A stretch of 64,000 bases of DNA from Sinohyriopsis cumingii. Lineage: Eukaryota > Mollusca > Bivalvia > Unionida > Unionidae. Below the pieces are notes generated by a model, which saw only the letters and a program-made list of their open reading frames with translations, had not been told where the DNA came from and ran no database searches. The first letter of the stretch is position 1; each line of letters begins with the position of its first letter. This document shows positions 1 to 64,000 of this stretch, one piece after another. Location of the stretch: contig CM068839.1 of assembly GCA_028554795.2 (NCBI GenBank), positions 45,524,940-45,588,939 on the forward strand. The letters are read 5' to 3'. The position numbers were made by a program, and so were the translations under genes.

Positions 1-901
1 GAAATTTTCAAATTTTCCCTGATTATTATAAATTTTAAACATTTAAATTTTATGTAATTTATATTGGGTTGGGATTCCTATTTAATTTATATTAAATTTA
101 GGATTTAAAACCAGTTGAAATTTTAAAATTTGGAATTGGAATCCTAAGATTTGGCGGGACTCATGTCTGGGTCGGGGGATGAGTTGGAGGCTATGGCCTG
201 CGCACTGACAGTATCACACCCCTGGCGGGTAGCCAACCGAAGCTCTCCTTCCCATCCCCCTCCCCATTTTGCTCCTCCTCTCCTCAGGATTCCAATTTCT
301 TGACAAGTTAGTTCATAATTATCTCCCTATCACTATTATTTGCCCACATGCCTTCATTGTTCCAACAATGTAATCTGTAATTTTGTAAAGTGTATTTTTG
401 TCGAATTTCCCATCTAAAAACAAAATGTTATTGCTTTTATATTTGTCTTATTTTATACATATTTCCCCTATTAACTTTAGTCTTTCGTCCTTTCTTTTTT
501 CACATTGTGTCATTGGATGATATTTACTGAAAGGGGCATTCTTACACAGTGGACATTATGGCGATACTCTGATCATGTGCCGTCTCACTGCCACTTCTGT
601 CAACCATGCATTGTTCATGTATTTGAAGCAGAGGCTTTGAATTTTAAGTGATCCTAATTTGTTCCAGTACCCCCAGGCCCTGTCCCAATTTACTCCGAAA
701 TTTTCTTGTTCTGCTTTACTCTTACTTTTTTTGTTGTATCTTCTCTTATCCATTGATATGTATCTTTTTCTTCCTTTTCCCATAACTCTGTTTTATCGTG
801 ATATTTAATTAGTAACTCTTTAACAAGCCTGAACTTCTATTTTTTTTTAAAATGTGTTATTTTGATATGTTTCCCTCCTATTCTTCATAGCATAACCGTA
901 G

Positions 902-961
<60 letters not shown>
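902..961. repeat. (TA)n microsatellite
   Basis: About 30 uninterrupted TA units inside the decayed LINE region. Confidence 0.95.
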
Positions 962-967
<6 letters not shown>

Positions 968-1239
968 CCACGGTAGGTTGGGTTCAGATTTTTAATCTTT
1001 TAAAGCTGTTTAAAATGTTGGCATATTTAATTAAAATGGGATTAGGTAATGCTAATTCCCCCTTTCTCTCGCTCTATATAACGTTTCTTTATTTATGTAG
1101 TGGGTTTTATAATCCCATATATAATTAATAATGTCATTATCTACTTTATTTAATGTGGCATTTTCTATTTCTGTAGATTTTAAAATATAGTTTATGTTTT
1201 TTGAATGCATGTATGTTTTGGCAACCTGGGCCCGTTCCA

Positions 1240-1345
1240 TTATACAGAATAATAATAATAATGAGGACTTTGTATAACGCCTAATCTTTAGAAGCTCTAA
1301 GCGCTTTACAACATTAGACAACACCTATAAGATATATTTAAAAAA
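1240..1345. repeat. Short interspersed repeat with an (AAT)n edge
   Basis: An AATAATAAT tract is followed by a block containing TTTGTATAACGCC and AAGCGCTTTACAAC. I recall this arrangement from many invertebrate genomes as a dispersed repeat. It sits within the decayed LINE. The family is not named. Confidence 0.35.
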
Positions 1346-2607
1346 AAACAACACAAAAAACATATAATAATATTATTACAAAAACAAACACCATGAAATT
1401 AGAAAAACATTAAAAAATAAAAAACATGCTGAGAATATTTCAGGTAGGAAACATTATTAAGTCTTTAATGGCGTTAGTGCCCAGATATTCACATTTTCTT
1501 CTATTTTCTTTTTCATGTTTTTACAGTTTTCCTGTTTATCTCTTCTCCCGAAAAAGACTCCCAGTGCCTTAGCTCGATCTTTGATTAGATGAAGGGTGGG
1601 GTAAGACCGGGGTGGATACTCCACCAGTTCTCTATCTTTAATATTTCTGTTTTTTCGTGGTTGATTTTAGACCCTGAAGCTTTACCAAATTTTTCAAATT
1701 ATTTTTCCAGGTGTTTGACGGAGTTTGGGTCTTTTATAAAGTTAGTACAATCATCTGCATGTTGTAGCATCTTAATTTCGTCCTTTATTCTCTCTTCCTT
1801 TGGTCGGTTTGACTTAACATTTACGACCATTCTTCATCGGTCCAAAGACGTTGTGGTATTACAGAAACGAAAATCTTATATTCTCGTCTTTTCATGGATT
1901 TTCGCCCTTATCTTGATACGATGGTCAACAGTGATAGAGAGAGGGTGGGGACAGCCTCTGGATATTTTCATATTTGATTAATAATAATCGATTTTTAGAA
2001 CCTTACAATAGGTTTAAGAAACAACAACAACATCAACAAAGCCTTAAATACATTACATACGTGTACCCAGTAACCAAGACATTTACCTTACTGTGCCAAC
2101 CGGCGCTTGCAACTTTGTATCATTGACTATATAAACACTTTAGACAGGTCCCATGGGAAGTGGTCCCAAGGGAAGTGGTCCCAAGAGAAGTGTAAACATA
2201 CTGTCATGAAAAACGATATTATAGGTTACTTAGTGCAATTTCAGTTTCAGATTTTTTTATTATTCAACCCAATTTCTTTTTCTCTCTTACTCCAGATTTA
2301 TGCATATTTTGTCCCTTGTGCATGATAGGGGAGGGGAGAACGGAAAAAGAAGGGATTGAGATTACATTGTGTACCATGTTAAATTCATTTAGAAAACAGG
2401 GACTATTATTACTTTTTATCGTCTTTTTCATACCTCAATAATGATTAGTGAGTGGAAATTCCTCATTGATCCATAGGAATAGACCCAACAGCACTCACTT
2501 CCAAGATTGTTTATGTATGCGTATTATTGTGCCACTGGCGGATCACAATGTGATATACCAGTAGTATTGGTATATCAACTTGCTTTATACCAAAACTTTG
2601 TGATGTG

Positions 2608-2835
2608 ATTTGTATTTTTAACGTAGCTTTAACAATTTTTCAGTCATATCGCTACGATGTCTGCAATGTGGCAGTTTCTAGTGATGTCTAGCACTGGGGT
2701 ATCATGCCGCAGATATGTAGCATGATGTCCCACCCAGTCACATTATCCTGACACCAGCCGACCAGTCCTAACACTAACCTCTTATTGCTAAGCGCCAAGC
2801 GAGGCACTATCAACCCTTTAAAAGCCAAGTTATTT
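2608..2835 (-). mobile_element. SINE family A, copy 1 (head missing)
   Basis: On the minus strand it holds the central and tail parts shared with the copies at 17.0, 18.3 and 38.1 kb: GACTGGTCGG, CAGGATAATGTGACTGGGTG, GGCATGAT and TATGACTGAAAAATTGTTAA. The tRNA-like head is lost; a (TA)n/(TG)n tract (2849-2908) stands near where it would be. Confidence 0.75.
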
Positions 2836-2847
2836 TTAATGATTAGG

Positions 2848-2848
<1 letters not shown>

Positions 2849-2908
<60 letters not shown>
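2849..2908. repeat. (TA)n/(TG)n compound microsatellite
   Basis: TATATA changes to TGTGTG without interruption, directly beyond the truncated SINE. Confidence 0.9.
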
Positions 2909-2910
<2 letters not shown>

Positions 2911-3778
2911 AAGGCATTGTTTGCCAAAGGAGAATAACTATATTTAAACCACTCTTCAAAGTATGTTTTACTTTCACAAACAACTTTTGTTTGGGGACTA
3001 CTAGCTAAGTATCGATGTCGGTCTGACATTTTGTAATTATGTAATTAAAGTAATTGCAGGCATTATTCATAGAAAACATATTAGGCTTTAAGCAGTGCTA
3101 AAAGTTTTATAAAGATAGTATCAACACCCGGTTAGGCACCTCGTCTGTCGGACTATTGATCCGCATTCTGAATGCTGTACGGCCTATCGACTTAGTTGTT
3201 AAATTGCATATGTCAAGATTTCATCGCTTGTATTTAGCTGTAATTCTATGGGAAATCTAGCTTCTTAACAATATATTTTAATAGTTGGAGGTTTGGAATC
3301 AATAAGGGAACCACAAAAAACGGCGTGGGTGGCCATCCGTTAATTTTAATATTATCTGGGGACTCTCAATTTGTAATAAGTTTTATATAAAATAGTATGT
3401 GTTTGAAGCACAATCGGACAAAGGCATTACATCAACGATAATATAGAATGGTGTCAGCAGATGATGATTGTCATTGTCGATACTATTTTGTTTAAAATAT
3501 TAAAACTGACATTACCGTTTGGGTGGATCTTTTTTAGTAATTACTCGTGTCTTATTAGCTTTCTTCATTATATAACACGTTATTTGTAGATTTCATTACC
3601 TTTCACATTTTATCTTATATTTCTTCATGCTTACCTTCATTTGCAATAGATTATCTTTAAAATGGTTAGTTTAGTTCTGTTTTCCTGCAATTTACTGTAT
3701 TTAAGTTTTTTTTAAAACGTTATCTTGAACTGACACCATATAGTGATTACTGTCAGCAGACCTTAAACCCTAAAAGTT

Positions 3779-4435
3779 GTATACTTATCATCATTTGACT
3801 AAATCTGTGTATAATTTGGCATTGAAATGTACAAATTTTAATCACTGACTAAAATCTGTGTATAATTTGGCATTGAAATGTATTTATCATCACGTGATTA
3901 AATCTGTGCAAAAATAAGCATTGAAATGTAAAAATGTTAATCACGTGACTAAATCTGTGTATAATTTGGCATTGAAAAGTACACTTATCATCACGTGACT
4001 AAATGTGTCTATAATTTGGTAGTGAAATGTACACTTATCATCACACGACTAAATATGTGTGTAATTTGGCATTCAAATGTACACTTATCATCACGTGACT
4101 AAATCTGGGTATAATTTGGCATTGAAATGTACACTTATCATCACGTGACTAAATCTGGGTATAATTTGGCATTGAAATGTACACTTATCATCACGTGATT
4201 AAATCTGTGCAAAAATAAGCATTGAAATGTAAAAATGTTAATCACGTGACTAAATCTGTGTATAATTTGGCATTGAAAAGTACACTTATCATCACGTGAC
4301 TAAATATGTGTGTAATTTGGTAGTGAAATGTACACTTATCATCACACGACTAAATATGTGAGTAATTTGGCATTCAAATGTACACTTATCATCACGTGAC
4401 TAAATCTGGGTATAATTTGGCATTGAAATGTACAC
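3779..4435. repeat. 50-bp tandem array with CACGTG in most units
   Basis: About 13 units of 48-50 bp carry ATCACGTGACTAAATCTG and ATAATTTGGCATTGAAATGT. A six-unit block is duplicated at exactly 300 bp spacing; the variant GCAAAAATAAGC starts at 3909 and again at 4209. Most units carry the palindromic E-box core CACGTG. Confidence 0.9.
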
Positions 4436-4556
4436 TGTGATTTGCATTTAGCTACCATAATGAATCACGTCTTCTGCATGTTCAAAGATATAATCACAAT
4501 GGATTCTTTATTTATCATCGTAGTATATAATGATCATATGGAATTAATTTACAGTA

Positions 4557-4860
4557 ACCACTGTCAGAGATAATGCCCAATAACCATTGAGATAATGCCC
4601 CATAACCACTATCTGAGATAAAGCCCCATAACCACTATCTGAGATAATGCCTCATAACCACCGAGATATTCCCCTTAACCAACATCTGAGATAATGCCCA
4701 AAAACCAATGAGATAATGCCTCATAACCTCTATCCGAGATAATGTCCAATAACCAATGAGATAATACCCCATAACCACTATCTGAGATAATACCACATAA
4801 CCAATGAGATAATGCGACATAAGCACTATCGGAGAGAATCCAACATAACCGCTACAGATA
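4557..4860. repeat. ~25/49-bp tandem array
   Basis: Degenerate repeats of GAGATAATGCCCCATAACCA, often alternating with CTATCT or CAATGA so that a dimer of about 49 bp is visible. Confidence 0.8.
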
Positions 4861-4965
4861 AAATGGACATGAAATGTGATAAATAAGACAATGATGAAGA
4901 ATAAGTTGAAGTTGTATTTATAGAAAAAGGTCTTGTAGTGATGGTGATGGTGATGGTGGTTATTG

Positions 4966-7900
4966 TTTTTGTTGTAGTTGAAATGCTGTCGTGATAAACT
5001 ATGATGTTGATGTATTGTTGAGTGGAACGGCTGTCCTGGTAATGAATGTTGTAGAAGTATTAGTAACTGGAATGGCTGTGCTGATAAACTATGCTGTATA
5101 ATTATTGTTGATTGGAATGGCTGTAGTGATGAATGCTGTAGAAGTAGTATCTAGTGGAATGGATGTGGTGGGGAAAAAAACGATGATGTATAATTATTAT
5201 TGAGTGGATGGCTGTATTGATAATGAATGCTATAGCAGTATCATTATTAATGAGTAGAATGGTTGTGGTGATAAACTATGCTGTATAAGTATTACTGAGC
5301 GGAATGACAGTCGTGATAACGAATGATGTAGATCCATTATTGAGTTGAATGACGGTCGTGATAAACTATGCTGTATAAGTATTAATAGATAGAATGACGG
5401 TCGTGATAAACTATGCTGTAAAAGTATTGAGTGGAATGGCTGTGGTGATAAACTATGCTGTAGAAGTATTATTGAGTGGAATGGCTGTCGTGATAAACTA
5501 TGCTGTACAATTATTATTGAGTGGAATGGCTGTCGTGATAATGAATGCTACAGTAGTATCAGTATTACTGAGCGGAATGGCAGTCGTGATAAACTATACT
5601 GTATAAATAGTACTGAGTGGAATGGCAGTCGTGATAAACTATACTGTATAAATAGTATTGAGTGGAATGGCATTCGTGATGATGAATGATGTATATGTAT
5701 TACTGAGTGGAATGGCGGTCGTGATTATGAAACCTGTAGAAGTAGTATTGAGTGGAATTGCGGTCATGATGATGAAAGCTGTACAAGTATTACTGAGTGG
5801 AATGATGGTCCTGATGATGAAAGCTGTAGAAGTATTGCTGAGTGGAATGATGGTCGTGATGATGAAAGCTGTAGAAGCATTACTTAGTGGAATGACGGTC
5901 GTGATGATGAAAGCTGTAGAAGTATTATTGAGTGAAATGACGGTCGTGATGATGAAAGCTGTAGAAGTATTACTGAGTGGAATGACGGTCGTGATGATGA
6001 AAGCTGTAGAAGTATTACTGAGTGGAATGATGGTCGTGATGATGAAAGCTGTAGAAGTATTACTGAGTGGAATGATGGTCGTGATGATGAAAGCTGTAGA
6101 AGAATTACTGAGTGGAATGATGGTCGTGATGATGAAAGCTGTAGAAGTATTATTGAGTGGAATGATGGTCGTGATGATGAAAGCTGTAGAAGTATTACTG
6201 AGTGGAATGATGGTCGTGATGATGAAAGCTGTATAAGTATTATTGAGTGGAATGACGGTCGTGATGATGAAAGCTGTAGATGTATTATTGAGTGGAATGG
6301 CGGTCGTGATGATGAAAGCTGTAGAAGTATTATTGAGTGGAATGACGGTCGTGATGATGAAAGCTGTAGAAGTATTATTGAGTGGAATGACGGTCGTGAT
6401 GATGAAAGCTGTAGAAGTATTACTGAGTGGAATGATGGTCGTGATGATGAAAGCTGTAGAAGTATTACTGAGTGGAATGATGGTCGTGATGATGAAAGCT
6501 GTAGAAGTATTACTGAGTGGAATGATGGTCGTGATGATGAAAGCTGTAGAAGTATTACTGAGTGGAATGATGGTCGTGATGATGAAAGCTGTAGAAGTAT
6601 TATTGAGTGGAATGATGGTCGTGATGATGAAAGCTGTAGAAGTATTACTGAGTGGAATGATGGTCGTGATGATGAAAGCTGTAGAAGTATTACTGAGTGG
6701 AATGATGGTCGTGATGATGAAAGCTGTAGATGTATTATTGAGTGGAATGGCGGTCGTGATGATGAAATCTGTAGAAGTATTATTGAGTGGAATGACGGTC
6801 GTGATGATGAAAGCTGTAGAAGTATTATTGAGTGGAATGACGGTCGTGATGATGAAAGCTGTAGAAGTATTCTTGAGTGGAATGACGGTCGTGATGACGA
6901 AAGATGTAGAAGTATTACTGAGGGGAATGATGGTCGTGATGATGAAAGCTGTAGAAGTATTACTGAGTGGAATGACTGTCGTGATGACGAAAGATGTAGA
7001 AGTATTACTGAGTGGAATGACGGTCGTGATGATGAAAGCTGTAGAAGTATTACTGAGTGGAATGATGGTCGTGATGATGAAAGACGTAGAAGTATTACTT
7101 AGTGGAATGACGGTCGTGATGATGAAAGCTGCAGAAGTATTACTGAGTGGAATGACTGTCGTGATAATGAAAGCTGTAGAAGTATTATTGAGTGGAATGA
7201 CGGTCGTGATGATGAAAGCTGTAGAAGTATTACTGAGTGGAATGATGGTCGTGATGATGAAAGCTGTATAAGTATTACTGAGTGGAATGACGGTCGTGAT
7301 GACGAAAGCTGTAGAAGTATTACTGAGTGGAATGACGGTCGTGATGATGAAAGCTGTAGAAGTATTACTGAGTGGAATGACGGTCGTGATGATGAAAGCT
7401 GTAGAAGTATTACTGAGTGGAATGACGGTCGTGATGATGAAAGCTGTAGAAGTATTACTGAGTGGAATTGCGGTCGTGATGATGAAAGCTGTAGAAGTAT
7501 TACTGAGTGGAATGACTGTCGTGATGACGAAAGATGTAGAAGTATTACTGAGTGGAATGACTGTCGTGATGACGAAAGATGTAGAAGTATTACTGAGTGG
7601 AATGATGGTCGTGATGATGAAAGCTGTAGAAGTATTACTGAGTGGAATGACGGTCGTGATGATGAAAACTGTAGAAGTATTACTGAGTGGAATGACGGTC
7701 GTGATGATGAAAGATGTAGAAGTATTACTTAGTGGAATGACTGTCGTGATGATGAAAGCTGTAGAAGTATTATTGAGTGGAATGACTGTCGTGATGATGA
7801 AAGCTGTAGAAGTATTATTGAGTGGAATGACGGTCGTGATGATGAAAGTTGTAGAAGTATTACTGAGTGGAATGATGGTCGTGATGATGAAAGCTGTAAA

Positions 7901-10900
7901 AGTATTACTGAGTGGAATGACGGTCGTGATGATGAAAGCTGTAGAAGTATTACTGAGTGGAATTGCGGTCGTGATGATGAAAGCTGTAGAAGTATTACTG
8001 AGTGGAATGACTGTCGTGATGACGAAAGATGTAGAAGTATTACTGAGTGGAATGACGGTCGTGATGATGAAAGATGTAGAAGTATTACTTAGTGGAATGA
8101 CGGTCGTGATGATGAAAGCTGTAGAAGTATTATTCAGTGGAATGACTGTCGTAATGATGAAAGCTGTAGAAGTATTATTGAGTGGAATGACTGTCGTGAT
8201 GATGAAAGCTGTAGAAGTATTATTGAGTGGAATGACGGTCGTGATGATGAAAGCTGTAGAAGTATTACTGAGTGGAATGACTGTCGTGATGACGAAAGAT
8301 GTAGAAGTATTACTGAGTGGAATGACTGTCGTGATGACGAAAGATATAGAAGTATTACTGAGTGGAATGACGGTCCTGATGACGAAAGCTGTAGAAGTAT
8401 TACTGAGTGGAATTGCGGTCGTGATGATGAAAGCTGTAGAAGTATTACTGAGTGGAATGAATGTCGTGATGACGAAAGATGTAGAAGTATTACTGAGTGG
8501 AATGACTGTCGTGATGACGAAAGATGTAGAAGTATTACTGAGTGGAAGGACTGTCGTGATGACGAAAGATGTAGAAGTATTACTGAGTGGAATGATGGTC
8601 GTGATGATGAAAGCTGTAGAAGCATTACTGAGTGGAATGGCGGTCGTGATGATGAAAGCTGTAGAAGTATTATTGAGTTGAATGACTGTCGTGATGATGA
8701 AAGCTGTAGAAGTATTACTGAGTGGAATGACGGTCGTGATGATGAAAGCTGTAGAAGTATTACTGAGTGGAATTGCGGTCGTGATGATGAAAGCTGTAGA
8801 AGTATTACTGAGTGGAATGACTGTAGTGATGACGAAAGCTGTAGAAGTATTACTGAGTGGAATGACGGTCGTGATGATGAAAGATGTAGAAGTATTACTT
8901 AGTGGAATGACGGTCGTGATGATGAAAGCTGTAGAAGTATTATTGAGTGGAATGACGGTCGTGATGATGAAAGCTGTAGAAGTATTACTGAGTGGAATGA
9001 TGGTCGTGGTGATGAAAGCTGTAGAAGTATTACTGAGTGGAATGACGGTCATGATGACGAAAGCTGTTGAAGTATTACTGAGTGGAATGACGGTCCTGAT
9101 GACGAAAGCTGTAGAAGTATTACTGAGTGGAATTGCGGTCCTGATGATGAAAGCTGTAGAAGTATTACTGAGTGGAATGACTGTCGTGATGACGAATGAT
9201 GGTCGTGATGATGAAAGTTGTAGAAGTATTACTGAGTGGAATGACGGTCGTGATGATGAAAGCTGTAGAAGTATTACTGAGTGGAATTGCGGTCGTGATG
9301 ACGAAAGATGTAGAAGTATTACTGAGTGGAATGACGGTCGTGATGATGAAAGATGTAGAAGTATTACTTAGTGGAATGACGGTCGTGATGATGAAAGCTG
9401 TAGAAGTATTATTGAGTGGAATGACTGTCGTGATGATGAAAGCTGTATTAGTATTATTGAGTGGAATGATGGTCGTGATGATGAAAGTTGTAGAAGTATT
9501 ACTGAGTGGAATGACGGTCGTGATGATGAAAGCTGTAGAAGTATTACTGAGTGGAATTGCGGTCGTGATGATGAAAGCTGTAGAAGTATTACTGAGTCGA
9601 ATGACTGTCGTGATGACGAAAGATGTAGAAGTATTACTGAGTGGAATGACGGTCGTGATGATGAAAGCTGTAGAAGTATTATTCAGTGGAATCACTGTCG
9701 TGATGATGAAAGCTGTAGAAGTATTATTGAGTGGAATGACGGTCGTGATGATGAAAGTTGTAGAAGTATTACTGAGTGGAATGATGGTCGTGATGATGAA
9801 AGCTGTAGAAGTATTACTGAGTGGAATGATGGTCGTGATGATGAAAGCTGTAGAAGTATTATTGAGTGGAATGATGGTCGTGATGACGAAAGCTGTAGAA
9901 GTATTACTGAGTGGAATGATGGTCGTGATGATGAAAGCTGTAGAAGTATTATTGAGTGGAATGACGGTCGTGATGATGAAAGCTGTAGATGTATTATTGA
10001 GTGGAATGGCGGTCGTGATGATGAAAGCTGTAGAAGTATTATTGAGTGGAATGACGGTCGTGATGATGAAAGCTGTAGAAGTATTATTGAGTGGAATGAC
10101 GGTCGTGATGATGAAAGCTGTAGAAGTATTCCTGAGTGGAATGACGGTCGTGATGACGAAAGATGTAGAAGTATTACTGAGGGGAATGATGGTCGTGATG
10201 ATGAAAGCTGTAGAAGTATTACTGAGTGGAATGACTGTCGTGATGACGAAAGATGTAGAAGTATTACTGAGTGGAATGACGGTCGTGATGATGAAAGCTG
10301 TAGAAGTATTACTGAGTGGAATGATGGTCGTGATGATGAAAGACGTAGAAGTATTACTTAGTGGAATGACGGTCGTGATGATGAAAGCTGTAGAAGTATT
10401 ACTGAGTGGAATGACTGTCGTGATAATGAAAGCTGTAGAAGTATTATTGAGTGGAATGACTGTCGTGATGATGAAAGCTGTAGAAGTATTACTGAGTGGA
10501 ATGATGGTCGTGATGATGAAAGCTGTATAAGTATTACTGAGTGGAATGACGGTCGTGATGATGAAAGCTGTAGAAGTATTACTGAGTGGAATGACGGTCG
10601 TGATGATGAAAGCTGTAGAAGTATTACTGAGTGGAATGACGGTCGTGATGATGAAAGCTGTAGAAGTATTACTGAGTGGAATGACGGTCGTGATGATGAA
10701 AGCTGTAGAAGTATTACTGAGTGGAATGACGGTCGTGATGATGAAAGCTGTAGAAGTATTACTGAGTGGAATTGCGGTCGTGATGATGAAAGCTGTAGAA
10801 GTATTACTGAGTGGAATGACTGTCGTGATGACGAAAGATGTAGAAGTATTACTGAGTGGAATGACTGTCGTGATGACGAAAGATGTAGAAGTATTACTGA

Positions 10901-13900
10901 GTGGAATGATGGTCGTGATGATGAAAGCTGTAGAAGTATTACTGAGTGGAATGACGGTCGTGATGATGAAAGCTGTAGAAGTATTACTGAGTGGAATGAC
11001 GGTCGTGATGATGAAAGATGTTGAAGTATTACTTAGTGGAATGACGGTCGTGATGATGAAAGCTGTAGAAGTATTATTGAGTGGAATGACTGTCGTGATG
11101 ATGAAAGCTGTAGAGGTATTATTGAGTGGAATGACGGTCGTGATGATGAAAGTTGTAGAAGTATTACTGAGTGGAATGATGGTCGTGATGATGAAAGCTG
11201 TAGAAGTATTACTGAGTGGAATGACGGTCGTGATGATGAAAGCTGTAGAAGTATTACTGAGTGGAATTGCGGTCGTGATGATGAAAGCTGTAGAAGTATT
11301 ACTGAGTGGAATGACTGTCGTGATGACGAAAGATGTAGAAGTATTACTGAGTGGAATGACGGTCGTGATGATGAAAGATGTAGAAGTATTACTTAGTGGA
11401 ATGACGGTCGTGATGATGAAAGCTGTAGAAGTATTATTCAGTGGAATGATGGTCGTAATGATGAAAGCTGTAGAAGTATTATTGAGTGGAATGACGGTCG
11501 TGATGAGGAAAGCTGTAGAAGTATTATTGAGTGGAATGACTGTCGTGATGATGAAAGCTGTAGAAGTATTATTGAGTGGAATGACGGTCGTGATGATGAA
11601 AGCTGTAGAAGTATTACTGAGTGGAATGACTGTCGTGATGACGAAAGATGTAGAAGTATTACTGAGTGGAATGACTGTCGTGATGACGAAAGATATAGAA
11701 GTATTACTGAGTGGAATGACGGTCCTGATGACGAAAGCTGTAGAAGTATTACTGAGTGGAATTGCGGTCGTGATGATGAAAGCTGTAGAAGTATTACTGA
11801 GTGGAATGACTGTCGTGATGACGAAAGATGTAGAAGTATTACTGAGTGGAATGACTGTCGTGATGACGAAAGATGTAGAAGTATTACTGAGTGGAAGGAC
11901 TGTCGTGATGACGAAAGATGTAGAAGTATTACTGAGTGGAATGATGGTCGTGATGATGAAAGCTGTAGAAGCATTACTGAGTGGAATGGCGGTCGTGATG
12001 ATGAAAGCTGTAGAAGTATTATTGAGTTGAATGACTGTCGTGATGATGAAAGCTGTAGAAGTATTACTGAGTGGAATGACGGTCGTGATGATGAAAGCTG
12101 TAGAAGTATTACTGAGTGGAATTGCGGTCGTGATGATGAAAGCTGTAGAAGTATTACTGAGTGGAATGACTGTAGTGATGACGAAAGCTGTAGAAGTATT
12201 ACTGAGTGGAATGACGGTCGTGATGATGAAAGATGTAGAAGTATTACTTAGTGGAATGACGGTCGTGATGATGAAAGCTGTAGAAGTATTATTGAGTGGA
12301 ATGACGGTCGTGATGATGAAAGTTGTAGAAGTATTACTGAGTGGAATGATGGTCGTGATGATGAAAGCTGTAGAAGTATTACTGAGTGGAATGACGGTCG
12401 TGATGATGAAAGCTGTAGAAGTATTATTGAGTGGAATGACGGTCGTGATGATGAAAGCTGTAGAAGTATTACTGAGTGGAATGATGGTCGTGGTGATGAA
12501 AGCTGTAGAAGTATTACTGAGTGGAATGACGGTCATGATGACGAAAGCTGTTGAAGTATTACTGAGTGGAATGACGGTCCTGATGACGAAAGCTGTAGAA
12601 GTATTACTGAGTGGAATGACGGTCCTGATGATGAAAGCTGTAGAAGTATTACTGAGTGTAATGACTGTCGTGATGACGAAAGATGTAGAAGTATTACTGA
12701 GTGGAATGACTGTCGTGATGACGAAAGATGTAGAAGTATTACTGAGTGGAATGATGGTCGTGATGATGAAAGCTGTAGAAGTATTACTGAGTGGAATGAC
12801 GGTCGTGATGATGAGAGCTGTAGAAGTATTATTGAGTGGAATGACTGTCGTGATGATGAAAGCTGTAGAAGTATTACTGAGTGGAATGACGGTCGTGATG
12901 ATGAAAGCTGTAGAAGTATTACTGAGTGGAATTGCGGTCGTGATGATGAAAGCTGTAGAAGTATTACTGAGTGGAATGACTGTCGTGATGACGAAAGATG
13001 TAGAAGTATTACTGAGTGGAATGACGGTCGTGATGATGAAAGATGTAGAAGTATTACTTAGTGGAATGACGGTCGTGATGATGAAAGCTGTAGAAGTATT
13101 ATTCAGTGGAATGACTGTCGTGATGATGAAAGCTGTAGAAGTATTATTGAGTGGAATGACGGTCGTGATGATGAAAGTTGTAGAGGTATTACTGAGTGGA
13201 ATGATTGTCGTGATGATGAAAGCTGTAGAAGTATTACTGAGTGGAATGACGGTCATGATGACGAAAGCTGTTGAAGTATTACTGAGTGGAATGACGGTCC
13301 TGATGACGAAAGCTGTAGAAGTATTACTGAGTGGAATGACGGTCGTGATGATGAAAGCTGTAGAAGTATTACTGAGTGGAATGACGGTCGTTATGATGAA
13401 AGCTGTAGAAGTATTACTGAGTGGAATGACGGTCGTGATGATGAAAGCTGTAGAAGTATTACTGAGTGGAATGACGGTCGTGATGATGAAAGCTGTAGAA
13501 GTATTACTGAGTGGAATGACGGTCATGATGACGAAAGCTGTTGAAGTATTACTGAGTGGAATGATGGTCGTGGTGATGAAAGCTGTAGAAGTATTACTGA
13601 GTGGAATGACGGTCATGATGACGAAAGCTGTTCAAGTATTACTGAGTGGAATGACGGTCATGATGACGAAAGCTGTAGAAGTATTACTGAGTGGAATGAT
13701 GGTCGTGGTGATGAAAGCTGTAGAAGTATTACTGAGTGGAATGACGGTCATGATGACGAAAGCTGTTCAAGTATTACTGAGTGGAATGACGGTCCTGATG
13801 ACGAAAGCTGTAGAAGTATTACTGAGTGGAATTGCGGTCGTGATGATGAAAGCTGTAGAAGTATTACTGAGTGGAATGACTGTCGTGATGACGAAAGATG

Positions 13901-15388
13901 TAGAAGTATTACTGAGTGGAATGACTGTCGTGATGATTAAAGCTGTAGAAGTATTACTGAGTGGAATGATGGTCGTGATGATGAAAGCTGTAGAAGTATT
14001 ATTGAGTGGAATGACTGTCGTGATGATGAAAGCTGTAGAAGTATTACTGAGTGGAATGACGGTCGTGATGATGAAAGCTGTAGAAGTATTACTGAGTGGA
14101 ATTGCGGTCGTGATGATGAAAGCTGTAGAAGTATTACTGAGTGGAATGACTGTCGTGATGACGAAAGATGTAGAAGTATTACTGAGTGGAATGACGGTCG
14201 TGATGATGAAAGATGTAGAAGTATTACTTAGTGGAATGACGGTCGTGATGATGAAAGCTGTAGAAGTATTATTCAGTGGAATGACTGTCGTGATGATGAA
14301 AGCTGTAGAAGTATTATTGAGTGGAATGATGGTCGTGATGATGAAAGTTGTAGAAGTATTACTGAGTGGAATGATGGTCGTGATGATGAAAGCTGTAGAA
14401 GTATTACTGAGTGGAATGACGGTCATGATGACGAAAGCTGTTGAAGTATTACTGAGTGGAATGACGGTCCTGATGACGAAAGCTGTAGAAGTATTACTGA
14501 GTGGAATGACGGTCGTGATGACGAAAGATGTAGAAGTATTACTGAGTGGAATGACGGTCGTTATGATGAAAGCTGTAGAAGTATTACTGAGTGGAATGAC
14601 GGTCGTGATGATGAAAGCTGTAGAAGTATTACTGAGTGGAATGACGGTCGTGATGATGAAAGCTGTAGAAGTATTACTGAGTGGAATTGCTGTCGTGATG
14701 ATGAAAGCTGTAGAAGTATTACTGAGTGGAATGACTGTCGTGATGACGAAAGATGTAGAAGTATTACTGAGTGGAATGACTGTCGTGATGACGAAAGGTG
14801 TAGAAGTATTACTGAGTGGAATGACTGTCGTGATGACGAAAGATGTAGAAGTATTACTGAGTGGAATGATGGTCGTGATGATGAAAGATGTAGAAGTATT
14901 ACTGAGTGGAATGACTGTCGTGATGACGAAAGCTGTAGAAGTATTACTGAGTGGAATGACTGTCGTGATGACGAAAGATGTAGAAGTATTACTGAGTGGA
15001 ATGATGGTCGTGATGATAAAAGATGTAGAAGTATTATTGAGTGGAATGACACTCGTGATGACGAAAGATGTAGAAGTATTACTGAGTGGAATGACGATCG
15101 TGATGATGAAAGCTGTAGAAGTATTACTGAGTGGAATGACGGTCGTGATGACGACAGATGTAGTAGTATTACTGAGTGGAATGACAGTCGTGATGATAAA
15201 AGCTGTAGAAGTATTACTGAGTGGAATGACGGTCGTGATGATGAAAGCTGTAGAAGTATTACTGAGTGGAATGACGGTCCTGATGACGAAAGATTTAGAA
15301 GTATTACTGAGTGGAATGACGGTCGTGATGATGAAAGCTGTAGAAGTATTACTGAGTGGAATGATGGTCGTGATGATGAAAGCTGTAT
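4966..15388. repeat. 45-bp satellite, about 230 units (10.4 kb)
   Basis: The unit contains GATGATGAAAGCTGTAGAAG then TATTACTGAGTGGAATGACG. The left edge (4966 to about 5700) is irregular and diverged, the core is highly uniform, and the right edge is abrupt. Because 45 is a multiple of three, several frames on both strands stay open for over 1,000 codons, giving 15-residue protein repeats. Differences between units change amino acids freely (for example AFIITT to SFVITT), so there is no sign of selection for protein. A block of about 3.3 kb is duplicated internally, and a phase break caused by an apparent 26-bp deletion lies near 9190. Confidence 0.97.
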
Positions 15389-15765
15389 TAATGAGTATTC
15401 ATTAATTTTCATTCTACCAAACTGATGAACAGTGCGTATTCATTAGTTTTCATTGTACATATTTGATGTACAGTGAGTATTCATTAGTTTTAACTGATCA
15501 AATTGATGTACAAAGGGCATTCATTAATTGTCATTGTACACATTGATGTACATTTAGTATTCATTATTTTCATTGTATAAATTGATGCACAGTTAGTATT
15601 CATTAGTTTGTATTGTACACATTGATGTACAGTTAGTATTTATTAGTTTTCTTTGTACACATTTATGTACAGTGAGTTTTTGTTTTCATTGCACAATTTT
15701 ATATACAGTGAGTATATAAAAAAATTCATTGGTACAAATTGATGTACATTGAGTACGAAGACAAC
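15385..15765. repeat. ~43-45-bp tandem array
   Basis: About eight diverged units with GTATTCATTAGTTTTCATTG and TTGATGTACAGT. It follows the 45-bp satellite without a gap but has an unrelated unit sequence. Confidence 0.85.
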
Positions 15766-15825
15766 TGGGTACAATGATTATATTAGCTGGGAAATCTTTA
15801 GACTTACGAGAAATTTAAACAGCTC

Positions 15826-16085
15826 GTAGATGTACGTTTGATTACAACCAATGGAATAAGGTGGATTCTAATGTACGTTTGATTACAACCAATGGAAGAA
15901 GGTAGATTCACATATACGTTTGATTACAACCAATGGAAGAAGGTAGATTCACATATACGTTTGATTACAACCAATGGAAGAAGGTAGATTCACATATACG
16001 TTTGATTACAACCAATGGAAGAAGGTCGATTCACATATACGTTTGATTACAACCAATGGAAGAAGGTAGATTATAATGTAAGTTA
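15826..16085. repeat. 41-bp tandem array
   Basis: Six units containing ACGTTTGATTACAACCAATG and GAAGAAGGTAGATTCACAT; the middle units are nearly identical. Confidence 0.9.
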
Positions 16086-16144
16086 GATTACAAACATTGG
16101 AGGAATAGAATTGTCAAGGATGTTAGATTGCAAACAGTTGAGTA

Positions 16145-16610
16145 AGAGCTGATTATAATGGAATTATAACGAATATTGGAATAAGGACAAACATGTTTAT
16201 AATGGAATGATAATAAATATGGGAATAAGGACAAAAACGTTTATAATGGCGTTATAACAAATATGGGAATGGGAAAAAAATGTTTATAATGGAATTATAA
16301 CAAATATGTCAATAAGGACAAAAATGTTATAATGAAGTTATAACAAATATGGGAATAGGGACGAAAATGTTATAATGGAATTACAACAAATATGTCAATA
16401 AGGACAAAAATGTTTATTATGAAGTTATAACAAATATGGGAATAGGGACAAAAATGTTATAATGGAATTATAACAAATATGTCAATAAGGACAAAAATGT
16501 TTAATTGTAATTGTAACAAATATGGGAATAAGGACAGAAATGTTATAATGGAATTACAACGAATATGGGAAAAATGACACACTTGTTTATAATGAAGTTA
16601 TAACGAGATA
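16145..16610. repeat. ~43-bp tandem array
   Basis: About ten units with AATGGAATTATAACAAATAT and GGGAATAAGGACAAAAATGT. Confidence 0.9.
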
Positions 16611-16977
16611 ACATTTTCTTTTAACCATCTATGTCATACAGTTATGTGATTTACTAAACGCACGTGTCTGATCACAATATCGATAGAGTCAACCTTCCAT
16701 AATGAGAGATTAGTTCTAAATAAATGTCAATGTTTGGTTATTTCCAAGCCAATGAAGCATGATACAATTAATTCTGAGTCACCTGGGGTAATTTAACTAC
16801 CAAACTCTAAATACGAACATTTGTGACATTGACCAAATGTTAAGCTAAATTTTCCTTTCATCTGTACGTGTAAATCACACGTGAATGTACATGTCGCACG
16901 TGGCACGTTCGTCTTTTGGGAGATCTAAACAGGAGAATCATGACGCGTTACATAGAGCTAAGTGAGTGTGTTTTGTG

Positions 16978-17272
16978 CAGCTTTAATAATTTGAGTCATA
17001 TCGCTAGATGCATGCAATATGGCTGTTTATAGTCATGTATATAATTGGGACATGATGCTACAGACATGCAGCATCACGTCCCACCCGGTCACATTATTCT
17101 GACACCAGGCCGACCAGTCCTAATACTAGCCTCTTAATGCTGAGCGCCAGGCAAGGCAGCTGCTAGTACCATTTTTTAAAAGTCTTTGGTATAACTCGGC
17201 CTAGGTTCGATCCCGCGACCTCCCACATCCGATGCGTTCGGCGTAACCACTTAGGCCACTGAAGTGGTCTAG
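16978..17272 (-). mobile_element. SINE family A, copy 2 (near full length)
   Basis: On the minus strand a tRNA-like head begins near 17272, with an A-box-like TGGCCTAAGTGG and a slightly altered B box (GGGATCGAACC). The shared central domain with GACTGGTCGGCCTGGTGTCA and a tail ending near 16978 follow. These RNA polymerase III promoter boxes identify a tRNA-derived SINE. It is diverged from the copy at 18.3 kb, so probably older. Confidence 0.85.
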
Positions 17273-17334
17273 TGCAAAGTGCATAAAGATTTTATTATAT
17301 TTTGCCTCCTCTGGGCGAACAAGTGATTACCCCC

Positions 17335-17405
17335 CTCTCTCTGTCTGTCTGTCTGTCTCTCTGTCTGTCTGTCTGTATCTCTATATGTCTGTCTGTCTCT
17401 CTCTC
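17335..17405. repeat. (CTGT)n/(CT)n microsatellite
   Basis: Imperfect CTGT and CT repeats. Confidence 0.85.
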
Positions 17406-17494
17406 TAAATTAGGACACCGTTACGTAGTCGCTCTCTTTTTTAATTTTAATTAAGGCATTACAATGGATATTGCATAGTCTTTCCCATTCATCT

Positions 17495-17865
17495 ATAGTG
17501 TGCGATGGCCGACAGTGGCCTATGGTCTGCGATGACGATGGCCGATAGCGGTCTATTGTCTGCGATGTCCGATAATTATCTATTGTCTGCAATTGTTGAT
17601 TACGGCCTATTAGCCGATAGGGGGTCAGTGGTCCTCGATGGCTGACAGCGGAATATGGTTTGCGATAGCCGATAGCGGTCAGTTGTCCTCAAAGGCTGAT
17701 AGCGTCTTATGGTTTGCTATAGCCGATAGCTGTCTATTGTCTGCAATAGCTGATAGCGGCCTATTAGTCGATAGCGGTCAGTTGTCTTCAATGGCTGATA
17801 GCGTATTACGGCTTGTTATAGCCAATAGCTGTCTATTGTCTGCAATTGCTGATAGCTGTCGATAG
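17495..17865. repeat. ~27-30-bp degenerate tandem array
   Basis: Units of the form GCCGATAGCGGTCTATTGTC followed by TGCGATG or similar, with variable spacing. Confidence 0.8.
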
Positions 17866-18102
17866 ATAAACAATGTAAAGAAACTAAAACTTGTACATCT
17901 ACATATTTTTCTAAAATGTGTTAGTGACGGTCGATACCTACAAAGCAAAAGAAATTTATGCATGCACACATTTTAGCTCAACGTGTCCAAGCAATTTGAA
18001 GATATCGGCAATTTGTTTGTAAGAACACATTATAATGAAAGCGGGCATGTCGCTTGTATCAATACCATTTAGAAAATCAGCACAGTTTGGAACAAAGATG
18101 AA

Positions 18103-18104
<2 letters not shown>

Positions 18105-18145
<41 letters not shown>
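18105..18145. repeat. (CT)n microsatellite
   Basis: Pure CT dinucleotide tract. Confidence 0.9.
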
Positions 18146-18148
<3 letters not shown>

Positions 18149-18312
18149 GCTCTTATGTTGTATACCACGGAATTTTCTTTGGGCTACCACTTGTAAAATA
18201 TCTTTATTTAACCATATATAAAAGAAATGCTAATTGTGCATGCTATGAACTTGAGTCCTGCACTTCACGTGTTAAAATATGCATGTGTATAGAATTTATA
18301 TTTCAAATAAGG

Positions 18313-18643
18313 CACCGCTCCGGTGGCCTAGTGGTTAGAGAGTCCGCCTCGGATGCGGGGATCGTGGGTTCGATCCCCGGCCGAGTCACATCAAAGACTT
18401 ACAAAATGGTAATAGCAGCTGCCTCGCTTGGCGCTCAGCATTAAGATGTTAGTGTTAAGACTGGTCGGCCTGGTGTCAGGATAATGTGACTGGGTGGGAC
18501 ATCATGCTACATGTCTGCGGCATGATGCCCCAGTGCTAGACATCACTATAAACTGCCACACTGCAGACATTGTAGCGATATGACTGAAAAATTGTTAAAG
18601 GTAGGTTAAAATCAAAATCACACACACACACACACACACACAT
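18313..18643 (+). mobile_element. SINE family A, copy 3 (best preserved, full length)
   Basis: The tRNA-like head has an A box (TGGCCTAGTGG, 18324-18334) and a B box (GGTTCGATCCC, 18367-18377). A linker with AGCAGCTGCCTCGCTTGGCG, the central domain (GGTCGGCCTGGTGTCAGGAT), the GGCATGATGCCCCAGTG block and a tail ATGACTGAAAAATTGTTAAA running into (CA)n follow. Similar tRNA-headed SINEs with this central domain are known to me from bivalves and gastropods. A near-perfect 28-bp direct repeat flanks it (18281-18308 and 18668-18695, two mismatches), possibly a target-site duplication. Confidence 0.9.
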
Positions 18644-18734
18644 ATTTTAAAAAGCTATTACGTATGTGCATGTGTGTAAAATTTATATTTCAAATGACTA
18701 TTCCGCATGATGACCACGTTTAAAATCTAAATAG

Positions 18735-19790
18735 TTTGGGATATGCCTGAAACAGGTAATGTGATATTAAATATGTCTGAAAGAGAAAATGGAATGTTAA
18801 ATAGTTTGGGATATTCCTGACACATGAAATTGATTATTAAATACTTTGGGATATGCATGAAAGCGGAAAAGGAATATTAAATAGTTTGGGATGTGCCTGA
18901 AAGATAAAATGGAATATTAAATAGTTTGGGATGTTACTGAGCGAGAAAATGGAATATTAAATCGTTTTGGATATGCCTGAAAAACAAAATGGAATATTAA
19001 ATAGTTTGGGATATGCTTGAAAGAGGAAATGGACTATTAAATAGTTTGGGATATGCCTGAAAGAGAAAATGGAATATTAAATAGTTGGAATATACCTGAA
19101 AGAGGAAGTGGAATATTAAATAGTTTGGGATATGCCTGAAAGAGGAAACGGACTATTAAGTAGTTGGGATATACCTGAAAGAGGAAATGGAATATTAAAT
19201 AGCTGGGATATATCTGAAAGATAAAATGGAATATTAAATAGTCTGGGATGTGCTTGAAAGATAAAATGGAATATTAAATCGTTTGGGATATACTTGAAAG
19301 ATAAAATGGACTATTAAACAGTTTGGGATGTGCCTCAAAGAGGAAATTGACTATTAAATAGTTGGGATATGCTTGAAAGAGGAAATGGACTATTAAATAG
19401 TTTGGGATATGCCTGAAAGAGAAAATGGAATATTAAATAGTTGGGATATACCTGAAAGAGGAAGTGGAATATTAAATAGTTTGGGATATGCCTGAAAGAG
19501 GAAACGGACTATTAAGTAGTTGGGATATACCTGAAAGAGGAAATGGAATCTTAAATAGCTGGGATATATCTGAAAGATAAAATGGAATATTAAATAGTCT
19601 GGGATGTGCCTGAAAGATAAAATGGAATATTAGATCGTTTGGGATATACCTGAAAGATAAAATGGACTATTAAACAGTTTGGGATGTGCCTCAAAGAGGA
19701 AATTGACTATTAAATAGTTGGGATATGCTTGAAAGAGGAAATGGACTATTAAATCGTTTGGGATATGACTGAAAGAGAAAATGGAATATC
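18735..19790. repeat. 40-bp tandem array
   Basis: About 26 units with GGAATATTAAATAGTTTGGG and ATATGCCTGAAAGAG. A block of about 360 bp (nine units) is duplicated (around 19020-19360 and 19380-19720). It joins the following 33-bp satellite directly. Confidence 0.92.
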
Positions 19791-22700
19791 GATATAGACG
19801 CTAAATGAAAATATATGGCTATCGATACAGACACTACATACCGATATAAAGCTATCGATAAAGACACTACTTGACAATATCTGGTGATCGATACAGACAC
19901 AACATGACTATCTGCCTATCGATACAGGCACTCCATGACCATGTCTGTCTATTGAAACAGACACTACATGAAGTTATCTGGCTATCGATATAGACACTAT
20001 ATGACAATATCTGGCTATCGAAACAGGAAATACATAACAATATCTGGCTATCGATATAGTCACTACATGGCAATATCTTGATATCGATACAGACGCTAAA
20101 GGAAAATATATTTCTATCGATAAAGACACTACATTACAATATCTTTATATCGATACAGACACTACATTACAATATCTTGCTATCGATACAGTCACTACAT
20201 TACAATATCTTGCTATCGATAAAGACACTACATGACATTCTCTGGTAAACGATAAAGACACTAAAAGAAAATATATGGCTAACGATAAAGACACTACATA
20301 ACATTATCTGGTAAATAATACAGACACAAAAGAAAATATATGGCTAACGATATAAAAACTACATGACAATATATGGCTATCGATACATACGCAAAAGGAA
20401 AATATCTGGCTATCGATACAGATGCTAAAGGAAAATATATGGCTATCGAGACAAACACTACATGACAATATCTGGATATCGATACAAACGATAAAGGAAA
20501 ATATCTGGCAATCGAAACAGGCGCAACATAACACTATCTGGCTATCGATACATACGCTAAAGGAAAATATCTGACAATCGAAACAGACATCACATGACAA
20601 TATTTGGCTATCGATTTAGGCGCTAAAGGAAAATATCTGGCAATCGACACAGACACTACATAACACTATCTGGCTATCGATACAGACGCTAAAGGAAAAT
20701 ATCTGGCAATCGAAACAGACATCGCATGACAATATTTGGCTATCGATACAGGCGCTAAAGGAAAATATCTGGCAATCGATACAGACACTACATAACACTA
20801 TCTGGCTATCGATACAGACGCTAAAAAAATATCTGGCAATCGAAACAGACATCACATGACAATATTTGGTTATCGATACAGGAGCTAAAGGAAAATATCT
20901 GGCAATCGATACAGACACTACATAACAATATCTGACTATCGATACAGATGCTAAACGAAAATATGTGGCTATCGATACAAACACTACATAACAATTTCTG
21001 GCTATCGAAAAAGAATATACATCACAATATCTGGGTATCTATGAAGACACTACATGGCAATACCTGGCTATCGAAACAGACACTACATGACAATGGCTGG
21101 CCATCAATACAGAAACAACATGACAATATCTGGCTATCGATACAGCAACTATATGGCAATACCTGGCTACCGATACAGACGGTAAATGAAAATATTTGGC
21201 TATCGATACAGACACTACATTACACTATCTGGTTATATATACAGACAATACATGACAATATATTGTTATCGAAACAGACACTACATAACAATATCTGGCT
21301 ATCGATAAAGACGCTCAATGAAATATTTATGGCTATCGATACAGACACTACATGACACTATCTGGTTATTGATACAGACACTACATGACAATATCTGGCT
21401 ATCGATACAGACACAAGATGACAATATCTGGCTATGGATACAGACACTACATAACAATATATGGCTATCGATACAGACGCTAAAGTAAAATATCTGGCTA
21501 TCGATACAAACACTACATGAAAACATCTGGCTATCGATACAGACGCTAAATGAAAATATCAGGCTATCGATACAGACACAACATGACAATATCTGGCTAT
21601 CGATACAGATGCTAAAGGAAAGTATCTGGCAATAGACACAGACACTACATGATACTATATGGCTATCGATACAAATGCTAAATGAAAATATATGGATATC
21701 GATACAACATTACATTACAATATATGGTTATCGAAACATACAATACATGACAATCTCTGGCAATCAATACAGACACTAAATGACAATACCCGGCTATAGA
21801 AACAGACAGATGATAACATAACCTGACTATCGAAACAAATGCTACATGACAATATCTTGCTATCGATACAGCCGCTAAAAGAAAATATATGGTTATCGAT
21901 GCAAACAGTACATGACAATATCTGGCTATCGAAATAGACAATACATGACAATATCTTGCTATCGATACAGATACCAAATGGCAATACCTGGCTATCCAAA
22001 CAGACACTATATGACAATATCTTGCTATCGATACAGACACCAAATGACAATACCTGGCTATCCAAACAGACACTATATGACAATATCTGGCTATCGATAC
22101 AGACACCAAATGGCAATTATCGGGCTATCGATACAGACACTACCTGACAATATCTGGCTATCCTGACAGACACTACATGACAATATCTGGCTATCAATAC
22201 AGATGCTAAGTGAAAATATATAGCTATCGATAAAAACACTACATGACAATATCAGGATATCGAAAAAGACAATACATGGCAATACCTGGCTATCGAAACA
22301 GACATTACATGACAATATCTGGCTATCGATACAGACACTACATGACATTATCTGGCTATCGATACAGACGCTATAGGAAAATATCAGGCTATGGATACAG
22401 ACACGACATGACAAGATCTGGCTATCTAAAAAGACAATACATGACAATATCTGGCTATTGATACAGACACTACATGGCAATTCCTGGCTATCCAAACAGA
22501 CACTACATGACAATATCTGGCTATCGATACAGACGCTAAAAGAAACTATCTGGCTATCGATACAGACACTACATGACGATATCTGGCTATCGATACAGGC
22601 ACTACATGGCAAAACCTGGTTATCGAAACAGACACTACATGACAATATATGGCTATCCATGCACACACTACATGACAATATCTGGCTATCGATACAGAAA

Positions 22701-24510
22701 CAACATGACACTATATGGCTATTGATACAGACACTACATAACAATATCGGGCTATCGAAACAGAAAATGCATGACAATATCTGGCTATCGATACAGACAC
22801 CAAATGGCAATACCTGGCTATCCAAACAGACACTATATGACAATATCTGGCTATCGATACAGACACCAAATGGCAATTATCGGGCTATCGATACAGACAC
22901 TACCTGACAATATCTGGCTATCCTGACAGACACTACATGACAATATCTGGCTATCAATACAGATGCTAAGTGAAAATATATAGCTATCGATATAAACACT
23001 ACATGACAATATCAGGATATCGAAAAAGACAATACATGGCAATACCTGGCTATCGAAACAGACATTACATGACAATATCTGGCTATCGATACAGACACTA
23101 CATGACATTATCTGGCTATCGATACAGACGCTATAGGAAAATATCAGGCTATGCCTACAGACACGACATGACAAGATCTGGCTATCTAAAAAGACAATAC
23201 ATGACAATATCTGGCTATTGATACAGACACTACATGGCAATTCCTGGCTATCCAAACAGACACTACATGACAATATCTGGCTATCGATACAGACGCTAAA
23301 AGAAACTATCTGGCTATCGATACAGACACTACATGACGATATCTGGCTATCGATACAGGCACTACATGGCAAAACCTGGTTATCGAAACAGACACTACAT
23401 GACAATATATGGCTATCCATGCACACACTACATGACAATATCTGGCTATCGATACAGAAACAACATGACACTATATGGCTATTGATACAGACACTACATA
23501 ACAATATCGGGCTATCGAAACAGAAAATGCATGACAATATCTGGCTATCGATACAGACACTAAATGGCAATACCTGGCTATCCAAACAGACACTACATGA
23601 CCATATTTGGATATCATTACATAAACTACATGGCAATACCTAGCTATCGAATAGACACTACATGACAATATCTGGCTATCAAAACAGACACAACATGACA
23701 ATATCTGGCTATCGATACAGATACTACATGACAATATCTGGCTATCGAAATAGACACTACATGACAATATCTGGCTATCGAAATAGACACTACATGACAA
23801 TATCTGGCTATCGAAATAGACACTACATGACAATATCTGTTTATCGATGCAAGCACTACATGGCAATATCTGGCTATAGAAACAGAAAATATATGACAAT
23901 ATATGGCCATCGATATAGACACTACATGGCAATACCTGGCTATCGAAATAGACACTACATGACAATATCTGGCTATCGAAATAGACACTACATGACAATA
24001 TCTGTTTATCGATGCAAGCACTACATGGCAATATCTGGCTATAGAAACAGAAAATATATGACAATATATGGCCATCGATATAGACACTACATGGCAATAC
24101 CTAGCTATCGAATAGGCACTATATGACAATATATGGATATCGATACAGATTCTATATGACAAAATATGGCTATTGAAACAGGAACTACTTGACAAAATCT
24201 GGCTATCGATACAGACGCTAAAGGAAGTTATCTGGATATCGATACAGACACAATATGACAATATCTGGCTATCGATACAGACACTACATGGCAATACCTA
24301 GCTATCGAAACAGACACTACATGACAATATCTGGCTATCGAAACGGAGGCTACATGATAATACCTGGCTATTGATACAGACACTACATGACAATATCTGG
24401 CTATCGAAACAGAAAATACACGACAATATCTTGCTCTCGACACACGCACACTACATGACAATACCTAGCTGTCGAAACAGACGCTAAATTAAAATATATG
24501 GCTGTCTAAT
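19786..24510. repeat. 33-bp satellite, about 140 units (4.7 kb)
   Basis: The unit holds ACAATATCTGGCTATCGATA then CAGACACTACATG. The period is 11 codons, so long open frames occur on both strands, including an artificial Cys-rich reading. Higher-order structure is present: a four-unit (132 bp) repeat around 20.5-20.9 kb, a nearly identical 760-bp duplication (about 22035-22795 and 22795-23555), and a local duplication at 23.8-24.1 kb. Confidence 0.96.
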
Positions 24511-24869
24511 TTATTAACATTTAGGTCAATGTAGGTTGAATGTATCACACGAGTTGCGGTTATTTCTTAGGTGCGTATTTTCTTTTCTTTTTTCTTTTTT
24601 TTATTTTTCTTCTAACATGGAACGGTGTTAAATTTTCTTGGACATCTTTGGCATTTACTTATTTTATTTCTTTTTATTTAAAATATTTGTTTGATATCAT
24701 GTGTACAAAAACATCAAATGGCTGTTTCAAATAAATTATCATGTACGTACCAAATACACTAAAAAGAAACAGTATTTTTTATTTTAAAAATGTACATCAA
24801 CTGTATAGATTAGGACAAGCGTGTTTTTGTTATAAAATCAACTGTTTCAAACCTATGTTATGATGACAA

Positions 24870-25035
24870 TAACACTAAAGATGTGTTCTCACAGTAATAA
24901 CTCTAAAATTATGTTGTCACAGTAATAACTCTAAAATTATGTTGTCACAGTAATAACTCTAAAATTATGGTGTCACAGTAATAACTCTAAAATTATGATG
25001 TCACAGTAATAACTCTAAAGTTATGTTTCCACGTT
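24870..25035. repeat. 28-bp tandem array
   Basis: Five to six units of CACAGTAATAACTCTAAAAT followed by TATGTTGT. Confidence 0.9.
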
Positions 25036-25404
25036 TCTCATTAAACAGACACAGTATTAGAGCACTTATTCTAATTTAAACTAATTATCCTGATTTGAAA
25101 AAAGTAATGCAAAAAAAGTAATGCAAATGTACAGTAAACATAATAAAGCTATTTTAAGTTTATGTTGAACACGTGGTTTTAAGACCTGTTTTAAATTAAG
25201 TTAATTTCAATAAAAGTATAAATGTAAGTCAAATCTAAAACTGCATGACTTCCTGACCGTAAACTTGGCCTCGTGACTGTAAATATGCTTCCATGACTAA
25301 CGGTAAATGTGTCCACCATGACTGTAGATGTGTTTCCATGTGATATTATATTTGAAACTCATCTAGTGTTTTATATCGAGAGCATGGTATATTTAAGTAT
25401 CATA

Positions 25405-25670
25405 TGTAATATTACACACTTCCAGAAATAATGATTATACATGGCATAAATATTAATATTACACCCTTCCAGAAATAGTGATTATGCATTTGAAATGGCA
25501 TGTATATTATTATTACACCCTTCCAGAAATAGTAATTATACATTTGAAATGGCATATATATATATATATATATATATTAATATTACACCCTTCCAGAAAT
25601 AGTGATCATTCATTCGGAATGGTCTATATATTAATATTACATCTTTTCAGAAATAGTAATTAACCATTTG

Positions 25671-25748
<78 letters not shown>

Positions 25749-25760
25749 TAAACCCCATTT
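25405..25760. repeat. ~70-bp repeats broken by (TA)n tracts
   Basis: About five copies of a block with ATTACACCCTTCCAGAAATA and CATTTGAAATGGCAT. TA tracts interrupt them, the longest at about 25677-25743. Confidence 0.8.
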
Positions 25761-26324
25761 CAGAAATAATAAATTATACTTTTGAAGTATATAAAGAGAA
25801 TGATGGAAAACACTGGTTATGGATTACATCAGACTGCGAGACAAAAGTAATAGAAATGTAAGCACCCGTAACCAAACTACTTGAGACCAATATGTTATTC
25901 TGAATAAAGATGGCGTTTTAATGTAAACAAACATATTCTGTTTATGCTTTTTAAAAACCAAAACTATAAATATTGCTTGTCGATATGGATTCTGAGGTTA
26001 TCGAAAAGCATGCATTATTTATCACTTATACAATTCATTGCATTGACTGTGGAAATTAAGAACTTGAATTGTCATTTTCATAAAACTGCACTTAAAGGCG
26101 AATGGATGCATAGTAACTGAAAATTATGTATTTTGGGGGGGTAAAGGCTAAATGTATTTAAGAGTATTTGTATTATGCAATTTCTCTAACTGTAAGAATC
26201 TGAAATATGATCAGAAATTGTTTAGTTCAATACGCAATAAATGTGCTTTCTAGAGTTGAAAAGGAGAAATATTAATTACAAAATGTTTAGGTTTATAAAT
26301 CACACATATATCCTCCTCCTGCAT

Positions 26325-27960
26325 TCACACATATCATGATATATTTAGTTGCTCTTCCAATCATGTTATATTTAGCTACTATTCCAATCATGATATATTT
26401 AGCTACTCTTCCTATCATGATATATTTAGCTACTTTTTTAATCATGATATATTTAGCTACTCTTCCAATCATTATATATTTAGTTAATCTTTCAATCATG
26501 ATATAATTAGCTACTTTTTTAATCATGATATATTTAGCTACTCTTCCGATCATGATATAGTTAGCTACTCTTCCAATCATTATATATTTAGCTACTCTTC
26601 GAATCATTATATATTTAGCTAATCTTTCAAGCATGATATAATTAGTTACTTTCTTAATCATGATATATTTAGCTACTCTTCCGATAATGATGTATTTAGC
26701 TACTCTTCCAATCATGATATATGTAGCTACTATTCCAATCATGATATATTTAGCCACTCTTCCAGTCATGGTATGTTTAGCTACACTTCCAATCATGATA
26801 TATTTAGCTACTTTTCCAATCATTATATATTTAGTCATTGTTCCCATCATAATATATTTAGTTACTCTTTCAGTCATGATGTATTTAGCTACTCTTCCAA
26901 TCATTATATATTTAGCTACTCTTTCAATCATGATATAATTAGTTATTGTTCCAATAATGATATGTTTAGCTATTCTTCCAGTCATGGTATATTTAGCTGG
27001 TCTTTCAATCATTATATATGTTTAGCTACTCTTCCAATCATGATATATTTAGCTACTTTTCCAATCATTATATATTTAGTTATTGTTCCCATCATGATAT
27101 ATTTAGTTACTCTTTCAGTCATGATGTATTTAGCTACTCTTCCAATCATGATATATTTAGCTACTCTTTCAATCATGATATAATTAGTTATTGTTCCAGT
27201 GATGATATATTTAGCTACTCTTTCAATCATGATATAATTAGTTATTGTTCCAGTGATGATATATTTAGCTACTCTTCCAATCATGATATATTTAGCTACT
27301 CTTTCAATCATGATATAATTAGTTATTGTTCCAATAATGATATATTTAGCTACTCTTCCAATCTTGATATAATTAGTTATTGTTCCAATAATGATATCTT
27401 TAGCTATTCTTCCAGTCATGGTATATTTAGCTAGTCTTTTAATTATTATACATGTTTAGCTACTCATCCAGTCATGATATATTGAGCTACTTTTCCAATC
27501 ATTACATATTTAGTTATTGTTCCCATCATGATATACTTAGTTACTCTTCCAGTCATGATATATTTATATAGGTTACTTTTCCAGACATGATATATTTAGG
27601 TCCTCTTTCATTCATGACATATTTAGTTACTCTTCCAATCTCAATATATTTATTTACTCTTTCAAACATGATATATGTGACAACTCCTCCAATCATTATA
27701 TATTTAGCTACTCTTTCAGTTGTGATATATTTAGCTACTCTTCTAATCATGATATATTTAGCTATTCTTTCAATCAGGATATATTTAGCTAGTCTTCTAA
27801 TCAATAATATATTTAGTTACTCTTCCGGTCATGATATATTTAATCTTCCAGTCATGATATATTTAAATAAGTTACTCTTCCGGTCATGAAATATTCAGTT
27901 ACTGTTCCAGTCATGATATATGTAGTTACTCGTCCAATCATGGTATATTTAGTTACTCTT
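26325..27960. repeat. 27-bp tandem array, about 60 units
   Basis: The unit is ATGATATATTTAGCTACT plus CTTCCAATC. It is divisible by three, so spurious open frames appear on both strands. Blocks of several units recur, for example around 26800-26960 and 27040-27190. Confidence 0.93.
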
Positions 27961-28004
27961 CCTGCATATCAAATTTTCAAGAAAATGTTTTGTATAACAA
28001 ACGT

Positions 28005-28215
28005 ACCAGGTTTATTCAGATAACGCATCATGTCCTGCATAAATAGCGATACAAGTTTATTCGGAAGACGCGTTAAGTTCTGTATAAATAGCGATACAAG
28101 TTTATTCAAATAACGCATCATTTCCTGTATCATTAGCAATACAAGTTTATTCGGATGACACGTCAGATCACGAATAATTAGTGATACAAGCTTATTCGGG
28201 TGACACGTCATGACA
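28005..28215. repeat. 45-bp tandem array
   Basis: Between four and five diverged units with GATACAAGTTTATTCGGA and ACGCGTTA or ACGCATCA. The sequence is unrelated to the large 45-bp satellite. Confidence 0.85.
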
Positions 28216-28464
28216 ATTATAAGTAATAAGCAACTAATAATAAAGGTATATTCTGCAGACCTATTGTAAAATGTGCCTTCCAATCCAGACACAAATACTC
28301 ATTAGTATGAAATTCAAACGTAAAATATATAATGGCCATTTTTATTTAAAACATTTGCATTTCACTGTTTGGATGTCTGCCATTTAAAAATGTTTACAAA
28401 ATGGAAGAGTCCACAGTTACTAACATTACTATTACCAAAACTCCAGTATTGTATGTACTTGTGT

Positions 28465-30090
28465 GTTATTAGAATTATTGTATGTGTGTTATTAAAAGTA
28501 TTGTACGTGTGTTATTGGAAGTATTGTATGTGTGTTATTAGAAGTATTTTATGTGTTATTAGATGTATTGTATGTGTGTTATTAGATGTATTGTATGTGT
28601 TATTAGATGTATTGTATGTGTGTTATTAGATGCATTGTATGTGTGTTATTAGAAGTATTTATGTCAGCTATTAGAAGTAGGGTATGTGTGTTATTAGATG
28701 TATTGTATGTGTGTTATTAGAAGCATTGCATTTGTGTTATTAGAAGCATTGTATGTGTGTCATTAGAAGTATTGTATATGCGTTATTAGAAGCATTGTAT
28801 GTGTGTTATTTGAAGTATTGCATGTGTGTCATTAGAAGTATTGTATATGTGTTATTAGAAGCATTGTATATGTGTTATTAGAGGCATTGTATGTGTGTTA
28901 TTAGAAGTATTGCATTTGTGTTATTAGAAGCATTGTATATGTGTTATTAGAAGTATTTTATGTGTGTTATAATATTGCATCTGTGTTTTAGATGCATTGC
29001 ATGTGTGTTATTAAAGTATTGTATGTGTGTTATTATATGTATTGTATTTGGATTGTTACAAGTATTGTATGTGTGTTATTATAAGTATTGTATATGTGTT
29101 ATTAGAAGCATTGTATGTGTGTTATTAGAAGCATTGTATGCGTGTTATTAGAAGTATTGTATATGTGTTATTAGAAGCATTGTATGTGTGTTATAAAAAG
29201 CATTGTATGTGTGTTATTAGAAGTATTGTATGTGTTATTAGAAGCATTGCATATGTGATATTAGAAGCATTGTATGTGTGTTATAAAAAGCATTGTATGT
29301 GTGTTATTATAATTATTGTATATGTGTTATTAGAAGCATTGTATGTGTGTTATAAAAAGCATTGTATGTGTGTTATTAGAAGTATTGTATGTGTTATTAG
29401 AAGCATTGTATATGTGCTATTAGAAGCATTGCATGTGTGTTATATATTGCATGTGTGTTTTAGATGCATTGTATGTGTGTTATTAAAAGTATTGCATGTG
29501 TGTTATTGGAAGTATTGTATGTGTGTTATTAGAAGTATTTTATGTGTTATTAGATGTATTGTATGTGTGTTATTAGATGTATTGTATGTGTGTTATTAGA
29601 TGTATTGTATGTGTGTTAGTAGAAGTATTGTATGTGTGTTATTAGAAGCATTGCATTTGTGTTATTAGAAAGCATTGTATGTGTGTCATTAGAAGTATTG
29701 TATATGTGTTATTAGAAGCATTGTATATGTGTTATTAGAAGTATTGCATTTGTGTTGTTATAAGTATTGTATGTGTGTTATTAGAAGTATTGTATATGTG
29801 TTATTAGAAGCATTGTATGTGTGTTATTAGAAGTATTGCATTTGTGTTGTTATAAGTATTGTATGTGTGTTATTAGAAGTATTGTATATGTGTTATTAGA
29901 AGCATTGTATATGTGTTATTAGAAGCATTGTATATGTGTTATTAGAAGCATTGTATGTGTGTTATTAGAAGTATTGCATTTGTGTTGTTATAAGTATTGT
30001 ATGTGTGTTATTAGAAGTATTGTATATGTGTTATTAGAAGCATTGTATGTGAGTTATTAGAAGCATTGTATGTGTGTCATTAGAAGACAG
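28465..30090. repeat. 24-bp tandem array, about 70 units
   Basis: The unit is TATTAGAAGTATTGTATGTG plus TGTT, with some 22-bp units. A distinctive run at 28485-28630 recurs about 990 bp later (29475-29620), showing block duplication. Confidence 0.93.
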
Positions 30091-30900
30091 ATCTCAAGCC
30101 TTCTCTTAAAGAAAAATTCAGAATATATTTTCCCCATCTAAATTTAAATAGAAATACGTCAATGATCAAGGAACGCCATCGTGTTTAACTGATGAGACTG
30201 TCGAATATACATCGTGAAGCAGGTACCACATAACTAATGGTCTTGGAAAAAAATCTTTTTATCTCGAAATATGGAGAAGTCTATAAAATGATGACACAAA
30301 AGTTCAACGTGAGTAGAATCGTACTAATCATTTTCACCAGAGACTTGCGATTGTTCCAATTCTTTCGCCATGTCTTTCACCGAATGACAAGTAAAAATCC
30401 GAGAGATTCAAGTTCATCAGCTAGATTCAAGTTGTATTATACAAATGACAGGTTATAAGGTTTGTAAATATAATATAACCTCAAATTACATGATTGACAA
30501 AAGCATATCTTCTCTTCTTCAAAGGACAACTAAATGCGACTAAACTACACGGATTTCTCTGAATGTAAACATGGAACACGTTTAGGCCGACAATAACCCT
30601 TCCCTTTGTAATTAAGGAATCTTCTTTCGTCTCATTTTGTGCTAGAATGTGCTCAGATGTCAAATCATAAAATAGCTCCTGTCATCATAAAACCTAGTCT
30701 CATCCGAGATCAGGGGTATAATGTTTTATCGCTATACCGGTAAGGCTTTGTAATCCCCCGGCCGCGTAATCGTTAGTATATGTAGTGTTACCTTGATATC
30801 AAGACGTTCCACCTTTATATCTGCTGATTGTGTTCATCATGGATTTCACCAGGTTGTTCACTCATGCACACGTGTATTTTCTAAGCTTTTCGACTCTATT
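30091..30900. other. Non-repetitive spacer
   Basis: Unique AT-rich sequence with only short, unsupported open frames. No gene or mobile element was recognised. Confidence 0.6.
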
Positions 30901-30919
30901 CATACATCTTTGTTTGTCT

Positions 30920-31007
30920 CTTTGTCTCTGTCTCTGTTTCTCTCTCTCTTTCTCTCTCTCTCTCTCAGTAGATAGATATATAGACAAGGGCAGACAGACA
31001 GACAGAC

Positions 31008-31079
<72 letters not shown>

Positions 31080-31100
31080 TATAGATAGATAGATAGGCGT
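30920..31100. repeat. (CT)n, (GACA)n and (GATA)n microsatellites
   Basis: A CT-rich tract is followed by GACAGACA and then a long GATA run with one short interruption. Confidence 0.93.
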
Positions 31101-31434
31101 GTGCGTGTTTGTGTGTGAACTTTATCAATTAAGATCACATTTTTTCCAGATCAAATAAAGTCTTGTCAAATGGGTAATGAGCAGGCACTCATGAAGACAC
31201 AAGATGGGTAAACAATCAAAACTACTAGATATATTGATATGGTTACAAAACAATCACAACAGACAACTACACGCATTACTTGTCATGTACCGAGTGTTTC
31301 GTACAGTACCGTTTTTTAAAAGAAAACAAACTTGTATTACTAGTATTACAAATGATATGTTACTAAGCTCATAGCTGCTTGCTTCACGTATCAACTGTCA
31401 GCAGTAAATATAATGAGTATCGGCCCTAATAATG

Positions 31435-31990
31435 TTCTATTAACAAATAAATAACAATACAAAACAATTACTAAACAATACAAAACAATACAAAAGAAGA
31501 CAAAAACAAATACAAAACAATTACTAAACAATACAAAACAATACAAAAGAAGACAAAAACAAATGCAAAACAATACAAAACAATTACTAAACAATACAAA
31601 ACAATAAAAAAGAAGATCAAACAAATACGAAACAATACAAAACAATTACTAAACAATACAAAACATACAAAAGAAGACAAAAACAAATACAAAAAATACA
31701 AAACAATTACTAAACAATACAAAACAATACAAAAGAAGATCAAACAAATACGAAACAATGCAAAACAATTACTAAACAATACAAAACATACAAAAGAAGA
31801 CAATAACAAATACAAAACAATACAAAACAATTACTAAACAATACAAAACATACAAAAGAAGACAAAAACAAATACAAAACAATACAAAACAATTACTAAA
31901 CAATACAAAACAATACAAAAGAAGATCAAACAAATACGAAATATTATCAAAGAAAAAACCCCAAATGCAATGCACTACAAAACAATAAAA
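31435..31990. repeat. AC-rich compound tandem array
   Basis: Repeated words CAATACAAAACAATTACTAA and ACAAAAGAAGACAAAAACAA are arranged in blocks of roughly 50-90 bp. Confidence 0.88.
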
Positions 31991-32019
31991 AAAAACAAAT
32001 AAAAAGCAATATAAAACAA

Positions 32020-32235
32020 CAATGACTACTGCTGATACCACTAATCTTACTACTTTTACCAATAGCATTAGTATTATTACTATTAGTACTACTAATACTA
32101 TTAGTACTACTATTACTGTAACTACTACTGATACTACTATTACAACTACTAATATCTCTATTACTGTTACTACTACTATTACTACTATCACTATTGCTAT
32201 TACTACTACTATTACTACCACTACTACTGCATCCG
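32020..32235. repeat. Cryptic trinucleotide tract (ACT/ATT)
   Basis: A degenerate triplet repeat of ACT and ATT. Its long open frames encode only Thr/Ile or Val runs. Smaller (AAT)n and (ACT)n tracts follow at 32330-32350 and 32518-32565. Confidence 0.85.
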
Positions 32236-32522
32236 CCAACAGCTTCAGACTAGGAAATAGTAAATATACCGATTATTCTTGCTAATACTATTCTATTAAT
32301 AAATGTAAAACAAAACTAATATCTGATGTGGCTACTACTACTACTACTACCGCCATCGACACCGCCACTAACGCCATTGCTGTCTCTGATTAACATATGA
32401 TAATGATGTTACCACTGTTTACATAAAGACAGGCTGATGCCACTATTAGGTTTGAGGCAGAAACTGTTGACACGGATGCAGCAATATGAATTACGTCTTG
32501 CTCATACAAGAACAACAACATC

Positions 32523-32565
<43 letters not shown>

Positions 32566-33044
32566 TAGTAATTATCTGTTGCTCGTATGTCATCTGAAAA
32601 AAACAAGAACCATTTATTTAACTACAGTTATTGCCTGTGTCGTGTATTTTTTTGTTGTTGTTGTTGTTAGTTTTGTTTTGGTGGTGGGAGGTTGTTTCTT
32701 TGCTGGTGTAAGGGTGCAATGAGTCATAATACCACTCACAATTGTATTATGAAAGAATCTGAAAAACGTAATGTCAAAGTAAACACCTTGGTTATCGTTC
32801 GTCCTTGTGTATTTATCTACGATATCTCCTTGCTAATAACACTAATTTACTCAATTAGTGAGAAACATCTACAATCACATACAACCTTGCATATTTGGAC
32901 GATTCACTTCAAGTGGAAATGTTAAGCGCCTGTTATTTAAGGGTTAAAATAGGTCATTTTGCAATGTGACGTAATCTGTCGTAATGAGGGACATATATTT
33001 TACCAATGCCAGAAAAACATATTATATTTCTACATTATCCACGT

Positions 33045-33416
33045 TGCGTGTTTACATTTACTTCCACGGTGGTGTATTTACATTCACTTCTACGGTGGCT
33101 TGTTTACATTTACTTCAACGGTGGCGTGTTCACATTTACTTCCACGGTGGCGTGTTTATATTTACTTCCACAGTGTCTTGTTTACAATTACTTCCACGAT
33201 GGCGTGTTTACATTTACTTCCACGGTGGCGTGTTTACATTTACTTCCACGGTGTCTTGTTCACATTTACTTCCACGGTGGCTTGTTTATATTTACTTCCA
33301 CAGTGGCTTGTTTACATTTACTTCCACGGTGGCGTGTTTACATTTACTTCCACGGTGTCTTGTTTACAATTGCTTCCACGGTGGCGTGTTTACATTTACT
33401 TCCACGGTGGCGTGTG
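33045..33416. repeat. 26-bp tandem array, left part
   Basis: About 14 units of TTTACTTCCACGGTGGCGTG plus TTTACA. The same array resumes at 34310 after an inserted element. Confidence 0.95.
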
Positions 33417-34309
33417 GGGCCATGAGTGGCCGAGTGGTCTAAAGCGCTCTCCGTTACGGATCACTGCCATCTCACCTCTGTCTGCGCTGGTTCGAGTCTC
33501 ATATTCAGCCAATGTGGGTATGGTGGCACTCACCAGATAATATGTACTTTTGAGAGAGTGACGTATGTAAGGTGAAGTAGTTCGCATTTAAAACATGCAC
33601 AGTGGAGAGAATGTTTGCATACCTCTATGCTACATTAATGTAATGTGGATGATATTTCTTTTGGATATTGTACTTTTGGAAATTTTACATGATTTAAGCA
33701 CACTGCTAACTAAAATGACTCCTCCCTTGTGTTAAAAATCAGTCTGAATTAATCTAAAGTACACTATACATAGCAGCTATTAAAATAGGGAAAATGAATT
33801 TTGCCAGACTAGACAATACCAGCTTCTGAAAGTGCAATGAATGAATTACCAAATATATAAAATGTAAAAAAAGTTATCGGCTCTTTTTTATACAATTTAC
33901 CTCTGAAGTTCAGGAAGTGAAAATGACCAAGTAGAGCTAGCACTTTTTTGAAAGGTGCACATTTGAAGTAAGGCCAAGCTGTATACTCTATAACCCATAG
34001 TACACCCATCAATCATACACCAAAATAAAGGGAATTAAAGGTTCTTTGCATTATACCTAAGATATACAAGGTCTTTTCTAAATAGCCAGTATAACCAGTG
34101 AGGAAAGCCGGGGACATTCTTTTTCTTTAAAATCCTAACCCTATGCAAAATGCGAAACTGTATAGCGCCACCTACGTGAGAAAGCTTGCCAGTAGCTTCT
34201 CGTGGGTCGGTGGTTCTTTCTGGGGTTTTTCCGGGTTCTTCCTCCACCATTAATACTGGCCGCCATGTATCGTGTGCTGAAAAATGGCGTTAAACCCCAC
34301 ATCATCATC
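33417..34309 (+). mobile_element. Retroposon (family B) inserted in the 26-bp array
   Basis: It begins with a tRNA-like head (GTGGCCGAGTGGTCTAAAGC as A-box region, CTGGTTCGAGTCTCA as B-box region). It ends with a tail block (TTCCTCCACCATTAATACTG, GCCGCCATG, AATGGCGTTAAACCCC) typical of molluscan SINEs. Between head and tail lies about 650 bp of AT-rich unique sequence, longer than a usual SINE, so the element either carries an internal insertion or is composite. The flanking array unit is identical on both sides. Confidence 0.75.
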
Positions 34310-34696
34310 ACCACGGTGGCGTGTTCACATTTACTTCCACGGTGGCGTGTTTACATTTACTTCCACGGTGGCGTGTTTATATTTACTTCAACGGTGGCGT
34401 GTTTACATTTACTTCCACGGTGGCGTGTTCACATTTACGTCCACCGTGGCTTGTTTACATTTACTTCCACGGTAGCGTGTTTACATTTACTTCCACAGTG
34501 GCGTGTTCACATTTACTTCCACGGTGGCGTGTTTACATTTACTTCCACAGTAGCGTGTTTACATTTACTTCCACGGTGGCGTGTTTACATTTACTTCCAC
34601 AGTGGCGTGTTCACATTTACTTCCACAGTGGCGTGTTCACATTTACTTCCACGGTGGCGTGTTTACATTTACTTCCACGGTGTTGTGTTTACATTT
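34310..34696. repeat. 26-bp tandem array, right part
   Basis: A continuation of the array at 33045-33416, with the same TTTACTTCCACGGTGGCGTG core, in the same orientation. Confidence 0.95.
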
Positions 34697-35061
34697 AGTC
34701 GTTACTGGTATCCTTCTCTTGTGTGGTGCTTTTCCCTTTACATGTGGCAGAAAGGTTCCTTTTGTTCCCCTTCTTCTTCGTGCGGCAGTGATTTTGTAGA
34801 TGACTTAGATGTAGAGGACTCAGTACACCTCGTGGATTAGATGATGTTTTCATTCACAAATGACATGAACGTCTAGGTTTATCTGAAATGTCTTCAGGAA
34901 GTTATGTTATCTTTGCCATGTATGATTAATACTGTTACGTGTAGATCCCTACCCTCATCAAAAATTGGTATTTAACACCATCCAAGTACCATCAATGTGT
35001 AAATATAAGCAAGCTTGGGAGTCATTATGTATACAAAACAAACTTATTTTCTGATACGTAC

Positions 35062-35240
35062 ATACATACACATACACACACATACATACATACATACATA
35101 CATACATACATACATACATACATACATACATACATACATACATACATGCATGCATGCATGCATGCATGCATGCATACATACATACATACATACATACATA
35201 CATACATACATACATACATACATACATACATACATACATG
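35062..35240. repeat. (CATA)n with a (CATG)n core
   Basis: A tetranucleotide run of CATA units with a central block of CATG units (about 35146-35172). It stays open in many frames and encodes nothing real. Confidence 0.95.
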
Positions 35241-36120
35241 CATACTTATGAATTGAAAGACAATTTTTAATATGAGACGAAATATAAAGTAATGTAAAAT
35301 CAGGTTCTCTGTGATTTTCAATATAATTAGCTACGTATGAACGGGTAATACTATCTAAATATAGGAATTAATATCTAAATACAGGCATCGCTATCTAAAT
35401 ATAGGCATCAATATCAAAATACATGCATTAATATATAAATAAAGATCAATTACCTTTGTCGCTAATTATACCGATTTGTCCGTATGTACTAATGTTGTGA
35501 CAGACAGTACGTTGTTCCGTAAGTAATTTAGGACCACACTTATAAATTTATCTCGGACTATCTTAAAAGAGGAGAACTAGTTTTCAATTTCGATTGTTAT
35601 TTTCCTACTAATTATGGTAGATACAATTTCGCATGTTCTCTTTGATGACAATGCCACATAACATTAGACATTAATGAACCAATCAGCAGAGATCTCTCAA
35701 GTTTAATGACGAAAGGAAAATGTGAGCCATTGATACGTTTTAGACAATTAGCTATTGTTGTTAGTTTGGTATCGATAGTTTTGCATTTAGCATTGTCACA
35801 CTCTTCAGTGTAATGGTACATTACTGTTTTATGTCTCGTGAACATAGTGCAGTGTTGCGTTAGCGTCCAATACCGGAACAATAAAGAATATACCAATTTT
35901 ATTTAATGGTTATTAAACAGATCTGTGATCGGCTATTAGATTGATACAAATATACCCCATTTTTTTTATGGATATGTTTTTTTAGAAAGAAAACAACGTA
36001 TTGAATGGCCCCAATATAATCCATCGGGTTAGAGAATGGTAACTCGTTCCATACTATGGCCAGCATGAGCGCATGGCTGGTTATCTCGGGTGCTAGTGTA
36101 CAAGCGTTAGACGACATATG
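35241..36120. other. Non-repetitive spacer
   Basis: Apart from a few TATCTAAATATAGGCAT repeats at 35340-35445 this is unique AT-rich sequence. I see no supported gene. Confidence 0.55.
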
Positions 36121-38111
36121 ACATTAGTAGCGGCAGGTGTTTGATTGTTGTTGTTCGTCCTTTGAACGGTCATTAGATGAAGCGTTGACTGGTGATGTTG
36201 CTGTAGTGGCTGACCAGGACAATTTGTTTTCTATCAGGCACATTTGACAGGAGATGCCAATTAGTTTGCTTGTTAATAGAGTATGTGTTGCTTTTCTGAG
36301 AACTGCACTGCTCATGCTTTTGCACTACCTGTAGTTGTCCTCCATTCACAATATATAGCTCCAGCATGGATGGGATCCCGCCTCATGAAGCGACCATGTG
36401 CGAGATCCTTCCAAGTCTCTGCGTCAGTTTTGAAGTGTTTCGTGGATGACTTGAGGAAATCATTAAAGCGTTTCTTCTGAAAACCTTGAGATCGTCTTCC
36501 CTTCTTTAGGTCGCAGAAGAAGGTCTTTGGGAATCGCTCTTCTGACATCGTGGTGATGTGGTCTACCCATCTCAACTGTGATTTCGTCAGTATAGTGTAG
36601 ATGATTGGCAAACCTCAGTGTCCGGTTCTCTGTTGGCAAACCTCAGCGACTGCACTCTTTTCGGCAAACCTCAATGTCTGATACTCTGTCCTATCATCTT
36701 ATCCTCATTAGTTTCCCAAGCAGTCCATGTGAAAATTGTTCAGTTTCATGGAATAGTGCTTGTACACCGTCGAGGTCGCTCAAGTTTACAGCAGGGTCAG
36801 TAAAACAATGGCTTTGTATGTCTTTTGTTTTGCTTATAGACTGATACTTCTGCGCTCCCACCACATGCACGTAGTGTGCAAAGGTTGCACCTGGTGCAGA
36901 TTGGTGCACCACCTTTGTATTATTGATGCTGATTGCGAGACCGAATTTGTCACACGCTGAAGAGAAATGATCGATACCTTGTTGCATGTCAAACTCAGGG
37001 AACGGTCGTCAACAAATACGAGATTACGAACAGTCACTTCCCGTAACTTTATCTTCCTCAGCAGTCTTCTCAGATTGAACTAATTGCCGTCAGACTGGTT
37101 TCTGATGTCCAAACCAGTGTCAAAGTCATGGAAAGCATCAGTAGTGATGGCTGATAGGATCATGTTAAAGAGTGATTGGGCAAAGCCACAGCCTTGCTTG
37201 TCTCCTATGGTGAATGGGAATGGTGACGATGACTCATCGCCATCCACAACACAAGCAAAGTATGCCATTATGGCATTGCCCAACAATCCCGATGAATTTC
37301 TCTGAGCAATCGAATTTTGCCTTGATCTTCCAAGAGCACTCTACGGTTCTCTATGTCAGCTCGATGAATGTCGTGTCCAGGTTCGACTTCTGTTCTTGCA
37401 ATTTATTCTGGAGCTGACGAGCTTCAAACACCAAGTCTATGGTCCCTTGTTATTTCATGAAGCCACACTGACTCTTTGGCAGCAGCCATTGACCGATGTG
37501 ATGTACAAGATGACTGGCTGACTTCGGGCAAGAATTTTGCCAGCTATTGACAACACTTGGATGTCTCTATGGTTGTTTCATGATTGTTTGTTACCGTTCT
37601 GCTTGTAATAGTAGACGATGGATGCATTTTTGTACTCTTGGGATACAGTTATCTTAGTCAACATTGGCTAGAAGAGTTCAGTAAATTCAGTAAGCCATCT
37701 GCGACTCTCCAGCTTTGTAGACTTCGGCTAGCACAGCCACTGCTCTAGATGCTTTACCATTTGTCAGCAGGAGGATTACTTTCAGCTTCTGTCAGCTCTG
37801 GAAGATCTGCAAGTGTTATGTTGATTTCCTCTTGGTGAGTCGATCAGTTGCCACCTTGATGATAGATGACTTTGATCGAGTATGTTGTTTAAATGTACTG
37901 TCCATGTTCGAAGTATCATTTCTTTTTCAGTGATCAGAGTGACGCTGTCAGAACTCGTATATGAACATGTTCCTGACGAATGTGTTCCGTAGATTGTCTT
38001 CAAAGCATCATAGAAGTCCCTCATGTCATTCATATCTGTGTATGATTGAACTTCGTCTGCCTTATAGCGCTCCCCCAAGTCTTGCAACTCTCTGGGTTTG
38101 TGCCCCGGTTT

Positions 38112-38347
38112 AGACATACCAAAGACTTATAAAAATGGTACTAACAGCTGCCTCGCTAGGCATTCAGCGTTAAGAGTTTAGTGTTAGGACTGGTCGGCCT
38201 GGTGTCAGGATAATGTGCCTGGGTGGGACATGATGCTACATGTCTGCGGCATGATGCCTCAGCACTAAACATTACCATAAGCTTCAACACTGCAGACATC
38301 TTAGATAAATGACTGAAAAATTATGAAAACTACGTTAAAAATCCAAG

Positions 38348-38392
<45 letters not shown>
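38112..38392 (+). mobile_element. SINE family A, copy 4, nested in the LINE
   Basis: It has the same central domain (GACTGGTCGGCCTGGTGTCA), the GGCATGATGCC block and the GACTGAAAAATTATGAAAAC tail, followed by (CA)n (38349-38391). The tRNA head is missing. It interrupts LINE sequence that continues on both sides in the same order, so it arrived later than the LINE. Confidence 0.88.
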
Positions 38393-38394
<2 letters not shown>

Positions 38395-39039
38395 ACTTTG
38401 CGTTCGACAGTCCTTTTGTGTTGTTGAATGCTGCCGCCTTAGGTGATGAAGTTCTGTCTTTTGGATGGGTCTTCTGTAGCCGATATGTCTCATTTGTGGC
38501 ATCATCGTTTTCATCCAACCAATCTTGATATTTAGTCGGGTGGGACTGAGGTGTGTGGATTCAGTTGATTACACAGAAGCATGACCGGTTTGTTTTGACT
38601 TTGTGTCTTGTTGGCTGCACATTTCTTCAACATTAACCTTGCACTCTTGGTGCAAATTTCGCCTTGTGGTCGCCTGTTCTTCTGAATTCGGATATTGAGT
38701 TTGGAAACTGTGAGCTTTTAGTCAGTACATCATTCTGTGCGATTAATGGCCTTCGTCACTCGAACATCCGGCATGTCTCTTTTTCTGAAGGTGACATAGC
38801 CAATAAGATGCCAGTTCTTGGAACGTGGTTGCATCAAAGACGTCCTGTTGCTGTTTGGCAGACAGTATACTGTGCTAGTGATCAGGGGATCGATCATGTT
38901 CAGCGCAATTTCTCTGTATGAGAAGTTTTCTGCTGTTGTATTTGTCGAATCCATTTAGCCAATGCCACATGGCTTAGTCAGACGATAAGCTATCTCTAGT
39001 ATTGAAGTTACCAAGGATGATGACTTGGCTGCCTTTCAA

Positions 39040-39044
<5 letters not shown>

Positions 39045-39080
<36 letters not shown>
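39045..39080. repeat. (GT)n microsatellite
   Basis: A GT tract inside the endonuclease part of the decayed LINE. Confidence 0.9.
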
Positions 39081-39081
<1 letters not shown>

Positions 39082-39689
39082 TGCCATTTGTGAGAGTTGT
39101 GAGTTTGCTAACTAGATGGAATTTGATAGCGAACCCAAGAACAGCTTTATTATCAATCTTCTTTACTATGGCCACTCTAGAAGAATGTGCAAGCGGCTTA
39201 GGTGAATTGCCCTTCCTCGACTAGGCGAGATGCATTCAAAGCTGCTTCCTTGATGTTGAATCTGGCCAGTTCTCTACCAACAAGAGCTGTTCTTCACTCT
39301 GGTCTAGCTAATGTACTGTTTATTAGTGTGCATGTATTCCAGGCAATGATGGTAAGTTACGTCATCTTCGTATTCTAGTTACGTTTTCGACCGCTAAGAT
39401 GGAATCCACGTCAGTTGCGGGACTTTATGGTGTCTGGTGAGGGGTAGATAATAGTGTTGAACATAAGTGAGGGAAAGTTGCGTAGAGTCACCATCGCTCT
39501 CTCGCCCAGGCCTGTCTGAATCTAGTGACACAACAATGTTAAGCCGTCCGGAGACACTTCCGGATGCAATGGATGGTCATCAGTTCCTACTGCATCTGAG
39601 ATGATGTCCTGCTCTGTCCACACAGCTCTTGCCATCTGCCTTCACAGCCAAGGTATGAGCATATCTAAACGTGTTCGATTATTGCATGA

Positions 39690-40260
39690 AACTAATGATA
39701 ACTATGTAGCATGTTTGACTGATGATAGCTTTGTAGCATGTTTGACTAATGATAACTCTGTTGCATGTTGGACTGATGATATATCTGTAGTATGTTTGAC
39801 TAATGATAACGCTATTGCATGTTTGACTAATGATAGCTCAGTAGCATGTTTGACTAGTGATAAATATGTTGCATATTTGACTGATGATAGCTCTGTAGCA
39901 TGTTTCAATAATGATAGCTCTGTAGCATGTTTGACTAATGATAACTCTGTAGCATGTTTGACTAATGATAACGCTGTTGCATGTTTGACTAATGATAGCT
40001 CTGCAGCATGTTTGACTAATGATAACTCTGTAGCATGTTTGACTAATGATAACTATGTTGCATGTTTGACTAATGATAGCTCTGTAGCATGTTTGACTAA
40101 TGATAACTATGTAGCATGTTTGACTAACAACTCTGTAGCATGTTTGAATAATGATAGCTCTGTAGCATGTTTGACTAATGATAACTCTGTTGCATGTTTG
40201 ACTGATGATAGCTCTGTAGCATGTTTGACTAATGATAACTATGCAACATGTTTGACTATG
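39690..40260. repeat. 27-bp tandem array
   Basis: About 21 units of GTAGCATGTTTGACTAATGA plus TAACTCT, immediately upstream of the LINE's 5' side. The 9-residue open frames on both strands are artefacts of the period. Confidence 0.93.
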
Positions 40261-40770
40261 CTCGTGCAATTCAGCATACATTTATTTCATTTAATCATGT
40301 ATTCAGACTTTCATAGTGGGATCAATGGCAACACAACTTCCAGGTTTTTATATATAACTCGAATAATAATTTAAACTAAGTCCAATATCCGTTGTCATGG
40401 TTTGTTCGAAGTAAATAAATCTGTTGTTGTGAAGGATACATCAGTTATATCTTTCCTGAATGATCAGAATTGGAAAGCTTTTTTTTTCGTTTTTAAATTA
40501 TTTGAGGTCAGATTCACCTTATAATAACTGAGGAACAAGAGTAAGTAACATTCTGATATTAAACTAATAGTCCAGTTTAATAATCAACCCTCAACTACAA
40601 ACAAAATCATGGTCTTCCTTTATGGTTTGTAAAACCTTTCAGACAGTGTCTCCAATAGTACAGTCTCAATTACTTATTAAATAGCCCATTAGGTTAAGAT
40701 CACTTTTTAATGAACACTGTCTGTCTATAGGCAAATGTCACATTCAGCAAATTATTAATATTCTCCTTGC

Positions 40771-40774
<4 letters not shown>

Positions 40775-40816
<42 letters not shown>
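40775..40816. repeat. (ATT)n microsatellite
   Basis: About 14 ATT units. Confidence 0.93.
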
Positions 40817-40818
<2 letters not shown>

Positions 40819-40994
40819 ACTCCTAAAGGCAAATCCTTGCGTTGCTTTGTCTGTACGTCAGGAACTAGTTTTTTTTTCCTTCATATAATTTTGTTATCAG
40901 TCCCAGTTGGGTAATTTGTTATCAGTCCCTGTTGGGTAATTTAATGTTTGCTGAATCACTGGCACACTTTAATACATACTCATTTAACTGGACG

Positions 40995-41053
40995 AAAATG
41001 GTCTAAAAATATATTGATTTTATTTTAAAACCAATATATTTTTAGACCATTTT
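40995..41053. repeat. Perfect 22-bp inverted repeat with a 15-nt loop
   Basis: The left arm 40995-41016 starts AAAATGGTCTAA, and the right arm 41032-41053 is its exact reverse complement ending TTAGACCATTTT. The word AAAATGGTCTAA is the core of the 28-bp satellite that starts here. Confidence 0.9.
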
Positions 41054-44000
41054 AAATAATATATTTCATTTGAAAATAGTCTAACGCATGTATTGCTTTG
41101 AAAATGGCTGTAAACTTATAATGGACTTAAAATGGTCTAAAACGTATTTTATTGCACTTCAAAATGGTCTAAAACATATATTGCACTTGAAATGATCTAA
41201 AACGTATATTGCCTTAAAAATGGTCTAAAAGGTATATTGGCTTAAAATTGGTCTAAAACACATATTGCCTTAAAAATGGTCTAAAAAGTATGTTGCCTTA
41301 TAAATGATCTAAAACATGTATTGCCGTGAAAATTGTGTACATCATATTGCCTTGAAAATGGTCTCAATCATATTTTCTTTAAAATGGTTCTAAAACATAT
41401 AATGCACTTGAAAATGGTCTAAAATATAAATTTCCTTGAAAATGGTCTAAAACATACATTAGCTTGAAAATTGTCTAAGGAATACATTGCCTTTATAATA
41501 GTCTGAAACATACATTGAATTGAAAATGGTCTAAGGCATACATTGTTTTTATAATAGTCTGAAACTTACATTGAATTGAAAATGGTCTAAGGCATACATT
41601 GCCTTTATAATAGTCTGAAACATACATTGAATTGAAAATTGTCTAAGGAATACATTGCCTTTATAATAGTCTGAAACATACATTGAATTGAAAATGGTCT
41701 AAGGAATACATTGCCTTTATAATAGTCTGAAACTTACATTGAATTGAAAATGGTCTAAGGCATACATTGCCTTTATAATAGTCTGAAACATACATTGAAT
41801 TGAAAATTGTCTAAGGAATACATTGCCTTTATAATAGTCTGAAACATACATTGAATTGAAAATGGTCTAAGGCATACGTTAGCTTTAAAATGGTCTAAAA
41901 TATATAACGCCTTAAAAATTGTCTAAAACATATATTGCCATGAAAATTCTGTACATCACATTGCCTTGAAAATGGTCTCAATCATATTTCAACACAAATG
42001 GTTCTAAAATATACATTGCACTTGAAAATGGTCTAAAACATACATAGCTTGAAAATGGTCTAAGGCATGCGTTGGCTTTAAAATGGTCTGATACCAAAAT
42101 TGGTGTGAAAATGGTCATAGACATCCATTGGCTTGAAAATGATCTAAGATATACATTGGCTTGAAAATGGTCTAATACATACATTGGCTTGAAAATGGTC
42201 TAATACATACATTGGCTTGAAAATGGTCTAATACACACATTGGCTTGAAAATGGTCTAAGGCATGCGTTGGCTTTAAAATGGTCTGATACCAAAATTGGC
42301 TTGAAAATGGTCATAGACATCCATTGGCTTGAAAATGATCTAAGATATACATTGGCTTGAAAATGTTCTAATACATACATTGGCTTGAAAATGTTCTAAT
42401 ACATACATTGGCTTGAAAATGGTCAAAGGCATACATTGGCTTGAAAATGGTCTTACGCATACATTGGCTTGAAAATGGTCATATACATACATTGGCTTGA
42501 AAATGTTCTAATACATACATTGGCTTGAAAATGGTCTAAGACATACATTGGCTTGCAAATGGTCTAAGGCATACATTGGCTTGAAAATGGTCTTACGCAT
42601 ACGTTGGCTTTAAAATTGTATGAGATATAAATTGGCTTGAAAATGGTCTAATGCATATATTGGCTTGAAAATGGTCTAAGACATACATTGGCTTGAAAAT
42701 GGTCTAAGACATACATTGGCTTGAAAATGTTCTAAGGCATACATTGGCTTGAAAATGGTCTAAGACATACATTGGCTTGAAAATGGTCATATACATACGC
42801 TGGCTTGAAAATGGTCTAAGGCAGACATTGGCTTGAAAATGGTCTAAGGCATACATTGGCTTGAAAATGGTCTTACGCATACGTTGGCTTTAAAATTGTA
42901 TGAGATATAAATTGGCTTGAAAATGGTCTAAGGCATACATTGGCTTGAAAATGGTCTTACGCATACATTGGCTTGAAAATGGTCTAATATATACATTGGC
43001 TTGAAAATGGTCTAAGACATACGTTGGCTTGAAAATGGTCATATACATACGCTGGCTTGAAAATGGTCTAAGGCATACATTGGCTTGAAAATGGTCTAAG
43101 GCATACATTGGCTTGAAAATGGTCTTACGCATACGTTGGCTTTAAAATTGTATGAGATATAAATTGGCTTGAAAATGGTCTAAGACATACATTGGCTTGG
43201 AAATGGTCTAAGGCATACATTGGCTTGAAAATGGTCTAATACATACATTGGCTTGAAAATGGTCTAAGGCATACATTGGCTTGAAAATGGTCTAATACAT
43301 ACATTGGCTTGAAATGGTCTAATACATACGCTGGCTTGAAAATGGTCTTAGGCATACATTGGCTTGAAAATGGTCTAAGGCATACATTGGCTTGAAAATG
43401 GTCTAATACATACATTGGCTTGAAAATGGTCATATACATACGCTGGCTTGAAAATGGTCTAAGGCATACATTGGCTTGAAAATGGTCTAAGACATACATT
43501 CGCTTGAAAATGGTCTAATACATACATTGGCTTGAAAATGGTCTAAGGCATACATTGGCTTGAAAATTTTCTAAGGCATACATTGGCTTGAAAATGGTCT
43601 AATACATATATTGGCTTGAAAATGGTCTAATACATACATTGGCTTGAAAATGGTCTAAGCCATACATTGGCTTGAAAATGGTCTAAGGCATACATTGGCT
43701 TGAAAATGGTCTAAGCCATACATTGGCTTGAAAATGGTCTAAGGCATACATTGGCTTGAAAATGGTCTAAGGCATACATTGGCTTGAAAATGGTCTAAGG
43801 CATACATTGGCTTGAAAATGGTCTAATACATACATTGGCTTGAAAATGGTCTAATACATACATTGGCTTGAAAATGGTCATATACATACGCTGGCTTGAA
43901 AATGGTCTAAGGCATACATTGGCTTGAAAATGGTCTTACGCATACGTTGGCTTTAAAATTGTGTGAGATATAAATTGGCTTGAAAATGGTCTAAGACATA

Positions 44001-45630
44001 CATTGGCTTGATAATGGTCTAAGGCATACATTGGCTTGAAAATGGTCTAATACATACATTGGCTTGAAAATGGTCTAATACATACATTGGCTTGAAAATG
44101 GTCTAAGATATACATTGGCTTGAAAATGGTCATAGACATCCATTGGCTTGAAAATGGTCTAATACATACATTGGCTTGAAACGGGTCTGATATTTACATT
44201 GGCTTGAAAATGGTCTAAGGCATACATTGGCTTGAAAATGGTCTAAGGCATACATTGGCTTGAAAATGGTCTAAGATATACATTAGCTTGAAAATGGTCA
44301 TAGACATCCATTGGCTTGAAAATGGTCATAGATATACATTGGCTTGAAAATGGTCTAATACATACATTGGCTTGAAACGGGTCTAATACATACACTGGCT
44401 TGAAAATGCTCTAATACATCCATTGGCTTGAAAATGGTCATAGACATCCATTGGCTTGAAAATGATCTAAGGCATACATTGGCTTGAAAATGGTCTAATA
44501 CATACATTGGCTTGAAAATGTTCTAAGGCATACATTGGCTTGAAAATGGTCTAAGGCATACATTGGCTTGAAAATGGTCATATACATACATTGGCTTGAA
44601 AATGTTCTAAGGCATACATTGGCTTGAAAATGGTCTAAGGCATACATTGGCTTGAAAATGGTCTAAGGCATACATTGGCTTGAAAATGGTCTTACGCATA
44701 CGTTGGCTTTAAAATTGTATGAGATATAAATTGGCTTGAAAATGGTCTAAGACATACATTGGCTTGAAAATGGTTATATACATTCGCTGGCTTGAAAATG
44801 GTCTAAGGCATACATTGGCTTGAAAATGGTCTAAGGCATACATTGGCTTGAAAATGGTCATATACATACATTGGCTTGAAAATGTTCTAAGGCATACATT
44901 GGCTTGAAAATGGTCTAAGGCATACATTGGCTTGAAAATGGTCTAAGGCATACATTGGCTTGAAAATGGTCTTACGCATACGTTGGCTTTAAAATTGTAT
45001 GAGATATAAATTGGATTGAAAATGGTCTAAGACATACATTGGCTTGAAAATGGTCATATACATACGCTGGCTTGAAAATGGTCTAAGGCATACATTGGCT
45101 TGAAAATGGTCCAAGGCATAGATTGGCTTGAAAATGGTCTTACGCATACGTTGGCTTTAAATTTGCATGAGACATAAATTGGATTGAAAATGGTCTAAGA
45201 CATACATTGGCTTGAAAATGGTCATATACTTACGCTGGCTTGAAAATGGTCTAAGGCATACATTGGCTTGAAAATGGTCTAAGACATACATTGGCTTGAA
45301 AATGGTCATATACTTACGCTGGCTTGAAAATGGTCTAAGACATACATTGCCTTAAAAATGGTTTAAAACATACATTGCCTTAAAAATGGTTTAAGACATA
45401 AATTTTCTTTAAAATGGTCTAAGACATAGATTTTTTTTTAAAATGGTCTAAGACATAGATTGGCTTTAAAATGGTCCAAGATGTAAATTGGCTTTAATAT
45501 GGTCGAAAATACACATTGGCTTTAATATAGTCTAAGACACACATTGGCTTTAATATGGTCTAAGACACACATTGGCTTTACAATGGTCTAAGACACACAT
45601 TGGCTTGAATATGGTCTAAGACGTCCTTGA
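41054..45630. repeat. 28-bp satellite, about 160 units (4.6 kb)
   Basis: The unit is CATTGGCTTGAAAATGGTCT plus AAGGCATA. The left edge is diverged and includes a 56-bp dimer phase (41480-41880), the core is uniform, and the right edge decays from about 45350. A marker variant (TTTAAAATTGTATGAGATAT) recurs near 42609, 42889, 43142, 43952, 44708 and 44988, often 280 bp apart, showing ten-unit higher-order repeats. Confidence 0.95.
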
Positions 45631-45639
45631 AAAATATAA

Positions 45640-46275
45640 TTTCATTAAGAACATTGGTAAAAGCGCATATTTGTGTATTGGAAACGCTCACAGAATTCGA
45701 ATTATAATCGAAAACACCCACACATATATGTGCATCATCAATGTAAAAGCTTTACTGTTGCATCTAACTGACAAAAAAGCAATGCAAGAAAGGCATATCA
45801 GCATCATTATTTTAAATATTTGCTTTACCAACACATGTATGATTATGGACCGTCAGCTGTCTCGTTGTCTCCGTAAAGCCATATATATCACACGAGGCAT
45901 GATGACGGATAAATGAGTCATTCACCTGTAATTAACACATCGACTGTGGGCGAAGGGTCAATTAGCATTAACCATTTTAAATCTAATAAATTGTAGTTAT
46001 TTTTTCAACGTAGGATGTGATGTGTTTCTAATTAATTATTAGGACAGAAATGGTCTTTCAGCATTGGTATTTAATCTTATTTAATTTGATCTTGTTTCCA
46101 CATATTATGTCAAAGAGACAGCACATTATTGCAGGGTGTAAGTACTTGTTTCTGAGGTGGAACTGCGAGGAATGTAAAGTGTCAGTCAATGTACTCAAGT
46201 TATATTTACCTGTATAAGCAGACCCAAGGATCTGTGCATTCTTCTCAGCTAGTTGGTAATATTAAACATAGAAAT
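45640..46275. other. Non-repetitive spacer
   Basis: Unique sequence with short unsupported open frames; nothing recognised. Confidence 0.55.
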
Positions 46276-46294
46276 CTCTCTCTCTCTCTCTCTC

Positions 46295-46325
<31 letters not shown>

Positions 46326-46340
46326 TGATGTATGTATATG

Positions 46341-46424
<84 letters not shown>
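46276..46424. repeat. (CT)n, (TATG)n and (TA)n compound microsatellite
   Basis: Three simple repeats in series, ending with about 40 TA units. Confidence 0.95.
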
Positions 46425-46427
<3 letters not shown>

Positions 46428-47130
46428 GCCATTTGCTACATTTGCAGTTTGGATTGTTGTCATCTTAATGAGAGAAATCAAAAGATACATACTATAAAAA
46501 CTGCAGGAAAAACGAGAGGTGTAGTTGAAAGATTAGTTGGTCATTTGGAATACACTTTCTGCTGTTAACTGTTTCTAAGCGATGCAAGAAATAAGTAGTG
46601 TTTAAATATAAATGTTTATTTTGCAATATTTGCTGAAAAAGTAATGCATGCAAACTGCAAACTATGAAATAATTTTCTTCACCAGAGGTGTAAATAATTA
46701 ATGCTTGCATGGCATCGTGTTAACATGAATTCTCTCTAGTAGATCGTTTGTACAAGTCTTATAACCCATGTTCAATGCTCTAATGACTGATTCCAGTTTA
46801 TGTAGGTATTATCGGATCAGTGTCTAATACATGCTAATCACGTGTTAATCATGCTAATCCATCTGATTAAATTTTAGATCTTCACTGCGGTCTTACATCA
46901 GTTGACTCAATTGCAATAAGATCACCTGCCATCTAATATCACATATTAGAACACAATTGTTCCGCTACTTACCACACTGTATAATTATGTCTGATATCAA
47001 ACATGATCGATGATTGCCAATGTATAGATTTGAGGATAATAGTGTAATTGATTTTGATGTACCCAGTCTGTTGTTTTAAAGGGACGTCATGATTAAATTT
47101 TGATTCCAATTTACTTGGTCCAGTGTACTT
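46425..47130. other. Non-repetitive spacer
   Basis: Unique AT-rich sequence; no gene or repeat recognised. Confidence 0.55.
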
Positions 47131-47136
47131 ATATTG

Positions 47137-47138
<2 letters not shown>

Positions 47139-47230
<92 letters not shown>
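47139..47230. repeat. (TA)n microsatellite
   Basis: About 46 uninterrupted TA units, the longest pure dinucleotide tract in the window. Confidence 0.95.
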
Positions 47231-47232
<2 letters not shown>

Positions 47233-47289
47233 CGATAATATCACTTTTATTGGTACCGCATTTTACTTATACTATAAGCACGTGTTCGG

Positions 47290-47645
47290 TTATAAGAATT
47301 GTTAAATTTTGACTTGACGTTATATGTAGGCATACTCAGATCACCTGCCCAACATGCGTATTGTAAAATTTTGACTTGACATTATATGTCGGCATACTCG
47401 GATCACCTCTCTAACATGCGTATTGTGAAATTTTGAATTGACGTTATCTGTCGGCATGCTCGGATCACCTGCTCAATATGTGTATTGTGAAATTTTGACT
47501 TGACGTTATATGTCGGCATATTCGGATCACCTGCCCAACATGCGTATTGTGAAATTTTGCGTTGACGTTATATGTCTGTATACTTTTATCACGTGTCCAA
47601 CATAGGTATTGCGGCATTTTGACTTTACGTTGTAATAGGATTATC
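47290..47645. repeat. 62-bp tandem array
   Basis: Five to six units with TTTTGACTTGACGTTATATG and ACTCGGATCACCTGCCCAAC. A diverged single unit appears near 48538-48605. Confidence 0.9.
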
Positions 47646-48924
47646 TGGTAATTATTGCGTATTTATTTACGTGTAAATTTGACCTTAGCACTCACAAAGT
47701 AAATAAAATCCGAAGGACTTTGTGAGTGGCTTTTTTTAAAACAATTCACACATTGGTAAATACTCATCCATGATCATTTAATCCATATAATTCTAATTTG
47801 CTTCCACTCTGTCATTATATCAGCAAATTTCATCACCAAAACATTCGCTTTTAGGTAGGACGAAGTTTTCTTTCATTAACCTCTTACCTGCAATATTATA
47901 AATAGCTACATCAATGCTAGCAAAGATTAGTCCATTCTTGTTATAGTGCTTTTTATGGAAATTTCTTTTATAAAAAAAATGTGGTTGATCTATTTAAACC
48001 AGGTTATTCCTTTTTAACATTACGCTTACATATGTCACGTGTTGTTGTAGCATACGTTGTTCTTGCTTTCAAAACAAAATTGTGTCCATTTTTAGTGAGA
48101 TCCCTTGCTCGTTATGACCCTGACATTTAGTAACAGATGCTGGAACACAGGGGTGAAACAAAATGCAATCATTTCTGAAGATTGGCTTAGAAAGCCTGCC
48201 ATATGCTTTCTTTGACAAAAGGGGTGAGTGTTGGATTGTAGGAAGGACTGCGCAATTACATTGCTTTAAATTCTAAGTATTGATTTTAATCAGGGGGCTG
48301 CAACGTTTTGATCAGAAATCCTGGACTGGGTGGGTTGGTGTCTGTTGTAGTTAATTAGTATGGTGCAAGGCGTTGGTACAGACTGAGCTTCCCATAAAAT
48401 GACCTGGAAAGTGGGGACCAAACGTAGTCCGCAGAATTTACCGATGTACGGGAAAATAAGATTGATCAGTATCACGTGACAGTTTATATCCAATGAGATT
48501 ACAGAAAATTCAGTCGATTCATAGCCATTGGAATCGCATGTCGGTATACTCTTATAATTTGATCCACATGTATATTTTGACATTTTGACTTGCAGTTTGC
48601 GCTACATTTCGGAATCTTATCATTTGATCAGTTAAAGAGCATGCAGTACAATAAAACTGACATTTTTCTTTAAAGTGAAGTCATGGATCAATAAAAATGA
48701 ATACTGGTTGAAAACAATATCTTTTTTTGCTGCAAACGCACGGTGTTTTAGTACTTAAACAGTACTTATTTTCCGGCATTTGAATGTCAAAAGATTTGTT
48801 GTTTACGAGGGCAGGGAAATGATTAAAGTCAGGATTCACTGCAGTGTTGTGTATCGTATGATATCCATTTGTAACATAACAATTTAGAAACATAATACAT
48901 TCTATATAGACCGTAACATAATAT
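47646..48924. other. Mostly non-repetitive spacer
   Basis: It contains a 12-bp inverted repeat (47689-47700 with 47717-47728, arm CACTCACAAAGT) and the diverged 62-bp unit near 48.55 kb. No gene was recognised. Confidence 0.55.
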
Positions 48925-49395
48925 TCTTACACCTACGAGTTAGTATAACACACTTACCTTTCCCTTTACACCTATGAAATAGTATTACGCACTTACCTTT
49001 CCTTTCCCCTTACACCTACGAGATAGTATTACACACTTACCTTTCCCCTTACACCTGCGAGATAGTATTACGCACTTACCTTTCCTTTCCCCTTACACCT
49101 ACGAGATAGTATTACACACTTACCTTTCTCTTTACACCTATGAGATATTATTACGCATTTACCTTTCCCCTTACACCTATGAAATAGTAATTCACTCTTA
49201 CCTTTCCCCTTACACCTACGAGATAGTAGTACACACTTACATGTCCCCTTACACCTATGAAGTAGTATTGCACACTTAACTTTTCCCCTTACACGTTATG
49301 AAATAGTATTACACACTTACCTTTCCCCTTACACATATGAGATAGCATTACACACTTGCCTTTCCCTTTACACCTATGAAAAGTATTACATATTT
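48925..49395. repeat. ~39-bp tandem array
   Basis: About 11 units with TAGTATTACACACTTACCTT and TCCCCTTACACCTACGA, some five bases longer. Confidence 0.9.
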
Positions 49396-49625
49396 CGCCG
49401 TCATGCAAAATCACACATCAAAGATATCAACCTCTTAGGACATAGTGGTAAACGTTTACAAAGTGCAAATCGGAGATAACCACGGTCATTCAAAGAGATT
49501 GTCTTAAGTGTAGGCCTAACTTCATGTTTGTGAATATTGGAGCTTCTGTCACTAAAAAACATAACACTAGATTAGGCATTCCATAAAATTTTTTTGAGAT
49601 AACCATTATTTCTCATACATTTAAA

Positions 49626-49629
<4 letters not shown>

Positions 49630-49682
<53 letters not shown>
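49630..49682. repeat. (CATA)n microsatellite
   Basis: Tetranucleotide run. A (CT)n tract follows at about 49948-49987. Confidence 0.92.
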
Positions 49683-49685
<3 letters not shown>

Positions 49686-49945
49686 TGCCTCATTGCATCT
49701 AATACTGAGTCAGATAAGTTGATAGTAACAAATAATTTCAACAGTGCTATTTACATTTTACCGGTTACTATTTTGCAATTGTTGGTTAGGGATAAATGGC
49801 AAATAAATATCATCCTATTATAAATACAGAAATCGTCCATAGATACAATAAATAAACTTGATGTACTAAGGAATAAATGTCCGAAGTCATTATAATAAAT
49901 AAATATGAAGCTTTATGCGGTAACTGGCTATCAAAGATCAAATAT

Positions 49946-49991
<46 letters not shown>

Positions 49992-50329
49992 GTGTGCAGA
50001 ATAACCCCGTCCAAGTTGATATGTAAATCCCTAGTTAATATGACGCACCATGTTATTACTCGAAGGCAAATCACGTGACTTCCCATTATGTCCACTGCTC
50101 ATTCCTATAATTTAGTGGCATTTGCAACCATCCATCCATCTGATCTCTTTTCGACATAAATATAAATCAAACGCGTGTCAAATTTTTGTAATGGTTTATG
50201 TATTGGTCTTTATTTCCTTCTTTATTCGCCATAACATTTTGCAAAACCGATAGAGACTGTTTTGTTCAACGGCGGGTTTTGTTGCTTAGAATCACATGTT
50301 ATAAAGCATTTAAGTATTCATTAGCCAGA

Positions 50330-51060
50330 CATCTATCTTTTTATTACGTTTGCAAAATTGGATGCATTCGTTTACCAGACAGTTATTAGGCTTTACAATA
50401 GGGTTTATTTGTTTACCAAGCAGGTATAAAAGATATTTTTGTTTACCAGACATATATATTTTTATTAGGTATTAAAATTGAATGTGCTCATCTACCAGGT
50501 ACCTATACTTTTCTTACAGTTTAATATTTGTTGTGTTTTTTTTCCAGAGTGTTATTAGGTCTATTTATTTACCAGCCAGTTATATTTTTATTAATTGTTT
50601 TAACATTGGATGTGTTCGTTTACCGGTTATAATGTTATTATGTTTTACACGGTGTGTTGAGTTTCAAAATATGTACGTTTATCTGCTGAGGAAGGCGACG
50701 ATAAAGTGATGATGTCAAATCAAAACTCGTAAAGATTGTCTTTCTTAGTTTTAATAGGTGACAGGTAAGTTTAGTCAGTTCCCTCTATAGGTAAGTGTAC
50801 ACCTTCATATCGTAGGACTGAAATTCCACAGCCACTTGTTATGATGCTTGGCTAATTTAGAAGCATGTTAATGGCATGTTTTAGGCTCTATCATACGGAG
50901 GATCTGAATGCCTTTCAAAACGACACTTCTGTCTAGGATTTGCCTTGTCCGATATAACACCCACAGCCCTTGGGTTACGAATAATGCACTTCTATCTAGG
51001 GTTGGCCTTGTCGGATATCACACCCACAGCCCTTGCGTTACGAATAAGGCACTTCACAAA
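50330..51060. repeat. Degenerate short repeats in spacer
   Basis: The words TTTACCAGACAGTTATTA and variants recur irregularly up to 50640. At about 50925-51060 a block with CCACAGCCCTTG and GTTACGAATAA occurs twice, about 69 bp apart. Confidence 0.5.
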
Positions 51061-51747
51061 AACTGAACTACCGCTGCCTCCCATCCATTACGAGAGTTAA
51101 ACAGTTAAACCAGAGCATGGTTGTACATAACCAGTCGGTTAAGTCTAGTTAGTAATTGCTTGGGGAAAACTGGTCAAATAACTCAGATAAATATGTTTAA
51201 ATGTTGCAGTATCAAAATTCAAATCGAACTTACCCAAAGTCGTTATATATAACGCAGATAAATCATTAATTTACGACTCAATCATATTACCAACGTTTAT
51301 TCAACTAGTCGACAACTTTAACTTGAATCAGAGAGGTGGCAATCAGAAATCCTATACAGTAACAACAAAAGCAATAAGTTCTAAGGAAAACAAGCCATAG
51401 TAAGAAACAATGAATCTGTGCATTATTTTGATAAGATTTTCCTTCATATACCATTTTTGCCGCTTTTGTAATGACGCTTTGGAATACTTCGTATTGGTCA
51501 GTTTACTATATTTTTTGCACGTCAGTGTATTTTCCACTGCATTTTCCACGGAAGTGGTTTTTCTTCCACGGCAGTTTATACCTGTAATAACACGAGTAGC
51601 GCAACCCGTCTGCATTGTCTTTACTATTTTTAGAGCGAATATTTTACATATGGAAAAGAGGAAAATCTCCCTATGGCAAAAGTTGCCTTTCTGCGTATGC
51701 AGCAAAATCAATATTGTATCTTTGACTTTAAAACTGAACACACAAGT
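51061..51747. other. Non-repetitive spacer
   Basis: Unique sequence with overlapping open frames on both strands, none with recognisable domains. Confidence 0.5.
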
Positions 51748-51871
51748 GTTGTTGTTGTTGTTGTGGGGTTTAACGCCATTTTTCAGCACGATAGGCTATA
51801 CATGGCGGCCAGTATTAATGGTGGAGGAAGAACCCGGAAAACCCCGGAAAGAACCACCGACCCACGAGAAG
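51748..51871 (-). mobile_element. Retroposon family B, 3' fragment
   Basis: On the minus strand it reads CTTCTCGTGGGTCGGTGG through CCACCATTAATACTGGCCGC to GGCGTTAAACCCC, then (AAC)n. This matches the tail of the element at 33417-34309, so the two are copies of one family. The head is missing. Confidence 0.85.
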
Positions 51872-52339
51872 TGTTCCATTATACAGTATGAATTGTATAT
51901 AGTTGATAGCCTAATCTATTTATACAGTATTAATTGTACATTCATGATAGTGTAATATATTTAAAGTCGCCAAACAAACTAGCTTTCTTTTATGAGGAGG
52001 AGTGAAGTATGCGTGATAGAGCTGAAGGAATGACATCTGTAGCACTTGGTCCTATAAGATATATTGTTATAGACTTTACCATGGAAACAAACTGCATTTG
52101 CATTGTCAGATTGCCAGATGCATACATAAAATAAACGTCACGCGGTATAAATATGAGTCAATGTTTATTTTATCCAGATCCAGTGACGATATACATGCAG
52201 CGACAAGTGAAGAATGGGAGACAAGATGTGGACCAAGCAAGGCCGTTATACAAACAAATAGATGGATAGACGGATGAATGATTGAATGAATGATTGATAA
52301 AAAGAAATATGAAGGATCGATGCGTGTCTGTTGGATGGT

Positions 52340-52351
52340 GGATAGATAGAT

Positions 52352-52405
<54 letters not shown>

Positions 52406-52435
52406 GATAGATAGTCAGATAGATAGATACGAAAA
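52340..52435. repeat. (GATA)n microsatellite
   Basis: Imperfect GATA run. Confidence 0.92.
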
Positions 52436-52507
52436 TAGAGGTTGACTGGTTAATTGGTTGCTTTTGACGGCTTATTCGAGACATTATTTAACTATAATGT
52501 ATTTAGC

Positions 52508-53195
52508 ATAGTAGCCCCAAGCTATTCAGTCATTATCGCTGCCCCAGTCTGTGGAGTCATTATCGTAGCCCCAATCTATGCAGTCATTATCGCAGCCCCA
52601 GTCTATGCAGCCATTTTCTTAGCCCCAGTCTAAGCAGTCAATATCGTAGCCCCAGTATATGCAGTTATTATCGTAGCCCCGGCATAAGCAGTCATTATCG
52701 AAGCCCCAGTTTATGCAGTCATTATCGAAGCCCCAGTCAATGCAGTCATTATCCTAGCCCATGTATATGCAATCATTATCGTAGCCCCGCTATATGCAGT
52801 CATTATCATAGTCCCAGTATATGCAGTAATCATCGTAGCCCCGGTATATGTAGTCATTATCGAAGCCCCGATATAAGTAGTCATTATCGTAGTCCCGGTA
52901 TTTACAGTCATCATCGTAGCCCCGGTATATGCAGTCTTTATCGAAGCCCCGATATAAGTAGTCATTATCGTAGTCCCGGTATTTACAGTCATCATCGTAG
53001 CCCCGGTATATGCAGTCATTATCGTAGTCCCGGTATATGCAGTCATCAGCGTAGCCCCGGTATATGCAGTCATTATCGTAACCCCGGTATATGCAGTCAT
53101 TAGCGTAGCCCCGATACGTGCATTTATTATCGTAGCCCTTGTATATTCAGTCATTATTGTAGCCTCATTGTATGCAGTCATTAGAGTAGCTACTA
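52508..53195. repeat. 27-bp tandem array
   Basis: About 25 units of TATGCAGTCATTATCGTAGC plus CCCGGTA. A two-unit variant (GATATAAGTAGTCATTATCG, TATTTACAGTCATC) is duplicated near 52870 and 52950. Confidence 0.93.
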
Positions 53196-53216
53196 ATCGT
53201 AATTTCTTCTTTCGAG

Positions 53217-53610
53217 CGATACATAACTATGTGTGAAATATAACTATGTGCGAAATATAACTACGTGTGAAATTTAACTATGTGTGAAATATAACTCTGT
53301 GTAAAATATAAATATGTGTGAAGTATGACTGTTTGTGAAATAAAACAATGTGTGGAATATAACTATGTGAAATATAACTATGTGTGAAATATAAATATGT
53401 GTGAAATATGACTATTTGTGAAATATAATAATGTATGTGTGTGAAATATAACTATGTATGTGTGTGAAATATAACTATGTGTGAAATATAACTATGTGTG
53501 AAATATAAATATGTGTGAAATATAACTATGTGTGAAATATTACTTTGTGTGAAATATAATTATGTGTGAAATATATTTGTGTGTGAATTATAAATGTGTG
53601 TGAAAGTGCG
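53217..53610. repeat. 17-bp tandem array
   Basis: About 22 units of ATGTGTGAAATATAACT with a few longer variants. Confidence 0.9.
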
Positions 53611-55199
53611 AACTGGTTTAAGGAGAAAGAGTTTGTGATGAACGTAACTTTCATCTGTTGTAATTAAAACCGGTCGACAATTTCTATAAAATGTTATTAT
53701 AATGTAATATGTATGCCATCTTTATCTAATATACATGTCATCTTTATTTAACGTGCATGTCATCTTTATCAAATATATAGCATCTATTGCAACAAATGGT
53801 AAGTAAAAGCCGAAGAACGATAACAGATTTAAAATTGCATTTAATTCACTACTTGTTGGAACATGAACATTTATATGAAGAGAACATGGACACATAAAAA
53901 TCTTTAAAAGCAAACTATGAAAATGTCTTAGCTAAATGTGAAAAGAGAATTGCACATGTATCAGTTTCTAAATTTCATAAACCTTGGCAATGGCTTTAAA
54001 ATGTTGTTCAAAAATGCCTGAAAGCTCTATAAATGCTTTCTTTGTTCGCAGTTGCATATAGAACCTGAAATTTAAGGTCAAATGTTCCCTTTTAGTAAAT
54101 GCGTTACAATGCACGAATTAAAAATTTCCTCTCTGAAGCCGTATGTCTATATGCTGCTGTACGTTATCATACTAAATTGTTGATAAACTTCCTGATGTTA
54201 TTTTATCCAATATGTTTTATCTTTGATATAGTTTAAATTGTCACAAATTGAGACTTCAAAGGAAACACTATCAAACATTTATATCATTCTGTTCAAAGCA
54301 TGAACACATGTTCAGTTATAATTAGTTGTGACGTTTGATTTCGAGGAACTAAGGAAAATGTGTTAAATCTCGTTTACACTTGATACTTATTTAAAGACAT
54401 CCGATGTAATTTCTATTACCAACATTTAGTATTGTTTCATTTGCATTTGACTCTTTAATAATTTTCTAAGAACTGTGAATGTTTAGCAACATAATATATC
54501 CATCCCCATTAAGGTCTGCCCTCAGCCTTGCATACTAATTGTAAGAAACCGTTAGTCATCCCAATTCCCAATACTTCTCTCAATAATTCTTCTAAATATA
54601 TTTACATAAGAAATCATCCCTGACAAATGCGTGTACCTTTTAGCTACAGGTTAAAGTTATGATCGACAGCCCTATATCAATGTGATAAAAATTATAATTT
54701 TTTTTAAAGAAGTTTTAACAATACTAGTATAAATGTATACCAATATTAAAGTCTACCAGTATGAACGGTAACGTCTACCAGTATGAACGTCTACCCTCAG
54801 GAACAATATGCCATATGATCATTTGTCATTGATTAAATGACTACAAAAAAATAAAATGGCAGTGTGTACATACTTTGAATATAACATTTTCATCAATTTA
54901 TTGGAAATAGTGTGCGTCAAAAATTGCGCAGCAATTAAGCAATACACATTAGGAAATCATTTAAGCAATACACATTAGGAAATGCATCTTTTTATAGGTC
55001 ATTAATAGTATATTCTTTGCATGATGGTTTTGAAGAACATTCCTGATCGATACGTTTATTGTCTTGAGGATATTTTCTTGTTAAATCCAGACCAGCCAGC
55101 TGGTCAGTATTTGATATAAAATTAAATCACATGCATCAGATACGATGCGGCCTGTTGAAATCCTTGAAAATGTTTTGTCTTTCATTTTTAATTAATTTA
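53611..55199. other. Non-repetitive 3' flank of the BarH-like gene
   Basis: Unique AT-rich sequence, including the candidate poly(A) signals. No other gene was recognised. Confidence 0.55.
54897..55060 (-). terminator. Candidate poly(A) signals of the BarH-like gene
   Basis: AATAAA occurs on the minus strand at 55060-55055 and at 54902-54897, about 0.4 and 0.55 kb beyond the stop codon. Either would give a plausible 3' UTR that includes the small 18-bp array at 55.2-55.3 kb. AATAAA is frequent by chance in such AT-rich sequence. Confidence 0.35.
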
Positions 55200-55325
55200 C
55201 ATTGGACACTTTCCTATAATTGGACTCTTTCCTATAATAGGACTCTTTCCTATAATTGAACTCTTTCCTATAATTGGACACTTTCCTGTATTTGGACACT
55301 TTCCTGTAATTGGACACTTTTTCTC
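55200..55325. repeat. ~18-bp tandem array, probably in the BarH 3' UTR
   Basis: About seven units of GGACTCTTTCCTATAATT and variants. It lies 130-250 bp beyond the stop codon and so may be transcribed. Confidence 0.85.
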
Positions 55326-55451
55326 TTGCAACTTTAAATCGTTCACGGCTTACGTTCTTGTAGTTTCTTCTTGTATCTGTTCTAACTTTCGACTGAAGTT
55401 CCTACTTCCTTTCCCTTACGGAAGACAATGCAACAGTTCCGTTACAGATTT

Positions 55452-55704
55452 TCAAAGTGGGGGCGCTAGATGACTCATGCCGGGTATATACATTCGAGGA
55501 ACCAAATGACGATGGGAAGAAAGTGGAGATGTTCCGTGCCGGTAGTACAAACTGTCGATGTTTGAGAGTAAATTGTGCGAAGATGAGTGGGGTACGTATG
55601 AACTCCAATATGGACTGGGTTGCAACATTCGGTGCATGCTTGCGTAGCTTCCAGCTTCTGCCAATAGCTCGAGACCCACTGCCGTCTGACGCTTCCATTT
55701 GGTT
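55452..55704 (-). CDS. BarH: BarH-like gene, coding exon 3 (end of homeodomain and C-terminus)
   Basis: The acceptor is a pyrimidine-rich tract ending CCAATTCCAG. The first exon base (55704) completes Arg53 of the homeodomain. The exon continues [20 protein letters not shown] and ends [17 protein letters not shown] with a TGA at 55454-55452. The GLELLAEAG block directly after the homeodomain and the LVPR...IPG block near the end are what I expect of BARHL C-termini. In place of the Ala/Ser-rich stretch of vertebrates it has a short Ser/His/Tyr-rich segment. The phase joins exactly to exon 2, which confirms the two belong to one gene across a 4.3-kb intron. Confidence 0.93.
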
Positions 55705-57991
55705 CTGGAATTGGACAGACAGATTTAATATAATTTGGTTCTACATAACGCATAAACATATGTGATAGACATGATAATTGAAGATTTCCGTAGTTTTCAA
55801 AGAATTACTGAGAATGTTCCAGTTTCTTATTTTTATGGACTGATGTAAAGAATCATATTTTGACTAGATACATATTTTGCTATTTTATATTGCATACAGT
55901 ATCACAGTTATAATATACATGACCATATGCATATTGTACTGTTTTGTATTGCATAGTTACAATTTGTTTGACTAGATGCATATTGTACTGTTTTGTATTG
56001 CATAGTTATAATTTGTTTGACTAGATGCATATTGTACTGTTTTGTATTGCATAGTTACAATTTGTTTGACTAGATGCATATTGTACTGTTTTCCATTGCA
56101 TAGTTATAATTTGTTTGACTAGATGCATCTTGTACTGTTTTGTATTGCATAGTTATAATTTGTTTGACTAGATGCATATTGTACTGTTTCGTATTGCAGT
56201 TATAATTTGTATGACTAGATTCATATTGTACTGTTTTGTATTGCATAGTTATAATTTGTTTGACTAGATGCATCTTGTACTGTTTTGTATTGCATAGTTA
56301 TAATTTGTTTGACTAGATGCATATTGTACTGTTTTGTATTGCATAGTTACAATTTGTTTGACTAGATGCATATTGTACTGTTTTGCATTGCATATTTATA
56401 ATTTGTTTGACTAGATGCATCTTGTACTGTTTTGTATTGCATAGTTAAAATTTGTTTGACTAGATGCATATTGTACTGTTTTCTATTGCATAGTTACAAT
56501 TTGTTTGACTAGATGCATATTGTACTGTTTCGTATTGCATAGTTATAATTTGTATGACTAGATTCATATTGTACTGTTTTGTATTGCATAGTTATAATTT
56601 GTTTGACTAGATGCATATTGTACTGTTTTGTATTGCATAGTTACAATTTGTATGCCTAGATGCATATTGTACTGTTTTGTATTCCATAGTTCTAAAATGT
56701 ATGACTATATACATATTGTACAATATTGTATTGCATAGTTATAATTTGTATGCCTAGATGCATTTTGTATTGCATAGTTATGATTTGTACGACTAGATGC
56801 ATATTGTACTGTTTCGTATTACATAGTTATAATTTGTATGACTATATGCATATTGTACTGTTTTGTGATGCATAGTTCTAAAATGTATGACTTGATGCAT
56901 ATTGTAGTGTTTTGTATTGCATAGTTATAATTTATATGACTAGATATATATTGTACATTTTTGTATTGCATAGTTATAATTTGTAAGACTAGATGCATAT
57001 TGTACTGTTTTATTTTGAATACTTATAGATCGTTTGAATCCTTGGTTGTTGGTGTTGCAATAACACGTTCACAAACAAACATCCACACATACAGACAACT
57101 ATATATACTTACACTTACAGATTGATATATCTACTTACACACACATACAGACAACTATATATACTTACACTTACAGATTGCTATATCTACTTACACACAC
57201 ATAAAGACAACTATATATACTTATACTTACAGATTGCTATATCTACTTACACACACATACAGACAACAATATATACTTACACTTACAGATTGCTATATCT
57301 ACTTACACACACATAAAGACAACTATATATACTTATACTTACAGATTGCTATATATATACTTACACTTACAGATTGCTATATATATATACTTACACTTAC
57401 AGATTGCTATATCTACTTACACACACATACAGACAGCTATATATACTTATACTTGCAGATTGCTATATCTACTTACACACACATACAGACAGCTATATAT
57501 ACTTATACTTGCAGATTGTTATATCTACTTACACACACATACAGACAACTATATATACTTACACTTACAGATTGCTATATGTACTTACACACACATAAAG
57601 ACAACTAAATCTACTTACACACACATAAAGACAACTAGATCTACTTACACACACATAAAGACAACTAAATCTACTTACACACATATATAGACAACTAGAT
57701 CTACTTACACACACATAAAGACAACTAAATCTACTTACACACATAAAGACAACTAGATCTACTTACACACACATAAAGACAACTAAATCTACTTACACAC
57801 ACATAAAGACAACTAGATCTACTTACACACACATAAAGACAGCTAGATCTACTTACACACACATAAAGACAACTAAATCTACAATATATACACCAACAGT
57901 GCAAAACGTGATATCCCTGGATCCTATGAAAATTAGAATTTCTTATATATCTTGTACCAAGTAATAATAGCATGATCCCTTTTTATACTAC

Positions 57992-58031
<40 letters not shown>

Positions 58032-60279
58032 TTGCTGATGTGCCACACATGATGGCATTGTATTTTTTCCCTCCATTGTATAATGCTTTTCTCTTGTTCA
58101 AGTGACTTTTAAAGTTTACATTTTACATTGTTGTGTCCTAGTTGCATATTTTAAGACAGTAATATTTGTCTTTACATATTTGTGTCCTAGTTGCATAATT
58201 TAAGTCAAGAATATTATTTTACATTTGTGTCATAGTTCCATAATTTAAGTCAGCCTATGCGATTCATGTCATATAAATATATATATAACATTTAGTAAAA
58301 AATGACTATTGACTCAATATGAAACGCGCTGGTGCAATCTGAATGGACAAAGAAATGAAACACTTTGGTGCAATCGGAGTGGACAAAGCTCGTTTTCAAA
58401 ATCCACGTTTGACTTAGATGTTCTTCTGGTACATTGCCTGCTTTACCTGCGATTATGTTTCTTTCATGTTAATTAAAACTAACATAAACCCAAAATGCCC
58501 ATCTGGTGTCCTGATATCTGTGATATATCAAGCAGAATTAATGACAAAAATTTTCACACCATATGTTTGAAAGACAGGTAATCCTCAAGGAGCAATCATA
58601 ATGATGGTTTTATCGGCAATTCCCCGAGGCAGCGTGAGATAAATTACTCAGTTAAAAATTGATCTTTCGCTTTTCATTACCTGTGCCTGTGGGATCTGAT
58701 AAAATGCTTTATAATTATCGCCATGTTTTTTAGTAGCAGATATTAAAATTCAATGTGATATGACATTGCATGATGGAGAGGCCAAACCTTAGTTTGTTTT
58801 CTATAATTACACGATGGAAAGGTCAAACATGAGTTCTGTTTTCTACAATAAATAACTTGATTAAAATAATCATTTGAACAATTTATATAATCCGATTACA
58901 AGTAGTGAAGAGGTACGAGATGTTGCAAAGGTCAATGCAACCTTGATGTCATATTTCATACGCTAACACCTCATGTCAGAGAAATATGGAAGAAAGATAT
59001 AATATACAGCAACCATCACCTTAAATTTGTGGCTTGCATAGCTTTATTGTCCAAACTGTTCAACTTATAACAAAATATGAGCTCAGAAATGATCATTAGA
59101 AAGAATTAATTAAAAAGTAGTAATTCAGTATAATATGATACTGCACGATGGCGAGGCCAAACCCTAGTCAGAAAACATGAATTTTATACCAAGCCATAAT
59201 CCTAAATATTTTTGGCAAGCAAAATAGTTTTGTGCTAAAAAATAGTGTGATTTTATCGCACAGTAACATTTCGGCGGGAAGTTCTGGACATTCTTTTTTC
59301 GTGGAATCGTTTGTTAATGTGAGTCTTATCATATATATCCTTACATATGCAAATCAGGAATCTGCAATGTGTCTACAATTAATTATAACTGTATTATAAG
59401 AGACCGATGTTTGGTTCCATGTTATGTGTCTATAATTAATTATAACTGTATTATAAGTGACCAATTCTTGGAGTTTGTTATGTGTCTATAATTATTTATA
59501 CCTGTAATATAAGAGACCGATGTTTGGTGCCTGTTATGTGTCTATAAGTAATTATAACTGCGTCATAAGAGACCAATGCTTGGATTATGTTATGTGTATA
59601 TAATTAACTATAACTGTATTATAAGTGACCAATGCTTGGAGTTTGTTATGTGTCTATAATTATTTATACCTGTATTATAAGAGACCGATGTTTGGAGTCT
59701 GTAATGTGTGTATAATTAATTATAACTATATTATAAGAGACCGATGTTTGGTGTCTGTTATGTGTGTATAATTAATTATAACTATATTATAAGAGACCGA
59801 TGTTTGGTGTCTGTTATGTGTGTATAATTAATTATAACTATATTATAAGAGATCGATGTTTGGTGTCTGTTATGTGTGTATAATTAGTTATAACTATATT
59901 ATAAGAGACCGATGTTTGGTGTCTGTTATGTGTGTATAATTAATTATATTATAAGAGACCGATGTTTGGTGTCTGTTATGTGTGTATAATTAATTATAAC
60001 TGTATTCTAGAGGACTAATGCTTACCTTCTGTTCTGGTACCACGTCTTCACTTGTGTGTCCGTTAAATTCAGTTTCGCAGCAAGCTCCATGCGATCCTGG
60101 ACACTGAGGTACTTCTGTCTTTCGAAAGTCTTTTCTAAACTGTTTAGCTGATGGTCGGTAAAAGCAGTTCTTGCCTTTCGTGGTTTTTTGCATTTCGATG
60201 ATAAATGTGAAGTATTGGCATCCGGAGATACAGAACTTGCTTCATCTTCTGTAAGATAAGAAAGTAATTGAAGTTATTG

Positions 60280-60354
<75 letters not shown>

Positions 60355-63300
60355 GGGTCTATTAATATTAATTCTATTAGTCTATCCTTATTAACCTTTC
60401 TCAGCATAATGTTTTATAGCATTTTTCAGATTTTCCAGCTACTGCTGTGGAAAATATAACAGTTATATTGTCTCTTTAAATATAATTTACCTACATTCAA
60501 ATCTTGTATACTTAAAACAAGTTAGATAGTGATCTTCGCTCCATATAGAATAATATTGTGTACTAAACCAGTTATAGCAAAGTTCCAAACGCTGATTTCT
60601 ATCATCATACATTTCAATTTACTTGACAGAGATATTTTATATTTGGAGGTTGGGAACATAGTAGCATGATAAAGCCCTGGGAAAAATGGGAAAATAACAG
60701 CAGATAAAAGTCTACCTTCAAACACATAGTCAACAAAAAAGTCCAAACCAAAAAATGGTTAAATAACAGTACATAAAATGTACACCTTCCCAAATATTCA
60801 ACAGAAAAGTCCAAATGAAAAATGGAACATATTTACTTTAAAATAAGGTGAACTGGTTACGACGTCTTTCAAACAACAATGTCAATGCGCTGTTTCGTCA
60901 CAGGACACGGTACAGCATATAACATGTATTTATAACTTCTCAATACAGTTGCATCTTTGTTAACTCACACTTACTTTCATGCACTTCAATTTTGTGTCAT
61001 ACCTTTCGTCAGTTTCTTCAAAGTTTTATTTGTAAAATTTAAGCCACCTTGAAAATAATTGACCATGAAATTTCAATAGTCTTCGTAGCTTGACATAATG
61101 TAACTCATATTTCCAGCGGGATGTGTTGTATTGTTGTTTACTAACTTATCAGTTAACTCACATATTCTTGAACACCAATGACTTATTCTTCAAAGTGGTT
61201 TGCGATAAAGTAACAAATCTCTTGTCATTGTTATGTTAATCTTGTGTTGAAAATCGTATACAGGTTTAAGACTGTTCTGTGACTATTGTTAACAGTCATA
61301 CATTTCAATGTATCTGTTACAACAGCGCCTAATGACATTGTCACCATGCTTTTCATGGTCATCACCCGTGGAAATGTTTCCTAATCTTGAGTTAGAAGGG
61401 TTAAACAATTTTAAATCGATATAAGTTATCACTCAATCAGAGTTTTGCAAGTTCATAATATCCCACTAACAATCGAATGGACCTGCAATTCAGATTTGTT
61501 AATATGGAGCGTTGGATAAGAATCTTCTTTTGTTTCAATTATTGCAAAGACATAACTTGAAACTTCAGTAATCACTGCATCGATCAGAGCGGCCTTGCAA
61601 CCACACAGATAGGGTGACGATACGAATGAGAGATTTCCATTAGAAGGTATAGCAACAACATTTCAAGAAGAATGAAGGATGACTCTGAGAGATGTGTTGA
61701 AACAAAGAACACGATGCTATCGCAGGAATTCTTCGATTAAAGTACACTATATATTGTGTACATTTTACAGAGCTTTACGACCATAAAACTGCTCCAGAGG
61801 TACGATCTGTCGTCGCCAGAAAGGGTCACAAATCAATGATCCTAAATGTGATAGAGGCGGGCTCAGTAACATCACTTGTATTGTACTAAACTAGAAGTAT
61901 GTTACAGCTCTCTATCAGTGTAATTAATACTAATGAGCTACGATTTTGTTACCTGCTTCCTCCATAAATTTGTTATTGGATATGAACAAGATGACGTTTC
62001 GATACAGAACAGTGGAAGGAATTGATTGCAAAGATGGTTTTTGAAACAGATACACACTACATTGTCTTCTGCTGCCGTAATGGTTACGTCTGTTCGTTCC
62101 TGGAGCAATGGATTCATGGCAAAAGAAAATTGTATCTAAAGTGTAAAACTTGATGTAAATGATTAGCGTTAAAAAAAATGTTGAATGTGTGTAAAACAAA
62201 GAAAGATGACACAAATGTACACATGTATACACCCCAAATAAAAACACAAATCAGAGCATGTACAAACCAAGAAGAAAAAAGCTGAATAAGTACAAAACCT
62301 AGAAATATAAGACAAAATCAAAAACTCCCAAAATAAAGCAAAGATCACATAAAAGTCATCGATTCGAAATTGTTGCCGCGCATAAATATTACGGTGTATG
62401 GGACGATTTGCAAGTGTATTGTTTTCTAGTCCTACAAACTTCATATAGTTAATTGTCCTGAAAACTATACACAGGTCATAATCGTACACACTCTTTAGTG
62501 ACTTGCATATAGTTTATGAAGACTTTTATATTATGATTATTACGTAGCTGACATTAGGTATGCAAACATTTGTACATTTATTTCGTATAAGTAGCTGTAA
62601 TTTTATCATATAAACAATTAAGATACACGTGTGCAGTGTTTGCTTACAATTTTGCCGAGTATGTAAGTATGTATTGTATCTGTTTTATAACAAAAATATA
62701 AAACAAGGATAAAAACTAATCTGGCTTTGGATAGCTAAATAACAACAAATTAAAAATTACTAAGGAAATTCGATTTCTGAACAAAGCATTTATTTCAGTT
62801 AACAAAAAGACATGTTGTTCACTTAAATTGCATCTTAAATCTGCAATAAAGAAAACATACATACTTACACATACATACATACACATACACACATACATAT
62901 ATACATACATACATACATACATACATACATACAGACAGACAGACAGACAGGCATGGGCATAACGCCTGACACTGATAGATGTTCAGATTTCTACATGTTA
63001 TAACTTACCGTCATCTGAATATGCTGGTGACGAACTTCTGCTCCTTGTCTTGTTTTGTAACTCATGAGAAGAATATCTAGGATTTCTGTTGCATGAATTG
63101 AATTCTTCATCTTTAGCACTGTCTTTGTCTTTATTTCCCAATATGTCAGTGATTAGAAACGATGGTTTTGCACTATATTTAGAATTACAGTGTGACATTA
63201 TGACATCCCTCTTATCGGCAAAATCTTTTTTCAACTTGTTGCTGTGCATTCGTGATTTATCCGCTTCCTTATACTTTGTGACGTTGTCTAGTTTACAGCC

Positions 63301-63474
63301 AACCTTTGTATCCTCAAAATCATTTTCAATGTCCACATGTTCATCACCTTCAGAAAGCATACGTGATTCTTCAGGAGTCATGTTCGCATTTGTCGAATTT
63401 CTTGGATTTTGAATCATTGTATTGCTTTTGTTTTTCCACTCTTTGTATTGAATATCGCCCTTGGCTTGACACAT
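55452..63474 (-). CDS. BarH: BarH-like homeobox transcription factor, three coding exons
   Basis: Spliced coding sequence: 63474-63009, 60248-60026, 55704-55452 (minus strand). The total is 942 nt, encoding 313 aa and a TGA stop. Intron 1 is phase 1 and intron 2 is phase 2; both have GT-AG borders. The order along the protein is a Lys/Asp/Asn/Ser-rich N-terminus, a FIL-type motif (SFLITDILG, residues 105-113), an acidic Ser-rich linker, a homeodomain at residues 178-237, and a C-terminal block beginning [13 protein letters not shown]. Homeodomain landmarks Phe8, Leu16, Phe20, Trp48, Asn51 and Arg53 are present, and position 49 is Tyr (WYQNRR), which is typical of BarH proteins. Family knowledge: BarH/BARHL proteins are nuclear sequence-specific transcription factors in neural and sensory development, and the FIL motif resembles Groucho-binding EH1 motifs. 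The length and three-exon layout match vertebrate BARHL1 (about 327 aa). The start is the least certain part, because an unseen upstream exon is possible. Confidence 0.93.
55870..57020. repeat. 49-bp tandem array in BarH intron 2
   Basis: About 23 units with GTTTGACTAGATGCATATTG, TACTGTTTTGTATTGCATAG and TTATAATTT. The middle is uniform and the edges diverged. Confidence 0.93.
57080..57890. repeat. 56-bp to 30-bp tandem array in BarH intron 2
   Basis: The left part has units of about 56 bp (ACTTACACACACATACAGAC with ACTTACACTTACAGATTGCT). The right part has 30-bp units (TCTACTTACACACACATAAA). The words are shared, so one form probably arose from the other. Confidence 0.92.
59365..60010. repeat. 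56-bp tandem array abutting the homeobox exon
   Basis: About 12 units with GTATAATTAATTATAACTAT and ATAAGAGACCGATGTTTGGT. It ends at the exon 2 splice donor, and its last partial unit is continuous with the donor region. Most units hold overlapping TAATTA words. Confidence 0.93.
60026..60248 (-). CDS. BarH: BarH-like gene, coding exon 2 (most of the homeodomain)
   Basis: This 223-bp exon is bounded by an acceptor (CTTATCTTACAG, ending at 60249) and a donor (AG|GTAAGC, intron from 60025). It encodes an acidic Ser-rich linker and then homeodomain residues 1-52 plus two bases of codon 53. Readable pieces are [32 protein letters not shown] and [10 protein letters not shown]. These match the BarH class closely, including Tyr at position 49 of the recognition helix instead of the usual Phe. 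The intron falls between bases 2 and 3 of the Arg53 codon. A 56-bp tandem array runs up to the donor, and a (TA)n tract lies about 30 bp beyond the acceptor. Confidence 0.95.
60278..60351. repeat. (TA)n microsatellite next to the exon 2 acceptor
   Basis: About 37 TA units, beginning some 30 bp upstream (minus-strand sense) of the BarH exon 2 acceptor. Confidence 0.95.
62855..62950. repeat. (CATA)n/(GACA)n microsatellite
   Basis: Tetranucleotide tracts in intron 1, about 60 bp from the exon 1 donor. Confidence 0.92.
63009..63474 (-). CDS. BarH: BarH-like gene, coding exon 1 (N-terminus with FIL motif)
   Basis: This exon encodes residues 1-155 plus the first base of codon 156. The ATG at 63474-63472 is the first in frame, with an in-frame TAA one codon upstream (TAA CAA ATG), so the open frame cannot extend further without splicing. 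The protein is hydrophilic and rich in Lys, Asp, Asn and Ser. Residues 105-113 read SFLITDILG, which is the FIL-type repressor motif of BarH proteins. The exon ends [12 protein letters not shown] before a strong donor (G|GTAAGT, intron from 63008). Only one FIL motif is visible, while vertebrate BARHL proteins carry two. Either the lineage kept one, or an upstream exon holds the other. Confidence 0.85.
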
Positions 63475-63908
63475 TTGTTATCTGTCCTTCTGCAGCTTTT
63501 CTGTCTTCGCGTCCTTGCGCCTTTCTTTTACTTTAATTTCAGAATGAGAATTATCTGTCCATTCATTATACCTAACAGTATCTAACACCTTGTATCTATT
63601 TTCGCAGTTTATTTTGTTTCTGTGTTTCTTGAAGTTAAAATGTATTCAGATTTAATGCACTGATCGCACTTTGCTGCTGTTCACTACCAGACACGGAATA
63701 TCTATCCGATCATGAAATAATTGTTTTATGCAAATTATTTCATACATCCACCAAATGAATAGGAAGCGAGCAAAAGCTATCCTCGCTGATTTTCAAGACG
63801 AGCTTGACAATCTGAAATGTGTTGACAAAGTGTTTAACATAATACATATGTTTGTTTCCTTTCTGAAGATGGCAAGCCACTTAACTGAAACGTGGGTAGC
63901 GTTCTTCC

Positions 63909-63916
63909 GTTTTATA
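63909..63916 (-). promoter_or_regulatory. Candidate TATA box upstream of the BarH-like gene
   Basis: The minus strand reads TATAAAAC here. If used, transcription would start near 63880, leaving a 5' leader of about 400 nt before the ATG at 63474. That leader shows no other recognisable motif. A single TATA-like octamer in AT-rich DNA is weak evidence. Confidence 0.3.
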
Positions 63917-64000
63917 CTCTGACATCGTCCTTGGATTTGCAGTCCTTATTGACTCCAGAAATGATAATGACAGTGATAATGATTTACTTGCAAATTACAT

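Follow-up and report, generated by a model that had tools for sequence, protein, structure and literature searches.

A probable BarH (Barhl) homeobox gene in a repeat-rich window of Sinohyriopsis cumingii, and a second copy on the same contig

Does a stretch of the Sinohyriopsis cumingii genome that is largely filled with tandem repeats hold a complete BarH gene, and is it the only one in this genome? The window, i.e. the whole stretch of DNA analysed, comprises 64,000 nt (C16:45524940-45588939; GC content 35.0%). A sequence-only reading had claimed that three separated minus-strand segments join in phase into a BarH-like homeobox gene of 313 codons. In our view, the locus very probably holds a protostome BarH (Barhl) gene that looks functional; two such genes were found in the genome.

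The joining of the segments was confirmed. Three minus-strand segments, joined in phase over GT-AG sites, gave 313 codons followed by TGA; the splice sites were canonical, and the number of inner stops in the product was 0. The gene model reads as follows:

63009..63474, minus strand: exon 1, 466 nt, from the ATG to the donor gtaagt; N-terminal region with the FIL motif; phase 1 junction
60249..63008, minus strand: intron 1, 2760 nt, GT-AG; 306 nt are tandem arrays
60026..60248, minus strand: exon 2, 223 nt; acceptor ttacag, donor gtaagc; phase 2 junction
55705..60025, minus strand: intron 2, 4321 nt, GT-AG; lies inside homeodomain codon 53
55452..55704, minus strand: exon 3, 253 nt including TGA; acceptor ttccag; end of the homeodomain, conserved block and C-terminus

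Besides an acidic/serine stretch, exon 2 covers residues 1-52 of the homeodomain plus two bases of codon 53. The proposed ATG is the first possible one in its open frame because an in-frame TAA (63480-63478) lies one codon before it. As the N-terminus hardly aligns with that of the second copy described below, the start codon of exon 1 is an assumption. The gene had also been called easy to miss, which is fair for reading a single frame, but a plain homeodomain search already lists exon 2.

The protein features attributed to the product were all present: a full homeodomain with Tyr49 (within WYQNRR of the joined product), one FIL motif (within SFLITDILG) and a block after the homeodomain (GLELLAEAG). 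An excerpt of PMC3638342 characterises BarH proteins by Tyr49, one or more FIL motifs and, directly behind the homeodomain, a conserved block of 22 residues (BARC). The product shows the first two of these, and its block lies in the place of the third. The positions are:

60026..60183, minus strand: homeodomain, exon 2 part (coordinates counted from the exon joins and the Pfam/PDB alignments)
55683..55704, minus strand: homeodomain, exon 3 part; last base of codon 53, then TKWKRQT (coordinates counted from the join and the PDB alignment)
63139..63159, minus strand: FIL motif FLITDIL, Groucho-binding by analogy; a stretch common to both copies
55617..55682, minus strand: 22 residues after the homeodomain, at the position of the BARC block

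An 11-residue part of the 22-residue block is kept in the second copy. We take GLELLAEAG to be part of the BARC block and present in Barhl proteins.

Similarity searches placed the product close to BARHL2. The Pfam profile search returned a single family (Homeodomain, PF00046, 3.7e-23). In the PDB sequence search (threshold 1e-3, passed by 124 distinct sequences, of which the best 60 were considered), the seven best sequences were all BARHL2 (top E 2.3e-33), followed by 2dmt (1.2e-20). The latter is the best chain named 'Homeobox protein BarH-like 1', presumably BARX1. The homeodomain was identical to BARHL2 at 54/60 positions (letters taken from the PDB alignment), to human BARHL1 at 55/60 and to Drosophila BarH1 at 49/60. 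Identity to the four other BarH rows was 49-59/60; it was 36-38/60 for three Barx rows and 37/60 for BSX. The rows of human BARHL1, Drosophila BarH1, BSX and two of the Barx proteins were entered from background knowledge. Compared with BARHL2, the window gene was identical over PRKARTAF and over a 25-residue stretch, with six differences in between. The recognition helix is therefore the same as in BARHL2. The BarH-like identity proposed earlier is thus supported by BARHL2 as the best relatives, together with Tyr49, the FIL motif and a post-homeodomain block in the BARC position.

Homeodomain trees gave a weak result. In a 13-row tree of 60 columns (5/13 rows from background knowledge), the BarH rows were kept together, but weakly: the branch parting the 5 BarH rows from the 8 others had a support of 58/61 and was recovered in 56% of the 200 bootstrap trees. 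With a midpoint root, two Nk1 rows fell on the BarH side. A 22-row tree parted BarH from Barx at 96/92; other NK rows were unplaced, and two rows, DBX1 and the genome's own Barx, were out of register. The 13-row tree dropped the MSX1, DBX1, TLX1, LBX1 and NKX2-5 rows (all from background knowledge), two own Msx rows and two own Lbx rows, and its own Barx row was corrected; the group tests of the two trees were not alike. The trees do not contradict BarH, but 60 columns cannot separate the NK-like families.

The joined protein was searched against the assembly (2,904,868,851 bases, 1138 contigs). This gave 63 matches with E up to 1e-3 (127 scored of 159 candidates), three of which were the window exons. 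The next two matches were BarH-like and lay on the same contig and strand: C16:28710275-28710487 (80% identical, exon 2) and C16:28699859-28700092 (55%, exon 3). Upstream of both, an open frame with an 11-residue stretch was found and joined as exon 1. The resulting paralogue is composed of:

C16:28699802-28728910, minus strand: BarH paralogue, 315 codons in three exons, with the two intron phases of the window gene
28728910-28728445, minus strand: paralogue exon 1, 466 nt from the first ATG; one FIL motif as read
28710483-28710285, minus strand: paralogue exon 2, 199 nt
28700084-28699802, minus strand: paralogue exon 3, 283 nt

The two genes are about 16.9 Mb apart on one chromosome-sized contig. 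With its three exons and identical intron phases, the paralogue lends independent support to both junctions of the window gene model, at the level of the sequence. That both first exons measure 466 nt is probably due to chance because their alignment is poor except at the FIL motif. With 127 of 159 candidate matches scored, at least two BarH genes are present in the genome. We take the remaining matches inspected (16 loci, L014-L028, and the Hox-like L001-L008) to be other homeobox families. L004 and L008 presumably carry Lox-type Hox letters, a sign of a spiralian.

The homeodomains of the two copies were identical at 59/60 positions, and their N-terminal tails were almost unalignable. In the 73-codon stretch that begins with KKPRKART and ends with GLELLAEAG, third codon positions differed between the copies 33 times, first positions 6 times and second positions 0 times. 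This amounted to one amino-acid difference, with a pS of 0.749 (saturated) and a pN of 0.012. The pattern therefore indicates constrained coding sequence around the homeodomain, as in two old working copies. A blastn comparison of window positions 54800-64000 with the 38.5-kb paralogue region revealed no conserved non-coding element; its four matches were the homeodomain exon, exon 3 and two short weak ones (E 1.65e-4) in the 49-bp array of the window.

Other NK-like families also occurred in more than one copy (L014/L016, L019/L021/L022/L026, L020/L024, L015/L018/L023 and L027/L028). By family, these are presumably two Nk1, four Msx, two Tlx, three Hmx-like and two Lbx loci. Many of the multi-copy loci were on C7, and both Tlx loci were on C327. 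Repeated local duplication may account for these families.

Membership in a different Tyr49-bearing NK-like family, for example Barx, has next to no chance of being right. Barx rows do share Tyr49 and a recognition-helix-type stretch (L017), and the support for the BarH branch in the 13-row tree was weak (58/61). However, the genome contains a separate homeodomain (L017 on C8), which we take to be Barx-like, and only 38/60 of its positions match the window gene, against 49-59/60 for the other BarH rows; in the PDB search, 2dmt lay far behind BARHL2 (1.2e-20 vs 2.3e-33). We also consider it very improbable that the window holds a pseudogene copy of BarH in decay, with the paralogue ~16.9 Mb away as the working gene. 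There is indeed another BarH gene whose exons are intact, and tandem arrays swell the surroundings of the window gene; yet its 313 codons run without a stop or frameshift between canonical splice sites, and the 6/0/33 differences over 73 codons (pS 0.749, pN 0.012) need long constraint on both copies. A processed copy is ruled out by the introns.

An incomplete model, with an upstream exon (perhaps carrying a second FIL motif) or another start missing, is unlikely as well, but less so than the two readings above. In an excerpt of PMC3235082, the majority of vertebrate Barhl proteins carry two FIL motifs, and the N-terminus is hardly conserved between the two copies. On the other hand, exon 1 of the paralogue, as read, also has one FIL motif, and medaka Barhl likewise has FIL2 alone in the same excerpt. 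A scan of the readable ~8 kb upstream with a loose pattern gave two further matches, which were not counted, their frames being only 38 and 24 residues long.

The repeat setting of this gene was checked against other stretches of the genome. Tandem arrays made up 36,017 of the 64,000 window bases (56%) and 16,325 of the 38,501 bases around the paralogue (42%). They covered 5,384/9,940 bases in L031 and 2,205/7,540 readable bases in L030. The controls were few and picked by round coordinates: 425/24,000 bases (about 2%) in six arbitrary stretches, 118/9,505 readable bases in four further parts of C16, 3,347/12,000 in four segments lying some 60-200 kb away from the window and 357/6,000 in two segments close to the paralogue. 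The share in the 22 homeobox loci compared (about 3 kb each) was 9,456/71,298. Against these few controls, tandem richness was high at both BarH loci, faded within 100 kb of the paralogue and was moderate at other homeobox loci. Intron 2 of the window gene consisted of tandem array to 65% (2805/4321 nt), whose repeat units include ones of 49 and 56 bp. The main arrays are:

55906-57027, 57084-57858 and 59367-60006: intron 2 arrays, one of which starts about 20 nt after the exon 2 donor
4985-15387: array with 45-bp unit, 10.4 kb, about 230 copies (TRF)
19787-24503: array with 33-bp unit
41070-45622: array with 28-bp unit

One could imagine that two ancient BarH copies were kept on one contig in minisatellite-rich domains and that the arrays may mark or shape their regulatory domains. 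We give this idea little credence.

Elsewhere in the window, the long frames in the 45-bp-unit array (4985-15387) were rejected as genes because 45 is a multiple of 3 and the frames are open on both strands. To look for other genes, ten of the 174 open stretches outside tandem arrays (45 residues or longer) were compared with Pfam; three matched weakly (best 0.017), none over the curated cut-off. Rfam gave no match at gathering scores in the window. Broken frames at 36315-38126 (minus strand) contained an FVDD-like motif and had no Pfam match over the curated cut-off; they resemble, as we assume, the reverse transcriptase of a non-LTR retrotransposon. A dispersed repeat, with frames reading like MAASI-GGGRTR or WRPVLMVEEEPGK, was seen at window positions 34038-34289 (minus strand) and 51634-51876 (plus strand) and at L030 3821-4153 (minus strand).

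Vertebrate BARHL1 and BARHL2 share with the window gene most of the homeodomain, Tyr49 and the FIL motif, and presumably also the post-homeodomain block. The number of FIL motifs is different: one was found here, whereas most vertebrate Barhl rows in the excerpt of PMC3235082 have two. Three positions part Barhl1 from Barhl2 in this excerpt and were mapped onto the window gene with a shift of one. Here the window gene has N (Barhl2-type), E (Barhl1-type) and K (neither), and these mixed residues fit a lineage outside the vertebrate duplication. The likeness to Drosophila B-H1/B-H2 (Bar) lies in the homeodomain and in the presence of a linked gene pair. The fly pair is treated as a tandem duplication within flies in the excerpt of PMC3235082, whereas the S. 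cumingii copies are about 16.9 Mb apart and their silent sites are saturated.

More than one linked BarH gene has been described in a bivalve before: passages of PMC5322547 give three linked genes (BarH1, BarH2 and BarH3) for the Pacific oyster. In S. cumingii, two were found, and these are far apart on one contig. The main text of PMC7566022 on the Hong Kong oyster has no mention of BarH, and in PMC4604119 Barhl is merely listed among the ANTP genes. Nothing on a three-exon structure of BARHL1 was found among the literature matches listed. A shallow literature search on BarH and freshwater mussels or Unionida found no earlier report of the two genes. The BarH family is thus already known, as are linked copies in bivalves, and these two genes seem to be unreported.

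The function of the product can be outlined by analogy to its relatives. It would bind DNA through its homeodomain, with the preference of BARHL2 for TAAACG and TAATTG; binding of BARHL2 to TAAACG is the stronger of the two according to a section of PMC11996681. The product would be a nuclear repressor whose FIL motif recruits a Groucho/TLE co-repressor, in line with the recruitment of Groucho by FIL motifs in an excerpt of PMC5124293. Annelid and fly relatives suggest that the gene may help to specify subsets of neurons: in an annelid, ganglion cells of the pygidium and the parapodia express Pdu-BarH1 (excerpt of PMC4357181), and Drosophila BarH1 is a marker of dopaminergic and SNa motor neurons (excerpt of PMC3117877). 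Both the repressor function and the expression are borrowed from these relatives. The two copies would go back to one old and perhaps tandem duplication on the sequence that now forms a single contig.

The analysis provides precise exon boundaries for both the BarH gene and its second copy in a large, repeat-rich genome, which can be used in annotation. The view of the family is unchanged, and the data on the two copies are useful for dating the BarH duplications of bivalves.
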